From positions 6,600,501 to 6,664,500 of the forward strand of contig NZ_CP067102.1 in assembly GCF_016616885.1 (NCBI RefSeq): 64,000 nt of DNA, written 5' to 3'. The notes under the pieces are model-generated. The model was not told the origin of the DNA, did not search any database, and worked only from the letters and a program-made list of their open reading frames with translations. The first letter of the stretch is position 1. Each line of letters starts with the position of its first letter. A program made the translations under genes and the position numbers. The DNA comes from Bradyrhizobium diazoefficiens (GTDB taxonomy: Bacteria; Pseudomonadota; Alphaproteobacteria; Rhizobiales; Xanthobacteraceae). Shown piece after piece: positions 1 through 64,000 of the stretch.

Positions 1-458
1 AGATCGCGCAGAGCCGCGAATGGAATCACGACCAATCGCTCGATTGGCACCTGCTCGAATACAAATATCACTCTGGCATCCAGGCGCTGGTCCGCGACCT
101 CAACCGGCTTTATCGCGCGGTGCCGGCGCTGCACCAGATGGATTGCGATCAGGCTGGCTTCGAATGGGTGATCACGGATGACGCCAACCGCAACGTCTTC
201 GCCTGGCTGCGCAAGGGCTTTGACGAGCACGCGCGGTGTCTCGTCGTCGTGAACTTCTCGCCCAACGTCTATCGGAACTACCGCGTTCGCGTACCCTTTG
301 CCGGCAAGTGGAAAGAGGTATTCAATTCGGACTCCGCCCATTATGGCGGCACCAATGTCGGGAACATCGGCGAGGTCCAGACCGTTGACGGCAAGGCGCG
401 CGAGCTCCGCCTCACCATTCCGCCGCTCGCCGCGATCTTCCTCGTTCCGGAAAGCTGA
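1..458 (+). CDS. glgB: 1,4-alpha-glucan branching enzyme, C-terminal part (5' end outside window)
   Basis: The reading frame is open from base 3 and ends at the TGA at 456-458, giving the last 151 residues. The start of this fragment ([20 protein letters not shown]) matches the end of the GH13 barrel of GlgB, where the E-W-N and S-L-D-W-H-L-L segment is highly conserved. The rest is the C-terminal all-beta domain, ending near [13 protein letters not shown]. GlgB forms alpha-1,6 branches in cytoplasmic glycogen. It is the first visible gene of a glgB-glgX-treZ-treY series with only 3 bases before glgX, so co-transcription is very likely. The catalytic residues lie upstream of the window and cannot be checked. 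Confidence 0.93.
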
Positions 459-461
459 CCG

Positions 462-2540
462 ATGCGCCTGACTGCTGGATCGCCCGCACGCCTCGGTGCA
501 AGCTGGGACGGACGCGGCACCAATTTCGCGCTGTTCTCCGCCAATGCCGAGAGGATCGAGCTGTGCCTGTTCGACGGCCAGGGCCGCCGCGAGCTCGAGC
601 GCATCGAGCTGCCGGAGCGCACCGAGGACGTCTGGCACGGCTATCTCAACGATGTCTCGCCGGGCCAGCTCTACGGCTATCGTGTGCACGGCCCTTACGA
701 GCCCGAGCACGGCCACCGCTTCAACGCCAACAAGCTGTTGCTCGACCCCTACGCCAAGCGACTGTCGGGGCGGCTGGTCTGGAGTGACGCGCATTTCGCT
801 TATCGCACCGGTTCGGCGCGCGAGGATCTGTCGTTCGACCGGCGCGACAACGCGCGCGGCATGCCCAAGGCCGTGGTGGTCGACGAGACCTTCAACTGGG
901 GCCGGCGCGAGATCCGGCCCAACATTCCCTGGGAAGACACCATCATCTACGAGGCCCATGTCAAGGGACTGACGCAGAAGCGCGACGACGTGCCGCCGAA
1001 TTTGCGCGGCACCTATGGCGGCCTGTCGTCGCCGGCGATAATCGAGCATCTAAAGAAGCTCGGCGTCACGACCGTCGAACTGTTGCCGATCCACAGCTTC
1101 GTCGACGATCGCATACTGGTGGAGAAGAAGCTCGCCAATTACTGGGGCTACAACACACTGTCCTTCTTTGCGCCCGAGCCGCGCTACGCCCAGGACAACG
1201 CGCTCGATTCCTTCCGCACCACGGTGGCGCGCCTGCACGATGCTGGCATCGAAGTGATGCTCGACGTCGTCTACAACCACACCGCCGAGGGCAACCATCT
1301 CGGACCGACGCTGTGCTACCGCGGCATCGACAACGCTTCCTATTACTGGCTGAACCGCGAGAACCCGCGCTACTATGACGACTTCACCGGCTGCGGCTCG
1401 TCGGTGAACTTGGCCCATCCGCGCGTGCTGCAGATGGTGATGGATTCGCTGCGCTACTGGGTCGAGGTCTGCCATGTCGACGGATTCCGCTTCGACCTTG
1501 CCACTACTCTCGCACGGGGCCCGAACGGATTTGACCGCGGCATCTCGTTTCTCACGGCGATCCGGCAGGATCCGGTGCTGGCGACCGTCAAGCTCGTCGC
1601 CGAGCCGTGGGACCTTGGGCTTGGCGGCTACCAGGTCGGCGCATTCCCCTCGCAATGGTCGGAGTGGAACGACCGCTATCGCAGCGCCATGCGTCGCTAC
1701 TGGAGCGGCGAAGGCAGCCTGATCGGCGACATTTCCAGCCGCATGACGGCGTCCTCCGACCTGTTCAACCATGACGGACGGCGGCCGCGCGCCAGCATCA
1801 ACCACATCACCGTGCATGACGGGTTCACGCTCGCCGACCTCTTCAGCTACAACGAGAAGCACAACGAGGCCAACGGCGAGGACAATCGCGACGGCTCCAA
1901 CGACAACCACAGCAACAATTGCGGCGTCGAGGGCCCGACCGACGATCCGAACATCCTCAGCCTGCGCCGACAGCTTCGCAAGAACGTGCTGGCCTGCCTC
2001 ATGCTGGCGCAGGGCATTCCGCTGATCCTCGCCGGTGACGAGGTCGGCAACACGCAGTCCGGCAACAACAACGCCTATTGCCAGGACAACGAGGTGGGCT
2101 GGGTCGGCTGGGACAATCTTGGCAAGGACGGCGACGACATGGTCGATTTCGTCTCAGGTCTCGCCGACATTCGCCGCCGCTTCTCGCAGCTTCGCAGCCA
2201 TCGCTGGCTGGATGGCCGGCCGAAAGACGGCATCTCCTACGGCGCGTTGTGGCTGACGCCTGCCGGCGACGAGATGACGGAAAACGACTGGAAATTCCCG
2301 GAGGGGCGGTTTCTCTCTTATGTGATGGGGCCGATGGAACCGCGCAGCGCGGCGATCTTTATCGTATTGAACGCCGCCCCCGAAGAGATCGCATTCAAAT
2401 TGCCCAAAATGCCCGAATACAAAAGCTGGCAGCAGATCCTCAACACGACGGATGCCAAGCTGAACAGCGTTGATTTCCTGCCCGGAAGCGACAGCAAGGC
2501 GCCGCCGCGCTCCGTGCTCGCCTTCGCGGGGGCGCTATGA
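462..2540 (+). CDS. glgX: glycogen debranching enzyme GlgX/TreX (isoamylase type, GH13)
   Basis: A 692-aa protein of normal length for GlgX/TreX. It hydrolyses alpha-1,6 branches of glycogen to release linear maltooligosaccharides. The N-terminal CBM48-like domain (about residues 5-100; GASWDGRGTNFALFSANAER) precedes the GH13 barrel. Visible catalytic motifs are VDGFRFDLATTL (nucleophile Asp), LVAEPWDLG (acid/base Glu) and ITVHDGFTLADL (transition-state Asp). NEKHNEANGEDNRDGSNDNH is the usual GlgX signature. The ATG lies 3 bases after the glgB stop, and the stop overlaps treZ by 4 bases (ATGA). Linked to treZ and treY, its job is probably to feed them debranched chains, as TreX does. Confidence 0.96.
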   Translation: MRLTAGSPARLGASWDGRGTNFALFSANAERIELCLFDGQGRRELERIELPERTEDVWHGYLNDVSPGQLYGYRVHGPYEPEHGHRFNANKLLLDPYAKRLSGRLVWSDAHFAYRTGSAREDLSFDRRDNARGMPKAVVVDETFNWGRREIRPNIPWEDTIIYEAHVKGLTQKRDDVPPNLRGTYGGLSSPAIIEHLKKLGVTTVELLPIHSFVDDRILVEKKLANYWGYNTLSFFAPEPRYAQDNALDSFRTTVARLHDAGIEVMLDVVYNHTAEGNHLGPTLCYRGIDNASYYWLNRENPRYYDDFTGCGSSVNLAHPRVLQMVMDSLRYWVEVCHVDGFRFDLATTLARGPNGFDRGISFLTAIRQDPVLATVKLVAEPWDLGLGGYQVGAFPSQWSEWNDRYRSAMRRYWSGEGSLIGDISSRMTASSDLFNHDGRRPRASINHITVHDGFTLADLFSYNEKHNEANGEDNRDGSNDNHSNNCGVEGPTDDPNILSLRRQLRKNVLACLMLAQGIPLILAGDEVGNTQSGNNNAYCQDNEVGWVGWDNLGKDGDDMVDFVSGLADIRRRFSQLRSHRWLDGRPKDGISYGALWLTPAGDEMTENDWKFPEGRFLSYVMGPMEPRSAAIFIVLNAAPEEIAFKLPKMPEYKSWQQILNTTDAKLNSVDFLPGSDSKAPPRSVLAFAGAL

Positions 2541-4291
2541 GGCCATCCTTCGGGGCGAAGCCGACCAAGGACGGCGTGTCGTTCCGTTTGTGGGCGCCGG
2601 GTGCGCGTCGTGTCGATCTCCTGCTCGACAGACGACGCGCCATGCAGCGCCGGCAGGATGGCTGGTATGTCGCCGAGATTGCCGGCCTGTCCGTCGGCAG
2701 CACCTACAAGTTTCGGATCGACGACGAGATCGACGTGCCTGATCCCGCGTCGGCGTTCCAGCCCGAGGACGTGTTCGGTCCGAGCGAGGTGATCGATCAC
2801 GACCGCTTCGCGTGGCGCGCGAAGGATTGGCGCGGCCGCCCCTGGGAAGAGACGGTGCTGATCGAGACCCATGTCGGCACCTTCACGCGTGATGGCACCT
2901 ATCGCGCCATGATCGACAAGCTCGATCATCTCGTCGCAACCGGCATCACCGCGCTCGAACTCATGCCATTGGCCGATTTCGCCGGCCGCCGCGGCTGGGG
3001 CTATGACGGCGTGCTCTGGTATGCGCCCGACAGCGCCTATGGCCGCCCGGAAGAGTTGAAGACGCTGATCGACGAAGCCCATCTGCGCGGGCTGATGGTG
3101 TTTCTGGACGTCGTCTACAATCACTTCGGTCCCGAAGGAAACTATCTCGGCCGCTACGCGCCGACCTTCTTCACCGACGCGCACACGCCCTGGGGCAGCA
3201 CGATCGACTATCGCGTGTCGCAGGTGCGGGCGTTCGCGGTCGAGAACGCGCTGTCCTGGCTCACCGACTATCGCTTCGACGGCTTGCGGCTGGATGCCGC
3301 CAACCACATCATGGCGATTCCCGGCGAGCAGTCGATGCTGCAGGACCTCAGTGCCGCCACCGGCGAGCTCGCCAAGGCCACCGGACGGCACATTCATCTC
3401 GTGCTGGAGAACGGCGACAACCAAGCCAGCCTGCTCGATGCCGCGCAGGAGCCGCCGAACGGCAAATATCGCGCGCAGTGGAACGACGACTACCACCACG
3501 CCTGGCATGTGATGCTGACCGGCGAGCTCGCCGGCTATTACGCGGACTATCAGACGCCGCGCATGGATCTGGCACGCGCGCTCGCCTCGGGTTTCATCTA
3601 CCAGGGCGAGATCTCGGAATTCTGGGGCAAGAAACCGCGCGGCGAGGCGAGCGGCGAGCTGCCGCCGGCCACCTTCGTCAACTTCCTGCAAAACCACGAC
3701 CAGATCGGCAACCGCCCGCTCGGCGACCGGCTCGAGAGCCTGGCATCGCCCCAGCAGATCGGGGCTGCGCTTGCGGTGACCCTGCTCGCGCCGATGGTGC
3801 CGATGCTGTTTCAAGGCGAGGAGTGGGGCTCAAAAATCCCGTTCCCGTTCTTCTGCGATTTCCAGGGTGGGCTCGCGGATGCCGTGCGCAAGGGGCGCAA
3901 GCAGGAATATGCCTGGGCCTACGAGAAGTACGGCGATGAGGTGCCGGACCCGCTCGATCCGGCCACGCCGCAATCGGCCGTGCTCGACTGGACCGGCCGC
4001 ACAGCGGCGCAGGATGCGCGGCTTGTGCTGGTGCGCGAGCTGCTCACGCTTCGCCGCAAGGAGATTGCGCCGCGGCTGAAGGGCGCGCGCTTCGGCGATG
4101 CCGCGGCGGCCGACGGCGGATTGCTCACCGCGCATTGGCGCATGGGTGACGGCACGACGCTGCACCTGACCGCCAATCTTTCGGACCACGAAATTACACA
4201 TTCCAGCAGCAATGCGGGCGCGCCGATCTGGGGTGGCTCAAGCGGCGACCAGCTTCCGCCCTGGTCGGTGATCTGGCATCTCGGAGGTTGA
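2537..4291 (+). CDS. treZ: malto-oligosyltrehalose trehalohydrolase
   Basis: A 584-aa GH13 enzyme that releases trehalose from maltooligosyltrehalose made by TreY. The N-terminal domain (FGAKPTKDGVSFRLWAPGAR) is the CBM48-type module of TreZ. Conserved barrel motifs are FLDVVYNHFGPEGNYLG, FDGLRLDAANHI (nucleophile Asp), HLVLENGDN (Glu) and NFLQNHDQIGNRPLGDRL (transition-state Asp). The QNHDQIGNR segment is characteristic of TreZ as against GlgB. The ATG overlaps the glgX stop by 4 bases, and the GGAGG ahead of treY lies inside the treZ end, so translation of the genes is coupled. The product is cytoplasmic, with no leader. Confidence 0.96.
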   Translation: MRPSFGAKPTKDGVSFRLWAPGARRVDLLLDRRRAMQRRQDGWYVAEIAGLSVGSTYKFRIDDEIDVPDPASAFQPEDVFGPSEVIDHDRFAWRAKDWRGRPWEETVLIETHVGTFTRDGTYRAMIDKLDHLVATGITALELMPLADFAGRRGWGYDGVLWYAPDSAYGRPEELKTLIDEAHLRGLMVFLDVVYNHFGPEGNYLGRYAPTFFTDAHTPWGSTIDYRVSQVRAFAVENALSWLTDYRFDGLRLDAANHIMAIPGEQSMLQDLSAATGELAKATGRHIHLVLENGDNQASLLDAAQEPPNGKYRAQWNDDYHHAWHVMLTGELAGYYADYQTPRMDLARALASGFIYQGEISEFWGKKPRGEASGELPPATFVNFLQNHDQIGNRPLGDRLESLASPQQIGAALAVTLLAPMVPMLFQGEEWGSKIPFPFFCDFQGGLADAVRKGRKQEYAWAYEKYGDEVPDPLDPATPQSAVLDWTGRTAAQDARLVLVRELLTLRRKEIAPRLKGARFGDAAAADGGLLTAHWRMGDGTTLHLTANLSDHEITHSSSNAGAPIWGGSSGDQLPPWSVIWHLGG

Positions 4292-4292
4292 T

Positions 4293-7079
4293 ATGCCGTC
4301 CGCGATTCCTCTCGCGACTTACCGGCTTCAGCTCACCGCGGATTTCGACTTCGACAAGGCCGTCGCAGTCGTGCCTTATCTCAAGGCGCTTGGGATCACG
4401 CATCTCTACGCCTCGCCAGTGATGAAGGCCCGCAAAGGCTCGACCCATGGCTACGACACCGTCGATCACAGCCAGTTCAATCCCGAACTCGGTGGCGAGG
4501 CTGGCTTTGCGCGGCTGAGCGACGCGCTCAGACAGCACGAGCTCGGCCTCATCATCGACTTCGTGCCCAACCACGTCGGCGTGCACTTTGCCGACAATCC
4601 CTGGTGGCTGGACGTGCTGGAATGGGGCCAGGCCTCGCCGCACGCGGTCTCGTTCGACATCGACTGGGATCTGCTGCCTTTCCGCGCACGCGGCGGGTTG
4701 CTGCTGCCGATCCTCGGCTCATCCTATGGCGAGGCGCTGGAGCGCGGCGAGATCGAGCTGCGCTACGATCCCGACGAGGGCAGTTTTTCCGCCTGGTATT
4801 TTGAGCACCGCCTGCCGATCGCGCCGGAGCGCTATGGCGAGATCCTGCGGATGATCGTGAAGGAAGCGGACGCTGCCGAGACCGCAGCCGGCAAACACCT
4901 GCTCTCGCTCGCTGCGCGCTACACAGGCCTGCGCCGACCGAACCGCAAGGAAGCTCCCGGCTTCAAGGCGGAGCTGAAGGAGATCGCAGGCAGCGCCGAC
5001 ATCATCACCCACGGCCTCGCCGCCTATCGCACGGCGAAAGATCGCCCGGCGCAAACGCTGGCGCTGCACCATCTGCTGGAGCGGCAGAACTACAAGCTTG
5101 GCCATTGGCGGCTGGCCTCCAGCGACATCAACTATCGCCGCTTCTTCGACGTCAACGGGCTCGCCGGCCTGCGCGTCGAGGATGCGAGCACCTTCGCGGC
5201 CACGCACCGGCTGGTGAAGCAGCTCGTCGCTGAGGGCAAGCTGCAGGGTATCCGCCTCGACCACATCGACGGCCTGCGCGATCCTGCGCAATATTGCCAG
5301 CGGCTGCGCCGGCTGGTTCGCGACGCACAAGGCAACACAAAGCCGTTCTACACCGTGATCGAAAAGATCCTGTGCGAGCACGAGCGCCTGCCGCACTTCG
5401 CCGGCGTCCAGGGCACCACCGGGTATGAGTGGATGAACGCCATCACGCAAGTGCTGGTCGACGCCAAGGGGCTGGATGCGCTGGACGAGACCTGGCGGCA
5501 GATCAGCAACAGGCCGCCGCGACTTAGCCCCTACGTCAAGGACGCCAAGCGGCGCGTGCTGGAGACGCTGCTCACCAGCGAATTCACCGTGCTGACCCGG
5601 CTGCTCGCCCGCATGGCCAATGGCCACTACTCGACCCGCGACTTTTCCGCCGACAGCTTGCGGCAGGCGCTGGAATTGTACGTGCTGCACTTTCCCGTCT
5701 ATCGCACCTATTTGACACATAGTGGCCCCACGGCGCTCGACCGAAAGCTGATCGACGACACCATCGAGCGCGCCCGCGCCGAATGGTTCGCTGCCGACGA
5801 AGGCATTTTCGACTTCCTGCGCGATGCGCTGACCATGGACCTGCTCAAGCCCGGTCGCCCGCCGCACAGCGCCCCGCGTGTCCGTCGTTTTGCGCTCAAG
5901 GTGCAGCAATTCACCGGGCCGATGATGGCGAAATCGCTGGAGGACACGGCCTTCTATCAATTCCACCGGCTGCTGGCGCTGAACGAGGTCGGCGGCGATC
6001 CCGCAAGCCACGGCCTCACCATTCCCGCCTTCCACGAGGCGATGCGGGCTCGCGCCAAGGAATGGCCGCAAGGGATGACGGCAACCGCCACCCACGACAC
6101 CAAGCGCGGCGAGGATGCGCGTGCACGGATCGCGGCGCTCAGCGAAATTCCCGGCGAATGGACCAGCGCGGTTTCGCGCTGGAAAGTGCTGAACGCGCCC
6201 CACCTTGCGCTTCATGGCAATCTGCGCGCGCCGTCGGCCACGTTCGAATACATGCTCTACCAGACCCTGCTCGGCGCCTGGCCGCTTCAAGGCGCGATCG
6301 ATGCCGGCTTTGTCGAGCGCATCCAGGCCTATGCGCTCAAGGCTGCGCGCGAGGGCAAGGAAGAGACGAGCTGGCTCAATCCGCATGAGGCGTATGAAGA
6401 CGGCATCAAGGGCTTCATCGAGAAAATTCTCGATCCCGCGTTGTCAGGCGACTTCCTGAACGCGCTGCAAACCCTCGCCCGCCGCGTCGCGCTGCTCGGG
6501 GCCCTGAACTCACTGAGCCAGTTGACGCTGAAGGCCACGCTGCCGGGCGTTCCCGATTTCTACCAGGGTACCGAATTCTGGGACCTGTCGCTGGTCGACC
6601 CCGACAACCGCCGCCCGGTGGATTTTGCCTTGCGGCAGGCGGCGCTGGGTCCGCTGGAAGCGCCGGACTGGAGCGGACTGATCAAGACCTGGCCGGACGG
6701 GCAGCTCAAGCTCGCCTGGACGCGGCGCCTCCTCAAGCTGCGCAACGAACTCGCTGACATCTTCGCACAAGGCCACTACCAGCCGCTCGACGTCCGTGGC
6801 GCGCATGCCGACCATGTCATCGCCTTCTCGCGCCGGCATGGGCGCGCTACCGCAATCGTCGTGGTCGGACGTCAGTTCGCTCCCTTCACGCAAGCGGGCC
6901 GGGAATGGCCCACGCTCGAAGGCCTTGACGCAACTGTCGACATCAGCGGCTACACCGCGCCGGATCTTGCGGGCAACGAATTGCCGCTCGCGCAGGCTTT
7001 CCGGGATTTTCCCGCTGCGGTCATCGAGGCCCGCGCGGCAAGCCCCATCAGGCCTCCGCGGCAACGCGTGGGCGCCTGA
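4293..7079 (+). CDS. treY: malto-oligosyltrehalose synthase
   Basis: A 928-aa intramolecular glucosyltransferase that turns the reducing end of a maltooligosaccharide into an alpha,alpha-1,1 linkage. The start ATYRLQLTADFDFDKAVAVV is the standard TreY N terminus, followed by the barrel motif VDHSQFNPELGG. IIDFVPNHVGV, GIRLDHIDGLRDPAQYC (nucleophile Asp), FYTVIEKIL (Glu) and TATHDTKRGEDARARI are TreY-specific catalytic-region motifs. The start is one base after the treZ stop, with GGAGG at the right distance. It is the last gene of the operon, because the next gene lies 3 bases away on the other strand. Trehalose made this way usually serves as an osmo- and desiccation protectant. Confidence 0.96.
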   Translation: MPSAIPLATYRLQLTADFDFDKAVAVVPYLKALGITHLYASPVMKARKGSTHGYDTVDHSQFNPELGGEAGFARLSDALRQHELGLIIDFVPNHVGVHFADNPWWLDVLEWGQASPHAVSFDIDWDLLPFRARGGLLLPILGSSYGEALERGEIELRYDPDEGSFSAWYFEHRLPIAPERYGEILRMIVKEADAAETAAGKHLLSLAARYTGLRRPNRKEAPGFKAELKEIAGSADIITHGLAAYRTAKDRPAQTLALHHLLERQNYKLGHWRLASSDINYRRFFDVNGLAGLRVEDASTFAATHRLVKQLVAEGKLQGIRLDHIDGLRDPAQYCQRLRRLVRDAQGNTKPFYTVIEKILCEHERLPHFAGVQGTTGYEWMNAITQVLVDAKGLDALDETWRQISNRPPRLSPYVKDAKRRVLETLLTSEFTVLTRLLARMANGHYSTRDFSADSLRQALELYVLHFPVYRTYLTHSGPTALDRKLIDDTIERARAEWFAADEGIFDFLRDALTMDLLKPGRPPHSAPRVRRFALKVQQFTGPMMAKSLEDTAFYQFHRLLALNEVGGDPASHGLTIPAFHEAMRARAKEWPQGMTATATHDTKRGEDARARIAALSEIPGEWTSAVSRWKVLNAPHLALHGNLRAPSATFEYMLYQTLLGAWPLQGAIDAGFVERIQAYALKAAREGKEETSWLNPHEAYEDGIKGFIEKILDPALSGDFLNALQTLARRVALLGALNSLSQLTLKATLPGVPDFYQGTEFWDLSLVDPDNRRPVDFALRQAALGPLEAPDWSGLIKTWPDGQLKLAWTRRLLKLRNELADIFAQGHYQPLDVRGAHADHVIAFSRRHGRATAIVVVGRQFAPFTQAGREWPTLEGLDATVDISGYTAPDLAGNELPLAQAFRDFPAAVIEARAASPIRPPRQRVGA

Positions 7080-7082
7080 CGC

Positions 7083-7400
7083 CTACTTTCCCTCGTCCTT
7101 GGTCAGCAGCAATTGCCCGCGCTTGCGGATCGTCGCCTGCGCCATCTCGGCAAAACGCTGCAACAGCCACGGCAGCACCACCTCGACCTTGACGTGGTCG
7201 TCGGCGACGTCGACCTGCCCCGTCGCGATCTGGCCGAGCGCGCGGATGCGAAAGGCCAGAGTGTCGCCGCTCCAGCGCTCCTCTTCGACCTGCATCACGG
7301 GAATGCTCGCTGCAGCGCGGCCAAGCCCGGTCTTGAGCCGCCGCGCAGCTTCCTCGCGGCCGAGATGATGCGGAATGGAAACGACAAGCGGTGCTGACAT
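7083..7400 (-). CDS. polyhydroxyalkanoic acid system (PHA_gran_rgn) family protein
   Basis: A 105-aa protein from the ATG at 7400; a GTG at 7430 would add ten residues. It begins MSAPLVVSIPHHLGREEAAR and continues with a segment around WSGDTLAFRIRALGQIATGQ, which fits the small family annotated as polyhydroxyalkanoic acid system protein. These proteins occur near PHA genes, but their biochemical role is unclear. No signal peptide or membrane segment is visible. It converges on treY with a 3-base gap, leaving no room for a separate terminator. The assignment rests on family resemblance; no PHA synthesis genes are in the window. Confidence 0.7.
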   Translation of the reverse strand: MSAPLVVSIPHHLGREEAARRLKTGLGRAAASIPVMQVEEERWSGDTLAFRIRALGQIATGQVDVADDHVKVEVVLPWLLQRFAEMAQATIRKRGQLLLTKDEGK

Positions 7401-7497
7401 GGTCTCGGGCCCGTGGTGGCTGATCCTCACATAGTCATGCCGGCCGGACGGTCAAAGGTTCCATGCAAGTTGGGACCTCTCGACCCGTTTCAAATCC

Positions 7498-7522
7498 GGA
7501 ACTTTAAAACATGCGGCAAGTT
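7498..7522 (+). promoter_or_regulatory. possible EcfG-type promoter of the DUF3309 gene
   Basis: GGAAC at 7498-7502 is followed after 16 bases by AGTT at 7519-7522. The alphaproteobacterial general-stress sigma factor EcfG prefers GGAAC, a 16-17 base spacer and then CGTT, so the -35 matches fully and the -10 matches three of four. The site lies about 60 bp ahead of the DUF3309 start. This is motif reading only. Confidence 0.3.
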
Positions 7523-7582
7523 GCCCCCGCACGACGGGACAGGTGCAACGACCCTTTCAACAAAGGGCTGGAGGAGACTAGC

Positions 7583-7747
7583 ATGTCTATCGGTACAATC
7601 ATTCTGATCATTTTGGTCATCGCGCTGCTCGGCGGCTTCAGCGGCATCGGCGGCGGTCCGTTCTACGGTACCGGCTATTACGGCGGTGGCGGCCTCGGGC
7701 TCGTCATCATCATTCTGCTGATCTTGCTGTTGATGGGGCGGATTTAG
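7583..7747 (+). CDS. DUF3309 family small hydrophobic protein
   Basis: A 54-aa protein starting MSIGTIILIILVIALLGGF, behind a strong GGAGGAGA ribosome binding site. It has a hydrophobic N-terminal helix, a glycine/tyrosine-rich centre (FYGTGYYGGGGLG) and a second hydrophobic helix ending LLLMGRI. This pattern is the DUF3309 family, common in proteobacteria and of unknown function. Two short membrane segments are likely. A longer in-frame ORF exists upstream, but the ATG with the good binding site is preferred. It stands alone between convergent neighbours, followed by a palindromic repeat that could stop transcription from both sides. Confidence 0.8.
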   Translation: MSIGTIILIILVIALLGGFSGIGGGPFYGTGYYGGGGLGLVIIILLILLLMGRI

Positions 7748-7759
7748 TCACGAGCACTT

Positions 7760-7850
7760 GTAGGGTGGGCAAAGGCGCAACCCGCCGTGCCCACCTTCTT
7801 CGCCACAGCAAATAAAGGTGGTGGGCACGCTTCCGCTTTGCCCACCCTAC
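7760..7850. repeat. palindromic intergenic repeat / likely bidirectional terminator
   Basis: Long inverted repeat. The left arm begins GTAGGGTGGGCAAAG at 7760, and the right arm ends CTTTGCCCACCCTAC at 7850, with a second pair GTGCCCACCTT / AAGGTGGTGGGCAC inside. It lies between the convergent DUF3309 and ligD genes. The ligD stop codon (7847-7849) sits inside its right arm. I recall GTAGGGTGGGCAAAG-type elements being common between genes in bradyrhizobia. Confidence 0.8.
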
Positions 7851-10522
7851 TTCATTTTCCCCGCTAGCTTCTTCGCCGCCGCCTTGATCGATGCGGCGGC
7901 ATCGTCGTAGCCCTCCCACGCCTTCGATCGCGCGAGCAAGCCCGGCACCGTCCGCACTGTATACTTCTTCGGATCGAGATCGGCCTTCACCTGCGCCCAG
8001 GTGACCGGCATCGACACGGTCGCGCCATCGCGGGCGCGGGGCGATAGTGGCCCCACCGCCGTCGACATACGGTCGTTGCGCAGGTAATCCAAAAAAATCT
8101 TTCCGTTGCGCAGCTTCTTCGACATGTTGAGCAGATAGCGCTCGGGATCGTCATCGGCCATCCACTGGCAGACGCCTTGCGCGAACGCCTTGGCGTCCTT
8201 CCAGCTCACCTTGTCGCGCGCGCCGTGGAGCAGCGGCACCACCACATGGAGACCCTTGCCGCCAGTGGTTTTGCAGAAGCTCTCCATACCGACATCGGCC
8301 AGCCTCTGGCGCATCTCCTTCGCCGCTTCGACAACGTCTGCAAATTTGACGTCTGGCGCGGGATCAAGATCGAAGACCAGCCGGCCCGGCGTGTCATAGG
8401 CATCGGGCGCGCAATTCCAGGGATGCAGCTCGACGCCACCGATCTGCGCGACCGCGGCAAGCCCCTCGACGCGATCGATCTGGAGATACGGCTTGCGGTC
8501 GCCGGACACTTTGGCGAGTTCGAGCAGGTTCGATGTACCCTGCATGGCATGCCGCTGGAAGAATTTCTCCCCGCCGATGCCGTCTGGCGCGCGCAGGATC
8601 GAGCAAGGGCGGCCCTTGATGTGTCCGATCATCCAGGGGCCGACAGCCTCGAAGTAGCGCGCGAGATCGAGCTTCGTCACGCCTTCGCCGTCGCCGCCGT
8701 CCGGCCATAGCTCCTTCTCCGGCTTGGAGATGACGACGCTCATTACCTCGGCGGTACCCGTCGCTTTGGCAGGCTTTGCTACAACGCGCTTTCTGGCGGA
8801 AAGCTGCGCGAGCTTGGTATCCACGGGCGTTTCCGCCTCGACCTCTTCGGCCGGCTTGTCCTGGCGCAGGCCCTTGAATGCGGCCTGGCGGATATTGCCA
8901 TCGGCGGTGAAGCCCGCGAATTCGATCTCGGCCACCAGCTCCGGCTTGACCCAGTGCACGTCGCGCGTCTTCTTCGGCGCGTTTTTGCCGCCGAACGGGT
9001 TCTCGCTCGACGCCGCATCTTTCAGGAACGGCATGATGCGCTTGACCTTGTCGGCGCCAAATCCGGTCCCGACCATCCCGACGAAGGCGAGATGGTCGTC
9101 GCGATGCACGCCGGCCATCAACGAGCGGAATTTACCATTGGTGGTTTTGTAGCCGCCGATCACGACCTCATGCCCGGCGCGGCACTTTGCCTTGGTCCAG
9201 CTCTCGGTGCGGCCGGAACGATAGGGTGCATCGAGCTTCTTTGACACGATGCCTTCGAGCTCGAGCTTGCAGGCCGATTGCAGCACCGCGTCGCCGCCGC
9301 TTTCGAAATGCTCGACATAACGGATCTGGCTCGTCTTCTTTTTGCGCGCTTCCAGCAGCGCCTTGAGACGCTCCTTACGTTCGCCAAGCGGCAGACGGCG
9401 ATAATCGAGGCCCTCGGCAAACAGCAGGTCGAAGGCGAAGAAGATCAAATCCTCGGTCTTGCCGTCCGACAGCGCTGCCTGCAGCGAGGAAAAGTTCGGC
9501 GCGCCGTTGTGGTCTAGCGCGACGATCTCGCCGTCAATCAGCACCTCTGGCAGCGCACCGGCCTCTTTCGCGATCGAAGCGAACTTGTCGGTCCAGTCGA
9601 GGCCCTTGCGCGTCTTCAAGGTCGCTTCGCCGCCCTCGACGCGAAGCTGCACGCGGTAGCCGTCGAACTTGATCTCGTGGCACCAGCCATCGGCCGCGGG
9701 CGGCCGCTCGACCAGGGTGCAGAGCTGCGGCGCGACGAAGTCCGGCATCTCCGAGACCTTCCTGGCCGTGGTCGCGGTCGTCGCCTTCCCTTTCGCGACC
9801 TTGCCCTTTGCGGCCGCGCCGCTCTTGAGCGCCGCGCGAGGCGCCGGCTTGACGGTCCGCCCCTTGGTCTCCTCGGCACGGTTGGACTGCCAGACCGCAT
9901 CGGCCTTGCCCTTGGTGCCCTTCGCCAGCATGAACGGCTTTGGCGCGCGGCCCTTGCCGCCGGCGATCTGGTCCATGGCGCGGCCGGAGGCGACCGACTT
10001 GTCCTCCGCCAGAATATCCTCGCCCTCGCTAGCGTATTCGTCGCGGTGCTTGATCAGCAGCCAGTTGGTGCGCTTGCCGCCGCTGCGGTCGTGCCGCATC
10101 CGCACCAGCACCCAGCTGCCATGCAGCTTCTCGCCGTGGAGGGTGAACTTGAGGTCGCCCTTTTTGAAACCGGCTTCCGGGTCATCGGATTCCCAGGTGC
10201 CGCGGTCCCACAGCATCACCGTGCCGCCGCCATATTGGCCTTCGGGAATTGTCCCTTCGAAATCGCCATAGTCGAGCGGATGGTCTTCGACCTCCACCGC
10301 CAGCCGCTTGTCGTGCGGATCGAGCGAGGGGCCCTTCGTCACCGCCCAGGACTTGAACACGCCGTCGAATTCGAGGCGGAAATCGTAATGCAGCCGGGTC
10401 GCGTCATGCTTCTGGATCACGAAGCGGCGCTGCCTCGATGGCGCAACCGCGGCCTCGCCTGACGGCTCCGGCGTCTTCTCGAAATCGCGTTTCTGTCGGT
10501 AAGTGGAGAGTTTTCGCAGCAC
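7847..10522 (-). CDS. ligD: ATP-dependent DNA ligase D (PE-LIG-POL)
   Basis: An 891-aa multidomain NHEJ ligase. The N-terminal 3'-phosphoesterase domain (about residues 33-165) has [16 protein letters not shown] and [19 protein letters not shown]. After a basic Ala/Lys-rich linker comes the ATP-ligase domain with [10 protein letters not shown] (AMP-accepting Lys near residue 285), [10 protein letters not shown] and the OB fold. The C-terminal primase-polymerase domain (from about residue 610) shows [13 protein letters not shown], carrying the metal-binding Asp-x-Asp. The domain order is the usual rhizobial one. It diverges from ku across 118 bp. With Ku it should join double-strand breaks without a template, filling in ends with the polymerase domain. 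Confidence 0.96.
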
Positions 10523-10578
10523 GACCGGTCCCGCATTCTCTAATCGCGTTGAAGCCTATCACGGCAAAAGTCCCACCC

Positions 10579-10611
10579 GGAACCAAAACCCTATGGGGCG
10601 GTTGGGGTTCC
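10579..10611. promoter_or_regulatory. overlapping divergent EcfG-like promoters between ligD and ku
   Basis: Plus strand: GGAAC at 10579-10583, then 16 bases, then GGTT at 10600-10603, facing ku. Minus strand: GGAAC read from 10611 to 10607, then 16 bases, then GGTT at 10590-10587, facing ligD. Both fit the EcfG pattern (GGAAC-N16/17-CGTT) apart from G for C at the first -10 base. The arrangement makes an imperfect 33-bp palindrome about 30 bp ahead of the ku start and 65 bp ahead of ligD. Inference from motif and position. Confidence 0.5.
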
Positions 10612-10640
10612 AAAACGCCTTGAAATCACTGGAGAACGGA

Positions 10641-11528
10641 ATGGCCCCGCGCGCTTATTGGAAGGGAACGTTGAAACTCTCGCTGGTCAGCTGCCCGGTC
10701 GCACTCTACCCCGCGACCACGGCGGCCGAGAAGACCCGGTTTCACATGATCAACCGCGAGACCGGCAACCGGCTCAAGCAGCAGATGGTGGATTCTGAGA
10801 CCGGCGACGTCGTCGAAAGCGACCAGAAGGGCCGCGGTTACGAGCTGCGCAAAGGAAAATATGTCGAGATCGAGCCGGAGGAGCTCGAGGCGGTGCAGAT
10901 CGAGAGCAACCACACCATCGACATCGAGAGTTTTGTGCCGAGCGAGGAGATCGACCAGCGCTATCTCAACCACCCCTATTATATCACCCCCGAGGGCAAG
11001 GCTGCGGTGGATGCCTTTGCCGTGATCCGCGACGCCATGAAGGACCAGGACCGCGTCGCGCTCGCCAAGATCGTGTTGACCAACCGCGAGCACATCATCG
11101 CGATCGAGCCGCTCGGCAAGGGTCTGCTCGGCACCACGCTGCGCTTCCCATATGAGCTGCGCGACGAGGATCAGTTTTTCGATGACATCAAGAGCCCGAA
11201 GATCACCAAGGACATGGTCCAGCTCGCCGGCCACATCCTGCACACCAAGACGGCGCATTTCGACCCAAGCAAATTCAAGGATGAGTATGAGACCGCGTTG
11301 AAGGCGCTGGTGAAGCGCAAGGCGAGCGGCAAGACAATCGAGCTGCCGGAGGAGCCCGAGGAGCGCCCGAGCAACGTCGTCAGCCTGATGGATGCGTTGA
11401 AGCAAAGCTTAAAGCGACGTGGTGGGAAGAAGACGGCGGCGAAGTCCCATGCGCGGCGGGCAACGGGGCGGCACCGTACTGCGAAGAAGGCGCACCGGTC
11501 GACAGCGCGGCACAGGAAGGCGGGCTAA
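10641..11528 (+). CDS. ku: non-homologous end-joining protein Ku
   Basis: A 295-aa bacterial Ku. The ATG at 10641 follows GGAGAACGGA and opens MAPRAYWKGTLKLSLVSCPV, the standard start of the Ku core beta-barrel; the frame extends upstream but has no convincing start. The core runs to about residue 250 and includes RYLNHPYYITPEGK. The C-terminal tail (RRGGKKTAAKSHARRATGR) is short and very basic, as in other proteobacterial Ku proteins where it binds DNA. The homodimer would ring broken DNA ends and recruit LigD, encoded divergently next door. The only ku and the only ligD of the window are paired here, supporting one stress-regulated NHEJ unit. Confidence 0.96.
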   Translation: MAPRAYWKGTLKLSLVSCPVALYPATTAAEKTRFHMINRETGNRLKQQMVDSETGDVVESDQKGRGYELRKGKYVEIEPEELEAVQIESNHTIDIESFVPSEEIDQRYLNHPYYITPEGKAAVDAFAVIRDAMKDQDRVALAKIVLTNREHIIAIEPLGKGLLGTTLRFPYELRDEDQFFDDIKSPKITKDMVQLAGHILHTKTAHFDPSKFKDEYETALKALVKRKASGKTIELPEEPEERPSNVVSLMDALKQSLKRRGGKKTAAKSHARRATGRHRTAKKAHRSTARHRKAG

Positions 11529-11536
11529 CGACCCCC

Positions 11537-11614
11537 GTCATTGCGAGCGCAGCGAAGCAATCGAGAGTCCCTCCGCGGAGACAATCTGGATTGCTTCGCT
11601 GCACTCGCAATGAC
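11537..11614. repeat. palindromic intergenic repeat (GTCATTGCGAG family)
   Basis: The left end GTCATTGCGAGCG with AGCGAAGCAATC is mirrored by GATTGCTTCGCT and CTCGCAATGAC on the right. The element lies between the convergent ku and kdpE genes and may act as a terminator for both. A second near-full copy is at 29238-29322, and the outer arms of a third are at 15742-15872. Confidence 0.8.
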
Positions 11615-11665
11615 GATGTTGATGCAGGCTCGCGCTACACCCTCAGCCGTGGTCGACGCGAGAGC

Positions 11666-12355
11666 TTAATCCCCCGCCTTCAGCCGGTACCCGATCCCGG
11701 TCTCCGTCAGCACATATTGCGGCCGCTCCGGATCGGCTTCGATCTTCTGGCGGAGCTGGCGGACGTAGACGCGCAGATATTGCGCGTCGGTCAGCTCATC
11801 CCAGAGCTCCTTGAGCAGGAAGCGGTGGGTCAGCACCTTGCCGGCGTGCTGAACCAGCACGCGCAGCAGGTCATATTCCTTCGGCGACAGCTTTATCTCG
11901 CGCTCGCCGAGCTTGACGATGCGGCGGACGAGATCGACCGAGAGATCGCCGGTACGAAACACCGGGCGTTCGCCCTGGACCTGAAGCTGGTGACGGAGCG
12001 CGGCGCGCAGCCGTGCCAGCAGCTCGTCCATGCCGAACGGCTTGGTCAGATAATCATCGGCACCGAGATCGAGCGCCTGCACCTTGCCGGCCTCGTCGCC
12101 GCGGCTCGACAGCACCACGATCGGCACGCTCTCATTGCGGGCACGGATGGTGCGCAACAGCTCGTGGCCCTGGATGTCGGGCAGACCGAGATCGAGAATG
12201 ATCAGCGCGGGATCCTCGGTGAGCTTCTCCAGCGCGATCTTGCCGTTCGACGCCTCCAGGATCTCGTAGCCCTGCGTCGACAACCCCATCCGCAGCAATT
12301 TGCGGATCGGCGGCTCGTCGTCGATCACCAAAACCTTGATCGGGGCAGCACTCAT
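11666..12355 (-). CDS. kdpE: KDP operon response regulator KdpE
   Basis: A 229-aa OmpR/PhoB-type regulator. The receiver domain (1-120) has VLVIDDEPPIRKLL (acidic pocket), LIILDLGLPDIQGHELL (phospho-acceptor Asp near residue 54) and YLTKPFGMDEL (conserved Lys). The winged-helix DNA-binding domain follows (about 130-225), with IKLSPKEYDLLRVLVQHAGK and RVYVRQLRQKIEADP. It is phosphorylated by KdpD under K+ limitation or salt stress and activates kdpFABC. The start overlaps the kdpD stop by 4 bases (ATGA), so the two are translationally coupled at the end of the kdp operon. Confidence 0.95.
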   Translation of the reverse strand: MSAAPIKVLVIDDEPPIRKLLRMGLSTQGYEILEASNGKIALEKLTEDPALIILDLGLPDIQGHELLRTIRARNESVPIVVLSSRGDEAGKVQALDLGADDYLTKPFGMDELLARLRAALRHQLQVQGERPVFRTGDLSVDLVRRIVKLGEREIKLSPKEYDLLRVLVQHAGKVLTHRFLLKELWDELTDAQYLRVYVRQLRQKIEADPERPQYVLTETGIGYRLKAGD

Positions 12356-15075
12356 GCGGCGGTATCCAATGCTTTGGTCTGTGTCGGGACGGGCAGACGG
12401 ATGGTGAGGACAGCGCCGCTCCGGTCACTGCGGTTGGCGGCCGCGATCGTGCCGCGCATCGCCTCGACGAAGCCGCGCGAGATGGCAAGCCCGAGCCCGG
12501 TGCCGGGACGAACGCGGTCGCCCTTCTGCGCGCGATAGAACTTGTCGAACACGCTCTCGAGCTCGTCGGGCGAAATGCCGTCGCCTTCGTCGGCGATCTC
12601 CAGCACCACTTGATCACGTTCGCGCCGGCTCTTGATCGCGATCGTGGTCTCGGGCAGCGAGTATTTCGCGGCATTGTCGAGCAGGTTGAACAGCACCTGC
12701 TCAAACAGCACGGCGTCGAGCTCGAGCATCGGCAGATCGGCGGCCAGAACCAGCGCGACCTTGTGCGCGGCCAGGATCTTTGATGCCCGCCGCAGCGCGC
12801 TGCCGACGATCTCGCCGAGATCGTGCAGCGCCGTGTTTGGCACGATGGCGCCGGATTCGAGCTTGGTCATGTCGAGCAGATTGGCGATGAAGCGGTTGAG
12901 CCGCTCGGATTCGTCGATCACGGTAGCGAGCAGATCGCGCTTCTCGGTGTCGGACAGCGCGCCGGCGAGATCGCGCATGGTCGAAGCTGCGCCTAGCACG
13001 GAGGCCAGTGGCGTCTTCAGATCGTGCGAGATCGACGTCAACAGCGCGGAGCGCAGCCGCTCGGACTCGACGGTACGCTTGACCCGGTCCATGTCCTCGA
13101 CCAGCAGCACGCGCTCGATCGCGAGCGCACCCTGGTCCACCAGCGCATCCAGCAGCCGGCGCTGGTCCGGCGTCAGCAGCGGGCCGGTGCGGTCGTCGTC
13201 GATGCCGATCACGCCGATCGGGCCGCGCCCGGTTCGCATCGGGAGGAACAGCCGCTTGGCGCCCGGCAGGGTATCCGAACCGCGGCCGGCGGAGCGATCA
13301 TTGCTCCAGGCCCAGTTGGCGGCGGCGAGATCGGCCTGGTCGAGCTGGTCCTCCGGCGGATAGCCCGATTTCACCGTCAGAAGCCCATCCTCCGGCAGCA
13401 GCAGCACCACACGGACCTTCAGCATCAGCGCGATCTGATAAGCCGACGCCCACAACACGTCGTCGAGCGTGGCGGTGCCGGCGAGCTTGCGGCTGAAGGC
13501 ATAGAGCTGCTCGGTGGTCCTGATGCGGCCGATCGCGGTGTCGGCCTGCGTGCGCACGCGCGCCGCGACATTCGAGACCAGGATCGCGATCAGCATGAAG
13601 AAGAAGAACGCCGCGACGTTGGTTGGATCGGTGATGGTGAAGGTGTAGACCGGCGGCAGAAAGAAGAAATTATAGGCGAGCGAGGCTGCGAGGCTCGCGA
13701 GCAGTGACGGCCACAGGCCGTAGCGCACCGCGACAGCCACCACTGCGGTGAGCAGCACGAGATCCACGTTCTCGATGCCGAACCGCGGCTGCAGCAGCAC
13801 CGCGGCGCCGAGGCCGACCAGCACGATGCCGAGCGCCTTCAGATAGGGCAGTGGATTGAACGGCTCGGATCGCGCCGCGGTCTGCACCGCAGTTTTGGGC
13901 GCCGCCTCGTCCGGCAGCTCGTCGCCGGGGATGACGTGAACGCTGATATTGCCGGCGCGGCGCACCAGATCGTGGACGACGGAGCCGCGCGCCATCTCGA
14001 ACCAGCGCGAGCGCGTCGACTTGCCGATCACGATCTGGGTGACGTTGTTGCCTTGCGCGAAATTGATGACGTCATCGGCGATACGTCGGCCGACCGCGGG
14101 GATGGTCAGCGCCTCGCCGCCGAGCGACTCCGCAAGCCGCAGCGTATCGGCCAGCCGGTCGCGTTCCTGGTCCGAGAGCTGAAGCGAGCGCCGCGTCTCG
14201 ATCGAAATCGCGGTGAACGGCGCATGCAGCCGGTCGGCCAGCCGCTTGGTGTAGCGCACGAGCCCGGCCGCACGCGGGTCCTCGCTGACACAGACGAGGA
14301 TGCGCTCGCCCGCAGCCCAGGGACCGGCGATGGCGTTGGCCTGCATGTGGGTGAGCAGCTGCTCGTCGACACGCTCGGCCGTACGCCGCAGCGCGAGCTC
14401 GCGCAGCGCGGTCAGATTGCCCGGCGAGAAATAGTGCTCCAGCGCCCGCTCGGCCTGCTTGGGAACATAGACCTTGCCCTCACGCAGGCGCTGGATCAGA
14501 TCGTCGGGCGTGAGGTCGATCAGCTCGATCGCATCGGCACGATCGAAGATCGAATCGGGCACGGTCTCGCGCACCCGCACATGGGTGATCTGCGCGACGA
14601 CATCGTTCAGGCTCTCGATGTGCTGGATGTTGACGGCGGTGTAGACGTCGATGCCGTGGGACAGCAGCTCCTCGACGTCGAGATAGCGCTTGGGGTGGCG
14701 GCTGCCTGCGGCGTTGGTGTGGGCGAGCTCGTCGACCAATGCGATCTTCGGGCGCCGCGCGATCACAGCGTCGAGGTCCATCTCCTCGACCACCTGCCCG
14801 CGATACTCGAGTCGCTTGCGCGGCACCACTTCGAGCCCGCGCACCAGCGCCTCGGTCTCGGCGCGGCCATGGGTCTCGACGAAGCCGACCACGACATCCG
14901 TGCCGGACTTACGCCTCGCATGGGCGCTTTGCAACATCTCGTAGGTCTTGCCGACGCCGGGGGCGGCCCCGACGAAGATTTTCAGCTTGCCGCTCGCGCT
15001 CTCCTCCCGGCGGGCTGCCTCCAGCAGCGCCTCGGGAGACGGACGTTGTTCGGGATCGCGGCGCTGTTGAACCAT
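12352..15075 (-). CDS. kdpD: KDP sensor histidine kinase KdpD
   Basis: A 907-aa sensor from the ATG at 15075; an in-frame GTG at 15132 would add 19 residues and overlap kdpC. The N-terminal KdpD domain carries a Walker A motif (GAAPGVGKTYEM) and FVETHGRAETEALV. A Usp-like domain follows, with GKSTRSRWFEMARGS. Four clustered membrane segments (about 405-500; LALGIVLVGLGAAVL through the FFFFMLIAILVSN region) come next, then a GAF region. The kinase core shows SISHDLKTPLASVLG (phospho-His) and GTGLGLAISRGFVEAM (G box). It senses K+ and ionic state at the inner membrane and controls KdpE. Confidence 0.94.
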   Translation of the reverse strand: MVQQRRDPEQRPSPEALLEAARREESASGKLKIFVGAAPGVGKTYEMLQSAHARRKSGTDVVVGFVETHGRAETEALVRGLEVVPRKRLEYRGQVVEEMDLDAVIARRPKIALVDELAHTNAAGSRHPKRYLDVEELLSHGIDVYTAVNIQHIESLNDVVAQITHVRVRETVPDSIFDRADAIELIDLTPDDLIQRLREGKVYVPKQAERALEHYFSPGNLTALRELALRRTAERVDEQLLTHMQANAIAGPWAAGERILVCVSEDPRAAGLVRYTKRLADRLHAPFTAISIETRRSLQLSDQERDRLADTLRLAESLGGEALTIPAVGRRIADDVINFAQGNNVTQIVIGKSTRSRWFEMARGSVVHDLVRRAGNISVHVIPGDELPDEAAPKTAVQTAARSEPFNPLPYLKALGIVLVGLGAAVLLQPRFGIENVDLVLLTAVVAVAVRYGLWPSLLASLAASLAYNFFFLPPVYTFTITDPTNVAAFFFFMLIAILVSNVAARVRTQADTAIGRIRTTEQLYAFSRKLAGTATLDDVLWASAYQIALMLKVRVVLLLPEDGLLTVKSGYPPEDQLDQADLAAANWAWSNDRSAGRGSDTLPGAKRLFLPMRTGRGPIGVIGIDDDRTGPLLTPDQRRLLDALVDQGALAIERVLLVEDMDRVKRTVESERLRSALLTSISHDLKTPLASVLGAASTMRDLAGALSDTEKRDLLATVIDESERLNRFIANLLDMTKLESGAIVPNTALHDLGEIVGSALRRASKILAAHKVALVLAADLPMLELDAVLFEQVLFNLLDNAAKYSLPETTIAIKSRRERDQVVLEIADEGDGISPDELESVFDKFYRAQKGDRVRPGTGLGLAISRGFVEAMRGTIAAANRSDRSGAVLTIRLPVPTQTKALDTAA

Positions 15076-15115
15076 CAGCGCAATATAATCATCCGGGCAT
15101 TCGCGGCCTAGAGCG

Positions 15116-15721
15116 CTACTTCGCGGACGCACGATCCAGGGCGAGGTTCAGGGCAAGAACGTTAACCCGGGGTTCGCCGAACAGGCCGAGCAGGCGGCCC
15201 TGGGTGTTCGAGGCGACGATCTGCTCAAGCCGGTCCTCCGGTATGCTCCGCGCCTTGGCGACGCGCGGCACCTGGAATTGCGCCGCTTCCGGGGAAATAT
15301 CCGGATCGAGCCCGCTCGCCGAGGTCGTGACCAGATCCACGGGGACGGAAGCGTTCGGGTTCTCGGCTTTCAGCTTGTCGACGTCCTCCTTCAGCCGGTC
15401 GGCCAGCGCCTTGCTGGTCGGGCCGAGATTGGAGCCGCCCGAATTGGCGGCGTTGTAGGGCGCCGAGACCGTCTTGGTCGAATCATTCGGGTCCGGCGCA
15501 AGCGTCGCCGAGGGACGGCCGTGGAAATATTTGTCGTCCTTGAACTCCTGGCCGATCAGGGCGGAGCCGAACACCTTGCCATCCTTCTCGATCAGGCTGC
15601 CTTGCGCCTGTGCGGGGAAGATCACGCCGGCAATGCCGGTCATCGCGAGTGGATAGGCAACGCCCGTGATGGCGGTGAGCACCAGCAGCAGGACGATGGC
15701 GGGACGGATTTCTCTGAGCAT
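15116..15721 (-). CDS. kdpC: K+-transporting ATPase subunit C
   Basis: A 201-aa protein with one N-terminal membrane helix ([20 protein letters not shown], then [19 protein letters not shown]). The extracytoplasmic part has the KdpC signatures [54 protein letters not shown] and QVPRVAKAR. KdpC stabilises the KdpFABC complex and raises K+ affinity. It is separated from kdpB by 157 bp that hold a nested repeat, an unusual gap within this operon. kdpD follows 40 bp downstream of its stop. Confidence 0.95.
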
Positions 15722-15741
15722 GTTAGGTCTCCTATTAGTTC

Positions 15742-15872
15742 GTCATTGCGAGCGAAGCATCTCTGCTGTCGTTCCGGGGCGATGCGAAGCATCGAACCCG
15801 GAACCTCGATATTCCGGGTTCGCCTCTTCGAGGCGCCCCGGAATGACGGAGAGATTCGCTTCGCTCGCAATG
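15742..15872. repeat. nested palindromic repeats inside the kdpB-kdpC gap
   Basis: Outer arms GTCATTGCGAGCGAAGCAT (from 15742) and ATTCGCTTCGCTCGCAATG (to 15872) belong to the same family as the repeats at 11537 and 29238. Inside them lies a second element, GTCGTTCCGGGGCG (from 15768) to CGCCCCGGAATGAC (to 15847). It shares its ends and the GATGCGAAGCATCGAACCCG core with the element at 50176-50277. The structure suggests one mobile repeat landing inside another, within a transcribed spacer. Confidence 0.75.
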
Positions 15873-15878
15873 TCGGGG

Positions 15879-17993
15879 TCAGGCCAGGTGTAACGCGACA
15901 ACCACGAGGTCGATCGCCTTGATGCCGATGAAGGGGATGACGATGCCGCCGAGGCCGTAGATCAAGAGGTTCCGGCGGAGCAGTGCGCCGGCACCAACGG
16001 CACGATAGGCGACGCCCTTCAGGGCCAGCGGGATCAACCCGATGATGACGAGCGCATTGAAGATGATCGCCGACAGGATGGCGCTCTGCGGGCTCGACAG
16101 GTTCATGACGTTGAGCACGTTGAGCTGCGGATAGAACGCCAGGAACATCGCCGGGATGATCGCAAAATACTTTGCGACATCGTTGGCGATCGAGAAGGTC
16201 GTCAGCGCACCGCGCGTCATCAACAACTGCTTGCCGATCTCGACCACCTCGATCAGCTTGGTCGGGTTGGAGTCGAGGTCGACCATATTGCCGGCCTCGC
16301 GCGCGGCCTGGGTGCCGGTGTTCATGGCGACACCGACGTCGGCCTGCGCGAGCGCCGGAGCGTCGTTGGTGCCATCGCCGCACATCGCAACCAGCTTGCC
16401 CTTGCCCTGCTCGTCGCGGATCAGCTTCAGCTTGTCCTCGGGGGTTGCCTGCGCCAGGAAATCGTCAACGCCGGCTTCCGCTGCGATCGCGGCGGCCGTC
16501 ATCGGATTATCGCCGGTGATCATGACGGTGCGGATGCCCATGCGGCGCAGCTCGGCAAAGCGCTCGCGGATGCCGCCCTTGACGATGTCCTTGAGCTGGA
16601 TGACGCCGAGCAGCCTGCCGTCCTTGGCAACGGCCAGCGGCGTGCCGCCGGCTTTCGATATCTCGTCCGCGATGGTCTGGATCTCGCGCCCGATCTCCGA
16701 GAGCCCGGCGGGCTGGATGGCGCGCGCGGTGTTGCCGGAGGCCACGGCCAGTGGCGCGCCGCCGCCGACATAGTTCAGCATGGCATCGACCGCGCCCTTT
16801 CGCACCGATGAGCCGCCGGCGTCGACGCCGCTCATGCGCGTCTGCGCCGTGAACGGGATGAAGGTGGCCCCTAACTCGGCCATGTCGCGGCCACGGATGC
16901 CGTACTTTTCCTTTGCGAGCACCACGATCGAACGGCCTTCCGGCGTCTCGTCGGCGAGCGAGGCAAGCTGGGCGGCATCCGCCAGCTCCCGCTCGCTGAC
17001 GCCACGCGCCGGACGAAACGCGGTCGCCTGGCGGTTGCCGAGTGTGATGGTGCCGGTCTTGTCGAGCAGTAGCGTGTCGACGTCACCGGCGGCCTCGATC
17101 GCGCGGCCGGACATCGCCAGCACGTTGAAGCGCACCAGGCGGTCCATGCCGGCGATGCCGATCGCCGACAACAGCGCGCCGATCGTGGTCGGGATCAGCG
17201 TCACGAACAGCGCGACCAGCACGATCACCGAGATCGAGCCGCCGGCATAGGCCGCGTAGCTCGGAATGGTAACGGTGGCGAACACGAAGATGATGGTGAG
17301 GCCAGCCAAGAGGATGTTGAGCGCGATCTCGTTCGGCGTCTTCGCCCGCTCGGCACCCTCGACCAGCTTGATCATGCGATCGATGAAGGTCGAGCCTTGC
17401 GCCGCCGTGATGCGGACGCGGATCCAGTCGGACAGCACTTGCGTGCCGCCGGTGACCGCAGAACGGTCGCCACCGGATTCGCGGATCACCGGCGCGGATT
17501 CGCCGGTGATGGCCGCTTCATTGACGGACGCGACGCCCTCGATCACCTCGCCGTCGGAGGGGATGGTATCGCCCGCCTCGACCAGCACGATGTCGCCGAC
17601 CTTCAGGCTGGTGCCCGGCACGAGCTTGAAGTCCCGGCCCGCGCCGGTCAGGAGCTTGGCCTGGCTTTCGGTGCGGGTCTTGCGCAGTGATTCCGCCTGC
17701 GCCTTGCCGCGGCCCTCGGCCACGGCTTCAGCAAAATTCGCGAACAGCACCGTGAACCAGAGCCAGAGGATGATCTGGAAGGTGAAGCCCAGATTCGCAC
17801 CACCCGTGACGAGGTCACGCAGGAAGATCACCGTGGTGAGCGCGGCCACGATCTCGACCACGAACATCACGGGGTTCTTGATCATCAGCCGCGGGTCGAG
17901 CTTGGTGAAGGACGCGCGGATCGCGGGCACGACGATCCTGGGGTCGAGCATCGCCGACATCGGGGCACGTTTTTGCAATTTCATCGTATCCAT
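15879..17993 (-). CDS. kdpB: K+-transporting P-type ATPase subunit B
   Basis: A 704-aa P-type ATPase that powers the KdpFABC pump. The ATG at 17993 lies behind GGAGTGACCTCC; a TTG at 18011 is possible but less likely. Motifs in order: actuator-domain [11 protein letters not shown], phosphorylation site [12 protein letters not shown], nucleotide-binding KGAVDAM (Lys), then [13 protein letters not shown] and [18 protein letters not shown] in the hinge. Six to seven hydrophobic segments are spread as in other KdpB proteins. It lies 18 bp after the kdpA stop. The C terminus ends [13 protein letters not shown]. Confidence 0.97.
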
Positions 17994-18011
17994 GGAGGTC
18001 ACTCCAGACAA

Positions 18012-19715
18012 TCAGAAGACTTGACCGGCGTTCATCGCGAGATGCTCGACGATCGGGCCGAGTGCGAGAGCCGGGAAGAAGGTGAGGCCGCCGATAATCA
18101 GGATCACGCCGACGACGAGACCGACGAACAGCCCGCCGGTGGTCGGGAACGTGCCCGCCGACGGCGGGATCGATTTCTTGGCGGCGAGCGATCCCGCGAT
18201 CGCCATCGCCGGGACGATCATGAAGAAGCGGCCGACGAACATCGCGCTGGCGAGCGTGAGGTTGTAGAACAAGGTGTTGCCGGTGAGGCCCGCAAAGGCC
18301 GAGCCGTTGTTACCGGTTGCCGACGTATAGGCATAGAGCACCTCGGTGAAGCCGTGTGGACCGGCATTCGCCATCGAGGCAACGGCGGGCGGATAGACCA
18401 CGCCGACCGCGGTCCAGCCGAGATACATCAACGGCAGCACCAGGATCGCGAGCATCGCCATCTTGACCTCGCGCGCCTCGATCTTCTTGCCGACATATTC
18501 CGGCGTGCGGCCAACCATCAGACCGGCGACGAAGATCGCGAGCACGACGAACAGCAGCATGCCGTAGAGGCCGGCACCGACGCCGCCGACGATGATCTCG
18601 CCGAGCTGCATGTTGATCAGCGGGATCATGCCGCCGAGCGCGGTGAAGCTGTCATGCATGGCATTGACAGCACCGCAGGAGGCGGCCGTGGTGATCACGG
18701 CGAACAGCGAGGACGCGACGATGCCGAAGCGGACCTCCTTGCCCTCCATGTTGCCGCCGGTCAGGCCCAGCGCCTGCAGCGTCGAGGTGCCGTTGGCTTC
18801 CGCCCAATAGGTGACGGCGACGCCGGCGACGAACAATACGCCCATCACGGCGAGGATCGCCCAGCCCTGGCGCTGGTTGCCGACCATGCGGCCGAACACG
18901 TTGGTCAATGCGGCGCCCAGCGCGAAGATCGACAGCATCTGCACGAAGTTCGATAGTGCGGTCGGGTTCTCGAAGGGGTGCGCGGCGTTGGCATTGAAGA
19001 AACCGCCGCCATTGGTGCCCAGCATCTTGATCGCGACCTGCGAAGCCACCGGGCCGACCGCGATGGTCTGCTTGGCGCCTTCGAGCGTGGTGGCCTCGAC
19101 ATAGTCACCGAGCGTCTGCGGAATGCCCTGCGAAACCAGGAACATCGTGTAGACCACGCAGATCGGCAGCAGCACATAAAGAGTGGTGCGCGTGACGTCG
19201 ACCCAGAAATTACCGACGGTGCGGACCGAAGCGCGCGAGAAGCCGCGGATCAGGGCGACTGCGAGCGCGATGCCGGTGGCAGATGACAGGAAGTTCTGGT
19301 GCGTCAGGCCGACCATCTGCACGAGGTAAGAGATCGTGCTCTCGCCGCCGTAGGTCTGCCAATTGGTATTGGTGATGAAGGAGATCGCCGTGTTGAAGGA
19401 GAGGTCTGCAGCGACCGCCCCCTGCCCGGCCGGATTGAAAGGCAGCACGGCCTGCAAGCGCATCACTCCGTAGATGATGAGGAATCCGCCGACATGGAAC
19501 AGCAGCATGGCGACCGTGTAGGTCAGCCAATGCTGTTCGCGCTTCTCGTCGACGCCAGAAATCCAGTAGATGCCGGCCTCGATGGGACGCAGCACTGGCG
19601 AGAGAAACGTCTTCTCGCCGTTGAACACGCGCGTCATGTACCAGCCGAGCGGCTTTGTCAGCGCGACAATGATAGCGCAATAAAGAATGATCTGGAGCCA
19701 ACCGATCATAGTCAT
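18012..19715 (-). CDS. kdpA: K+-transporting ATPase subunit A
   Basis: A 567-aa polytopic membrane protein of the SKT superfamily that binds and translocates K+. It begins [20 protein letters not shown]. Selectivity-filter-like segments are visible around [60 protein letters not shown] and [17 protein letters not shown], one for each repeat of the fold. The length is typical. Translation may be coupled to the short reading frame that ends 4 bp before its ATG. Confidence 0.97.
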
Positions 19716-19719
19716 GGCA

Positions 19720-19824
19720 TCAACCCTTCAGGCTTGGTGTCCGGCGCAACAGCGGCAGGAGCACCACAAGCAGGCAGCCGACGAGCGCAACGTCCGCCAG
19801 CAGCAATTCGACAAGCAGCAGCAC
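19720..19824 (-). CDS. possible 34-aa leucine-rich membrane peptide between kdpF and kdpA
   Basis: A GTG-started frame begins 3 bases after the kdpF stop, in the same frame as kdpF. It encodes 34 residues, starting [20 protein letters not shown] and ending RRTPSLKG. One hydrophobic helix followed by a basic tail would be a plausible inner-membrane mini-protein. Its TGA at 19720-19722 ends 4 bp before the kdpA ATG, compatible with coupling. Against it, the opposite strand is rich in CAG/CAA triplets, which read as Leu codons here, so hydrophobicity could be accidental, and no good ribosome binding site is seen apart from the end of kdpF. Confidence 0.35.
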
Positions 19825-19827
19825 AGC

Positions 19828-19917
19828 TCAGAATCGTTCCGGCCGCAGCAGTGCGTAGGTGAGGTAGATCAGGAGGCCGAACGAGACGGCACCGGCGAGC
19901 GCATCATCGAAGATCAT
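19828..19917 (-). CDS. kdpF: K+-transporting ATPase subunit F (KdpF)
   Basis: A 29-aa protein, MIFDDALAGAVSFGLLIYLT followed by YALLRPERF. The ending L-x-R-P-E-R-F is the hallmark of KdpF, a single-helix peptide that stabilises the KdpABC complex in the membrane. The ATG at 19917 overlaps nothing and starts 11 bp after the stop of the upstream 27-aa frame. Position ahead of kdpA is as in other kdpFABC operons. Confidence 0.9.
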   Translation of the reverse strand: MIFDDALAGAVSFGLLIYLTYALLRPERF

Positions 19918-19928
19918 GATCCGCTCCC

Positions 19929-20012
19929 TCACAGCCGTTCGCAGGCGTAGGTGTAGCCGATCGCAAGGGCGAAGAAAGCGAAGCCCAGCGCCAGCATCAG
20001 AATGTCCATCAT
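19929..20012 (-). CDS. 27-aa single-helix mini-protein leading the kdp operon
   Basis: The start is the ATG at 20012, with a second ATG directly after it, behind a clear GAGGAGCAATCCC ribosome binding site. The product begins MMDILMLALGFAFFALAIGY and ends TYACERL. One hydrophobic helix with a short charged Cys-Glu-Arg tail is predicted. It immediately precedes kdpF, so it is probably the first gene of the operon. I recall similar unannotated peptides (aromatic helix, then C-D/E-R-L) ahead of kdp genes in other bacteria, but no function is known to me. Good signals and context make it likely to be real. Confidence 0.65.
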   Translation of the reverse strand: MMDILMLALGFAFFALAIGYTYACERL

Positions 20013-20357
20013 GGGATTGCTCCTCGTTGCGTCCGACTAGCGGGAGCAACACTCTCTCGGGGACCCGGCGGAGCTCGTGGAGAGAAGCGCAACGCATTTC
20101 CACGGCCTTAAGCGGGACTTTCGACCGTGCTGAAGTGCCACCACAGGCATAGGTTTTCGAGACGTGGGCTACGGCGAAGTTATAGGAATCTCATAAAGGG
20201 CGAGGCAGCCGGTCTGGCAAAACGTCCCATGCTCACGGCCCCCGCACTTATGAAATCTTTATATCTCCCATCCCCTTCCCATCTCGTTTTCCAATGCTCT
20301 TCCCGCCATCCTGAAGAGGCCGGCCGACTGACCGACGCCAATTCCAGGAGGCCTGAT
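20013..20357. other. divergent intergenic region, kdp promoter side
   Basis: 345 bp without a convincing gene, between the kdp operon (leftward) and the hypothetical gene at 20358 (rightward). It should hold the kdp promoter and KdpE sites. AT-rich tracts that stand out are TTATAGGAATCTCATAAA (20180-20197) and ATGAAATCTTTATATCTCCC (20249-20268), but I cannot match either firmly to a KdpE site. Confidence 0.5.
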
Positions 20358-20825
20358 ATGACCCTCGCGTTCCGACACTATGATTCCCCCTCCCTCAGCG
20401 ACCGCTTGCGCAATGCGCAGGGCATGACGCGGCCGTTGATGCTCGCGATCATCGACAAGGCCTGCCGCCGCTTTCCTTTGCTCGGACAGACCGGGCGCAC
20501 GGCGCGCCTCATGCGCCTGATAGACGCGGAGGCCTGGGCCGACGCCGCACTGGCGTTGATGGAGCTCGAACTGCCGCTGTGGCACGTCCGCCGGATCGCC
20601 TATGACGAAGGTGAATGGCATTGCGCGCTCTCGCGTGAACGCGAGTTGCCGGATTGGCTCGACGCGGCTGTCGAGGGATGCCACGGCGACCTCGCGATCG
20701 CGTTGCTGTCGGCTTTCGTCGAAGTCCAGGCAGCGGCCGCGGAAGTCTCGCGGCCGAGCGTTCCCAACGTGCGCCCCGCCCCGGATCCGCTCTATGAGCC
20801 GGTCGCCTGCGAGAATTACGGCTGA
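20358..20825 (+). CDS. conserved-looking hypothetical protein, function unknown
   Basis: A 155-aa protein from the ATG at 20358, which follows a good CAGGAGGCC ribosome binding site; the frame is open further upstream but has no comparable signal. It starts MTLAFRHYDSPSLSDRLRNA. The middle is acidic and leucine-rich (RLMRLIDAEAWADAALALME), with an aromatic patch (LPLWHVRRIAYDEGEWHCAL). No signal peptide, membrane helix or motif is recognised. A soluble cytoplasmic helical protein seems likely. It is divergent from kdp and could share its regulatory region, but there is no direct evidence of a link to K+ uptake. Confidence 0.7.
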   Translation: MTLAFRHYDSPSLSDRLRNAQGMTRPLMLAIIDKACRRFPLLGQTGRTARLMRLIDAEAWADAALALMELELPLWHVRRIAYDEGEWHCALSRERELPDWLDAAVEGCHGDLAIALLSAFVEVQAAAAEVSRPSVPNVRPAPDPLYEPVACENYG

Positions 20826-20863
20826 TCGGCCTGGCCTGATCACGCGTTGTTGCAGTTTTGAAC

Positions 20864-21007
20864 ATGCCGCGTATGCAGATCCCGACATTCAAGAATAATC
20901 TCGAGCACGCGGTCACCACGACCATCCTGACCATGACGCTGAGCCTGGTCTGGGGTGCGGTCCTGACGATCGTGATCACGCTCGCCGCGCGCGGGCTCGG
21001 GGTTTAG
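20864..21007 (+). CDS. small single-helix membrane protein, hypothetical
   Basis: A 47-aa frame starting MPRMQIPTFKNNLEHAVTTT, then one hydrophobic helix (ILTMTLSLVWGAVLTIVITL) and the tail AARGLGV. A second ATG at 20873 could be the start. It lies 38 bp after the previous gene on the same strand. No strong ribosome binding site is visible, so it may depend on upstream translation. The charged N terminus, helix and short C terminus are protein-like. No family recognised. Confidence 0.45.
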   Translation: MPRMQIPTFKNNLEHAVTTTILTMTLSLVWGAVLTIVITLAARGLGV

Positions 21008-21168
21008 AGCCTCGACACGGCGATCGACCGCGAATTGACCATGGCTGCCTACGAGGCGAGCAACCGGGCGCGAACGGCGGTCGCACGGCCCGGCCAGGCC
21101 GCCTCGCGGTTTGCGGAAAACGTCCGGTCGATCTGGCGCCATTTCGTGGAACCGTGTAGATCGGTTGC

Positions 21169-21804
21169 ATGAGCACAAGCAGCGTCAACGTCGTCGCCCA
21201 CCCCCTGGTCCAGCACAAGCTTTCCCTGATGCGGGAGAAGGACCGCTCGACCAAGAGCTTTCGCGAGATCCTGAACGAGATCGGGATGCTGCTCGGCTAC
21301 GAGGTGACGCGCGACCTGCCGCTGGAGCTGGTCGAGATCGAAACGCCGATCTCGCCGATGCAGGCGCCAAAGATCGCCGGCAAGAAGCTCACGCTGGCGC
21401 CGATCCTGCGCGCGGGCGTCGGCTTCCTCGACGGCATGCTGGCGCTGATGCCATCGGCCCGCATCGCCCATATCGGGCTCTACCGCGACCCCGATACATT
21501 GCAGGCCGTGGAATATTACTTCAAGGCGCCGCAGGACCTGTCCGATCGCACCGTGATCCTGATGGACCCGATGCTGGCGACGGGAAATTCGGCCTGCGCC
21601 GGCGCCTCCCTGCTCAAGGACCGCGGCGCCCGCGATATCCGCTTCGTCTGCCTTCTGGCGGCGCCCGAGGGCATCTCGAAATTCCAGAGCGAGCATCCAG
21701 ACGTGCCGGTCTGGACCGCCGCCATCGACGAGCGGCTCAACGATCACGGCTACATCGTGCCGGGCCTGGGCGATGCCGGCGACCGGATGTTCGGCACCAA
21801 GTAG
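21169..21804 (+). CDS. upp: uracil phosphoribosyltransferase
   Basis: A 211-aa enzyme that salvages uracil, making UMP from uracil and PRPP. The N terminus [20 protein letters not shown] is typical (H-P-L-x-x-H-K-L). The PRPP-binding loop is [14 protein letters not shown], and the uracil-binding end is [19 protein letters not shown]. It is cytoplasmic and of normal length. The ATG at 21169 has only a weak binding site (GATCGG) but fits the family start. It is followed 33 bp later by an acyl-CoA synthetase gene on the same strand, with no clear functional tie. Confidence 0.96.
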
Positions 21805-21837
21805 ACAGGTTTGTGCGATCGGGCTACTCCGGTTGCC

Positions 21838-23400
21838 ATGCGCGCCGATGATGTTCCACTGCATTCGCTGATCGGATCGGAGACCGGCCCCGCCTTCGTG
21901 TTCGACGGCACGCCCGTCTCGCGCGCGGAGTTTTCCGGGAAGATCGAGCAGACCACGGCCTGGCTTGCGGCGCAGGGTATCGGCAAGGGCGACGTGGTCG
22001 CGGTCTGGCTGGTCAATCGGATAGAATGGATCACGCTGCTGTTCGCAGCGGCCCGGCTGGGTGCGATCGTTGCCGCCGTCAATACGCGTTACCGCAGTGC
22101 TGAAGTCGCGCATCTCCTGAAATTGGCGGGTGCCAAGCTGCTGGTGGTCGAGGCGGCGTTCCGCTCGATCGATTTCGCGTCGATCCTCACGGATATCGTC
22201 AAGGCTGATGTCCCCGCGCTGCAAAAGCTCGCGGTGGTCGGCGCGGATGCGATCCCCGCGCAATGGCCGTGCGTGCGCTTCGATGCGTTCGACAAGCCCT
22301 ATCCACCGGCTCCCGCCCAGGACGACATCGATCTCCCCGTGCTGCTCTACACCACATCGGGCACGACCAAAGGACCAAAACTGGTCGCGCATTCGCAGCG
22401 GACGCTCGCCACGCACGCCTTCGCCGTCGCCAAGGCACTCCAGCTTTCTCCGCAGCGTCATTCGCTGCTGGCGATGCTGCCGTTCTGCGGCACGTTCGGC
22501 ATGACGAGCCTGCTCGGCTTCATCGCAGCCGGCGCCACCGCCCACGTGCTCGACGCCTTCGAGGCGACGCCGGCGCTGAAAATCCTCAGCGAGCATGGGA
22601 TCACGCACGCCTTCGGCTCCGACGAGATGTTCCGCCGCATCCTCGCCCTCACCGACGCGCCGCGCCCCTTCCCGCATCTCGAAGTCTGCGGCTTCGCCGC
22701 GTTCCAGCCCGGCTGGCGTGAGCTGGCCGCGGAGGCCGAAGCGCGCGGCCTGCCGCTGTTTGGTCTTTACGGCTCGAGCGAGGTGCAGGCGCTGTTCTCG
22801 ATCGCCCGCGCCAGCGACGCCTTCGCCGATCGCATCGAGGGCGGCGGCTGGCCAATGTCCCCCGAGGCGAAGGTCCGCGTGCGCGACACCGAGACCGGCG
22901 AGCTCGCAGCTCCCGGCGTCTCCGGAGAGATCGAGATCAGCGCGCCGTCGCGCTTCCTTGGCTATTTCAACAACCCCGATGCGACGCGCGATGCGATCAC
23001 CGCGGATGGCTTCTTCCGCACCGGCGACATCGGCCGGCTTCGCGACGGCGCCTTCGTCTATGAGACCCGCGCGGGCGACGCCATGCGGCTCGGCGGCTTC
23101 CTGGTCGCGCCCGGCGAGATCGAGGACGAGCTCAAGTCGTGCGCCGGCGTCGCCGATGCCCAGGTCGTCGCGGTCGACCTGAAGGGCCAGGCGCGCTGCG
23201 TCGCCTTCGTCATCCCGGCCGGGACTTCGCCGCAACAGGAGGTGCTGACCGCACGCCTGCGCGAGCGGCTCGGCGGCTACAAGGTTCCGGCGCGCATCTA
23301 TGTCGTGGACGCCTTCCCCGTGACAGACAGCGCCAACGGCGTGAAAATCCAGCGCGCCCGGCTTCGCACCATGGCGATGGAGCGGATCGCGGCCGAATAG
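21838..23400 (+). CDS. class I adenylate-forming acyl-CoA synthetase
   Basis: A 520-aa AMP-dependent synthetase/ligase that activates a carboxylic acid through an acyl-adenylate to a CoA thioester. Motifs: P-loop LLYTTSGTTKGPKLVAHSQR, adenine-binding GLYGSSEVQALFS, GFFRTGDIGRLRDG (conserved Asp), hinge RLGGFLVAPGEIEDEL and a C-terminal NGVKIQRARLR with the catalytic Lys candidate. The start at the ATG 21838 is chosen over a GTG at 21811. Substrate is not determined. A minus-strand acyl-CoA dehydrogenase converges on it, and a CoA-ester lyase is nearby, so a shared acyl-CoA degradation route is possible. Confidence 0.9.
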   Translation: MRADDVPLHSLIGSETGPAFVFDGTPVSRAEFSGKIEQTTAWLAAQGIGKGDVVAVWLVNRIEWITLLFAAARLGAIVAAVNTRYRSAEVAHLLKLAGAKLLVVEAAFRSIDFASILTDIVKADVPALQKLAVVGADAIPAQWPCVRFDAFDKPYPPAPAQDDIDLPVLLYTTSGTTKGPKLVAHSQRTLATHAFAVAKALQLSPQRHSLLAMLPFCGTFGMTSLLGFIAAGATAHVLDAFEATPALKILSEHGITHAFGSDEMFRRILALTDAPRPFPHLEVCGFAAFQPGWRELAAEAEARGLPLFGLYGSSEVQALFSIARASDAFADRIEGGGWPMSPEAKVRVRDTETGELAAPGVSGEIEISAPSRFLGYFNNPDATRDAITADGFFRTGDIGRLRDGAFVYETRAGDAMRLGGFLVAPGEIEDELKSCAGVADAQVVAVDLKGQARCVAFVIPAGTSPQQEVLTARLRERLGGYKVPARIYVVDAFPVTDSANGVKIQRARLRTMAMERIAAE

Positions 23401-23421
23401 AAGCCCTTCGGAGCAACCTGC

Positions 23422-24588
23422 TTAGTACGACTTGGCAAGCCCCAGCACCTTCTCCGCAATAAAACTCAGCGCAAGCTGCGGGCTGACCGGCGCGATGCGC
23501 GGGATCAGCACCTCACGCAAATAGCGCTCGACATGGAACTCCTTGGCGTAGCCAAAACCGCCATGGGTCATCACCGCCTGCTCGCAAGCCGAGAAGCCGG
23601 CCTCGCCTGCCAGATACTTCGCGGCATTGGCCGCGGCGCCGCAGGGCATGCCTTTGTCGTATTGCCAGGCCGCCGACATCACCATCAACCAGGCCGCCTC
23701 GAGCTCGACCCAGTTCACCGCGAGCGGATGCTGGATGCCTTGATTTTTGCCGATCGGACGATTGAACACGACGCGGGTCTTGGCATATTCGGTCGCGCGC
23801 GACAGGGCGAGCTTGCCGAGACCAACCGCTTCCGCCGCGATCAGGATGCGCTCGGGGTTCATGCCTTCGAGGATGTACTGGAAGCCCTTGCCCTCTTCGC
23901 CGATCCGATCCTCCATAGGGATCTCGAAATCCTCGAAGAACAGCTCGTTGGAATCGACGATCTTGCGGCCCATCTTCTCGATCTCATGGACCTTGATCTT
24001 CTTGCGGTCGAAATCCGTGTAGAACAGGCTGAGGCCATGGGTGGGTGAGCGCACCTCCTCCAGCGGCGTGGTGCGCGCCAGCAGCAGGATCTTGTGCGCG
24101 ACCTGCGCGGTGGAGATCCACACCTTCTGGCCATTGACGATGTAGCGATCGTTCTTGGCGACGGCGCGGGTCTTGAGCTGGGTGGTGTTGAGGCCGGTAT
24201 TGGGCTCGGTGACGGCGAAGCAGGCTTTCTCGCGGCCCTCGACCATCGGCGGCAGCATACGCTTGCGCTGCTCCTCGGTGCCGAACACGACGACGGGATT
24301 GAGACCGAACACGTTGATGTGCACCGCAGACGCGCCGGACATGCCGGCGCCGGATTCCGCAATCGCGCGCATCATGATCGCGGCTTCGGTGATGCCGAGA
24401 CCGGAGCCGCCATAGGCTTCCGGCACGCAGATGCCGAGCCAGCCGGCATCAGCCAGCGCCCTGTGGAAGTCATGCGGGAAACCGCCGTCATGGTCCTTCT
24501 TCAGCCAGTAGGCGTCGGGAAAACCTTCGCAGATCTTGGCGATGGCGTTGCGAATGGCTTCCTGCTGATCGGTGAGCGCGAAATCCAT
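23422..24588 (-). CDS. acyl-CoA dehydrogenase
   Basis: A 388-aa FAD enzyme that introduces an alpha,beta double bond into an acyl-CoA. It shows MDFALTDQQEAIRNAIAKIC, the flavin/substrate motif CFAVTEPNTGLNTTQLKTRA, KVWISTAQVAHKI, the helical C domain with FNRPIGKNQGIQHPLA, and THGGFGYAKEFHVERYLRE near the end, where the FAD-binding and catalytic region lies. Length is typical. The ATG at 24588 follows GGAGACC. It diverges from a CitE-like lyase across 184 bp that contain the palindrome ACATATGT at 24704-24711, which may be an operator. Confidence 0.93.
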   Translation of the reverse strand: MDFALTDQQEAIRNAIAKICEGFPDAYWLKKDHDGGFPHDFHRALADAGWLGICVPEAYGGSGLGITEAAIMMRAIAESGAGMSGASAVHINVFGLNPVVVFGTEEQRKRMLPPMVEGREKACFAVTEPNTGLNTTQLKTRAVAKNDRYIVNGQKVWISTAQVAHKILLLARTTPLEEVRSPTHGLSLFYTDFDRKKIKVHEIEKMGRKIVDSNELFFEDFEIPMEDRIGEEGKGFQYILEGMNPERILIAAEAVGLGKLALSRATEYAKTRVVFNRPIGKNQGIQHPLAVNWVELEAAWLMVMSAAWQYDKGMPCGAAANAAKYLAGEAGFSACEQAVMTHGGFGYAKEFHVERYLREVLIPRIAPVSPQLALSFIAEKVLGLAKSY

Positions 24589-24772
24589 GATGGTCTCCTT
24601 GTGGAGGCTCGTTGTGCCTAGCGCCCCATCTGCGAGGGCAGCCAGAGATGATAGACGGCTGCCATCATCCCGCGCTCACTCCGTTAATGCTTGAGGAAAA
24701 TGTACATATGTGTGAATTTAGCTGTCAACCATATGAACGACGCACGGCGATGATGCACAAGAGGTCCGTCTG

Positions 24773-25624
24773 ATGCGTTCGATGCTGTTCGTGCCGGGTG
24801 ATTCCCCGCGCAAATTCGAGAAGGCGAGCGAAGGCAAGGCCGACGCGCTGATCATCGATCTCGAGGATTCCGTCGTCACCGACAAGAAGCCGGAGGCACG
24901 CGGGCTGACGCTTCAGATGCTGGAGGGCTCTCGCGGCCCGCATCAGCTCTATGTTCGCGTCAACGCGCTCTACACCGGCATGACGCTGACGGATCTCGCC
25001 GCGGTCATGCCGGGCAAGCCCGACGGCATCGTGCTGCCGAAATCGCAGGGCGGTGACGACGTGCGGCAGGTCGCGACCTGGCTCGAAGCCCTGGAAGCGG
25101 CCGGCGGCATCACGGTCGGCACGACGCGCATCGTCTGCATCGCGACTGAGACTGCAAGCTCGATCTTCGGGCTCGGCAGTTACAAGGGCTGCTCCCCTCG
25201 CCTCTCAGGCCTGATGTGGGGCGCGGAAGACCTCTCCACGTCTCTCGGCGCCACCGAGAAGGCCTCGGGCGGCGTGTTCCACAGCCCCTATCGCCTCGCG
25301 CGCGATCTCTGCCTGATGGCGGCGGCCGCGGCGGAAGTGACGCCGATCGACACGGTCTACACCGACATCGACAATCTCGCAGGCCTCGAGCAGGAAACGC
25401 GCGCCGCGCGGCGCGACGGGTTTTCGGCGAAGGCGCTGATCCATCCAAAACATGTCGACATCGTCAACGCGGCATTCGCGCCGACGGACGCCGAGCGCAC
25501 CTGGGCAGTGAAGGTGATCGCCGCGTTCGCAAGCAATCAGAACTCCGGCACGCTGCGGCTCGACGGCCTGATGATCGACAAGCCGCATCTTCGCGCCGCG
25601 AAGAAGATCCTCGGCCAGCTCTAG
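24773..25624 (+). CDS. HpcH/HpaI aldolase family CoA-ester lyase (CitE-like)
   Basis: A 283-aa TIM-barrel protein starting MRSMLFVPGDSPRKFEKASE, the classic CitE/malyl-CoA lyase N terminus. Metal and CoA-binding motifs are ALIIDLEDSVVTDKK, LPKSQGGDDV, CIATETASSIFGL (metal-binding Glu) and MWGAEDLSTSLGA (metal-binding Asp). KALIHPKHVDIVNAAF is the usual C-terminal segment. It would cleave or form a 3-hydroxyacyl-CoA with glyoxylate, acetyl-CoA or a related partner; malyl-, methylmalyl- and citramalyl-CoA lyases cannot be told apart by eye. AAGAGG precedes the ATG. It is divergent from the acyl-CoA dehydrogenase, which supports a role in acyl-CoA catabolism. Confidence 0.9.
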   Translation: MRSMLFVPGDSPRKFEKASEGKADALIIDLEDSVVTDKKPEARGLTLQMLEGSRGPHQLYVRVNALYTGMTLTDLAAVMPGKPDGIVLPKSQGGDDVRQVATWLEALEAAGGITVGTTRIVCIATETASSIFGLGSYKGCSPRLSGLMWGAEDLSTSLGATEKASGGVFHSPYRLARDLCLMAAAAAEVTPIDTVYTDIDNLAGLEQETRAARRDGFSAKALIHPKHVDIVNAAFAPTDAERTWAVKVIAAFASNQNSGTLRLDGLMIDKPHLRAAKKILGQL

Positions 25625-25700
25625 ATCTCAGCATAGAGGCGGTCGAAGCCGAGCTGCGCAACTCGATCTCGCGCGGCTCCTGCGGCCTAAAATCGTAGCC

Positions 25701-26108
25701 TCAATCGAACCCCTGAACGGGCGGCGTCGCGGTCTCCGCAGGGGTAGCCTGGACAGGCGGCGCCGCGGGCACGGCTTGCACCGGCGGATTGCTGGCCGCT
25801 CTCATCTGACTGTTGGCCTCCATCGCCTCGCGCGCACGCGGCGGAGCACTGGTGGCGGTGGCCCCGTACGCCCCACGACGTGGCGGCTGCCGGTGTCTTG
25901 CCGAGCGCGACCCCCTCACGCCCCATGACCGGGCGATCGAAGGCCCGGCGGTATAACCGATCACTGCGCCCGCGACGGCACCGACCGGACCGAGCACGAC
26001 TGCACCGGACACGGCGCCTAACGCCGCAGAGCCAGCGCGCTCCTGCGCAGCGGCGCTTGCCGGCACGCCAGCCAGCAGCACGATGACAGTGAGCAGAACT
26101 TTTTTCAT
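25701..26108 (-). CDS. secreted glycine-zipper protein, function unknown
   Basis: A 135-aa protein from the ATG at 26108, behind GAGGGAGGCGCTCTG. The signal peptide MKKVLLTVIVLLAGVPASAA probably ends at ASAAAQ-E. A glycine-zipper hydrophobic stretch follows (VSGAVVLGPVGAVAGAVIGY), then a basic Arg-rich patch and a Pro/Ala/Val-rich tail (PPVQAVPAAPPVQATPAETA). This layout is common among small envelope proteins of rhizobia. It could sit in the periplasm or outer membrane. No enzymatic motif is present. Confidence 0.75.
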   Translation of the reverse strand: MKKVLLTVIVLLAGVPASAAAQERAGSAALGAVSGAVVLGPVGAVAGAVIGYTAGPSIARSWGVRGSRSARHRQPPRRGAYGATATSAPPRAREAMEANSQMRAASNPPVQAVPAAPPVQATPAETATPPVQGFD

Positions 26109-26225
26109 CAGAGCGCCTCCCTCACCGGAGATCACTCTTACTCAAATGTGGCCGCACAAAGTTTGTTCGTTGCCCAACACTGGGCAGAGGCCGATGGAAC
26201 TCCGGCAATTCAAAGGCCTTCGCGT

Positions 26226-27806
26226 ATGATCGATCACGCAGGCAACCGGGAAAGGCGCCACGGCGTGCAACCAATGGGATTGGTCGACCAGGGCAGGCAT
26301 GCGCGCGCCTTCCGCGCCATGGGGGTTGCGTTGCTGGTCACCGCGACGTCGCCCGGCGCACGCGCCGGCGAACCGACCATCGCGCCTGCGGAGCTGAAGG
26401 CGATCGGCGCGATCGATGCGCGCTTTCAATCCTACAACATCGAGATGGTGGAGGTGACCGGTGGGCTGTTCTGGAAGGCCTATCCGCGAACGATGCGCGC
26501 GTTCGATCAGCGGGACCGTTACAGTTACAGGCCGCCAATTAATCTGGCCAATGCGCGCCTGCGCAAGCTCGCGGCGGCGCTGTCGCCGGCCTATCTGCGC
26601 GTGAGCGGCACCTGGGCCAATGCGACGTTTTTTGCGGACACGGACCGAGCGCCGGGTAAGCCACCGCCGGGATTTGACGCCGTGCTTAGCCATGGCCAGT
26701 GGCGTGGCGTCCTCGACTTTGCGCGCGCGGTCGATGCGGAGATCGTCACCTCCTTCGCCATCAGTACCGGCAGCCGCGACGCGGATGGTGTGTGGACGCC
26801 CGATCAGGCGCAACATCTTGTCGACTACACGCATTCGTTGGGCGGCCACATCGCCGCCGCCGAAATCATGAACGAGCCGACGCTGGCAGCGACGAACGGC
26901 GCGCCACCGGGATATGATGCCAAGGCCTACGGCCGGGACTTCAAAATCTTTCGAGAATGGATTCGGCGAGCCGCGCCGGAGACAATGATCGTCGGTCCAG
27001 GTTCTGCCGGCGACGTGCCGTCGCCATCCGGCGTGGGTATCTCCACGCGCGATTTGCTCGCCGCAGCCGGCTCCGGTGTCGATCGCTTCTCCTATCATCA
27101 CTACAACACGCTCTCGCAGCGCTGCGGCGGCCGCGACGATCCGAAGCAGGCACTCACGGAGCAATGGCTCGCCCGCACGGACGCGACGCTGGCGATCTAC
27201 CAGACTTTGCGCGACGTGTACGAGCCGGGCAAGCCGATCTGGGTCACGGAGACGGCGGAGGCGGCCTGCGGCGGCAACCGCTGGGACAAGACGTTTCTCG
27301 ATACCTTCCGCTATCTCGACCAGCTCGGGCGCCTGGCAAGAGCCGGTGTCCAGGTGGTGATGCACAACACGCTCGCCGCCAGCGATTATGCACTACTCGA
27401 CGACAAGACCTTTCGTCCGCGGCCGAATTACTGGGCCGCCCTGCTCTGGCACCGGCTGATGGGGACGATCGTGCTCGACGTGGGCGGAAGCCCGACGCCC
27501 AATCTGCATCTCTATGCGCACTGCCATCCAGGCCAGCGCGGTGCGGTGTCGGTGCTCGCGATCAACACGTCGCGGCGCGCATCACGCGCCGTGACGCTGT
27601 CAGCTTCCGCCGAACGATACACGCTGCATGCGGCACGGCTCCAAGGCGCTATCGTGCAAATGAATGGCAAGACGCTCGCGCTGAGGACTGATGACGAACT
27701 GCCCCGGCTCGATCCGCACGCAATACCCGCCGACACGATCCGACTTGCGCCTGAGACCATCACCTTCCTGGCGTTTCCGGACGCCGCGAATCCCGCCTGC
27801 CGGTAG
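26226..27806 (+). CDS. GH79/heparanase-like glycoside hydrolase, secreted
   Basis: About 526 aa; starts at the GTG 26148 or ATG 26274 are also possible. A basic N region plus MGVALLVTATSPGARAG suggests export. The TIM barrel resembles heparanase and bacterial beta-glucuronidases of GH79: GGLFWKAY, YLRVSGTWAN, AAEIMNEPTLAAT (acid/base Glu), DRFSYHHYN, PIWVTETAEAACGGN (nucleophile Glu) and VVMHNTLAASDYALLDDKTF followed by PNYWAALLWHRLMGT. The last region closely follows the heparanase pattern of a barrel end running into the beta-sandwich. A probable role is cleaving glucuronic acid from polysaccharides or glycosides in the periplasm or outside. Exact family needs a profile search. Confidence 0.75.
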   Translation: MIDHAGNRERRHGVQPMGLVDQGRHARAFRAMGVALLVTATSPGARAGEPTIAPAELKAIGAIDARFQSYNIEMVEVTGGLFWKAYPRTMRAFDQRDRYSYRPPINLANARLRKLAAALSPAYLRVSGTWANATFFADTDRAPGKPPPGFDAVLSHGQWRGVLDFARAVDAEIVTSFAISTGSRDADGVWTPDQAQHLVDYTHSLGGHIAAAEIMNEPTLAATNGAPPGYDAKAYGRDFKIFREWIRRAAPETMIVGPGSAGDVPSPSGVGISTRDLLAAAGSGVDRFSYHHYNTLSQRCGGRDDPKQALTEQWLARTDATLAIYQTLRDVYEPGKPIWVTETAEAACGGNRWDKTFLDTFRYLDQLGRLARAGVQVVMHNTLAASDYALLDDKTFRPRPNYWAALLWHRLMGTIVLDVGGSPTPNLHLYAHCHPGQRGAVSVLAINTSRRASRAVTLSASAERYTLHAARLQGAIVQMNGKTLALRTDDELPRLDPHAIPADTIRLAPETITFLAFPDAANPACR

Positions 27807-27812
27807 AGGCTC

Positions 27813-29120
27813 TCACGACTGGAGCGTGTCCCGCGCCGTCTCCGGCGCCATCAGCGTTGCGATGATCGTGATAATCGACAGCGCGATGATGTAGACCGAC
27901 ACCGGCCAGTACGAGCCGGCCCATGCCAGCAGTGCGGTCGCAATCAGCGGCGAAAAGCCGCCGCTGAGCGCAGCCGCGACGTTGGCGCCCAGCGAGGCGC
28001 CGCTGTAGCGCACCTGGGTGCGGAACAGTTCCGGCATGAACGCGGCCTTGGGCCCGAACAGCAGTGCATGCGTCAACGTCATCGTGACCACGAGCGCGAG
28101 CGTGATCAGCACCGGATCTTTGGTGTCGAGGAACCAGAACAGTGGAAACGCCAGCGCCACCGAAAACACACCGCCGGCGAGATACAGCGCCTTGCGGCCA
28201 AAGATGTCCGACAGCCAACCGGCCAGCGGCAGCGTCGCGAATTCGACAAGCGCGGCGTAGACCACCGCATTCAGGATCACCTGACGCGGCAGGCCGAGCT
28301 TCGTCGTGGCATAGACCACGGTGAAGACGGTGAGGAGATAAGCAAGTCCGACTTCCGAGACCGTGATGCCGATGGCGAGCAGAAAGCTGCGCCAATCGCG
28401 GCGAAGCACTTCCCACACCGGCTGCGCCAGCACCTCTTTGCGCTCGACCACCTCCTTGAAGTGAGGCGTCTCCGCAAGTTTGAGCCGCACGATGAAGCCA
28501 ACGCCGACAAGCAGAATGCTGATCAGAAACGGCACGCGCCAACCCCAGCTCAGAAAGTCGGCTTCGGGCAGCCGCGTCATCAGCCCGAAAATGCCGGTGG
28601 AGGCGGCGACTCCGACGGGAAAGCCGATCTGCACCAGGCTGCCGTAGAAGCCGCGCCGATTGCCGGCATGCTCGACGACCATGACGACCGCGCCGCTCCA
28701 CTCGCCGCCGAGACCGATGCCCTGGATGAAGCGCAGGATGACGAGGAAAATCGGCGCCCAGACACCGATCTGGTTGTAAGTCGGCAGGCAGCCGATCAGA
28801 AAGATACCGAGCCCCATCGCGATCATGGTCGCGACCAGCATCTTCTTGCGTCCGAGCCGATCACCGTAATGCCCGATGATGGCGCCGCCGATCGGCCGCG
28901 CCACGAAGCCAACCGCATAGGTCGAGAACGCCGCGAGCGTGCCGACAAAGGGATCGAAGCTCGGGAAGAACAGCTTGTTGAGCACGAGGGCGGCGGCCGT
29001 GCCGTAGATCAGGAAATCGTACCACTCGATCGCGGTGCCGAGTGCACTCGCCCACACCACATGCGCCGTTGTCGATCTCTCCGCCGCAGTGGAGACCCCC
29101 GTTGCTGCCGTCATTGCCAT
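27813..29120 (-). CDS. MHS-family MFS transporter (metabolite:H+ symporter)
   Basis: About 435 aa from the ATG at 29120; earlier starts at 29147 or 29171 exist. It shows VWASALGTAIEWYDFLIYGT, the MHS-family signature, and the loop 2-3 motif GHYGDRLGRKKML, which is repeated in degenerate form as GWLSDIFGRKALYL in the second half. Twelve membrane segments are likely. MHS members carry proline/betaine, citrate, shikimate or dicarboxylates; the substrate cannot be read here. It converges on the glycosidase gene with a 6-base gap and has its own promoter region, which includes a palindromic repeat. Confidence 0.88.
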   Translation of the reverse strand: MAMTAATGVSTAAERSTTAHVVWASALGTAIEWYDFLIYGTAAALVLNKLFFPSFDPFVGTLAAFSTYAVGFVARPIGGAIIGHYGDRLGRKKMLVATMIAMGLGIFLIGCLPTYNQIGVWAPIFLVILRFIQGIGLGGEWSGAVVMVVEHAGNRRGFYGSLVQIGFPVGVAASTGIFGLMTRLPEADFLSWGWRVPFLISILLVGVGFIVRLKLAETPHFKEVVERKEVLAQPVWEVLRRDWRSFLLAIGITVSEVGLAYLLTVFTVVYATTKLGLPRQVILNAVVYAALVEFATLPLAGWLSDIFGRKALYLAGGVFSVALAFPLFWFLDTKDPVLITLALVVTMTLTHALLFGPKAAFMPELFRTQVRYSGASLGANVAAALSGGFSPLIATALLAWAGSYWPVSVYIIALSIITIIATLMAPETARDTLQS

Positions 29121-29237
29121 GCGCCCCATCATTCCAGCGGGCATCATGGCCAATCGAGGTGAGGCTTGCAACCTGCGGAGGTGTTACCTTTGACCGGGAT
29201 CACAATGCGAGGTTTTCGCGCCGCTGCTCCCGCACCC

Positions 29238-29322
29238 GTCATTGCGAGGAGCCCTTGCGACGAAGCAATCCAGAGTGCCTCCGCGGAAACAGTCTGGATT
29301 GCTTCGCTTCGCTCGCAATGAC
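29238..29322. repeat. palindromic intergenic repeat (GTCATTGCGAG family)
   Basis: Starts GTCATTGCGAGGAGC, has CGAAGCAATCCAGA mirrored by TCTGGATTGCTTCG, and ends CTCGCAATGAC. Same family as 11537-11614, including the shared CTCCGCGGA core. It lies in the divergent region between the MHS transporter and the ABC binding protein. Confidence 0.8.
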
Positions 29323-29392
29323 GGCTGTGGAAAGCAGTTGCGCTTGTCGCCGCTCACTCATCGAGCGGCCCCCCACGCGCCATTATTCACCA

Positions 29393-29422
29393 TTGACAAA
29401 CCTATTTGCTAATATCTAATTA
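29393..29422 (+). promoter_or_regulatory. putative sigma-70 promoter of the ABC binding-protein gene
   Basis: TTGACA at 29393-29398 is a perfect -35. TAATTA at 29417-29422, after 18 bases, is an acceptable -10. The site lies in an AT-rich island about 55 bp before the ATG at 29477. TAATATCTAATTATCTAT around the -10 is internally repetitive and might bind a regulator, such as the IclR protein encoded downstream. Confidence 0.45.
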
Positions 29423-29476
29423 TCTATCAGAACAATCGGCCGCGCCAAGCGGCCCCATAATAGAGAGGGAACGACG

Positions 29477-30691
29477 ATGAGAGGGCTTTTGGCCTGCGCC
29501 ATGCTCGCGGCCATGACGTCGGCTGCCATGACCACAGTCGCGCGCGCGCAAGTCTCCGATAACGTGGTGCGGATCGGCGTGCTCACGGATCTGTCGAGCT
29601 GGGGCCGCGACAACAGTGGGCCGGGTTCGGTCGAGGCCGCAAAAATGGCGGTGGAGGAGTTCGGGCCGACCGTGCTCGGCAAGCCGATCGAGATCATCAG
29701 CGCCGACCACCAGATGAAGACCGACGTCGGCGTCAATATCGTGCGCGGCTGGTTCGACAACGGCAAGGTCGATGCCGTCGTCGACATTCCCAATTCCGGC
29801 ATTGCGATCGCCGTGCACAACATGGTGCGCGAGCGCAACAAGATCGCCCTGCTCTCCGGGCCTGGCGCGAGCTCGCTGACCGACGAGCTGTGCAGCCCGA
29901 ACACCGTGCACTTCACCTACGATACCTACGCGCTGTCGAAGGTGACGGCCTCCGCCGTGATCAAGGAAGGCGGCAAATCCTGGTACTTCATCACTGCGGA
30001 CTACGCCTTCGGCCAGCAGCTCGAAAAGGACGCCACCCGCTTCATCAACGAGATGGGCGGCAAGGTGCTGGGCGGCGTCAAGCACCCGACCAACACCGCG
30101 GACTTCTCGTCTTTCGCGCTGCAGGCGCAGAGCTCCAAGGCTGACGTCGTCGCCTTCGCCAATGCCGGCCAGGACACGGACAACGCCATCAAGCAGTCCA
30201 GCGAGTTCGGCCTGGTCCAGGGCGGCCAGAAGCTCGTCGGGCTCCTGATGTTCGACACCGACGTGCACGCGATTGGGCTCAAGTCCGCGCAGGGCACCTA
30301 CATGACGACGGCGTCGTACTGGAACATGGATGAGGCGACGCGTGTCTGGTCCAAGAAATTCTTCGCCCGCACCAATGTCATGCCGACAATGATACACACT
30401 GGCGTCTACGGCTCGGTGCTGCATTATCTGAGAGGGATCAAGGCCGCCGGCACGGACGATCCGGCCAAGGTGATGGCCAAGATGCGCGAGCTGCCGATCG
30501 AGGATATGTTCGTCCATGGCGGCAAGTTGCGCGAGGACGGCCGCGTCATCCGCGACATGTATCTGGCCAGGGTGAAGTCACCCGAGCAGTCTAGGGAGCC
30601 CTGGGATTACCTGGAGATCATCAAGACCGTGAAGGGCGAGGACGCCTATCGCCCGGCCTCAGAATCCAAATGTCCGCTCTTGAAGAAGTGA
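29477..30691 (+). CDS. branched-chain-amino-acid-type ABC transporter substrate-binding protein
   Basis: A 404-aa periplasmic binding protein of the LivJ type. The signal peptide MRGLLACAMLAAMTSAAMTT ends near VARA-Q. The mature start VSDNVVRIGVLTDLSSWGRD and the lobe segment EFGPTVLGKPIEIISADHQM are typical of the type I fold. The DIPNSGIAIAVHNMVRERNK and YAFGQQLEKDATRFINEMGG segments continue the pattern. Ligand is unknown; these proteins also bind aromatic and other carboxylates. AGAGAGGGAACGACG precedes the ATG. No permease or ATPase genes are nearby, so it must use a transporter encoded elsewhere. A flavoprotein follows 8 bp later, so it probably brings in that enzyme's substrate. Confidence 0.92.
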   Translation: MRGLLACAMLAAMTSAAMTTVARAQVSDNVVRIGVLTDLSSWGRDNSGPGSVEAAKMAVEEFGPTVLGKPIEIISADHQMKTDVGVNIVRGWFDNGKVDAVVDIPNSGIAIAVHNMVRERNKIALLSGPGASSLTDELCSPNTVHFTYDTYALSKVTASAVIKEGGKSWYFITADYAFGQQLEKDATRFINEMGGKVLGGVKHPTNTADFSSFALQAQSSKADVVAFANAGQDTDNAIKQSSEFGLVQGGQKLVGLLMFDTDVHAIGLKSAQGTYMTTASYWNMDEATRVWSKKFFARTNVMPTMIHTGVYGSVLHYLRGIKAAGTDDPAKVMAKMRELPIEDMFVHGGKLREDGRVIRDMYLARVKSPEQSREPWDYLEIIKTVKGEDAYRPASESKCPLLKK

Positions 30692-30699
30692 GGTGAGAC

Positions 30700-32433
30700 A
30701 TGACCGGCAACGAGCGCAACGCAAGCGAAACATACGAGTGCGATGTGCTCGTGGCCGGATCGGGCTGCTCCGGCATGTCTGCCGCGATCACAGCACGCTA
30801 TCGCGGTCTCGACGTGCTGATCGTCGAGAAGGAGCCCTGCTTCGGCGGCACCACCGCCCGCTCCGGCGGCTGGCTGTGGATCCCCGGCACGTCGCTGGCG
30901 AAGGCCTATGGCATCGAGGAGACGCCGGAGCAGGCCCGAACATACTTGCGGCACGAAGCCGGCAACAATTTTGACGCCGCCCGGGTCGATGCGTTCCTGA
31001 GCGCGGGCCCCGAAGCCGTCGATTTCTTTACCAACAAGACGGCGCTGCGCTTCGACATGCCGCTGGTGTTTCCGGACTACCACGCCGAAGCGCCCGGCGG
31101 CACGCAGGGCGGCCGCTCCATGGTGACGCGGCCGTTCGACGGTCGCGAGCTTGGAGACCAGATCAAGACGCTGGGCATGCCGCTGCCCGAGCTCACCGTG
31201 TTCGGCATGATGCTCGGCTCCGGCAAGGAGATCATTCACTTCATGCGGGTGACCAAGTCGCTGACGTCGGCGGTCTATGTCGCCAAGCGGCTGTCGCGGC
31301 ATTTGATGGGCGTGCTGCGCTATGGCCGCGGCATGACCTTGACCAACGGCAACGCGCTCGCCGGACGCCTCGTAAAATCCGTGCAGGATTTGAAGATTCC
31401 GATGTGGCTGTCATCGCCGGTGCGCGAGCTGACGGTCGAGAACGGTGCCGTGACCGGCGCGATCGTGTCGCGCGAGGGCCGCGACGTCCGCGTTCGCGCG
31501 CGACAAGGCGTCGTGCTCGCCTGCGGCGGCTTTCCGCACGATGTCGAGCGTCGCAAGAAGATGTTCCCGCATGCGCCGACCGGCAACGAGCATTTTTCAC
31601 CCGGCCCCACCGGCAACACCGGCGACGGCCTGCGGCTTGCCGAAAGCGCCGGCGGGCACGTCGAGGACCGCCTGCCCAACGCGGCGGCGTGGGTGCCGGT
31701 GTCGCTCACCACGCGCAAGGACGGCTCGAAGGGTGTGATGCCGCACTTCATCGACCGCGCCAAGCCCGGCGTGATCGCGGTGATGCGCGACGGCAGGCGC
31801 TTTGCCAATGAAGGCAATTCCTATCACGACTTCGTCCAGGCCATGATCAAGGCCGCCAAGCCAGGCGAAGAGATCGCGGCCTATCTCATCTGCGATCATC
31901 CAACGCTGCGCAAATACGGCCTCGGCTGCGTGCCGCCGTTCCCGATGCCGCTCGGTCATCACCTCAACACCGGCTATCTCATGCGCGGCGAGACGCTCGA
32001 AGCGCTCGCCGTGAAAGCCGGCATCGATGCGAAAGCGTTCACCGAGACGGTCAAGCAGTTCAATGCAAGCGCGCCGCAGGGGCACGATGCCGCGTTCGGC
32101 AAAGGTTCAAAAGCCTATAACCGCTACCAGGGCGACGCCATGCACGGTCCGAACCCCTGCATCGCGCCGATCGAGAACGGGCCCTTCTACGCCATCAAGA
32201 TGGTCATCGGCGATCTCGGCACCTATGCCGGCATCGTCACCGACGAGAACGCACGCGCGCTCGACGGCGAAGGCCGGGTGATTTCCGGGCTCTATGCCGC
32301 CGGCAACGACATGACGAGCATCATGGGCGGCAATTATCCCGGTGCCGGCATCACGCTTGGGCCGGCGCTGACCTTCGGCTACATTGCCGGCCGTCATCTC
32401 GCCGACAGCGCCGCCAAGCGCGACGCGGCGTAA
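30700..32433 (+). CDS. FAD-dependent oxidoreductase (fumarate reductase / 3-ketosteroid dehydrogenase-like)
   Basis: A 577-aa FAD_binding_2 flavoprotein. The N-terminal Rossmann motif is DVLVAGSGCSGMSAAITARY, with a Glu at the strand end (LIVEKEPCFGGTTARSGGWL). RQGVVLACGGFPHDVERRK is the second FAD motif. GPFYAIKMVIGDLGTYAGIV and GLYAAGNDMTSIMGGNYPGA near the end match the 3-ketosteroid-Delta1-dehydrogenase and flavocytochrome c branch. It probably oxidises or reduces a C-C bond in a cyclic or unsaturated substrate. It lies 8 bp after the binding-protein gene and 19 bp before iclR. No Tat leader is seen, so it is likely cytoplasmic. Confidence 0.88.
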   Translation: MTGNERNASETYECDVLVAGSGCSGMSAAITARYRGLDVLIVEKEPCFGGTTARSGGWLWIPGTSLAKAYGIEETPEQARTYLRHEAGNNFDAARVDAFLSAGPEAVDFFTNKTALRFDMPLVFPDYHAEAPGGTQGGRSMVTRPFDGRELGDQIKTLGMPLPELTVFGMMLGSGKEIIHFMRVTKSLTSAVYVAKRLSRHLMGVLRYGRGMTLTNGNALAGRLVKSVQDLKIPMWLSSPVRELTVENGAVTGAIVSREGRDVRVRARQGVVLACGGFPHDVERRKKMFPHAPTGNEHFSPGPTGNTGDGLRLAESAGGHVEDRLPNAAAWVPVSLTTRKDGSKGVMPHFIDRAKPGVIAVMRDGRRFANEGNSYHDFVQAMIKAAKPGEEIAAYLICDHPTLRKYGLGCVPPFPMPLGHHLNTGYLMRGETLEALAVKAGIDAKAFTETVKQFNASAPQGHDAAFGKGSKAYNRYQGDAMHGPNPCIAPIENGPFYAIKMVIGDLGTYAGIVTDENARALDGEGRVISGLYAAGNDMTSIMGGNYPGAGITLGPALTFGYIAGRHLADSAAKRDAA

Positions 32434-32452
32434 GTGAGCGCATCGGAGGCGC

Positions 32453-33247
32453 ATGAAGAGAGAAAGTCGCGGCATCCAGTCGATCGAGGTCGGCGGAGAA
32501 TTGCTCCGTGCGCTCGCCAAGAGCGGCGAGCCGATGATGCTGCGCGATCTCGCGCGCGAGGCCGGCATGACGCCGGCCAAGGCGCATCCTTATCTGGCCA
32601 GCTTCTCGCGCATCGGCTTGATCGAGCAAGACGAGACCACCGGCCGCTACGAGATCGGCGCGCTCGCGCTGGAGCTCGGCCTGATCAGCCTGCGCCGCCT
32701 CTCCGGTGTGCGCATCGCCCAGCCGAAGATCGCGGCGCTTGCGAGCCAGATCGGGCATGCCGTCTCGCTCGCTGTCTGGGGCACGCATGGACCGACCGTA
32801 GTGCAGTTAGAGGAGCCAGGCCAGCCCGTGCACATCGTGATGCGCGCCGGCTCGGTGATGGCGCTGCTGGAGACCGCCACGGGGCGCGCCTTCGCGGCGT
32901 TCCTGCCGGAAAAGACAATCAACGCCGCGCTTGAAAGCGGCCTCGACCGCCACGGCGTCGGCTACAATCCGAAGCGCACCGTGAAAGGCGCGAAAGTCGC
33001 CGAGATGCTCGCCGAGGTCCGCAAGCACGGCCTCGCCCGCGCCCTCGGCGATCCCCTCCCCGGCGTGAACGCGTTCTCCGCGCCGGTGTTCGATCATGCC
33101 GGCCATGTCGCACTGGTGATCACCGCGATGGGGCCGGAAGGCACCTTTGATGCCCGCTGGGACAGCCCGATCGCCCACGCCCTGCGCGACTGCGCAGGCC
33201 ACATCTCGAAGCGGCTCGGCTACGGCATGACGATCGCGGCGGAGTGA
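32453..33247 (+). CDS. IclR family transcriptional regulator
   Basis: A 264-aa regulator. The N-terminal winged helix (about 8-75; GIQSIEVGGELLRALAKSGE and TPAKAHPYLASFSRIGLIEQ) is followed by the IclR effector domain (80-260), with YEIGALALELGLISLRRLSG, ATGRAFAAFLPEK and VNAFSAPVFDHAGHVALVIT. GGAGG precedes the ATG. As the last gene of the binding-protein/flavoprotein unit it most likely senses the same substrate and controls this unit. IclR proteins of catabolic clusters often bind aromatic or small organic acids. Confidence 0.9.
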   Translation: MKRESRGIQSIEVGGELLRALAKSGEPMMLRDLAREAGMTPAKAHPYLASFSRIGLIEQDETTGRYEIGALALELGLISLRRLSGVRIAQPKIAALASQIGHAVSLAVWGTHGPTVVQLEEPGQPVHIVMRAGSVMALLETATGRAFAAFLPEKTINAALESGLDRHGVGYNPKRTVKGAKVAEMLAEVRKHGLARALGDPLPGVNAFSAPVFDHAGHVALVITAMGPEGTFDARWDSPIAHALRDCAGHISKRLGYGMTIAAE

Positions 33248-33277
33248 TGAGGGGCATAACTGCCCGCCTCACAACAA

Positions 33278-33470
33278 GTGTCATTCCCCGCGAAAGCGGG
33301 GAATCCAGTACGCCGCGGCCCATCGGTTCTAACACGGCTGTCTCGGAGTGCTGGATCGCTCGGTCCCGGCTCCGCCAAGGCTACGCCGAGGCCCACGCCG
33401 GCGCTCGGCACGCCGAAGCTTCAGCGAAGGCGGCAAGCCGGGCGATGACAGCGAGTTTGGAGCGACCTTC
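33278..33470. repeat. intergenic repeat element (CATTCCCCGCGAAAGCGGGGAA type)
   Basis: Between convergent iclR and the SDR gene. It starts with the hairpin TTCCCCGCGAAAGCGGGGAA (from 33283) and continues through AATCCAGTACGCCGCGGC to GCGAAGGCGGCAAGCCGGGC near 33440. It has no coding potential. I recall this hairpin opening as a common alphaproteobacterial dispersed repeat. The hairpin may also act as a terminator for iclR. Confidence 0.6.
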
Positions 33471-33475
33471 AGCCC

Positions 33476-34255
33476 CTACTTATCCTTCACCGGCACGGTG
33501 TAGTTCAAAACCAATCGCCCGCCATCGGGATAGATGGTCTGCCCGGTGATGTAGGACGCATCGTCGCTCGCAAGGAACGCCACGACCGAGGCGACCTCGC
33601 TCGGCTCGCCGCCGCGGCCGGCCGGCGTGCGCGACATCACGGTCTTGCGGGCATCCTCGGATGTATAGATGGAGGACGCCACCATGTCGGTCAGGATCGT
33701 GCCCGGCCCGACCGCGACGACGCGGATGTTGTGCGGTGCGAGTGCGACGGCGGCCACCGAGGTCAGCTGCTTCATGCCGCCCTTTGACATGGCGTAGGTC
33801 GCGAGCGCCGGGATCGCCAGTAGCGCGTTCACCGAGGACATGTTGATGATGACCCCGCCGCTGCCTTGCGCGATCATCTGCTTGGCCGCGGCCTGCACGC
33901 CGAAGAACGCGCCCTTCAGATTGATGCCGATGATTTCGTCGAACTCCTCTTCGGAGATCTCCAGGATGTCACGGTTGCGCGCGACGCCGGCATTGTTGAC
34001 CATGATGTCGAGCCGGCCGAACTCCCGGACCGCGGTCGCCACCACACGATCCACGTCCGCGCGTCGTGCGACATGGCACGGCACGGCGTAGAGCTCCTTG
34101 GGTTTGCCCAGCTCGTTGACGGTCTTCTCGAGCTCATCGGTGTCGACGTCCGAGATGACCACCTTGACGCCGTCTTCAAGGAACCGCTTTGCGCAGGCCT
34201 TGCCGATACCGCGTGCTGCGCCGGTGATGACGGCGACTTTGCCGGATAGTTTCAT
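33476..34255 (-). CDS. short-chain dehydrogenase/reductase (classical SDR)
   Basis: A 259-aa SDR starting MKLSGKVAVITGAARGIGKA at the ATG 34255; a GTG at 34264 adds three residues. The cofactor motif TGAARGIG, then MVNNAG, the catalytic Ser in NMSSVNALLA and the YAMSKGG (Tyr-x3-Lys) motif are all present. VISDVDTDE at the end of beta-2 has an Asp, which favours NAD(H). It could oxidise an alcohol or reduce an aldehyde or ketone. It follows the two-subunit ThDP decarboxylase on the same strand (57-bp gap), so it may act on the aldehyde or acyloin made by that enzyme. Confidence 0.92.
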   Translation of the reverse strand: MKLSGKVAVITGAARGIGKACAKRFLEDGVKVVISDVDTDELEKTVNELGKPKELYAVPCHVARRADVDRVVATAVREFGRLDIMVNNAGVARNRDILEISEEEFDEIIGINLKGAFFGVQAAAKQMIAQGSGGVIINMSSVNALLAIPALATYAMSKGGMKQLTSVAAVALAPHNIRVVAVGPGTILTDMVASSIYTSEDARKTVMSRTPAGRGGEPSEVASVVAFLASDDASYITGQTIYPDGGRLVLNYTVPVKDK

Positions 34256-34312
34256 AGGACACACTCCAGGATAGCTGCTTATGCAGCGAGCTATCCCGGA
34301 GAGGACTCCCGT

Positions 34313-34915
34313 TCAAGCCGCCGCGAAGCCGAGATGAGCACGCAACCGGTTCTTGATAAAGACGGCATCGCGCGAGGGCAGCGAACGCGGCGGATTCTCG
34401 GCCAAAACCTTGATGACAAAAAGCCGCGGGCCGCCGGCCGGTCCGGCCATCTGCGTCGCGAGACGCTGCACCTCCTCGAGCGTCCGCAACGTGGCGGCTG
34501 CCGCAAAGCCGCAGGCCGTGGCGATCGCGGCGAGATCGACGCCACGGCCGGTGTGGCTCGCCTGCATCCCGGTCTCACCAAAATGCTGGTTGTCGATCAC
34601 GACGATATCGAGATTGCGCGGGCGCGCGACGCCGATGGTGGCGATGCCGCCGAGGCCCATCAGCTGCTCGCCGTCGCCGGTCAAGGCAATCACGCGCTTG
34701 CCCGGCTGGGCCTGCGCGAGGCCGAGCCCGATCAGTGCGGCGCCGCCCATCGCGCCCCAGAGATAAAAATTGTCGGCGCGGTCGCCGGTCGCGTGCAGAT
34801 CGTAGGTCGGCGAGCCCAGGCCGGAGACGACCAGCGTGTCCTTGCGGTTCTTCAGCAGCGCTGCGACGGCGGCGCGGCGATCGAGTTGGGAGGAAACGGT
34901 CATCAACATCACCAC
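34313..34915 (-). CDS. ThDP-dependent decarboxylase, cofactor-binding (beta) subunit
   Basis: A 200-aa protein that corresponds only to the C-terminal ThDP-binding domain of enzymes such as acetolactate synthase. The ThDP/Mg motif is ALTGDGEQLMGLGGIATIG, with the conserved Asn in DIVVIDNQHFGETGMQ. YLWGAMGGAALIGLGLAQAQ is the usual lead-in. The alpha subunit with the PYR domain is encoded directly upstream with a 7-base overlap. Two-gene enzymes of this type include phosphonopyruvate and sulfopyruvate decarboxylases. The substrate here is unknown. The start could also be the ATG at 34909 or 34903. Confidence 0.85.
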   Translation of the reverse strand: MVMLMTVSSQLDRRAAVAALLKNRKDTLVVSGLGSPTYDLHATGDRADNFYLWGAMGGAALIGLGLAQAQPGKRVIALTGDGEQLMGLGGIATIGVARPRNLDIVVIDNQHFGETGMQASHTGRGVDLAAIATACGFAAAATLRTLEEVQRLATQMAGPAGGPRLFVIKVLAENPPRSLPSRDAVFIKNRLRAHLGFAAA

Positions 34916-35451
34916 TTCTTCTTGCCGATCAGGCGCTGCCCGATCAGGACCGCGATCTGCTGGTCGGACTCGTAAGCGAGCGACGCCGCAGATTCGACGG
35001 TCTCGACCAGATCGTCAGACGTCTCCGCGCGCATCACCTTCAGCCCGATCGCTTCCAGCGAGGGCTGCGTCGCCCGGTTCATCGGCACCTGCCAGGGATT
35101 GAACTCGGCCCATTCGCCGCGCATCGTCACCAGCATCAGCAGCGGAAAGCGGCCGATCGCCGACAGCGACAGCATGTTGATGCAATTGCCCACCCCGCTC
35201 GACTGCATCAACAGCACGCTGCGCTGGCCGCCAAGCCAGGCGCCCGCGGCAATGGCGATACCTTCTTCCTCGGTCGTCAGCACATTGGTGGTGACGCCAC
35301 GGTCGGACGAGAACATGCGGATCAGCTGGCTGTGGCCGGCATCCGGCACGTACGACATCTGCCTGACGTCGGCGGCCTTCAGGACGCGATAGAGCTCGGA
35401 CGGCCAGTCATCACTGCTGCGCGCTTCGGGATTGGGTTGGGGGCTATGCAC
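34909..35451 (-). CDS. ThDP-dependent decarboxylase, PYR-domain (alpha) subunit
   Basis: A 180-aa protein equal to the N-terminal PYR domain of ThDP enzymes. WPSELYRVLKAADVRQMSYV and PDAGHSQLIRMF are the domain start. VLTTEEEGIAIAAGAWLGGQ carries the Glu expected to activate the ThDP aminopyrimidine. SVLLMQSSGVGNCINML is the next conserved block. With the overlapping beta-subunit gene it would form a complete alpha2beta2 enzyme like sulfopyruvate or phosphonopyruvate decarboxylase. No sulfonate or phosphonate genes are visible nearby, so another 2-oxoacid is equally possible. Confidence 0.85.
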   Translation of the reverse strand: MHSPQPNPEARSSDDWPSELYRVLKAADVRQMSYVPDAGHSQLIRMFSSDRGVTTNVLTTEEEGIAIAAGAWLGGQRSVLLMQSSGVGNCINMLSLSAIGRFPLLMLVTMRGEWAEFNPWQVPMNRATQPSLEAIGLKVMRAETSDDLVETVESAASLAYESDQQIAVLIGQRLIGKKKW

Positions 35452-35781
35452 CGCGTGTCTCCGTGAATTTCGAGCGGCACGCTAGCGGTGTTCGGGAACG
35501 AAGGCTCTGACCGTCTGGCATGAGCAGGTATTGAAGGATTGTATAGCTGCGTTCTCCTGTCCCTTGTGGGACCGAGGCACGATGCGCATTGCTGCGCCCT
35601 CTCCCCTTGCGGGCCCCCTTGCGGGAGAGGGCATCGGAGCAGGTCGACACATCCTCGCTAGGGTGAGGGGTATCTCTCCGCGCACTCACGCGAAGTTATG
35701 CGCGCCGAGAGATACCCCTCATCCGGCGCCACCTTCTCCCGCAAGGGGAGAAGGGAGGGCACCGTCACTGCGGCTCGAGAG
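35452..35781. repeat. gap with intergenic repeat element
   Basis: 330 bp without a gene. From about 35600 to 35755 there are inverted repeats: GAGGGGTATCTCTC (35665-35678) pairs with GAGAGATACCCCTC (35707-35720), and CTCTCCCCTTGCGGG near 35602 pairs with CCCGCAAGGGGAGAA near 35738. This CTCTCCCCTTGCGGGAGAGG-type element is familiar from bradyrhizobial spacers. The first 120 bp hold the promoter side of the ThDP alpha-subunit gene. Confidence 0.65.
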
Positions 35782-36495
35782 CTAATTCGCCGCAGACCTC
35801 GCCATGGCCGGCATGTAGATCTGCGCGTAGCCTTCCTTGATCGCAGAGGTGATGCGATCGAGGCGGCGGTCGATATGCTTCTCCAGCACCGAGACGCAAG
35901 CCTCTTCGTTCCGCGCCTTCAGCCCTTCGACGACAGCGCGGTGCTCGGCCTGGGTGTTGGTGCGGTTGATGCTGTCCATGTCGATCCAGCGCACGAAGCG
36001 GATGCGGGCGTTGACGTTGCGCAGCACGCGCAGCATCTCGGCGTTGTTCGACATGCTCATCAGCCGCTCGTGGAAGGTCTCGTCGAGCTCGACGAGCTCC
36101 ACCGAGGAGCGCTCGCCGGGATCGGGGCCGGTGGCTTCGAGGAATTTCAGCAGCGCGTCGATATCCTCGTCCTTGGCGCGCTTGATGGCGAGGCGGACCG
36201 AGGCGACCTCGATCGACTTGCGCAGCTCGTAGAGATCGAAGATCTCGTGCGCGTCGAGCTCGCGGCAGAAGAAGCCCTTGCCCGGCGTGAAGCGCAGGAA
36301 GCCCTCGGTGTTGAGACGGTTGAGCGCTTCGCGCAGCGGCGTGCGGCTGACGCCAAGGCGCTTGGCCAGCTCGCCTTCGTTGAGCCGCTCGCCCGGTTTG
36401 AACTCATAGCTCACGGCCATCGCCTTGAGCTGTTCATAGACGCGATCGACGATACTATCGGAAGCCAGTTCCACGTTGCTCTTCATAAGCTGCAT
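35782..36495 (-). CDS. GntR family regulator, FCD (FadR) subfamily
   Basis: A 237-aa regulator; the start could be the ATG at 36495 or 36486. The winged helix (about 10-75) has IVDRVYEQLKAMAVSYEFKP, GERLNEGELAKRLGVSRTPL and REALNRLNTEGFLRFTPGKG. The helical FCD ligand domain (90-215) has IFDLYELRKSIEVASVRLAI, LDETFHERLMSMSNNAEML and the metal-type His segment (VVEGLKARNEEACVSVLEKH). It is the first gene of the block on the left, next to the racemase and D-amino-acid dehydrogenase genes, so it is the natural candidate regulator. FCD proteins usually respond to carboxylic acids or amino acids. Confidence 0.9.
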   Translation of the reverse strand: MQLMKSNVELASDSIVDRVYEQLKAMAVSYEFKPGERLNEGELAKRLGVSRTPLREALNRLNTEGFLRFTPGKGFFCRELDAHEIFDLYELRKSIEVASVRLAIKRAKDEDIDALLKFLEATGPDPGERSSVELVELDETFHERLMSMSNNAEMLRVLRNVNARIRFVRWIDMDSINRTNTQAEHRAVVEGLKARNEEACVSVLEKHIDRRLDRITSAIKEGYAQIYMPAMARSAAN

Positions 36496-36588
36496 TCATA
36501 ACCGAACACAGCCCAATATACCGAGCCTGCGGGAGCGATTGCAATGCAAACGAGAGGAGGACCGTGAAGCGCTTCGCAACGGCCGGAA

Positions 36589-37332
36589 TCAGGCGAAGAC
36601 GCGCGGACGCAGTCCAGCATGAAACCAGGTGATCATGGAATAGATGTCGTAGACCGGGAGCCCCACTTCAGCCTGCAAAGCTGCGGCATAGGGCGGCATG
36701 TTGGTGCATTCGAGCACGATCGCGCCGACATCGGGGTTTTTGGCGACCAGCTGCTTGCCAGCCTCGACCACGTCACGCTCGGCCAAGCCGACGTCCATGT
36801 CGTCCTTCTCGGCCTTGATCAGCACGCGGAAGAATTCCTTGCCGTGCTCGGTCCCGACCAGCGGCGTATCGAGCGGCACGCCGGCACCCTCGAGATGGGC
36901 CGGCGTCAAGGTCGAGCCTGACACCGTGACGAGACCGACGCGCTTGCCGGGCGGCAGGGTCGCCTGCACCCACGGCACCTGCATCAACGACGAGGTCGCG
37001 ACGGGCACGCCGACGGCGGCCGCGATCTCCTTCTGGAACAGCGAGAGGAAGCCGCAATTGGTGGTGATGGCCTCGGCCCCGAGCCGCACCAGGTGCTTGG
37101 CCGCATCGATGAAGTCAGGCAACAGGCCGGCCGCGCCTTTCAACACCACCTTCTCCGGCGACGCGCCGCTCACCACGCGATAGAGCACCGGGAATGGCCA
37201 GGTCGTGCCATTGCCCATGTCGCCGGGAATGCGAGCGAAGCGCGCTTCCAGCATCAGGATGCCGAGCGGCGCGCCGTAGATGGCCTTGCCGCCACGGGCA
37301 ATACGAGAAGGCGAGTTGGCTGGATAAGTCAT
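36589..37332 (-). CDS. aspartate/glutamate racemase family protein
   Basis: A 247-aa protein of the Asp/Glu/hydantoin racemase superfamily. The two catalytic-cysteine positions appear as AITTNCGFLSLFQ and IVLECTNMPPYAAAL. GILMLEARFARIPGDMGNGT is the domain start, and KRVGLVTVSGSTLTPAHLEG the second-half motif. PLP is not needed in this family. Substrate may be an amino acid, a hydantoin or an arylmalonate; racemisation of an amino acid is favoured because a DadA-like D-amino-acid dehydrogenase gene lies just upstream in the same direction (9-bp gap). No export signal is present. Confidence 0.85.
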   Translation of the reverse strand: MTYPANSPSRIARGGKAIYGAPLGILMLEARFARIPGDMGNGTTWPFPVLYRVVSGASPEKVVLKGAAGLLPDFIDAAKHLVRLGAEAITTNCGFLSLFQKEIAAAVGVPVATSSLMQVPWVQATLPPGKRVGLVTVSGSTLTPAHLEGAGVPLDTPLVGTEHGKEFFRVLIKAEKDDMDVGLAERDVVEAGKQLVAKNPDVGAIVLECTNMPPYAAALQAEVGLPVYDIYSMITWFHAGLRPRVFA

Positions 37333-37341
37333 GGTGCGATC

Positions 37342-38607
37342 TCAGAGGAAGCGGGTGGGCGCGAACGGTGCGAGCGGAATTTCTGGCTGCTTGCCGCTCA
37401 GGAGCTGCGCGACGAGGCGGCCGGTGCGGGCCGAGCTGACCAGACCGATATGGCCATGGCCGAAGGCATAGACGACGTCACGCGACGCGCGTGCGTAGCC
37501 GATGCAGGGAATGCCGTCGGGCATGCTCGGCCGATGCCCGAACCAGGTTTTGATGCGCGAGGCCGGGATGTCCTTCGGCAGTTTTGGGAACATGCTGAGG
37601 AGGTTGTTGCGCAAAATCTCGGCGCGCTTCCAGTTCGGCGCAGCCTCGAGGCCGGCGATCTCGACCGTGCCGGCGGCGCGCAGGCCCTTGTCGGTCCAGT
37701 TCACCACCATCTTCGCGTCAGACGCCATCATCGAGCCGCGCGGACCTGATTCCGGGTTCTCGATCATGACGTGATAGCCGCGCTCGGTCTCGAGCGGCAG
37801 CGGATCGCCGATCGATGCCGTCAATCGCTTTGAATGCGCGCCGGCCGCGACCACCGCAGCATCGCAGGGAATCTCGCCGGTCTCGGTGAGGACGGCGACG
37901 AGCTTGTTGCCATTCAACTTCAGCCCGGTGGCTTTGGCGCGCACGAGCTTGGCCCCGTTCGCCAGTGCATGATTTGCCAGCGCCGCAACGTAAGCGCCGG
38001 GATCGCGGCAGCGTCCGGCCTCTTCCACCACCACGCCAAAGGTGTAGCGCGGGTGCAGGTCCGGTTCGCGCTGACGCATCTCGTCGGCGTTCAGCTCCAT
38101 CCATTCGACGCCGACCTTCTTGCGCAGGCGCCAGCCGAGATCGTTGTCGAAATTGCCGCGCGACGGGAAGACGTGCATCACGCCGTTGCGCTCGACCAGC
38201 TCGGGCACGCCGGCCTCCTCCGCGAGCTTCCTGTGCAGCAGCGGCGCGTCCTTCAGGAGATCGCGGAGCGCAAACGCGGTCTTCTCGACCCGCGCCTCGG
38301 TCCAGCCCGACAGCAGATACTTGATCAGCCAGGGCAGCGCCTTCGGCAAGTAAGACCAGCGGATCGCGAGCGGGCCGAGCGGGTCGATCAGATAGCCCGG
38401 CACCTTCTTCCAGACGCCCGGCTCCGCCGGCGGGATCACCGAATGCGAGGAGAGCCAGCCGGCATTGCCGTAGCTCGCCGCCTGTTCGCCGCCGGGCTCG
38501 CCTGCATCGATCAACGTGACCCGATGACCCTCGCGCAGCGCCTCGATGGCGCTGATCACACCGACCGCGCCGGCTCCGATGATGGCGACGTGGCGGCCCT
38601 CTGCCAT
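37342..38607 (-). CDS. DadA-like D-amino-acid dehydrogenase (FAD, DAO family)
   Basis: A 421-aa flavoprotein. HVAIIGAGAVGVISAIEALR is the FAD Rossmann motif, LIDAGEPGGEQAASYGNAGW the DadA signature. IPCDAAVVAAGAHSKRL and the C-terminal WFGHRPSMPDGIPCIGYARA / VYAFGHGHIGLVSSARTGRL complete the pattern. It should oxidise a D-amino acid to a 2-imino acid, passing electrons to the respiratory chain. It sits between the racemase gene and an IlvB-like ThDP enzyme (3-bp gap), with ridA further upstream in the operon, matching the imine product. Substrate specificity is not readable. Confidence 0.9.
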   Translation of the reverse strand: MAEGRHVAIIGAGAVGVISAIEALREGHRVTLIDAGEPGGEQAASYGNAGWLSSHSVIPPAEPGVWKKVPGYLIDPLGPLAIRWSYLPKALPWLIKYLLSGWTEARVEKTAFALRDLLKDAPLLHRKLAEEAGVPELVERNGVMHVFPSRGNFDNDLGWRLRKKVGVEWMELNADEMRQREPDLHPRYTFGVVVEEAGRCRDPGAYVAALANHALANGAKLVRAKATGLKLNGNKLVAVLTETGEIPCDAAVVAAGAHSKRLTASIGDPLPLETERGYHVMIENPESGPRGSMMASDAKMVVNWTDKGLRAAGTVEIAGLEAAPNWKRAEILRNNLLSMFPKLPKDIPASRIKTWFGHRPSMPDGIPCIGYARASRDVVYAFGHGHIGLVSSARTGRLVAQLLSGKQPEIPLAPFAPTRFL

Positions 38608-38610
38608 CGG

Positions 38611-40272
38611 CTACGCCTTCACCGCCGGCGTGAAATCCTTGCCGACCGACATCGCGCGTGGATCGATGATGCAATGGAGGATCGACGGCTTGCCCGACGC
38701 GAGCGCGCGCTCGAATGCCGGCGCGAATTCTTCGGTGCGCTCGACGCGCTCGCCATGGCCGCCGAACGCCCTGGCGTACATCGCAAAATCAGGGTTCTTG
38801 AGCTGGGTGCCGACGACGCGACCGGGATAGTCACGCTCCTGGTGCATGCGGATGGTGCCGTATTGCGAATTGTCGACGACGATCACGATCAGCGGCGCGT
38901 CATACTGCACGGCCGTTGCGAATTCCTGGCCGTTCATCAGGAAGCAACCGTCGCCGGCAAAGGCGACGACGACGCGATCCGGAAATTGCCGCTTGGCCAG
39001 CACGCCCGCCGGCACGCCATAGCCCATCGAGCCCGAGGTCGGCGCGAGCTGGGCCGCAAAGCTGTGGAAGCGATGATGACGATGGATCCAGCCGGCATAA
39101 TTGCCGGCGCCGTTGCAGACGATCGCATCCTTCGGCAGGCGATCGCGCAGCCAGGTCATGACCCGACCATACTGGAACGTGCCCGGCAGCTCGCGCGCCT
39201 TGTCGGTCCAGGCGAGGTAATCGGCATGCGCCTTGGCGGCCTCGCCCTTCCAGGCAACTGAGCCTGCGGGCTTCAGCGTCTCAACCGCCGCAGCGAACGC
39301 GGCGGGCGTCGCCTGAATCGCGAGCGCGGGCTGATAGATGCGGCCGAGCTCTTCGGAGCTCGGATGCACGTGGATCAGCCTCTGCTTCGGCGTCGGAATG
39401 TCGAGCAGCGTGTAGGACGACGACGGCATCTCCGACATGCGGCCGCCGATCAGCAGAATGACGTCGGCGTTATCGATACGCGCCTTCAGGCCCGGGCTCG
39501 GCCCGATGCCGAGATCGCCGGCATAATGCGAATGGTCGGCGTCGATCAGCGACGCGCGGCGAAACGAGGTCGCGACCGGAAGGTCGAACCGTTCGGCAAA
39601 ACGCGCGATGCTTTTGGTCGCTTCATCGGTCCAGCGCGAGCCGCCGAGGATGACGAGCGGCGCCTTGGCGCTGGCAAGCATCGCGCTGACCTGCTCGATG
39701 TCAGCGGGCGCGGGCCAGCTCACCGCCGGCTCGATGCGCATGGCATCGGCGACGGCCGCAGTCTCGGTCAGCATGTTCTCCGGCAGCGCGATCACGACCG
39801 GACCCGGGCGGCCCTGCAACGCAACGCGGAAGGCGCGCGCGACCAGCTCCGAAATGCGATCGGGTCGATCGATCTCCACCGCCCATTTCGCCATGGAGCC
39901 GAACACCGCCTTGTAGTCGAGTTCCTGGAACGCCTCGCGCTCGCGCATGCCGGTATCGACCTGGCCGACGAACAGGATCATCGGCGTCGAATCCTGCATC
40001 GCGATGTGAACGCCGTGGCTGGCGTTGGTGGCGCCGGGGCCGCGGGTGACGAAGCAGATTCCGGGACGCCCGGTGAGCTTGCCATAGGCTTCCGCCATCA
40101 TCGCAGCGCCGCCTTCGGCGCGGCAGATCACGACGTCGATCGGGCTGTCATGCAGCGCGTCGAGCGCGGCGAGGTAGCTCTCGCCCGGCACGCAGGTGAC
40201 GCGCTCGACGCCTTGGGCGACCAGCTGATCGATCAGGATCTGGCCCCCGGTGCGGGTGTTGCGAATGGTCAT
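38611..40272 (-). CDS. IlvB-like ThDP-dependent enzyme (acetolactate synthase large-subunit family)
   Basis: A 553-aa three-domain ThDP enzyme, from the ATG at 40272 with CTGCAGGGAGCTGTC ahead of it. PYR domain: GGQILIDQLVAQGVERVTCV, CRAEGGAAMMAEAYGKLTGR (catalytic Glu) and FVTRGPGATNASHGVHIAMQ. The central FAD/NAD-like domain follows, then the PP domain with AFAGDGCFLMNGQEFATAVQ and VDNSQYGTIRMHQERDYPGR. No small regulatory subunit gene is adjacent, so a catabolic decarboxylase or carboligase role is more likely than branched-chain biosynthesis. It is in one operon with ridA and a dadA-like gene, so a 2-oxoacid derived from an amino acid is a reasonable substrate. Confidence 0.87.
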   Translation of the reverse strand: MTIRNTRTGGQILIDQLVAQGVERVTCVPGESYLAALDALHDSPIDVVICRAEGGAAMMAEAYGKLTGRPGICFVTRGPGATNASHGVHIAMQDSTPMILFVGQVDTGMREREAFQELDYKAVFGSMAKWAVEIDRPDRISELVARAFRVALQGRPGPVVIALPENMLTETAAVADAMRIEPAVSWPAPADIEQVSAMLASAKAPLVILGGSRWTDEATKSIARFAERFDLPVATSFRRASLIDADHSHYAGDLGIGPSPGLKARIDNADVILLIGGRMSEMPSSSYTLLDIPTPKQRLIHVHPSSEELGRIYQPALAIQATPAAFAAAVETLKPAGSVAWKGEAAKAHADYLAWTDKARELPGTFQYGRVMTWLRDRLPKDAIVCNGAGNYAGWIHRHHRFHSFAAQLAPTSGSMGYGVPAGVLAKRQFPDRVVVAFAGDGCFLMNGQEFATAVQYDAPLIVIVVDNSQYGTIRMHQERDYPGRVVGTQLKNPDFAMYARAFGGHGERVERTEEFAPAFERALASGKPSILHCIIDPRAMSVGKDFTPAVKA

Positions 40273-40401
40273 GACAGCTCCCTGCAGGCTTTGGCGATGG
40301 ACATCATGGCCTCGCGCAAGTTTTGTTCCGAGGTGGCGTAGGACAGGCGGAAATAAGGTGCAAGGCCGAAACAAACAGTGCAGCGGGCATCGGCACGCAT
40401 G

Positions 40402-40755
40402 TCAGCGCCGCGCGGCAATTGCGATCACCTCAATGCGGCAGGCCGGATCGGCGAGCTCGACCTTGCCGCAGGCGCGGGTCGGCGCATTGCCCGGCACGAC
40501 CCAGGCATCATAGACCGCGTTCATGGCGTCGAAATCGTCCATGGTCTTGAGCCAGACCTGCACGCTGAGCAGTCGCGATTTGTCGGTGCCGGCGCGCGCC
40601 AACATGTCATCGACCTTTGCCAGCGCCTCATTGGTCTGCTGGGTGATGTCGGCGGTCTTGGTATCAGCCACTTGTCCCGCCAGGAAAACGAGATCGCCGA
40701 ATACGGAAGCGCGGCTGCGGCGGGCGTTCTGGTCGATGCGGGTGATGTCCGACAT
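40402..40755 (-). CDS. RidA family reactive-imine deaminase
   Basis: A 117-aa protein of the YjgF/YER057c/UK114 family. It has SVFGDLVFLAGQVADTKTAD, DITQQTNEALAKVDDMLARA, the segment SVQVWLKTMDDFDAMNAVYD and the C-terminal CGKVELADPACRIEVIAIAA. An Arg near the end (DPACRIEV) is at the position that binds the substrate carboxylate. RidA proteins hydrolyse 2-imino or enamino acids to 2-oxo acids. Its place between a 2-hydroxyacid dehydrogenase gene and a DadA-like flavoprotein operon fits this job. AAGGA lies before the ATG. Confidence 0.9.
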   Translation of the reverse strand: MSDITRIDQNARRSRASVFGDLVFLAGQVADTKTADITQQTNEALAKVDDMLARAGTDKSRLLSVQVWLKTMDDFDAMNAVYDAWVVPGNAPTRACGKVELADPACRIEVIAIAARR

Positions 40756-40771
40756 GGGGGTCCTTATTGCT

Positions 40772-41689
40772 TTACTTGCCGGTGGCGATGATGCGGCGGC
40801 AATGATCGAGCGCCGCGCCGATCAGGTTGTCGCTCGCCTCGGGCGTGCGGAACGCCGAATGCGCCGACAGCGTCACGTTCGGCAGCTTTGTCAGGGCGTG
40901 CCCAGCGGGCAGCGGCTCGACGGTGAAGACGTCGAGGCCGGCATGGGCAATGTGGCCCGAGCGCAGCGCATCGAGCATCGCGTCCTCGTCCACGACGGCG
41001 CCGCGCGCGGTGTTGATCAAAATGCTGCCCTTGCGCATCTGCGCGATGCGCTGGCGCGACAGAAAGCCCTTGGTCTCGTCGTTGAGCAGAAGATGCAGCG
41101 AAACGACATGGCTCTCCGCCAGCAGCTTCTCCAGCGACACGAATTCGACGCCCGGATGCGTCTTCGGCGTCCTGTTCCAGGCGATCACCTTCATGCCGCA
41201 GCCCGCCGCCATGCGCGCGGCTTCCGCCGCGATGCCACCGAAGCCGATCAGGCCGAGGGTCTTGCCGGTGAGCTGCACGGCATCACGCCGTAGCCAGTTG
41301 CCTTCGCGCATGCCGCGGTCCATCTCGCCGAAGCTTTTGGCAGAGGCCCACATCAGCGCGATCGCGCATTCGGCCACGGCGGTGTCGCCATAGCCCTTGA
41401 TGGTGTGGACGGCGATGCCGCGCTCGGCGAGCTCCTCCGGGTTCATGTAGCTGCGCGCGCCGGTGCCGAGGAAGACGACGTGCTTTAGCTTCGCGCACTT
41501 CCCGGCAATGGCTGAGGGTACGGCGGTGTGATCGACGATCATGATCTCGGCATCGCCGAGCAGGCCGGGCAGATCATCGGGCTTGATCGAGGGATTGCGG
41601 TTGATGCCGACGGGCAGTTTCGCCACGCCGAGCAGCTTCTCGGTAACCGCGGCCAGCGTGTCGTTGGCATCGACGAAAACAGCACGCAC
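40772..41689 (-). CDS. D-isomer-specific 2-hydroxyacid dehydrogenase
   Basis: A 305-aa NAD(P)-dependent enzyme from the GTG at 41689, which has GGAGAAAGTCT ahead of it; a longer frame starts at 41737. Cofactor motif GKTLGLIGFGGIAAEAARMA, then SILINTARGAVVDEDAMLDA (catalytic Arg region), GLDVFTVEPLPAGHALTKLP (Glu) and VTLSAHSAFRTPEASDNLIG (catalytic His). It reduces a 2-oxoacid to a D-2-hydroxyacid or the reverse. It is the first gene of the leftward operon with ridA, ilvB-like, dadA-like and racemase genes, all of which concern 2-amino/2-oxo acids. It diverges from the amino-acid binding protein. Confidence 0.9.
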   Translation of the reverse strand: MRAVFVDANDTLAAVTEKLLGVAKLPVGINRNPSIKPDDLPGLLGDAEIMIVDHTAVPSAIAGKCAKLKHVVFLGTGARSYMNPEELAERGIAVHTIKGYGDTAVAECAIALMWASAKSFGEMDRGMREGNWLRRDAVQLTGKTLGLIGFGGIAAEAARMAAGCGMKVIAWNRTPKTHPGVEFVSLEKLLAESHVVSLHLLLNDETKGFLSRQRIAQMRKGSILINTARGAVVDEDAMLDALRSGHIAHAGLDVFTVEPLPAGHALTKLPNVTLSAHSAFRTPEASDNLIGAALDHCRRIIATGK

Positions 41690-41815
41690 AGACTTTCTCC
41701 TCTCATTCCCGGATCGCAAAACCAGACCATGGTCCACCAGGCGTCACGCGATTTTCTCTCGCTTTGCCAGAGGATTAGGCTTCCATCGCCCGATCACTCA
41801 AATTGCCGGCAGAGG

Positions 41816-41832
41816 TGCAATACCATATTGCA
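41816..41832. promoter_or_regulatory. 17-bp palindromic operator in the divergent promoter
   Basis: TGCAATACCATATTGCA is a perfect 7-bp inverted repeat around a 3-bp centre. It lies between the leftward 2-hydroxyacid dehydrogenase operon and the rightward amino-acid binding-protein gene. Size and symmetry suit a GntR/FCD dimer, so the GntR protein encoded at 35782-36495 is the likely ligand. A related half-site (ATTGCAATGCAA) occurs at about 36538, upstream of that gntR gene. Confidence 0.55.
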
Positions 41833-41899
41833 TTACGGTCTGAATACAGAAATAGTCCTTGAATCGGAGTTGTCGATCATTCCCCAGGGAGCACTGACC

Positions 41900-42736
41900 A
41901 TGAACCGCAGGGACGCACTCACCACCGTCGCGCTGGCGGGCGCGGCAATGGCCACGACAGCAGCGGCCAAGGCCGACACCGCCCCGACCTCCACGCTCGA
42001 CCGCATCAAGAAGAGCGGCGTGCTGCGGATCGCAGTGATCGCCGGTCAGGATCCCTATTTCCACAAAGACCTCGCGACCAATCAATGGTCGGGCGCTTGC
42101 ATCGACATGGCGAACGACATCGCGGGCAAGCTGGGCGTCAAGGTCGAGACACTGGAATCGACCTGGGGCAACCAGATCCTCGATCTCCAGGCCGACAAGA
42201 TCGACCTCGCCTTTGCCGTGAACCCGACGCCGGAGCGCGCACTGGTGATCGACTTCTCGACGCCGATCCTGGTGCACTCCTTCACCGTCATCACCAAGAA
42301 GGGCTTCGCCAAGCCTCAGACCTGGGGCGAGCTCAACAAGCCCGAGGTCAAGATCGCCGTCGACATCGGCTCGACGCACGAGACGATCGCGCGCCATTAC
42401 TGCCCGAAGGCGACCATCCTCGGCTTCAAGACGCGCGACGAAGCGATTCTCGCGGTGTCGACGGGCCGGGCCGACTGCAATGTCTCGCTGGCGGTGCTTT
42501 CGGTCTTCACGCTGAAGAAGAATCCGACGCTTGGCGAACTCGCGATCCCGCGCCCGCTGCTGACGCTGCCGACCAACCTCGGCATCCGCGCCGAAGCCGA
42601 TCTTCGCTACAAGGATTTCCTCAGTGCCTGGGCCGACTACAACCGTTCGCTGGGCCAGACTCGTGAATGGCTGCTGAAGGCCTATGAAACCGTCGGCCTC
42701 AGCGCCGAGGACATCCCGAGCGAAGTGCAGTTCTGA
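41900..42736 (+). CDS. amino-acid-type ABC transporter substrate-binding protein (family 3)
   Basis: A 278-aa periplasmic binding protein. The ATG at 41900 follows AGGGAGCACTGACC. MNRRDALTTVALAGAAMATT has a twin-Arg start and an export signal ending near AAAKADT. The mature part has LDRIKKSGVLRIAVIAGQDP, the family-3 pattern, then MANDIAGKLGVKVETLESTW, KIDLAFAVNPTPERALVIDF and IAVDIGSTHETIARHYCPKA. Polar amino acids are the usual ligands. No permease genes are adjacent. It is divergent from the racemase/dadA/ridA operon and shares its palindromic operator region, so it probably brings in the amino acid that operon degrades. Confidence 0.9.
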   Translation: MNRRDALTTVALAGAAMATTAAAKADTAPTSTLDRIKKSGVLRIAVIAGQDPYFHKDLATNQWSGACIDMANDIAGKLGVKVETLESTWGNQILDLQADKIDLAFAVNPTPERALVIDFSTPILVHSFTVITKKGFAKPQTWGELNKPEVKIAVDIGSTHETIARHYCPKATILGFKTRDEAILAVSTGRADCNVSLAVLSVFTLKKNPTLGELAIPRPLLTLPTNLGIRAEADLRYKDFLSAWADYNRSLGQTREWLLKAYETVGLSAEDIPSEVQF

Positions 42737-42983
42737 TCGACCATGTATGTCCAGGACCTTTTCGGCCGCGCAACGAGCGGCCGAAGGCGTTCTTGGACCG
42801 GTCTCACGAGACACATTGACGCGGGATGCCCCGAGCAAACCGGGAGGCTGATATGCAGACGGCGTTACGTGGAGCTTCCGGTGTTGACGCGGACCCATGC
42901 GCGCTTAAGTAGGTAAGATAAAATCTGCGGGGGTGGCGACGTTTGCTGGGCTGGTTTCCCTCGACGCCACCAATGCAGGACAT

Positions 42984-44315
42984 ATGACGACCTCGCCTCA
43001 CGCGACCTCGCCAAAAACGAACTCGCAAAGCACGACATCGAATTCGGCTTCCGCGCCCCCTCATCTCGCCATCGTCCTGTTCTCGCTCGCGATGGGCGGG
43101 TTTGCGATCGGAACCACCGAATTCGCATCGATGAGCCTGCTGCCGTTCTTCGCGGCCGACCTTCACATCGACGAGCCGACGGCTGGACACGCGATCAGCG
43201 CTTACGCCCTCGGCGTGGTGCTGGGTGCGCCGCTGATTGCCGTGCTCGGTGCACGATTCGCACGGCGCACGCAGTTGCTGGTGCTGATGGCGGTGTTCGC
43301 GCTCGGCAATGCCCTCACCGCGCTTGCGCCGAGCTTTGGCGCGATGATTGCCGCCCGCTTTCTCTCAGGCCTGCCCCACGGCGCCTATTTCGGCATCGCC
43401 GCGTTGGTTGCGGCCTCGCTTGTTCCGCAACACCGCCGCTCGCAGGCGGTTGGCCAAGTGATGCTGGGCCTGACCGTTGCCACCATCATCGGCGTTCCCT
43501 TGGCCAATCTGATTGGCCAGGCGGTCGGCTGGCGCGCGAGTTTTGGCCTCGTCTCGGCACTGGCGCTGCTCACGATGCTGCTGTGCGCGCTGTTCGCACC
43601 GCGCGACCGGGCTGGCCGGTCGGATCCACTGCGCGAGCTCGGCGCGCTCAAAAGCCGCCGCGTCTGGATCACGCTCGCGATCAGCGCCATCGGCTTCGGC
43701 GGCATGTTCGCCGTCTACACCTATCTGGCGACGACCTTGATCGAGGTCACCAAGGTCCGCACCGAGGTCATTCCGTTCTTCCTGGCGATCTTCGGCATCG
43801 GCGCCACGCTCGGCAATCTGTTCGTGCCGCGCTTCGCCGATCGCGCGTTGATGCCGACGGCGGGCGGCATCCTGCTGTTTGCAGCCGTCGCGCTGCTGGT
43901 GTTTCCGCTGGCCGCCGGCAATCCCTGGCTGCTGGCGATCGACATTTTTGCGATCGGCGCCAGCGTCGCGCTCGGGGCCGTGCTGCAAACGCGGCTGATG
44001 GACGTCGCGGGAGACGCGCAGGCGCTCGCGGCCGCGCTCAACCATTCGGCGTTCAACACCGCCAATGCGCTCGGCCCATTCCTCGGCGGCCTCGCCATTC
44101 GCCAGGGGCTCGGCTGGACCTCCACCGGCCCCGTCGGCGCCGCGCTGGCGGTCGTGGGCTTTCTGATCTGGATCGTCGCCTATCGCGACGGCGGCTCGAC
44201 ACCGGTCGAGCACGTCTCGGGCAGTGACGCCGCACCACAAGAGAACGCTCCCCTCAAGCGCGCGCCACCGTTGGCGCCGGAGAAACGGAGCCGCTCCAAG
44301 GACCCGGTGGCCTGA
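42984..44315 (+). CDS. MFS transporter, DHA1 (arabinose/drug efflux-like)
   Basis: About 443 aa from the ATG at 42984. A polar Ser/Thr-rich N terminus precedes twelve hydrophobic segments. FAIGTTEFASMSLLPFFAAD with HAISAYALGVVLGAPLIAVL is the sequence start of the AraJ/YdhP-type efflux branch, and ARFLSGLPHGAYFGIAALVA follows. TVATIIGVPLANLIGQAVGW in the fifth segment is the antiporter motif C region of DHA1 exporters. The C-terminal tail is basic and Pro-rich. Likely proton-driven export of sugars or drugs; the substrate is unknown. It stands alone and faces a convergent mini-gene. Confidence 0.88.
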   Translation: MTTSPHATSPKTNSQSTTSNSASAPPHLAIVLFSLAMGGFAIGTTEFASMSLLPFFAADLHIDEPTAGHAISAYALGVVLGAPLIAVLGARFARRTQLLVLMAVFALGNALTALAPSFGAMIAARFLSGLPHGAYFGIAALVAASLVPQHRRSQAVGQVMLGLTVATIIGVPLANLIGQAVGWRASFGLVSALALLTMLLCALFAPRDRAGRSDPLRELGALKSRRVWITLAISAIGFGGMFAVYTYLATTLIEVTKVRTEVIPFFLAIFGIGATLGNLFVPRFADRALMPTAGGILLFAAVALLVFPLAAGNPWLLAIDIFAIGASVALGAVLQTRLMDVAGDAQALAAALNHSAFNTANALGPFLGGLAIRQGLGWTSTGPVGAALAVVGFLIWIVAYRDGGSTPVEHVSGSDAAPQENAPLKRAPPLAPEKRSRSKDPVA

Positions 44316-44330
44316 CGGATCGCGACAGGC

Positions 44331-44489
44331 TCAGAACAAAGCGGCGTTGAGAGCCTGTCCGTAGATCATCGCGGCCACGAGCGAGACCAGCAGGCCCGCG
44401 CCCGAGAAGATCACCAGGATCTTCAGAGTTTCGACGTCGACATTGGTTCCCGTCGCGCGGGATATTGCCCTTGCCAGTGCAGCAATCAT
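44331..44489 (-). CDS. small membrane protein, hypothetical
   Basis: A 52-aa product from the ATG at 44489, preceded by CGGAGCTGGCG; an upstream ATG at 44534 would give 67 aa but lacks a binding site. It begins MIAALARAISRATGTNVDVE and has one membrane helix (ILVIFSGAGLLVSLVAAMIY). No known family is recognised. It converges on the MFS gene with a 15-base gap. Such single-helix proteins are common in rhizobia and of unknown role. Confidence 0.6.
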   Translation of the reverse strand: MIAALARAISRATGTNVDVETLKILVIFSGAGLLVSLVAAMIYGQALNAALF

Positions 44490-44600
44490 CGCCAGCTCCG
44501 AAGCCGGCCGCGCGGACGCGAGGCCTGACTTCATCTAGCGCAGATCGGCGCGCCTGCCTGTGAAGCAGATTACAGGTGGGCCTCGGCTATTGGCCCCGCG

Positions 44601-44706
44601 CTAGAGCGTTTTCAAGCGAAGTGGATGCCGGTTCGCGTCAAGAAAACGCGTCAATACAAGAATCTAGAGCCCCGTTCCGATTCCATCGGAACGGAAATGG
44701 CTCTAG
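44601..44706. repeat. palindromic dispersed repeat bounded by CTAGAGC / GCTCTAG
   Basis: CTAGAGC at 44601-44607 is repeated at 44664-44670 and mirrored by GCTCTAG at 44700-44706. The right half is a strong hairpin with CCGTTCCGA (44672-44680) pairing to TCGGAACGG (44686-44694). The left half (GCGTTTTCAAGCGAAGTGGA, then CCGGTTCGCGTCAAGAAAAC) resembles a repeat I recall from many Rhizobiales genomes. It lies just past the hydroxyacid oxidase stop. Confidence 0.75.
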
Positions 44707-44730
44707 TCGCGCGTGTCTTCTCGCCGCGCG

Positions 44731-45882
44731 CTACCCGGGCCGGAAGCGCAGATTGGCGCGCGACAGCTGGCTGATCGACGTGCACCCCATCAGCTTCATG
44801 CCGCGCTCGAGCTCGGCGCGCAGCAGGCCGAGGGCCCGTTCGACACCGGGCTGGCCGGCGGCGGCGAGCGGATACAGATAATATCGTCCAAGCCCGACCG
44901 CCTTGGCTCCGAGCGACAACGCTTTCAGGATATGAGTTCCGCGCTGGATGCCGCCATCCATCATCACATCGATGCGGTCACCCACGGCATCGACGATTTC
45001 GGCGAGCTGATCGAAGGCTGAGCGGGAGCCGTCGAGCTGGCGGCCGCCATGGTTGGACAGGACGATCCCGGCACAGCCGATATCAACTGCGCGACGCGCG
45101 TCTTCCACCGACATGATCCCTTTCAAGCAGAACGGCCCGTTCCAGGTTCGCACCATCTCCGCGACATCGTCCCAGTTCATCGCGGGATCCAGCATCTCCG
45201 TGAAATAGCGGCCGATCGACATGGCGCCGCCACCCATGTCGACGTGCTCCTCCAGTTGCGGCAGCCTGAATTTCTCGTGGGTGAGATACTCGATGCCCCA
45301 TCGCGGCTTGATCGCGAACTGCAGCATGCCGGCAAGCGTCAGGCGGAAGGGAATGCTGAAGCCGGTGCGCAGATCGCGCTCGCGATTTCCTCCAGTGATG
45401 CTGTCCACCGTCAGCATCATCACCTCGACGCCGGCCTCCTTGGCGCGCTGCATCATGGCGCGGTTGAGGCCGCGATCCCTGTGGAAATAGAACTGATAGA
45501 CCTGCGGCGTGTCGTAGGCCTTGCGCAGTTCCTCGAGGCTCACCGTGCCCAGCGAGGAGACACCGAACATGGTGCCATATTTCGCAGCCGCCGCGGCGAC
45601 TGCGCGCTCGCCGTCATGATGGAACAGCCGCTGCAAGGCGGTCGGCGAGCAATAGAACGGCAGCGCGAGCTTCTGGCCCATGACCGTCACTGAAAGGTCG
45701 ACCTGCTGCACGCCACGCAGCACGTTGGGCAGCAAATCGCAATGCTCGAAGCTGGCGCTGTTGCGGCGATGGGTCGTCTCATCGTCGGCGGCGCCGTCGA
45801 TATAGTTGAAGATCGGGCCGGGCAGCCGGTGACGCGCCAGCCGCCGGAAGTCGTGGAAGTTATGACATTGTGCCAGTCGCAT
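44731..45882 (-). CDS. FMN-dependent alpha-hydroxy-acid oxidase/dehydrogenase (LldD family)
   Basis: A 383-aa TIM-barrel flavoprotein. It begins FHDFRRLARHRLPGPIFNYI with DGAADDETTHRRNSASFEHC, the family N terminus. FYCSPTALQRLFHHDGERAV, MLTVDSITGGNRERDLRTGF, FCLKGIMSVEDARRAVDIGC (catalytic-region Lys) and IVLSNHGGRQLDGSRSAFDQ (active-site His-Gly-Gly-Arg) are all seen. DVMMDGGIQRGTHILKALSL binds the FMN phosphate. The substrate could be lactate or another 2-hydroxyacid. It is the last gene of the hexuronate operon, 34 bp after uxuA, so a sugar-derived hydroxyacid is possible. Confidence 0.9.
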   Translation of the reverse strand: MRLAQCHNFHDFRRLARHRLPGPIFNYIDGAADDETTHRRNSASFEHCDLLPNVLRGVQQVDLSVTVMGQKLALPFYCSPTALQRLFHHDGERAVAAAAAKYGTMFGVSSLGTVSLEELRKAYDTPQVYQFYFHRDRGLNRAMMQRAKEAGVEVMMLTVDSITGGNRERDLRTGFSIPFRLTLAGMLQFAIKPRWGIEYLTHEKFRLPQLEEHVDMGGGAMSIGRYFTEMLDPAMNWDDVAEMVRTWNGPFCLKGIMSVEDARRAVDIGCAGIVLSNHGGRQLDGSRSAFDQLAEIVDAVGDRIDVMMDGGIQRGTHILKALSLGAKAVGLGRYYLYPLAAAGQPGVERALGLLRAELERGMKLMGCTSISQLSRANLRFRPG

Positions 45883-45916
45883 CTTTCACCGCCGCTCACA
45901 CACTGCCACAGATCTC

Positions 45917-47107
45917 TTATTGATGCTCGATCGCGCGGATCGCGCCGCGGAGCTCGGCGAGCCCCCGGAGGCGGCCGATTGCAGTATAGCCCGGATTGGT
46001 GCGCTTGGTGGCGGCGAGATCGTCGAGCATGCGGTGGCCATGATCGGGACGGAACACGATTTGCTTGTCCGGCGAACGCCGCGCGTTCTCCTTCAACAGC
46101 ACCTTCAGCACCGCGACCATGTCGACGTCGCCATCGAGATGATCGGACTCGTAGAACGTCAGGCCGTCGGCCTCGCGCTTGGTCGCACGCAGATGCGCGA
46201 AAGCGATCCGCGGGCCGAAACGCTCGGCCATCGCAGGCAGATTGTTCTCGGCACGCACGCCGAGCGAGCCGGTGCACAGGCAGATGCCGTTGGCCTGGGA
46301 CGGCACGGCACCGAACAGCGCCTGGTAGTCGTCGGCGGTCGAGGCGACGCGCGGCAGGCCGAACAGCGGGCGCGGCGGATCATCCGGATGTAGGGTCAGC
46401 GACACGCCGAGTTGCTCGGCGACCGGCGCGACACGCGCGAGGAACTCGGCGAGATGCTGCCGCAGGACCTTTGGCGTGATGTCACGATAGGTCTCTAACC
46501 GATCGCGGAATTGCGGGATGGTCATCGGCTCGGTGGTCGAGCCCGGCAGCGCGCTGGCGATCGCCATGATGAGATAGTCGATGTCCGCCTGGCTCATCTT
46601 CTCGAACCGCGCCTTCGCGCGCGCCTGCGCTTCCTGCGAATATTCCTGCGCGGCCGCAGGGCGCTTGAGGATATGCAGCTCGAACGCCGCAAAGCGGTCC
46701 TGGTCGAAGCGCATGGCGCGGGCGCCGTTCGGCAGCTCCCATTCCAGATCGGTCCGGCACCAGTCGACCACAGGCATGAAATTGTAGCAGATGATCTTGA
46801 TGCCGGAAGCGGCCACCGCCTCCAGGCTCGCGATCCACGCTTCGATCGACTTCGTTGCCTTGGCCCCGAGGCGCTTGACGTCGTCGGGGATCGGAATCGA
46901 TTCCACCACCGACCAGGTCAGCTGCGAGCGGCCGGGCTGGCCGCGCTCGATGAAATCCTTGCGCTCCTCGACCGCCTTGCGCGTCCAGGCCTCCCCAATC
47001 GGGACCTGATGCAGCGCCGAGACGATATCTGTCGCCCCGGCCTGCCTGACATCGTCGAGCGAGACCGGATCATCCGGCCCGTACCAGCGCCATCCCTCTA
47101 GCATCAT
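45917..47107 (-). CDS. uxuA: mannonate dehydratase
   Basis: A 396-aa enzyme that converts D-mannonate to 2-keto-3-deoxygluconate in hexuronate breakdown. MMLEGWRWYGPDDPVSLDDV with QAGATDIVSALHQVPIGEAW is the typical UxuA start. GIKIICYNFMPVVDWCRTDL, LTLHPDDPPRPLFGLPRVAS (metal His), NGICLCTGSLGVRAENNLPA (metal Cys) and VFRPDHGHRMLDDLAATKRT (metal Asp/His) follow. The ATG overlaps the dehydrogenase stop by 4 bases. Together with the divergent uxuB and the TRAP transporter it defines a hexuronate locus. Confidence 0.96.
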   Translation of the reverse strand: MMLEGWRWYGPDDPVSLDDVRQAGATDIVSALHQVPIGEAWTRKAVEERKDFIERGQPGRSQLTWSVVESIPIPDDVKRLGAKATKSIEAWIASLEAVAASGIKIICYNFMPVVDWCRTDLEWELPNGARAMRFDQDRFAAFELHILKRPAAAQEYSQEAQARAKARFEKMSQADIDYLIMAIASALPGSTTEPMTIPQFRDRLETYRDITPKVLRQHLAEFLARVAPVAEQLGVSLTLHPDDPPRPLFGLPRVASTADDYQALFGAVPSQANGICLCTGSLGVRAENNLPAMAERFGPRIAFAHLRATKREADGLTFYESDHLDGDVDMVAVLKVLLKENARRSPDKQIVFRPDHGHRMLDDLAATKRTNPGYTAIGRLRGLAELRGAIRAIEHQ

Positions 47108-48165
47108 GGATCTCTCCGGTCAGCGGTCAGCACGACCTTGACGCTCTGCGAGCGGTCGAGCGCCAGCCGCAACGCGTCCGGCGCAGTCGACAGCGGCCGC
47201 TCGGCCGTGACCAGCGACAGCACGTCGACGCTGCCCGCACCGATCAGTTCCACCGCGGTCATGAATTCGAGCCCAAAGCGGAACGAGCCGCGCAGGTCGA
47301 TCTCCTTCGCCATCACCGCATTCGACGGCGTCGGAATCTGGCCGCCCGGCAGGTTGCCGATCTGCACGACAATACCACCGCGCCTGACAATGCCGATGGC
47401 GCTGGCAAGACCCGCGGCCGTGCCAGAGACTTCGAACGCGACATCGTAGGGACGCGAGGCCGCCTGCGCTTTCAGGCCCTCTTCACCGTTTGCGACGTTC
47501 TCGACATGCGATGCGCCGAGCCGGGTCGCGAAGGCCAGCGGGGCCGATGCGATGTCGGCCACCGTGATATCGGCCATGCCGGCGCGGTGCGCGGCCAACA
47601 TGGTCAGAAGCCCGATCGGACCGGCGCCAAAGATGATGCCGCGCTTGCCCTGGATGTTACCGGCACGCGCGACGGCGTGCAGGCAGACCGCAAGAGGCTC
47701 GGCGAGCGCTGCGGCCTGATAGGACACATGGTCCGGGATCTTCACGCACTGCGCCGGGATCGCATCGAAATAGTTGGCAAAACCGCCCTGCATATGCGGC
47801 GTTTTCGACGCCGAACCCATGAAGTAGATATTTTCGCAGAGGTTTTGACGACCCTCGCGACAGGCAGTGCAATGGCCGCACCAGCGCGACGGATTGACGG
47901 CGACGCGGTCGCCGACCTTCAGGTTCGCCGCCGAGCCGGCGATCTCCGCGACCTGGCCCGAGATCTCGTGCCCGAGCACCAGCGGCGACTTCACCACGAA
48001 GTCGCCGGTCCGGGCGTGGCGGAAGTAATGCATGTCCGAGCCGCAGATGCCGCCGGCACCGAAGCGGATGCGCACCATGCCGTCTGCGAGCCTGTCGAGC
48101 GGATGCTCGATCATGCGCAGATCTTCGGGGCCGAACAGGGTTGCGGCGAGAGAGGTCGAGGTCAT
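47104..48165 (-). CDS. zinc-dependent alcohol dehydrogenase, L-idonate 5-dehydrogenase-like
   Basis: A 353-aa MDR-family enzyme from the ATG at 48165; the frame is open upstream, but that part lies inside dctM. Catalytic zinc ligands are in GGICGSDMHYFRHARTGDFV (Cys) and LVLGHEISGQVAEI (His-Glu). The structural zinc site is WCGHCTACREGRQNLCENIY. IIFGAGPIGLLTMLAAHRAG binds NAD(P). The DMHYF and HARTGDFVVKSPLVLGHE pattern is that of L-idonate 5-dehydrogenase and sorbitol dehydrogenase. It probably interconverts a sugar acid with its keto form, feeding uxuA's pathway. It overlaps dctM and uxuA by 4 bases each (ATGA). Confidence 0.9.
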   Translation of the reverse strand: MTSTSLAATLFGPEDLRMIEHPLDRLADGMVRIRFGAGGICGSDMHYFRHARTGDFVVKSPLVLGHEISGQVAEIAGSAANLKVGDRVAVNPSRWCGHCTACREGRQNLCENIYFMGSASKTPHMQGGFANYFDAIPAQCVKIPDHVSYQAAALAEPLAVCLHAVARAGNIQGKRGIIFGAGPIGLLTMLAAHRAGMADITVADIASAPLAFATRLGASHVENVANGEEGLKAQAASRPYDVAFEVSGTAAGLASAIGIVRRGGIVVQIGNLPGGQIPTPSNAVMAKEIDLRGSFRFGLEFMTAVELIGAGSVDVLSLVTAERPLSTAPDALRLALDRSQSVKVVLTADRRDP

Positions 48166-49568
48166 TTGGAAAGTCCCATGTATTTCGGCAGCCAGAGGGT
48201 CAGTTCGGGAATGTAGGTGATCGCGATCAGCGCGACCAGCAGCGGCACCAGCCAGGGCAGGATCGCGACCGTGGTGCGCTCGACCGAGAGCTTCGCCACG
48301 CGCGCGAGCACGAACAGCACCATGCCGAGCGGCGGATGCAACAGGCCGATCATCAGGTTCAGCGTCATGATCAGGCCGAAATGAATGGGATCGATGCCGA
48401 GCTTGAGCACGATCGGCAGCAGGATCGGCACCAGGATGGTGATCGCCGCCGTGGTGTCGATGAAGCAGCCGACGAACAGGATCAACACGTTGGCGAGCGC
48501 CAAAAACACCCATTTGTTGTGGGTGATGCTGAGCATCCAGTCCGAGAGCAGCTGGGCGGCCTGCGACACCGTCAGCAGCCAGGCGAAAATCGAGGCGGCG
48601 GTGACGATGAACAGCACCGAGGCCGTGGTCTCGATGGTATCGAAGGTCGCCTTCGCCACGGTCTTCAAGGTCATGGTGCGGTAACGCACGAGGCCGAGGA
48701 ACAGCGACCAGATCACGGCGGCGACCGCGGCCTCCGTCGGCGTGAACCAGCCGAGCGTCATGCCGCCGATCAGGATGACAGGCGCCATCAGCGCCATCAC
48801 CGCCGAAAAGTCGAAATACCAGTCGATCGCGAGCAGCGCGCCGAGCCCGATGACGACCGCGAGGTTGGTCGATAGGCCGGCCAGCGTCATCAGCCAGATC
48901 GCGAGCGGGAAAGACAGCACGACGACGATCTCGAGGCCGGCCGAGCCGAGCTGCGGCCAGGAGAACGGGGTGTCGCTGCCCCATTTATTCCGGTAGGCGA
49001 AGTAAGTGACCGTCGCCATCATCAGCAGCGTCAGGACCACGCCGGGAATGACGCCGCCAAGAAACAGCGCACCGATCGAGACATTTGCCATCATGCCGTA
49101 GATCACGAAGGGCAGCGACGGCGGGATGATGGGCCCGAGCGTCGCAGAGGCCGCGGTGACGCCGACGGAGAACTCGGTGGTGTAGCCGTGGTCCTTCATC
49201 GCCTTGATCTCGATGGTGCCGAGACCGGCGGCGTCCGCGATCGCGGTGCCGGACATGCCGGAGAAGATCACCGAGCCGATGATGTTGACGTGGCCGAGGC
49301 CGCCGCGCATCCAGCCGACCAGCGCAACCGCGAACTTGTAAATGCGGCCGGTGACGCCGGCGATGTTCATGAGATTGCCGGCCAGGATGAAGAAGGGCAC
49401 GGCGAGCAGCGGAAAGCTCTCGACGCCCGCGATCATGCGTTGCGCCAGCGTGACATCGGGCGTCACGCCGCTGACCAGGATGTAGAGCAGCGACGACGCG
49501 GCCATGGCAATCGCCACGGGAACGCCGAGCAGCATCAGGACGAGGAAACCTCCGAGCAACAGCAACAT
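48162..49568 (-). CDS. dctM: TRAP transporter large permease subunit DctM
   Basis: A 468-aa polytopic protein with about 12 hydrophobic segments, from the ATG at 49568 behind GAAGGG. It has PLLAVPFFILAGNLMNIAGV and the family blocks SGMSGTAIADAAGLGTIEIK and GVTAASATLGPIIPPSLPFV, the latter typical of DctM. FVGCFIDTTAAITILVPILL and LGIDPIHFGLIMTLNLMIGL follow, then THPP-like LLHPPLGMVLFV. It imports a carboxylate with Na+ or H+, together with DctQ and the binding protein. Genes around it suggest a hexuronate or related sugar acid. Confidence 0.95.
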   Translation of the reverse strand: MLLLLGGFLVLMLLGVPVAIAMAASSLLYILVSGVTPDVTLAQRMIAGVESFPLLAVPFFILAGNLMNIAGVTGRIYKFAVALVGWMRGGLGHVNIIGSVIFSGMSGTAIADAAGLGTIEIKAMKDHGYTTEFSVGVTAASATLGPIIPPSLPFVIYGMMANVSIGALFLGGVIPGVVLTLLMMATVTYFAYRNKWGSDTPFSWPQLGSAGLEIVVVLSFPLAIWLMTLAGLSTNLAVVIGLGALLAIDWYFDFSAVMALMAPVILIGGMTLGWFTPTEAAVAAVIWSLFLGLVRYRTMTLKTVAKATFDTIETTASVLFIVTAASIFAWLLTVSQAAQLLSDWMLSITHNKWVFLALANVLILFVGCFIDTTAAITILVPILLPIVLKLGIDPIHFGLIMTLNLMIGLLHPPLGMVLFVLARVAKLSVERTTVAILPWLVPLLVALIAITYIPELTLWLPKYMGLSK

Positions 49569-49572
49569 GGAA

Positions 49573-50151
49573 TTACCCTTCAAAACCGTCGTAAGCGCCG
49601 GGGCGTTCGAGGATCGAATAGCCCTGCCGCAAATGTTGCAGCGCGACCTGCAGCGAGCGAACGAACATCAGCACGAAGCCGAGCAGCACGGCGTAGTAGA
49701 CGTAGTTCTTGGGAAAGTTGATCGTGGTCATAGACTCGTCGCCGATGATCTGGATGTAGACCCAGACCAGCTTGACGGCGTAGCCGAAGAAGGCGATCCG
49801 GATCAGGTCGATGACCGTCGACAGCGCGCGCGCCACGGCATGCGGCAGATAGCGGTAGATCAGGTCGACCTGGATGTGCCGCGACAGCCGCACGCACATC
49901 GAGGCGCCGATGAAGACCACGCCGATCAGGCAATAGGTCGCGATCTCCTCGGTCCAGGCGTAGCTGTCGTTGAGGACGTAGCGGGTGAAGAACTGCAGGA
50001 AGACGGCGAGCGCCATCACCCAGAAGATCGCCAGCGCCACCCAATCCTCGAATGCGTAAATGCCGAGATCGACCTTCGGCATGGCCTCCTCCTCGAAGGT
50101 ATGGGCAATCTCGTCCCCGGTGATCTGCCGGTGCGCTTCGGCGGTCGACAT
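49573..50151 (-). CDS. dctQ: TRAP transporter small permease subunit DctQ
   Basis: A 192-aa protein with four hydrophobic segments, from the ATG at 50151 behind TGAGGAG. After a charged N terminus (HRQITGDEIAHTFEEEAMPK) come DWVALAIFWVMALAVFLQFF, the DctQ hallmark RYVLNDSYAWTEEIATYCLI, GVVFIGASMCVRLSRHIQVD and a final helix pair. Its stop lies 4 bases before dctM. A dispersed repeat separates it from dctP upstream. It works with DctM in the inner membrane. Confidence 0.93.
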   Translation of the reverse strand: MSTAEAHRQITGDEIAHTFEEEAMPKVDLGIYAFEDWVALAIFWVMALAVFLQFFTRYVLNDSYAWTEEIATYCLIGVVFIGASMCVRLSRHIQVDLIYRYLPHAVARALSTVIDLIRIAFFGYAVKLVWVYIQIIGDESMTTINFPKNYVYYAVLLGFVLMFVRSLQVALQHLRQGYSILERPGAYDGFEG

Positions 50152-50175
50152 GTGGTTACTCCTCAAAACCCGAAC

Positions 50176-50277
50176 GTCATTCCGGGGCGATGCGTGAGCA
50201 TCGAACCCGGAACCTCGAGATTCTCCGGTGCGCAATTGCGCACCGGAGTTCGGTCCTACGGACCGCCCCGGAATGAC
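50176..50277. repeat. palindromic repeat in the dctP-dctQ gap
   Basis: The ends GTCATTCCGGGGCG and CGCCCCGGAATGAC are perfect inverse copies. CATCGAACCCGGAACCTCGA follows the left arm, and CTCCGGTGCG pairs with CGCACCGGAG in the core. It is the same family as the inner element at 15768-15847 in kdp. It lies in a transcribed gap and could attenuate or process the mRNA between the abundant binding protein and the permeases. Confidence 0.8.
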
Positions 50278-50287
50278 GGCTACGCCG

Positions 50288-51265
50288 TCACTTCACCGCC
50301 TGGATGCGTTCCCAATCGGCCTTGCGATAGCCAAAGGTCTCGAACGGAACGTTCTTCAGCACGATGTCGCGGAACTCGTTCTTGTCGACCTCGGTCACGG
50401 TCAGGCCCTTTTCCTTAAAGAAGGCGACGAGCTTGGCCTCGTTCTGCTTGATCTCCTCGGTCGCTTTCGCGGCAGCCTCCTGCGCGACGTCGGTGAAGAT
50501 CTTCTTGTCCTCGTCCGAGAGCTTCTTCCAGAGCGCGCCAGCGACGACGGTGTTGAGGTGGTCGACGATGTGGCCGGTCAGCACGATGTGCTTCTGTACC
50601 TCGTAGAACTTCTTGGCCTCGATCGTCGGCAGCGGGTTCTCCTGCGCCTCGACGGTGCCGTTCTGGAGCGCGAGATAGACCTCGGCGAATGCGATCGGCG
50701 CGGTGTTGGCGCCGCAGGCGCGCGGCATGGCGAGATAGGCCGGCACGTCGGGCACGCGCATCTTCAGGCCCTTGAGGTCGGCGCAGGTCTTGATCGGCTT
50801 GTTCGACGAGGTCTGGCGCACGCCGTAATAGGTCACCGCGATGATGTGATGACCGCTCTTGTCCTCATACCCCTTGGCGAGCTCCTTGAAGATGTCGCTC
50901 TTGGTGTAGGCGAGCAGATGATCGGCGTCGCGGAAGGTGTAGGGATAATAGGTCACGCCGATCGGCGGAAAGCTCTTGGCCGCGAAGCTCGAGCCGGAGA
51001 TGATGATGTCGACCGAGCCGAGCGAAAGGCCCTGGTTGATGTCGGCTTCCTTGCCGAGTTGCGACGCCGGATAGACGTCGATCTGGTAGCGCCCGTTGGT
51101 GCGCTTGCCGATCTCCTGTGCGGCCCAGACCGAAGCGGTGTGGAACGGCTCCGAGGTCTCGTAGACATGGGCCCATTTCAACTTGGTCTGCGCCAGGCCG
51201 GCCTGGGTAGTGGCAAGCATCGCCGCGGCCGAGACCGCCAGCACCGTCGTCATCTTCTTCAACAC
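50288..51265 (-). CDS. dctP: TRAP transporter solute-binding protein DctP
   Basis: A 325-aa periplasmic protein. The signal peptide MLKKMTTVLAVSAAAMLATT ends near AGLAQ-T. The mature start KLKWAHVYETSEPFHTASVW, the RYQIDVYPASQLGKEADINQ block, GLKMRVPDVPAYLAMPRACG (the Arg that binds the ligand carboxylate) and FAEVYLALQNGTVEAQENPL are the DctP family pattern. It binds a carboxylated ligand, here probably a hexuronate. It is 70 bp from the regulator gene on the same strand; a 10-bp palindrome, GACTTAAGTC (51281-51290), lies just upstream. Confidence 0.94.
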   Translation of the reverse strand: MLKKMTTVLAVSAAAMLATTQAGLAQTKLKWAHVYETSEPFHTASVWAAQEIGKRTNGRYQIDVYPASQLGKEADINQGLSLGSVDIIISGSSFAAKSFPPIGVTYYPYTFRDADHLLAYTKSDIFKELAKGYEDKSGHHIIAVTYYGVRQTSSNKPIKTCADLKGLKMRVPDVPAYLAMPRACGANTAPIAFAEVYLALQNGTVEAQENPLPTIEAKKFYEVQKHIVLTGHIVDHLNTVVAGALWKKLSDEDKKIFTDVAQEAAAKATEEIKQNEAKLVAFFKEKGLTVTEVDKNEFRDIVLKNVPFETFGYRKADWERIQAVK

Positions 51266-51333
51266 TGAATATCCTCCACTGACTTAAGTCTGCTTCTTGT
51301 TCACCCGCCCGAAACGAGGCGAGCCGCCCAGTC

Positions 51334-52143
51334 TCATCGCCGTCGCGCGCTGCCGCTTTTGGCCTGCTTCTTCGACGGTCGCTTTGGTTTCGCCGGCTGA
51401 GTCCCGGATCGCGCCACCAGCTTCCGCGCCGCCGGCGCCCCTGCGCCGGTCTCGGCGCCAAAGTTCTGCGCAAAGCGTTCCTGCGAATGCGCGAGGTGGT
51501 CGCGCATGGCGTCGTGAGCTGTCATTGGCCGGCGCGCCGCAATGGCATCGCGCACGGCGCGGTGCTCGTCGAGCGCAGTGCGCCAGGTTCCGGGGTTTTC
51601 GAAATAATGCGCGAGCTGCGCGAAATAGGGATTGAGGCGCTGGTCGAACAGCTCGCCGACCACGCGCACCAGCACGGCATTGCCGAGACAGCCTGCGATC
51701 GCGATATGGAAGGCGCGGTCGTGGACCATCGAGGCTTCGCCGGGATGTGCGACGTTCTCCATTGCGATCAGGGCGGCATCGATGCGCGCGATATCGTCCT
51801 TCGTCGCCACGCGCGCGGCCTGCTCGGCAATCGCGCTTTCCAGGAATTCGCGGGCGCGCAACAGCTCGAATGGCCCCTCGATGACGGCGGACGGCGCCGG
51901 CGTAGCGTCCGAAGGATCGATCACATAGATGCCGGACCCGACGCGGATGCGGACGCGTCCTTCCACTTCGAGCGCGATCAGCGCCTCGCGCACCGTTGGC
52001 CGCGACACTTTGAGCTGATCGGCAAGCTCGCGCTCGGTCGGTAAGCGGCTGCCGACCGCGTACTCGCCGCTGTCGATCAGGCTTCGCAATTGATCGGCGA
52101 TTTGGCGATAAAGCCGTCTCGCCTCCACAGCTTCCAGCGGCAC
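51334..52143 (-). CDS. GntR family regulator, FadR/UxuR-like
   Basis: A 269-aa regulator, from the GTG at 52143 with TGGGGGAGGGCC ahead of it; a longer frame to 52227 would run over the operator. It starts with a Val-encoding GTG, then PLEAVEARRLYRQIADQLRS, followed by GSRLPTERELADQLKVSRPT and VREALIALEVEGRVRIRVGS of the winged helix. The FCD domain (about 90-225) contains EFLESAIAEQAARVATKDDI and VHDRAFHIAIAGCLGNAVLV. The tail is Lys/Arg-rich (KPKRPSKKQAKSGSARRR). It resembles UxuR/ExuR regulators of hexuronate genes, and the operator beside it matches theirs. Confidence 0.9.
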   Translation of the reverse strand: MPLEAVEARRLYRQIADQLRSLIDSGEYAVGSRLPTERELADQLKVSRPTVREALIALEVEGRVRIRVGSGIYVIDPSDATPAPSAVIEGPFELLRAREFLESAIAEQAARVATKDDIARIDAALIAMENVAHPGEASMVHDRAFHIAIAGCLGNAVLVRVVGELFDQRLNPYFAQLAHYFENPGTWRTALDEHRAVRDAIAARRPMTAHDAMRDHLAHSQERFAQNFGAETGAGAPAARKLVARSGTQPAKPKRPSKKQAKSGSARRR

Positions 52144-52199
52144 GCTGGCCCTCCCCCAGAGGCCGCGCCGGTCGATCCGGCGGCCCGCCAATTTTGGAT

Positions 52200-52216
52200 A
52201 ATTGGCCTTACCAATT
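52200..52216. promoter_or_regulatory. UxuR/ExuR-like operator between gntR and uxuB
   Basis: AATTGGCCTTACCAATT is a 6-bp perfect inverted repeat (AATTGG/CCAATT) with a 5-bp centre. The enterobacterial UxuR/ExuR site, as I recall it, is AAATTGGTATACCAATTT, with the same arms and spacing close to this. It is placed 57 bp before the regulator start and 66 bp before uxuB, where it could control both. Confidence 0.65.
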
Positions 52217-52281
52217 GACCGGAGCATTGACCGAGGACGGGTGCCATGTCAAGCAGCGGCCAAACACAGGGAGAGCCGACC

Positions 52282-53766
52282 ATGCGGCTTAATTCAACGC
52301 GTCTTGGCCGCTCAAATCTCGACCGGCTGCCGCCGGCCATTCGCCGCCCGGCCTATGACCGCTCACGCGTGACGCCCGGCATCGTGCATCTCGGCCTTGG
52401 CGCGTTTCATCGCGCCCACCAGGCTGTCGTCATGGACGATTGCCTGGCCACCGGCGCCACGTCCTGGGGTATCGTCGGCGCAAGCCTGCGCAGTCCGGAC
52501 ACGCGCGACGCCCTCGCCCCGCAGGATCATCTCTACACCGTCGCCGTGCGCGCCACTGAGGGCACCGGGCATCGCGTCATCGGCGCGCTGCTCGACAGCG
52601 TCGTCGCGCGCGAGAAGCCGGCTGCGCTGGTCGAGCGGATGGCCGATCCCGCCATTCGCATGGTCTCGCTGACGGTCACTGAGAAGGGCTATTGCCACAC
52701 GCCGCAAACCGGCGATCTCGACGAGCGGCATTCCGACGTCGTGCACGATCTCAACAACCTCGATGCGCCGCGCTCGGCACCCGGCTTCATCGTGGCCGCG
52801 CTGGCGCGCCGGCGAGCGCTCGGCGTTCAACCCTTCACCGTATTGTGCTGCGACAATCTCGCCGCCAACGGCCACACAGTGCAACGGATCGTGACCCAAT
52901 TCGCCGCGCTTCGCTCAAGGGATCTCGGCAAATGGATCGCGGATAACGTTGCCTTCCCCTGCACCATGGTCGATCGCATCGTGCCGGAAACGACGGATAC
53001 GGACCGCGATGCGATCGCCGCGGCGCTCGGGATGCGTGACGCCTGGCCTGTCATGACCGAGCCGTTCACGCAATGGGTGGTCGAGGATCGCTTTGCCGCG
53101 GGCAGGCCCGATCTCGCTGCCGCGGGCGTCGAGCTCGTCACCGACGTCAAGCCGTTCGAGCTGATGAAGCTGCGGCTGCTCAACGCCAGCCATTCGGCGC
53201 TGGCCTATCTCGGCTATCTCGCCGGCTATGAGACCATCGCCGATACCATGCAGGATCCGCATTTCGCGCGGCTCGCCGCGCAGGTGATGGAACAGGCCGC
53301 GGTGACGCTGACGATGCCCGCAGGGACTGATCTCGCCGCCTATCGCGCCTCGCTGCTCAAGCGTTTTGCCAATCCGGCGCTGCATCACCGCACCTGGCAG
53401 ATCGCAATGGACGGCTCGCAAAAGCTGCCGCAGCGCCTGCTCGGCGCGATGCAGGATCGCCTCGCTACGAATTTGCCGATCGCAACGCATGCGCTCGCGG
53501 TCGCCGGCTGGATGCGCTACGTCACCGCGCGCGACGAGCAGGGCCGCGCCATCGACGTGCGCGATCCCCTCGCTGCCGAGCTCGCGGGCCTGGCGCGCGA
53601 GGCCGGTCCCGTCGCCGAGCGGCTGGCGCCCGCATTGCTCGGCGTCACAAGAGTGTTCGGGCCGCTCGGCACCGAGCCGCGCCTGCGCGAGGCCGTGACC
53701 GCGGCGCTCGACCGTCTCTACAAGGAAGGTGCGCGGCGCGCAGTGGAGAAGCTCGTTTCGGCGTGA
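52282..53766 (+). CDS. uxuB: mannitol dehydrogenase family D-mannonate oxidoreductase (fructuronate reductase)
   Basis: A 494-aa long-chain polyol dehydrogenase, from the ATG at 52282 after CAGGGAGAGCCGACC. It has GIVHLGLGAFHRAHQAVVMD (NAD-binding), TVTEKGYCHTPQTGDLD and CDNLAANGHTVQRIVTQF. MVDRIVPETTDTDRDAIAAA is the next family block. DVKPFELMKLRLLNASHSAL carries the catalytic Lys, Asn and His of the family. UxuB reduces D-fructuronate to D-mannonate, the substrate of UxuA. Divergence from the UxuR-like gene and the presence of uxuA favour this over mannitol or arabinitol dehydrogenase. Confidence 0.88.
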   Translation: MRLNSTRLGRSNLDRLPPAIRRPAYDRSRVTPGIVHLGLGAFHRAHQAVVMDDCLATGATSWGIVGASLRSPDTRDALAPQDHLYTVAVRATEGTGHRVIGALLDSVVAREKPAALVERMADPAIRMVSLTVTEKGYCHTPQTGDLDERHSDVVHDLNNLDAPRSAPGFIVAALARRRALGVQPFTVLCCDNLAANGHTVQRIVTQFAALRSRDLGKWIADNVAFPCTMVDRIVPETTDTDRDAIAAALGMRDAWPVMTEPFTQWVVEDRFAAGRPDLAAAGVELVTDVKPFELMKLRLLNASHSALAYLGYLAGYETIADTMQDPHFARLAAQVMEQAAVTLTMPAGTDLAAYRASLLKRFANPALHHRTWQIAMDGSQKLPQRLLGAMQDRLATNLPIATHALAVAGWMRYVTARDEQGRAIDVRDPLAAELAGLAREAGPVAERLAPALLGVTRVFGPLGTEPRLREAVTAALDRLYKEGARRAVEKLVSA

Positions 53767-53855
53767 TCATAAAGTGGGCAGCAATGCTGCACTGCGTTCA
53801 AAGTCGGACTGAAGTCGCGCTTGATTTTTACCTGCCATTGGCCCACCCGAGAGGC

Positions 53856-54263
53856 ATGGCAAAGGACAGCAAGGTCATCGCCGCGAACGCGGCTTTTTAC
53901 GCCGCCTTTTCGTCGGGCGATTTTGACGAAATGAAGCGGATGTGGGCGGATGACGACGCCATTTCCTGCATTCATCCCGGCTGGCCCGCGATCGTCGGCC
54001 ATGCCACCGTAATCGGAAGCTGGCGCGACATCCTGCAGAACCCGGAACGTCCGCAGATCGTCTGTGCCGAGCCGCAGGCGATCGTCGACGGCGACAGTGC
54101 GCGCGTGCTCTGCATTGAGATCGTCGACGGCACCGCCTTGGCCGCAGCCAACCATTTTCGGCGCGTCGGCGACGGCTGGCGGCTGGTGCATCACCAGTCG
54201 AGCCCAATCGCGCAGATTGTCGAGCAGGCCGAGGACGATAGGGCAAGTCACCGGGTGCACTGA
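53856..54263 (+). CDS. SnoaL-like / NTF2-fold protein
   Basis: A 135-aa protein from the ATG at 53856, preceded by GAGAGG; a longer frame from 53763 overlaps uxuB. ANAAFYAAFSSGDFDEMKRM, DDDAISCIHPGWPAIVGHAT and VIGSWRDILQNPE form the cone-shaped NTF2 fold seen in SnoaL_3 proteins, and the last strands are in NHFRRVGDGWRLVHHQSSPI. The enzymatic role, if any, is unknown. It follows uxuB closely but has no evident link to hexuronates. Confidence 0.8.
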   Translation: MAKDSKVIAANAAFYAAFSSGDFDEMKRMWADDDAISCIHPGWPAIVGHATVIGSWRDILQNPERPQIVCAEPQAIVDGDSARVLCIEIVDGTALAAANHFRRVGDGWRLVHHQSSPIAQIVEQAEDDRASHRVH

Positions 54264-54297
54264 CCGCGGCGACGTTCTACTGTGCATGGGGTTGTTT

Positions 54298-55029
54298 TCA
54301 GGTTTTTTGTTCGGCGTCGAGTTCCGACAGTTCGTCCAGCACCACCCGCGCCGCGCTGAAATCATCATCCCGGAAAAATAAGCTGCGGGTGATGAGCACG
54401 GGAAGGTCGGCCCGCGAGGCCGCGATCAGCCCATTGGCGGAATCCTCGATCGCGACGCAGTCGGACGCGTTGAGCTTCAGCCGCGCCAGGACCTCGAGAT
54501 AGACATCCGGCGCCGGCTTCTTGTGCCTCACATCATCACCGGCAACGATCGCATCAAAGTCGGCAGCCCAGCGCGTTCCCAGCGCCCGCGACAGCAGCGC
54601 ATCGATATTGCCGTGCGAGGTCGTGGTCGCAATCGCGAGCCGCTGGCCACGCGCCTGGGCAGCAGTGAGCAGGTCCGCCACGCCGGGCCGCAAGGCGCAG
54701 CAACCGGTCTCGACCAGCTCGGCATAATGGGCGGTCTTGATGCGGTGAAGCTCGGCGATATCGGCATCCGACAAGAGCGGCCCGGCCCAGTGCCTCGTAT
54801 GGAAGGCGCGGATGCGTTCCTTGCCGCCGGTCACCCGTAGCAGCTCCGTGTAGACGGCACGGTCCCAATGCCAGTCGAGGCCATGACGGGCAAAGGCGTG
54901 GTTGAAGGCCTGCCGATGCAGCTCCTCCGTCTCGGCCAGGGTCCCGTCGACGTCGAAGATCAGTGCGGCCGCGTTCCGGACCAACTCCGCCGCGCCGGAT
55001 GGCGCAATGGTGGCCGCTTCCGCCTGCAT
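54298..55029 (-). CDS. HAD family hydrolase, CbbY-like sugar-phosphate phosphatase
   Basis: A 243-aa HAD enzyme, from the ATG at 55029 after GGGGAGG. ALIFDVDGTLAETEELHRQA holds the nucleophile Asp and the acid/base Asp. WHWDRAVYTELLRVTGGKER is the specific CbbY segment (xylulose-1,5-bisphosphate phosphatase subgroup). LAIATTTSHGNIDALLSRAL has the Thr of motif II, KKPAPDVYLEVL the Lys of motif III and DCVAIEDSANGLIAASRADL the acidic motif IV. No Rubisco or Calvin-cycle genes are present in the window, so it may serve as a general misformed-sugar-bisphosphate phosphatase. Confidence 0.85.
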   Translation of the reverse strand: MQAEAATIAPSGAAELVRNAAALIFDVDGTLAETEELHRQAFNHAFARHGLDWHWDRAVYTELLRVTGGKERIRAFHTRHWAGPLLSDADIAELHRIKTAHYAELVETGCCALRPGVADLLTAAQARGQRLAIATTTSHGNIDALLSRALGTRWAADFDAIVAGDDVRHKKPAPDVYLEVLARLKLNASDCVAIEDSANGLIAASRADLPVLITRSLFFRDDDFSAARVVLDELSELDAEQKT

Positions 55030-55174
55030 GGTCGAGCCTCCCCTGTAAAGCGCAACCATCGCCCGCACCGGCAGGCGAGTAAAATCGCAATATCTTTTGC
55101 CGGACCCAAAAATCTCTTATGAGCGGAGGTGCGCGGCTAGCGCGAACGGGAACTCAGACCTGCACGGGAGACGC

Positions 55175-56032
55175 ATGCGGCTCTTCATCCTCGGCCTCGG
55201 CTATAGCGCCCAGCATTTCGTCCGCAAATTCGGCGGCAGCTTCTCGCATGTCGCCGGCACGGTGCGCGATCCCGCCAGGCGGGACGACCTCGCCGGGATC
55301 GAGCTGCACGCCTTTTCCGGCAGCCGACCGGCTGACGCCACGGTCGACCGTATCCGCAATGCTGATGTCCTTCTGATCTCGATCCCGCCGGGCAGCACGG
55401 GAGATCCCGCACTCGCGGCGGTCGGCGACGTGATCGCGGCGGGCCGCCGCAAGGTCGTCTATCTCTCCACCATCGGCGTCTACGGCGATCACGCCGGCGG
55501 ATGGGTCGACGAGAGCACGCCGCCACAGTCAGGTCTCGACCGCGCCCGGATGCGGGTCGCAGCGGAACGGGCCTGGACGGACACAGTACAAGGCGACGTC
55601 GCGATCTTGCGGCTTGCCGGCATTTACGGCCCCGGCCGCAACGCGCTGGTGACGCTACGCAGCGGCACGGCGCGCCGCATCATCAAGCCCGGCCAGGTCT
55701 TCAACCGCATTCATGTCGACGATATCGCCAGCGCCATCATGGCCGCGATCAACCACAACAGCAGTGGCACCTGGAATGTCTGCGACGACGAGCCCGCACC
55801 GCCCCAGGACGTGATCGCCTATGCCGCGCAGTTGATGGATATCGCCCCGCCGGCCGAGGAAGCGTTCGCGACCGCCGAGATGTCGGCGATGGCGCGCAGC
55901 TTCTATGCCAGCAGCGCCCGCGTCTCCAACGCGCGGCTGAAGCACGAGCTCGGCGTCACGCTGACCTATCCGACTTATCGGCATGGCCTCGATGCGCTGT
56001 GGCGCGATGGTGAAGAGCGATTGCGCTGCTAA
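55175..56032 (+). CDS. NAD(P)-dependent epimerase-like SDR (YeeZ type)
   Basis: A 285-aa atypical/extended SDR, from the ATG at 55175 after GGGAGACGC. MRLFILGLGYSAQHFVRKFG carries a modified G-x-G-x-x-A cofactor motif. VVYLSTIGVYGDHAGGWVDE holds the catalytic-Ser strand, but the usual Tyr-x3-Lys is replaced: at that point the protein reads LDRARMRVAAERAW. LRLAGIYGPGRNALVTLRSG and FNRIHVDDIASAIMAAINHN are family blocks. The loss of Tyr-x3-Lys suggests it is not a standard epimerase, as in YeeZ-like proteins. Function unknown. Confidence 0.8.
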   Translation: MRLFILGLGYSAQHFVRKFGGSFSHVAGTVRDPARRDDLAGIELHAFSGSRPADATVDRIRNADVLLISIPPGSTGDPALAAVGDVIAAGRRKVVYLSTIGVYGDHAGGWVDESTPPQSGLDRARMRVAAERAWTDTVQGDVAILRLAGIYGPGRNALVTLRSGTARRIIKPGQVFNRIHVDDIASAIMAAINHNSSGTWNVCDDEPAPPQDVIAYAAQLMDIAPPAEEAFATAEMSAMARSFYASSARVSNARLKHELGVTLTYPTYRHGLDALWRDGEERLRC

Positions 56033-56039
56033 AAAGAAA

Positions 56040-56059
56040 GGGCGGCCGATCGGCCGCCC
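56040..56059. terminator. bidirectional rho-independent terminator
   Basis: GGGCGGCCGATCGGCCGCCC is a perfect 20-bp palindrome. It is followed by TTTG on the plus strand and by TTTCTTTTT on the minus strand. It sits between the convergent epimerase-like and dienelactone hydrolase genes and should end both transcripts, better on the minus strand. Confidence 0.85.
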
Positions 56060-56073
56060 TTTGATCTTCAGCG

Positions 56074-56963
56074 TCAGCTCAGAACGCCGTATTTCTTGAA
56101 CCAGGCCTGCGCCTGCTTCCAGGCGTCTTCCGCCGCATCCTTGCGATAGCTGCCACGGTAGTCGGCATGGAAGCCGTGCGGCGCTTCCGGATAGATCTTG
56201 AATTCGGCCGTCTTCTTGTTCTGCTCGAGCGCCGCCTTGAGCTGCTCGACCTGGGCCACGGGGATGCCGGTGTCGGCGCCGCCATAGAGGCCGAGCACCG
56301 GCGCCTTCATCTCGGGCGCAAGCTGCATCGGGCTCTTCGGCCAGAGCGGATTGGGCGCATCGACCGGCGGACCGTAGAAGGCGACGCCGGCCTTGAGCGT
56401 GCCGTTATGAGCGGCATATTCCCAGACCGTGCGGCCACCGCGGCAAAACCCGATGATGCCGAGCTTCGCAGTGTCGCCGCCTTGAGATCCCGCCCAGGCC
56501 ACCGTCGCATCGAGATCCGACAGCAGTTCGGCGTCCGGCTTGGCGTTGACGATCGGCAGCAGATCCTTCATGTCGGTGACCTTGGTGAGGTCAGTGCCCT
56601 TGCGGAAGTAATAATCGGGCGCGACGGCGAATGCGCCGAACTTGGCGAGGCGCCGCGTCACGTCCTTGATGTATTCGTGCAGGCCGAAAATCTCCATCGC
56701 GACGATGATCACCGGCGCCTTGGTGTTGCCGGCCGGACGGGCGAAATAGGCCGGCATCTCCTCGGAACCGACCTTGATCTTGGCATCTCCGGCCTGGAGG
56801 CCGCTGGTGTCGGTCGTGATCACCTCGGCGCGGACGGGACCTGCCGCAAGCGTGTAGAGCCGGCGGCGACGGCCGCGGTCGCGCTCATGAATCCGCGACT
56901 CGAGACCGGCGACGGCTTGATCAGCCCTAAGACGTCGGGTGTGATGGTGGTTTCAATACTCAT
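56074..56963 (-). pseudogene. dienelactone hydrolase family protein, frameshifted in its Tat leader
   Basis: The catalytic part (frame ending at 56074, open from 56823) is a complete 249-residue alpha/beta hydrolase: IIGFCRGGR (Cys near 127), GLYGGADTGIP (Asp near 184) and EAPHGFHADYRG (His near 216). Its only start is a GTG that reads Val in AEVITTDTSGL. A leader with good start signals (AGGAAGGATC, ATG 56963) encodes MSIETTITPDVLGLIKPSPV and SSRGFMSATAAVAAG in another frame and stops at 56820. Shifting frame near 56858 yields YTLAAGPVRAEVITTDTSGL, a natural leader end with an Ala-x-Ala cut site. One base seems to be missing, so export is probably lost unless this is a sequencing error. Confidence 0.7.
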
Positions 56964-57063
56964 CGGTTGATCCTTCCTGATGCCTAGCCCTGATCCTTCA
57001 GGCGACGCATTCGCCAATAATTGCCGGCGAAACGCAAATCACCAGCCTGCGATCGCCGGACTT

Positions 57064-58404
57064 TCAGATCCGGCGATCGCGCTGCTTCACCGGCGCAGTC
57101 TCCGGCATCAGGCTCATCGCGACGAGGCCGACGATCCCGGCAAGCAGCAGATACCAGGCCGGCGCCAGCGGATCACCGCTGACATGGAGCAGCCAGGTGA
57201 CCACGAGCTGCGCCGTGCCGCCGAAGCTCGCGATCGCGACTGCGTAGACGGTGGCGAACACACCGCCGCGGATGTTCTGTGGCAGCGCCTCGGTGAACGT
57301 CGCATAGAATGCCGTGAAAGGCAGCGAGCCGATGACGGAGAGCAGACCGAAACCGACCAGGAGCGACAACGTGCCGGGCGCATGGACGATCCACAGGAAG
57401 ACCGGATAAGTCAGCAGCAGCGTTGCAAGCTGCGGCCAGATCATGACGGGCTTGCGGCCGAGACGATCGGCGAGCCAGCCCCCGGCCAGCGCGCCGGCGA
57501 ACTGAATGCCGTTGCTGACGAGCGACACGGCAAAGGCGAGCGTCGACGAAACATGCAGCGTGTTCTGCGCATAGGTCGTCATGTATTGCGTGACATAGGT
57601 CGAGATCGTGCCGCTGGCCAGAACCATCAGCGCCAGCACGATCAGACCGGTGTGGCGGTGGGCCTGCGAGAAATGGCCCGTGCTTTCTTTCGCGGCGGCA
57701 CCGGCTTCGGCCTGCGGGATCGTCTCCGGCAGAGTCCTGCGCATCCAGACACCGAACGGCAGGCAGACCGTGCCGATCAGAAACGCCACCCGCCAGCCGT
57801 AGGCGTCCAGCATCTCCGGCGCCATGCTCTTGCTGAGGATGACGCCGACAAGGGCGCCTGCCGTTGCGGCGATCTCCTGGCTCGCCGGCTGCCACGCCAC
57901 CACCAGCGCCCGATGTTCCGGCGGCGCGATCTCGATCAGATAGGCGGTGGTCGGCCCGACCTCACCGCCGAGTGCAAACCCCTGCACCATGCGGGCGGCG
58001 ATCACGATGATCGGCGCTGCGATGCCGATCGTAGTGTAGGACGGCGTGAACGTGATGGTCAGGATCGCCGCCCCCATCAGCGCGAAGCTCAGCAGCATGG
58101 CGGGCCGCCGGCCGATCCGGTCGGAATAGATGCCGAGCACGATGCCGCCGATCGGCCGCGTCACGAAGCCGGCGCCGAAGGTCGCCAATGACAACATCAG
58201 ACTGCCATACTCGCTTCCGGTCGGAAAGAAGGTGTGGCCGATCTGGATCGCGAAGAAGCTGTAGGTGATGAAGTCGTAGAACTCGAGCATGTTGCCAACG
58301 GTGGCGGCCAGTGCGGCGCGTTTGACGCTGAACGGTTTTGCTTGGAGAGGCTTGGCTTGGAAGGGCTTGGCTTGGGAGGGCTTGGCTTGCTCGTTTCTCG
58401 ACAC
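57064..58404 (-). CDS. MFS transporter, MHS family (citrate/proline symporter-like)
   Basis: About 446 aa from the GTG at 58404 after GGGGAATTCGAGA; an ATG at 58467 would add 21 residues. The N terminus has a tandem pentapeptide repeat (QAKPS-QAKPF-QAKPL-QAKPF). Then ALAATVGNMLEFYDFITYSF is the MHS signature, and GIYSDRIGRRPAMLLSFAL the loop 2-3 motif, echoed by GGWLADRLGRKPVMIW. ARMVQGFALGGEVGPTTAYL is the segment 4 motif of this family. Twelve membrane helices are likely. Probable substrates are citrate or related carboxylates, not determinable here. It lies downstream of the frameshifted hydrolase's promoter region on the same strand. Confidence 0.87.
   Translation of the reverse strand: MSRNEQAKPSQAKPFQAKPLQAKPFSVKRAALAATVGNMLEFYDFITYSFFAIQIGHTFFPTGSEYGSLMLSLATFGAGFVTRPIGGIVLGIYSDRIGRRPAMLLSFALMGAAILTITFTPSYTTIGIAAPIIVIAARMVQGFALGGEVGPTTAYLIEIAPPEHRALVVAWQPASQEIAATAGALVGVILSKSMAPEMLDAYGWRVAFLIGTVCLPFGVWMRRTLPETIPQAEAGAAAKESTGHFSQAHRHTGLIVLALMVLASGTISTYVTQYMTTYAQNTLHVSSTLAFAVSLVSNGIQFAGALAGGWLADRLGRKPVMIWPQLATLLLTYPVFLWIVHAPGTLSLLVGFGLLSVIGSLPFTAFYATFTEALPQNIRGGVFATVYAVAIASFGGTAQLVVTWLLHVSGDPLAPAWYLLLAGIVGLVAMSLMPETAPVKQRDRRI
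58336..58394. repeat. 15-bp tandem repeat inside the MFS gene
   Basis: GCTTGGCTTGGAAGG (58350-58364) and GCTTGGCTTGGGAGG (58365-58379) are adjacent, followed by a copy at 58380 that decays after GCTTGGCTTG and preceded by a partial one at 58336. On the coding strand the unit gives Q-A-K-P-x. In-frame slippage would change the number of repeats without breaking the gene. Confidence 0.8.
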
Positions 58405-58868
58405 TCTCGAATTCCCCGGTGATTGTCCCGATTTAACCGCGTGACCGCATTGCGTCGCAACATCCATTAACCGAAAAAAGGGGTTCTCCCGCTGCCCGCG
58501 GCGCCATCACGCGTTGCAGGTTGTGTGCGGTTTCGCGCAATTCGAACCTTTCGCCGCAACAATCGGCTCGATCGTGGCCGCAACGACACATCATATTGCC
58601 CAGGCACAGCACACCGCCCGATATTTGAGCGCGAGCCCAGGCCATTTGACTGAAATTTTCAGATCAGTTGAGCCGTCATATTTACTCGAACTTTCTTCGC
58701 GACGCTCTAGTTCCACTGCCGAATGTTCCATCTCCAGAACGGAGAAGCGTCTTCCAAGCGCGGCAATTGTTTCCGCTTCGAACGAAGCTCGACAGCTTCA
58801 TTCTGACCCACGGCGATTGCGCAACCACCGGCTCAATTGAATAAAGCTTTATCCGATCTGGCATCGAC
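58405..58868. other. divergent intergenic region
   Basis: About 460 bp between the MFS gene (leftward) and marR (rightward). The base composition is less GC-rich than its surroundings, notably from 58680 to 58860. No gene with good start signals is seen. Short frames cross it, but none looks like a protein. Promoters of both genes should lie here. Confidence 0.5.
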
Positions 58869-59447
58869 ATGAATTTGGCGCGCGAAGCAATTGAATTACT
58901 GGGACAGGTGGCGAGAATCCTGTGGTTCGAAGGCACCAAGCACGGCATGCGCGATCGCGAGTGGATGGCGCTGCGCTTTCTCTCCCGTGCCAACCGGTTC
59001 TCAAGGACGCCTTCAGCGCTGGCAAGCTATGTCGGCACAACGCGCGGCACCGCCTCGTTCATCATCGGCGAGCTCGAGCGCCTCGGCTATGTGGAGCGGA
59101 AGCGCTCCACCAAGGACAAGCGGTCGGTGACGCTGAGTGTGACGCAGCAGGGCAAGAAGTTCCTGGCGCGCGATCCCGTCAATGGCTTCGTCGAAGCCAT
59201 CGCCGTCCTCGATGAAGACGGCAAGATCCGCTTTCGCGACACCTTGCGGCACGTGCTCGATCAGGCGGATGCCGCCGAGCAGCGGCACCACACCGACGTG
59301 TGCAAGCGATGCATCTTCCTCCGGGAGGACCGCACTGCTTCCGAGAACAAGACGACGGTCGAATTCACCTGCCGGCTGTTTCGCGCGCCGATCGCCGAAG
59401 CCGAGGTCGACCTGCTATGCACCAGCTTCGAGCATCACCGCCAATAG
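58869..59447 (+). CDS. MarR family regulator with a four-cysteine C-terminal extension
   Basis: A 192-aa regulator. The winged helix is in REWMALRFLSRANRFSRTPS, ALASYVGTTRGTASFIIGEL and ERLGYVERKRSTKDKRSVTL, with the Asp/Arg wing of MarR proteins. After residue 100 the usual dimer helix is followed by an extension with cysteines at about 145, 148, 168 and 184 (HTDVCKRCIF, FTCRLFR, DLLCTSF). A Cys-x2-Cys pair plus two single cysteines could bind a metal, an iron-sulfur cluster or sense oxidants. It is divergent from the MFS transporter and may regulate it. Confidence 0.83.
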   Translation: MNLAREAIELLGQVARILWFEGTKHGMRDREWMALRFLSRANRFSRTPSALASYVGTTRGTASFIIGELERLGYVERKRSTKDKRSVTLSVTQQGKKFLARDPVNGFVEAIAVLDEDGKIRFRDTLRHVLDQADAAEQRHHTDVCKRCIFLREDRTASENKTTVEFTCRLFRAPIAEAEVDLLCTSFEHHRQ

Positions 59448-59460
59448 CACTGTCCGCCGC

Positions 59461-60393
59461 TTATTTGCGCGCTGAGTAGACGACACCGCCACTGGTTTCC
59501 ACCACCAGACGGCCGTTCTCGTTCCTGATCTCCTCGATGCGACCGAGATTGGGGACCTGCTGGCCGAGCACGGCCTCGACGACACCGCTCGGCCCCTGCA
59601 GGATCGCGATGCCTTCATAAGCCTGGCGGACCGACCAGCCCTTGACCGCCTTTCGCGGCGCCGAGGTGCGTTCGGCTGGAGCCACCGACCCCGTGGTCTC
59701 GGGTGCAGCGACCGAGGCCATCATCGGCATCGCCGGCGACGGCTGCGCAGCAACGGGAGTCGGCGGCTGGACCTGGACCTGGGCGAGCCTGTCAAGCTTC
59801 GCGGTCGAGGACGAGCTCACCCGCTCGATGCGATCCAGATTCTCGGCGAACCGGCCGAAACGGTCGCTGGTCGCCTTGCTCGACTGATCGACCGCGGTTC
59901 GCAGGCCGTCGAGATTCTCGGACACACCGGACAATTGCTTGCGCAGCTGTGCGACGGTATCGCGCAGATTCCTGATCTCCGCATTGGCCGCGGCATTGGT
60001 CTGGCTCGGCTGCGTGGTGAGATAGGCAATGACGCCGGTGCAGGCGCAGACCACCAGGATGGCGGCAACCGCCAATGTCGCGAGCGGTGCGACCCATGTC
60101 GGACGCGGCGGCGGCGGCTTGGCCACGATCACCGCCGGCTTGATCACCACCGGCGCAGGCTTTGGTATCGCCATCTTATCAAGGCGCGCTTTGGCGCGGA
60201 TGCGCTTCAATCCCTCCAGCGCTGCTTTGGCTGCAACTTCGTCGCTCGCAGCCGATAGGGGCTTCACGCCTGACGCGGGCTTGGCCGCGCGCGGCGCACC
60301 ATTGGTCTTCGTATCTCGCGCTTCCGGAGCCGGCTTCGCCGCTGCGGTCAAATCCGCAGTTTCGGCGGGACGCGTCTTTCCATCGGACAACAT
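59461..60393 (-). CDS. membrane-anchored coiled-coil protein, hypothetical
   Basis: A 310-aa protein. The N-terminal ~95 residues are Ala/Pro/Lys-rich and disordered-looking (KPAPVVIKPAVIVAKPPPPR). One membrane helix follows (APLATLAVAAILVVCACTGV, about 106-125). A coiled coil comes next (AEIRNLRDTVAQLRKQLSGV through RFAENLDRIERV), then a Pro-rich linker. The C-terminal domain of about 55 residues starts GWSVRQAYEGIAILQGPSGV and continues EAVLGQQVPNLGRIEEIRNE, likely periplasmic. I recall similar proteins in Bradyrhizobium, without known function. It converges on marR with a 13-base gap. Confidence 0.75.
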   Translation of the reverse strand: MLSDGKTRPAETADLTAAAKPAPEARDTKTNGAPRAAKPASGVKPLSAASDEVAAKAALEGLKRIRAKARLDKMAIPKPAPVVIKPAVIVAKPPPPRPTWVAPLATLAVAAILVVCACTGVIAYLTTQPSQTNAAANAEIRNLRDTVAQLRKQLSGVSENLDGLRTAVDQSSKATSDRFGRFAENLDRIERVSSSSTAKLDRLAQVQVQPPTPVAAQPSPAMPMMASVAAPETTGSVAPAERTSAPRKAVKGWSVRQAYEGIAILQGPSGVVEAVLGQQVPNLGRIEEIRNENGRLVVETSGGVVYSARK

Positions 60394-61212
60394 TTGAAAA
60401 TGCTCCGTTCGTTTTCGATCTGTTGAACGAAGCTAGTTGGCGAAGCTTGCCTGAAACGTGCGCATCAAAAAATCTTTTCGTCACAATCAATGCGACATCG
60501 AATGAGTCAAACGCGTCATGCACGAGGCGAAAGTGCGACTCGAAAGACACACACTCGCCAAGATTTCGCCAAGCTGGAGTCTCGCCGCCATACATGAGTC
60601 GAATTGTCGCAGGCGGGTGCGCGACCAGGAGAGTCAATCCGGGGTTGAAAACTCCTCCCCGCGGCTGCCCGGCAGCACTACCCAAAATAGCTATGTTTCT
60701 ACGGGCATATGGAACATTATGATCGTCACGGTGCAAAAGTGGTTTGAGCACCAAATCAACTGATGAGCTTTGACTTACAAAGAAACAACCAGAAACAAAC
60801 CAACAGCATCAAGCACACGTAGCAAACGCTTTGTTCCGCACGCTTGATCGGAAATCGGCAATTGTTACGGTCCTACTCAAGTGATTCTCGCCCGTTGGTG
60901 AGGAGAACGACTGAGTTCAGTAGTGTTCAGACGCGATGAGCAACGTAACGCAACTGTACCAGGTCGCTTTCTCAATCCGCCCCGCAAGGTGATCCGTAAC
61001 ACACCCGCCGGGCTTCACGCAGTAAGCGTTCAGTATCGAGTCGAAGTAGCAGGCCTGCTCACGCAGGCACTGAATGCGTAGGGCTGCCCGCGAATATCGA
61101 AACCATAACAACGGTTCGCGGGAGGGAAATATCGTCAAACAGCATGGCGTCGCGCCGGGGCATCACAAGAACCTCCCGGCCGCTGCAAGTGCGAAACAGG
61201 GGCGACTGACTG
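60394..61212. other. 819-bp intergenic region upstream of ftcR
   Basis: Mostly without gene signals and less GC-rich than its surroundings, particularly 60700-60900 (A-rich tracts such as ACAAAGAAACAACCAGAAAC). It contains one weak minus-strand reading frame, described separately. The plus-strand part should hold the ftcR promoter. No repeat of the families seen elsewhere in the window was found. Confidence 0.5.
60917..61138 (-). CDS. possible small cysteine-rich protein or remnant
   Basis: A 73-aa frame with a TTG start and no clear binding site. The later part (CLREQACYFDSILNAYCVKP, then GGCVTDHLAGRI) has five of its six cysteines evenly spaced and third codon positions rich in G and C, as in real genes of this genome. 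The first 23 residues look non-coding. It may be a decayed gene, perhaps originally with a signal peptide encoded in another frame (VVMVSIFAGSPTHSVPA). Family unknown. Confidence 0.25.
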   Translation of the reverse strand: MTIFPSREPLLWFRYSRAALRIQCLREQACYFDSILNAYCVKPGGCVTDHLAGRIEKATWYSCVTLLIASEHY

Positions 61213-61983
61213 ATGTATATTATCGTTGATGATCGCGAGAGCGTCACGAACAGCTACGTAGGAGGGCTCGTTCGCGAGGGTGTATCGTCGATCGGCTTCT
61301 CCTCCGGAGAATTCTGGGACTGGCTGCAATCCGCGAACGAATCGGACCTGGCGGCGGTCGATGCCTTCCTTCTGGGGGACTGCGATGCCCGCGGAAGCTT
61401 GCCACGGGCGATGCGTAAGCGGTCCACGGCTCCGATCATCGCCATGAGCGGCCAGAAGATGCTCAAGAACACGCTGGAGCTGTTTGAATCCGGCGTGGAC
61501 GACGTGGTTCACGTGCCGATTCATCTGCGTGAGATCCTCGCCCGAACGGCCGCGATCGCCCGCCGCCGGGTGGGCGAGCTGCCGAGGCCCTGCGAGACCA
61601 GGATCCAGGTCTTCTTCAACGGACGTGACCCCGAGATCGCGGGCCACGCCCTCACCCTGCCCCGCCGCGAGCTGCGCATTCTCGAGTATATGGTCAGCAA
61701 TCACGGCAAGTGGATCACCAAGACGCAGATCTTCAACGCGGTCTACGGCATCTTCGAATCCACGTTCGATGAGAGCGTGATCGAAAGCCACGTCAGCAAG
61801 CTGCGCAAGAAGCTGCGTGACCGGCTCGGTTTCGACGCGATCGTGGCACGGCGCTATGTCGGATACCGGCTCAACATCCCTGCCAGCGAGGCCATCGACG
61901 AGCCGATGCAGGAGCTCGACGAGGTCGGCATCCTTCTGAACCGGGCACACGCTGCCCCGGCGGCGTACCAGCCCGGCAACTGA
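61213..61983 (+). CDS. ftcR: flagellar transcriptional regulator FtcR
   Basis: A 256-aa OmpR-type regulator. The start MYIIVDDRESVTNSYVGGLV and FSSGEFWDWLQSANESDLAA match FtcR of Brucella and other rhizobia, which activates class II flagellar genes. The receiver-like domain is unusual: after AVDAFLLGDCDARG the normal phospho-acceptor Asp with its L-P-x-x-D-G context is not evident. The winged-helix domain (about 130-235) has LTLPRRELRILEYMVSNHGK, ESVIESHVSKLRKKLRDRLG and AIVARRYVGYRLN. It faces a convergent flagellar operon with flgJ-like and flgN-like genes, in line with its role. Confidence 0.9.
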   Translation: MYIIVDDRESVTNSYVGGLVREGVSSIGFSSGEFWDWLQSANESDLAAVDAFLLGDCDARGSLPRAMRKRSTAPIIAMSGQKMLKNTLELFESGVDDVVHVPIHLREILARTAAIARRRVGELPRPCETRIQVFFNGRDPEIAGHALTLPRRELRILEYMVSNHGKWITKTQIFNAVYGIFESTFDESVIESHVSKLRKKLRDRLGFDAIVARRYVGYRLNIPASEAIDEPMQELDEVGILLNRAHAAPAAYQPGN

Positions 61984-62011
61984 CGCGCCACAGCGCCGCT
62001 CAAAAACGACC

Positions 62012-62048
62012 ATCGGCCTCTGCGGGACACCCGCAGAGGCCGATTTGT
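62012..62048 (+). terminator. rho-independent terminator after ftcR
   Basis: ATCGGCCTCTGCGG (62012-62025) pairs with CCGCAGAGGCCGAT (62031-62044) around the loop GACAC, followed by TTGT. This is a 14-bp perfect stem just after ftcR. Only a short T run follows. It may also serve the convergent flagellar operon. Confidence 0.8.
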
Positions 62049-62099
62049 ATTCAGCGACAGAAACGTCATTACGCCGGTGCAGCCTCGCGGCCCGGCGCG

Positions 62100-62558
62100 T
62101 TACGGCTTCTGCTGGAATTCTTCCTTGGAGACGTAGTTGAAGTCCTCGACCAGCACGTCCTGGACGATGTCGGCCTGCATCCGCTCGTTGACGCGCTGCT
62201 TGATCGCGGTGGTAAGGACGGAGAGGTCGTAGCGGGCGAGCTTCCTGAAATCGAGCTTGTCGTCAGCGTAGATTCTGCGGAAGGCCTCGTCCACAACGAA
62301 CGGCTCGGGCGGAACAGTGAGCTGATGCATGGTTCGCGCCTCGACCGTGTAGACGAAGCGCGCGACGATGTAGCCCTGCACGGCGCCGCTCTCGACCATG
62401 GGTATGCTCAGCGCCCGGGTCTTCTGGTATTGCAGCCCGTCGAGATATTCGTCCTTCGCGGGCAGCAGGGTGCCGTTTTCCTTCCAATAGGCCACGCCGT
62501 AGCTTGTGCCCGCGGTGAGGATGCATACCCAGAGCCCGGCCAGCACCAGTTTGATCAT
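62100..62558 (-). CDS. hypothetical protein of the flagellar operon
   Basis: A 152-aa protein. The hydrophobic start MIKLVLAGLWVCILTAGTSY suggests a membrane anchor or uncleaved signal. The soluble part (KENGTLLPAKDEYLDGLQYQ, VESGAVQGYIVARFVYTVEA, then FRRIYADDKLDFRKLARYDL) is likely periplasmic. The overall order, an N-terminal helix followed by a domain that reads out positions with GYIVARF-type strands, recalls FliL, but the match is not strong. Its ATG overlaps the FlgN-like stop by 4 bases (ATGA), so it belongs to the same flagellar operon and is its last gene in the window. Confidence 0.75.
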   Translation of the reverse strand: MIKLVLAGLWVCILTAGTSYGVAYWKENGTLLPAKDEYLDGLQYQKTRALSIPMVESGAVQGYIVARFVYTVEARTMHQLTVPPEPFVVDEAFRRIYADDKLDFRKLARYDLSVLTTAIKQRVNERMQADIVQDVLVEDFNYVSKEEFQQKP

Positions 62559-63124
62559 TTTCCGTCCCGCGCTGCGCGACCGGTGTAGGTGCCGTCCGAC
62601 TCGGCGTCCTTGATCGCCCTGACGATGATGGTCGCGACCTCACGCACGGCGTCGTAATGCATTTCGAGGAGCGAACGGTTTCGCTCGAGCTTCTCGCGCA
62701 GCCGCTGGATCTCGTCGGTGATCTCGGTCTCACCGCCGAGATGCATCCGCGCCCGCATCAGGCGGACGAATTCCAGCATGCTTCGGCTCTTGCGCATGCT
62801 GAAATCGTCGAAATCGACCTTCTGTCCCGTCGCGAGCGCGACGGTTTCTTCCTCGACGATGGTCTCGAGCCGGCGAATCGCCGATAGCAGGCCACTGACC
62901 TCCTCGGACCGCGTCGCCTCCAATCTTGCCGCTTCAGCGTCGTCGAACGGCATGTCGCCGCCGACATTCGGCAGGAGCACGGGCAACAGAGCATCGCCCT
63001 GCAGTGCCCCCGTCATCACCTCGGAGGCCAAGACCTGCCGTTCCAAGACCTGCCGTTCCAAGACCTGCCGTTCAATGCCCGGTTGCTCCATCACTGGAAG
63101 TGTCGCGCCTTGTTCCACCTGCAT
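62555..63124 (-). CDS. FlgN-like flagellar chaperone
   Basis: A 189-aa protein from the ATG at 63124, which follows AAGGGTGAATTTGCT; a GTG at 63142 is an alternative. The N terminus carries a tandem repeat (ERQVL three times). The rest is helical: LLSAIRRLETIVEEETVALA, then GQKVDFDDFSMRKSRSMLEF and LREKLERNRSLLEMHYDAVR. This pattern, with an Ala/Glu-rich first helix and a second helix with N-R-x-L, is that of FlgN-type export chaperones for hook-associated proteins FlgK and FlgL. It overlaps the next gene by 4 bases and is 44 bp after the flgJ-like stop. Confidence 0.75.
   Translation of the reverse strand: MQVEQGATLPVMEQPGIERQVLERQVLERQVLASEVMTGALQGDALLPVLLPNVGGDMPFDDAEAARLEATRSEEVSGLLSAIRRLETIVEEETVALATGQKVDFDDFSMRKSRSMLEFVRLMRARMHLGGETEITDEIQRLREKLERNRSLLEMHYDAVREVATIIVRAIKDAESDGTYTGRAARDGK
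63028..63072. repeat. perfect 15-bp tandem repeat, three copies, in the FlgN-like gene
   Basis: CCAAGACCTGCCGTT occurs at 63028-63042, 63043-63057 and 63058-63072 without a mismatch. The coding strand reads E-R-Q-V-L repeated. Perfect identity indicates recent expansion. Changes in copy number would be in frame. Confidence 0.9.
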
Positions 63125-63168
63125 AGCAAATTCACCCTTCAACTTTCGTCACCCATGTCCCAGATCCA

Positions 63169-63648
63169 TCAGCCCGACTTGCCCGTCACATCCGGACCAG
63201 CCGGATGCGCGGACGCGAGCTGCTTGGCAATTCCGATGCCCTTGCCCTTCGCAAGCTGGGCGCCAAGCTGCTCGGCCAGCATCGATTTCCAGACGCCGCC
63301 GGCGGTGCCCTTGCCGAACACCTCCTCCGACTCCTTCGGCAGCATCGTCTCGACGAAGGTCTGGAGGATGAATGCCTCGAACTTGCGATAGACCTCGTCC
63401 GGGCCGGGCTTCTTGATCACCTGCACCGGCGGCCCGTTCACCACCCCGGACTGCGCTTCCGCCACCTTTGCGGCGGATTGATCGGCCGCTGCCGCGGCCG
63501 CCTTGCTGGCCTCGGCGTCCATCGTCGCGGCGAAATCTGCGCCCGACGATTTCAGCGCGTCGAGCTTCGCGGTCGCGGTGCGCTGCGCCACCGGATCGGC
63601 GGCGTCGAGGACGTCGAGGACGAGGTCGGGTGTCGCCGTCACGATCAT
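63169..63648 (-). CDS. rod-binding protein (FlgJ N-domain type)
   Basis: A 159-aa protein. The first half is Ala/Asp-rich and probably flexible (DLVLDVLDAADPVAQRTATA, AKLDALKSSGADFAATMDAE). The second half is the rod-binding domain of FlgJ: VYRKFEAFILQTFVETMLPK, ESEEVFGKGTAGGVWKSMLA and EQLGAQLAKGKGIGIAKQLA. The muramidase domain found in gammaproteobacterial FlgJ is absent, as is usual in alphaproteobacteria. It would help the rod pass the peptidoglycan layer. Start overlaps the previous gene's stop by 4 bases. Confidence 0.88.
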   Translation of the reverse strand: MIVTATPDLVLDVLDAADPVAQRTATAKLDALKSSGADFAATMDAEASKAAAAAADQSAAKVAEAQSGVVNGPPVQVIKKPGPDEVYRKFEAFILQTFVETMLPKESEEVFGKGTAGGVWKSMLAEQLGAQLAKGKGIGIAKQLASAHPAGPDVTGKSG

Positions 63649-64000
63649 GTCTTGTTCCGGCTAGCTGGCCGCGGCGTCAAATCGCGCACGGCGGCGTGAG
63701 TCTCCGTCATATCCTCGAGCGAGCGCTTCTCGGCGTCGCGCAGCTTTTCGGCCAGCGCTACCTTGGCGACCTCCTCGAGCTGTTTCACGCGCCGGCTCTC
63801 CGAACGGATCTTGTCGAGCTGCATCGCGGCACGCTCCTGCACGGCGCGCGCGCCGACGGTCGTCCTGTTGAGGCGCCTCGCAAGCGACTCGCTCGAGGAC
63901 CCGGCCGGCGGTTTCCCCTCGTTCAGAGTCCCGACCAGCCACGCCTGCTCATCCTGCATGGTCTGCTCCTGCTGCCGCAATTGCACGAGCTGCCATTCGG
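63645..64000 (-). CDS. coiled-coil protein of the flagellar operon (may start outside window)
   Basis: The frame is open from the window edge to the stop at 63645, giving up to 118 residues. Starts inside the window are the GTG at 63986 and the ATG at 63959 (MQDEQAWLVGTLNEGKPPAG). The sequence is charged and helical (ARAVQERAAMQLDKIRSESR, then RVKQLEEVAKVALAEKLRDA), as for a coiled coil. It could be a FliJ-like export protein or another flagellar assembly factor. It overlaps the flgJ-like gene by 4 bases, which places it in the same operon. The N terminus cannot be fixed without the next bases. Confidence 0.6.
   Translation of the reverse strand, partial: EWQLVQLRQQEQTMQDEQAWLVGTLNEGKPPAGSSSESLARRLNRTTVGARAVQERAAMQLDKIRSESRRVKQLEEVAKVALAEKLRDAEKRSLEDMTETHAAVRDLTPRPASRNKT

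Follow-up and report, generated by a model that had tools for sequence, protein, structure and literature searches.

From its sequence we can conclude that the gene cluster at positions 35782-42736 of the window, by which we mean the whole 64,000-nucleotide stretch of Bradyrhizobium diazoefficiens DNA analysed here, is a partly eroded copy of a putative catabolic operon. The best reading, which we hold to be somewhat better than an even bet, is an amino-acid catabolic operon under GntR/FCD control that would racemise, oxidise, hydrolyse and decarboxylate its substrate, the order of the reactions and a substrate common to them being what we infer. The cluster has the following features:

35782-36495, minus strand: GntR/FCD transcriptional regulator (PF00392 and PF07729, both above cut-off)
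36589-37332, minus strand: two-cysteine racemase, Asp/Glu/hydantoin racemase fold, PRK07475 family (NF005679 profile)
37342-38607, minus strand: FAD-dependent oxidoreductase of the DAO family, DadA-like (PF01266, 203 bits)
38611-40272, minus strand: ThDP-dependent enzyme, PRK08199 subfamily (NF006052)
40269-40373, minus strand: 3' stub of a deleted aminotransferase gene, 34 codons plus stop (alignment, tblastn)
40402-40755, minus strand: Rid-family protein, RidA-like (PF01042, above cut-off)
40772-41692, start possibly at 41737, minus strand: D-isomer-specific 2-hydroxyacid dehydrogenase, HADH (PF02826, 194 bits)
41840-41849, no strand: CTGAATACAG dyad between the divergent HADH and SBP promoters, predicted as the operator for GntR
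41900-42736, plus strand: family-3 amino-acid-type solute-binding protein, SBP (SBP_bac_3, PF00497)

Open reading frame calls and family profile scans agree with the first-pass annotation as to the genes, their strands and the gaps of 3 bp between the ThDP and FAD enzymes, 9 bp between the FAD enzyme and the racemase and 16 bp between RidA and HADH, and no terminator-like site was found on the minus strand from 35782 to 41740, in a scan that yielded fewer sites than its own shuffles.

Evidence for erosion is found in the 126 bp separating the RidA and ThDP genes, which contain, in frame, the final 34 codons of an aminotransferase gene, the stop codon of which overlaps the ThDP start codon (ATGA). 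This stub aligns over 105 bases to the aminotransferase gene of locus L046 (34 residues at 91% by tblastn), and with PRK06107, for which the cut-off is 617, the full-length relative reaches 542 bits. Seven of 50 loci carry the full set, ATPase-permease-SBP / HADH-RidA-aminotransferase-ThDP-FAD enzyme-racemase-GntR, one of them (L044) with its aminotransferase match split in two; the full set likewise occurs in Bradyrhizobium liaoningense (L287) and in a Hyphomicrobiales MAG (L301), the ATPase of the latter being under threshold in the locus presence table yet visible in the tblastn map. The remaining loci display nested gene loss with the ThDP and FAD enzymes as the last to stay, and aminotransferase stubs at above 60% identity occur in 12 of 50 loci. 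The notion that the window holds an intact six-gene pathway is thus ruled out by the stub and by the absence of the permease and ATPase genes, which lie downstream of the SBP gene in 7 of 50 loci. A relocation of the aminotransferase and permease genes was considered and rejected, since their best matches elsewhere in the genome are only 57% and 53% identical, respectively, which favours loss; a paralogue at 53-57% could substitute for either. On a quick tree the fewest changes are six for the aminotransferase, permease and ATPase, four for the racemase and ten for GntR, and the tree is also compatible with horizontal gain; as evidence for loss, the stubs carry more weight. What survives is under purifying selection as judged from dN/dS, which is 0.05-0.12 for every surviving gene and 0.12 for the SBP among five loci devoid of permease and ATPase. 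That an orphan binding protein should still be under such selection without a permease of its own constitutes a second question.

The core of the operon emerges from a sample of 80 Bradyrhizobium genomes, in which presence was counted from tblastn maps and the loci are related, so that the counts are not independent events. The FAD enzyme has an orthologue in 50 of the 80 genomes and the ThDP enzyme one at 81% identity or more in 49; the two genes adjoin in all 49 genomes possessing both orthologues (the window's own and 48 fetched loci), even amid quite different neighbours (L032-L042). Second ThDP copies, at 79% in G009 and partial at 71% in G071, do not adjoin a FAD-enzyme gene (L058, L064). 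The racemase is present in 38 of 80 genomes and adjoins the FAD-enzyme gene in all 38. Co-conservation within the genus, the check suggested with the first-pass annotation, is thereby borne out for the racemase together with the FAD and ThDP enzymes. RidA, HADH and SBP, also listed in the first-pass module, are not core, being present at just 13, 18 and 18 of 50 loci, the window's own included. The cluster copy of HADH is found in 18 of 80 genomes, and a paralogue at about 70% lies elsewhere in most genomes.

The GntR/FCD protein is predicted to act at the dyad CTGWATACAG, the sole exact match to which in the window is the one listed above (mean of shuffles 0.01). The dyad occurs in 18 of 22 loci with an intact GntR gene, as opposed to 1 of 29 without, and in that single locus (L133) GntR is present in two pieces. 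Furthermore, the 51 loci (938 kb) contain 26 instances in total, each situated in the 450 bp preceding the first operon gene. The dyad is absent from three loci that have GntR and lack HADH and SBP, and from L132, and genome-wide it shows no enrichment, the reversed control giving 6 matches and the dyad 4. A generic GntR pattern, TNGTNNNACNA, was discarded in favour of the dyad, being present in only 2 of 18 intergenic regions. Outside the genus, GntR relatives at 40-53% identity are found beside racemase relatives. In related clusters the dyad core TGTATACA is present between the ThDP and GntR genes in 28 of 28 intergenic regions, and these clusters share what looks like the same predicted GntR/dyad switch.

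Diverged or swapped versions of the racemase, FAD enzyme and ThDP enzyme set are indeed found in Hyphomicrobiales, Rhodobacterales and Rhodospirillales. Ruegeria pomeroyi DSS-3 likewise carries a racemase gene grouped with GntR and ThDP genes. Among the best 80, from named records, of at least 585 confirmed racemase stretches, which are no census, a relative of the FAD enzyme lies within 7 kb in 57, a ThDP enzyme in 45, both in 37 and neither in 15; when five named Bradyrhizobium are omitted from these best 80 of at least 585 (n=75), the first three counts become 52, 40 and 32. One of the 80 loci (L231) is on the contig of a query (L199) and another (L283) is from a genome also in the genus sample. 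The epimerase appears to be exchangeable, since a putative epimerase of the enolase superfamily lies beside related FAD enzymes in 34 of the best 80 of at least 585 loci, and a 4-hydroxyproline epimerase beside a related FAD enzyme in L189, where it exceeds its cut-off, and L304. On plasmids, where 24 of the 34 records with a FAD-enzyme relative were counted and the other 10 left out, a nearby racemase is found on the same strand in 9 and an enolase-superfamily enzyme in 4 (13 in total), a ThDP enzyme is found in 11, and 10 of the 24 lack a neighbour of any of these three kinds. Transport is of the TRAP type in some related clusters and of the ABC type in others, and their substrates may therefore differ.

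The racemase scores 324.2 bits against NF005679 (PRK07475; cut-off 231), a family that is itself unnamed ('hypothetical protein'). Paired cysteines are catalytic in cofactor-independent Asp/Glu/hydantoin racemases, and Cys93 and Cys209, one in each half of the protein, are invariant in 28 racemase sequences and in a wider set of 18. The racemase fold is likewise recognised, the match being tied among allantoin, hydantoin and aspartate racemases with arylmalonate decarboxylase also among the matches. The window enzyme is predicted to be of the cysteine-pair type without cofactor, and the earlier assignment to the Asp/Glu type stands as a putative activity. A cysteate or sulfonate route, hinted at by ComD/ComE-like genes at 34313-35451, was rejected, since the profile cut-offs for CuyB, sulfopyruvate decarboxylase and Xsc are not reached. 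Of the 49 loci fetched, 12 contain ComD/ComE.

The FAD enzyme had been called a DadA-like dehydrogenase, of which the superfamily membership (PF01266) holds true, but its scores of 185.7 bits against PRK00711 (cut-off 383) and 129.6 against PRK12409 (cut-off 494) fall short of D-amino acid dehydrogenase, and 'DadA' should therefore be taken as a resemblance. Its relatives of solved structure are glycine oxidases, sarcosine oxidases and L-amino acid deaminases, and its structure model is poor (mean pLDDT 60.2). The ThDP enzyme belongs to PRK08199 (NF006052, 899.9 bits, cut-off 539) and falls below the cut-off for acetolactate synthase IlvB (TIGR00118, 309.9 bits, cut-off 538). It is just 25-29% identical to the ThDP enzymes of the related clusters. 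When its own subfamily was used as the anchor outside the genus, the 40 class-level loci obtained (L072-L111) contained no racemase, no FAD-enzyme relative and no common neighbour pointing to a substrate. The RidA-like protein belongs to the PF01042 superfamily and scores 52.9 bits against TIGR00004, below the cut-off of 106.

In the proposed route an ABC transporter, reduced in the window to its binding protein, would import an amino acid, and the two-cysteine racemase would bring the L and D forms of this amino acid into equilibrium. From the D form the FAD enzyme would produce an imine, RidA may aid hydrolysis of the imine to the 2-oxo acid, and the ThDP enzyme would decarboxylate or ligate the latter, with HADH possibly reducing it as a side reaction or overflow. 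Ancestrally, the aminotransferase would have provided a direct link between the L-amino acid and the 2-oxo acid. That these steps act on one compound, in this order and direction and with decarboxylation rather than carboligation, we infer.

It may instead be that D-amino acids from the environment are the substrates of the FAD enzyme, which would oxidise them to 2-oxo acids for the ancestral aminotransferase to re-aminate to the L form, with the racemase merely widening access and the ThDP enzyme and HADH draining surplus 2-oxo acid. This scavenging with inversion seems unlikely, albeit less so than the alternatives below. Racemisation, a step of the first-pass route, is not obligatory, since 12 of 50 loci keep the ThDP and FAD enzymes without the racemase, which agrees with scavenging, as does the presence of aminotransferase relatives (51-65%) close to the FAD-enzyme relatives of the plasmid loci L208, L212, L215, L222, L224 and L226. 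Most loci have however lost the aminotransferase and kept the racemase, and the exchange of one putative epimerase for another next to the FAD enzyme suggests that epimerisation feeds this enzyme.

Two observations, that the racemase fold ties with allantoin racemase, hydantoin racemase and arylmalonate decarboxylase and that the FAD-enzyme relatives of solved structure are glycine oxidases, sarcosine oxidases and L-amino acid deaminases, could also be taken to mean that the racemase acts on a compound of the hydantoin, allantoin or malonate type and that the FAD enzyme is of the glycine/sarcosine/iminodiacetate oxidase type, the cluster degrading a special nitrogen compound. In favour of this, some FAD-enzyme relatives have LLM monooxygenase and flavin-reductase genes as neighbours (L213, L217) and others have bhc genes (L214, L225), but those relatives are without racemase and ThDP neighbours. 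We consider it improbable, since no hydantoinase or carbamoylase is found in the window's cluster and since the amino-acid-type SBP, the aminotransferase stub and RidA indicate an amino acid as the substrate class. Finally, the fact that the ThDP/FAD pair alone is present in all 50 loci, bar one ending at a contig edge, might suggest that only this pair is a unit and that the rest are transient neighbours with separate functions. This is highly improbable, given that gene content is nested and not random, that GntR, racemase, aminotransferase, RidA and HADH recur together elsewhere, and that the dyad is shared.

For the catabolic reading of racemisation, oxidation and decarboxylation a wider claim can be made tentatively, with a little less than even confidence, namely that it represents a route new to the literature and occurring in several alphaproteobacterial orders. 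One GntR/FCD regulator with CTGWATACAG would control it, and a FAD-enzyme hub would be surrounded by exchangeable components, namely the epimerase (cysteine-pair racemase, enolase-superfamily enzyme or 4-hydroxyproline epimerase), the ThDP subfamily and an ABC or TRAP transporter, with repeated decay in fixed order in Bradyrhizobium to a ThDP/FAD-enzyme pair with a function of its own. The initial impression that this exact set is no named pathway is upheld in that no description of it was found in the open-licence literature, papers on CuyB-like and hydroxyproline systems included, most subscription papers being outside this scope. Routes via D forms are rarely recognised, since each enzyme is annotated to family level only. 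Co-conservation, repeated erosion exposing the core parts, swapped epimerases and a common predicted operator provide a testable frame, and naming the substrate would serve clusters in rhizobia and in marine Roseobacter relatives alike.

Among known systems, the cysteate racemase CuyB is of the same superfamily as the window racemase, which however scores only 32.4 bits against NF052483 (cut-off 190). DadA acts with alanine racemase, and Alr-type racemases are PLP-dependent. That pair resembles the window in combining a racemase with a FAD dehydrogenase of the same superfamily, but its racemase is of another family, and the window has an additional ThDP enzyme besides a FAD enzyme below the DadA cut-offs. 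The arginine transaminase pathway uses the 5-guanidino-2-oxopentanoate decarboxylase AruI (model PRK07524) and likewise proceeds from amino acid to 2-oxo acid to ThDP-dependent decarboxylation, but the window ThDP enzyme reaches 244 bits against a cut-off of 500 and the window aminotransferase is lost. In the system outlined in PMC6034422 an L-amino acid is catabolised via its D form, as in our reading, but by means of a periplasmic Alr-type racemase as opposed to the cysteine-pair type. Catabolism of trans-4-hydroxy-L-proline, as described in PMC4113996, employs 4HypE, a DAAO-superfamily cHyp oxidase, a DHDPS-type deaminase and alpha-KGSA dehydrogenase. Profile scans found no hydroxyproline epimerase, DHDPS-type deaminase or KGSA dehydrogenase among the genes of the window's cluster, where the epimerase is of another superfamily, a ThDP enzyme takes the place of the deaminase and KGSA dehydrogenase, and the presence of RidA suggests an open-chain product, unlike the hydroxyproline route. 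The two systems nevertheless have in common that an epimerase feeds a FAD-dependent DAAO-superfamily enzyme, putatively so in the window, within a compact cluster for uptake and catabolism (PMC4113996), and the likeness extends to the 4-hydroxyproline epimerases of the related clusters L189 and L304.

Open reading frames and family scans of the window bear out all genes, strands and gaps of the first-pass annotation. Profile scans place the racemase in PRK07475 (324 bits, cut-off 231) and the ThDP enzyme in PRK08199 (900 bits, cut-off 539), and the Rid protein and the 2-hydroxyacid dehydrogenase (HADH) at superfamily level only. The label DadA holds in so far as the FAD enzyme belongs to the DAO superfamily and resembles D-amino acid dehydrogenase, but it scores under both curated cut-offs. 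The nearest named relatives of the racemase come from Bradyrhizobium. A second PRK07475-like racemase of the same genome (41%, G000:C1:1779508-1780215, L053) has neither a FAD nor a ThDP gene next to it in the stretch mapped, and an HADH paralogue of about 70% lies at G000:C1:5970036-5970938, an elsewhere-located copy occurring in most of 80 genomes.

The notion that these genes are conserved together is confirmed in a genus sample of 80 genomes, where orthologues of the ThDP enzyme (at least 81% identity), FAD enzyme (at least 77%) and racemase (at least 93%) occur in 49, 50 and 38 genomes: the FAD gene directly follows the ThDP gene in 49/49 genomes with both (48 fetched loci and the window), and the racemase directly follows the FAD gene in 38/38 (37 fetched loci and the window). 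The ThDP-FAD pair is furthermore found among quite different neighbours in nine loci (L032, L033, L036-L042), and additional ThDP copies without a FAD neighbour occur in genomes G009 (79%) and G071 (71%, partial). A paralogous Bradyrhizobium cluster (L050, L051, L052) combines a ThDP enzyme (27-28%), a saccharopine-dehydrogenase-like gene, a solute-binding protein (SBP), permease and ATPase with one or two racemases (39-42%) and a FAD enzyme (49-50%).

When all operon parts are located on 50 Bradyrhizobium loci, gene content is a nested series.

Gene content of the 50 loci
Full set, ATPase-permease-SBP / HADH-RidA-aminotransferase-ThDP-FAD-racemase-GntR: 7
Without ATPase, permease and aminotransferase (window included): 6
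Without ATPase, permease, aminotransferase and RidA: 5
ThDP-FAD-racemase-GntR: 3
ThDP-FAD-racemase: 16
ThDP-FAD only: 12
Locus ending at contig edge: 1

Aminotransferase stubs (>60% identity) precede the ThDP gene in 12/50 loci and GntR is present as pieces in L043 and L133, remnants that show loss rather than late gain. The window's own stub, at 40269-40373, comprises the final 34 codons, and its stop codon overlaps the start of the ThDP gene; in one full-set locus (L044) the aminotransferase match is split in two. The complete set is also found in a Hyphomicrobiales MAG (L301) and Bradyrhizobium liaoningense (L287). The surviving genes are not decaying: across the five loci of the window's group, each of the seven has a pairwise dN/dS of 0.05-0.12, including the SBP without adjoining permease (0.118, versus 0.076 where the permease is kept). 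The window's genome holds no close substitute for the aminotransferase (best 57%) or the permease (best 53%).

The dyad CTGAATACAG lies at 41840-41849, in the intergenic region that separates HADH from the divergently read SBP gene, and is the window's sole exact match to CTGWATACAG (0.01 expected). All 26 instances of its nine-base core in 51 loci (938 kb) fall no more than 450 bp ahead of the first gene of the operon. This core occurs in 18/22 loci with GntR versus 1/29 without, loci of the same genus not being independent; the single exception is L133 with its GntR in two pieces, and the GntR-bearing loci without it are L113, L117 and L120, which have no HADH or SBP, and L132. Likewise, TGTATACA is present in 28/28 ThDP/GntR intergenic regions of related clusters with these genes divergent. 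CTGWATACAG is not enriched genome-wide (4 matches versus 6 for a reversed control), and the dyad therefore looks like a local operator, to which we infer from sequence that GntR binds. One of three further genome sites of CTGAATACAG, which may be chance, lies at G000:C1:6244690-6244699 (L313), where it follows another FAD oxidoreductase gene and precedes, by about 80 bp, that of a branched-chain-type binding protein.

Beyond the genus, the best 80 of at least 585 loci from a genome-wide scan with the racemase alignment have, within 7 kb, a FAD-enzyme relative in 57, a ThDP enzyme in 45, both in 37 (Rhodobacterales 17, Hyphomicrobiales 15, Rhodospirillales 2, order not named 3), neither in 15, an enolase-superfamily enzyme in 34 and a GntR relative in 34; minus five named Bradyrhizobium loci, the first three counts are 52, 40 and 32 of 75. 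In L189 the FAD enzyme, ThDP enzyme and racemase have as neighbour a 4-hydroxyproline epimerase, scoring 586 bits against a cut-off of 376; in L304 a close relative takes this place. Among 24 plasmid loci examined, from 34 records with a FAD-enzyme relative, a racemase stands beside that gene in 9 and an enolase-superfamily enzyme in 4; 11 have a ThDP enzyme and 10 none of the three.

Typical gene orders at plasmid loci
SBP-racemase-permease-ATPase-FAD-ThDP: Agrobacterium, Bosea, Azospirillum
SBP-permease-ATPase-enolase type-FAD-ThDP: Tistrella, Shinella
The same plus hydroxyacid dehydrogenase and aminotransferase: Thioclava
GntR-HADH-RidA-FAD: Pseudoroseomonas (identities 50, 65, 57 and 59%)

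That epimerases of unrelated superfamilies exchange beside related FAD enzymes argues that the FAD enzyme receives an epimerised compound. The ThDP enzymes of other clusters share 25-29% identity with that of the window, and none of 40 class-level loci collected around ThDP genes of the window's own subfamily has a racemase or FAD-enzyme relative, so it was in or near Bradyrhizobium that this subfamily joined the module.

Other plasmid FAD-enzyme relatives are accompanied by RidA and by genes of the beta-hydroxyaspartate cycle, namely bhcB and bhcC in Roseovarius (L214, 8944-12877) and bhcABCD in Aminobacter (L225, 6950-13510), where they could possibly supply glyoxylate to that cycle. In L213 and L217 they adjoin LLM-class flavin monooxygenase and flavin-reductase genes, company reminiscent of chelator degradation using an iminodiacetate oxidase. 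Within the window, a ComD/ComE-like split ThDP decarboxylase, scoring under the sulfopyruvate decarboxylase cut-offs, and an SDR (33476-35451) share the operon's strand and adjoin an IclR / KstD-like / branched-chain binding-protein cluster; they stand beside the operon in 12/49 (ComD/ComE) and 35/49 (SDR) fetched loci. Going by reading-frame sequences alone, 45917-53766 looks like a hexuronate uptake cluster, with genes resembling UxuA and mannitol/fructuronate dehydrogenase, a zinc-type alcohol dehydrogenase, a TRAP transporter and a GntR gene.

The operon parts fit the route put forward in the first-pass annotation, in which an amino acid would be racemised by the racemase and oxidised to an imine by the FAD enzyme, the imine hydrolysed and the 2-oxo acid attacked by the ThDP enzyme. 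The aminotransferase, lost from the window, would provide a second entry. Against this reading stand the racemase-free loci and the mixed transporters. No description of this gene set was found in the literature searched, and alphaproteobacteria growing on D-amino acids have been reported with no genes identified (PMC4836201). In plan, the route has known relatives in the hydroxyproline pathway (PMC4113996) and in D-form lysine catabolism of Pseudomonas putida (PMC6034422).
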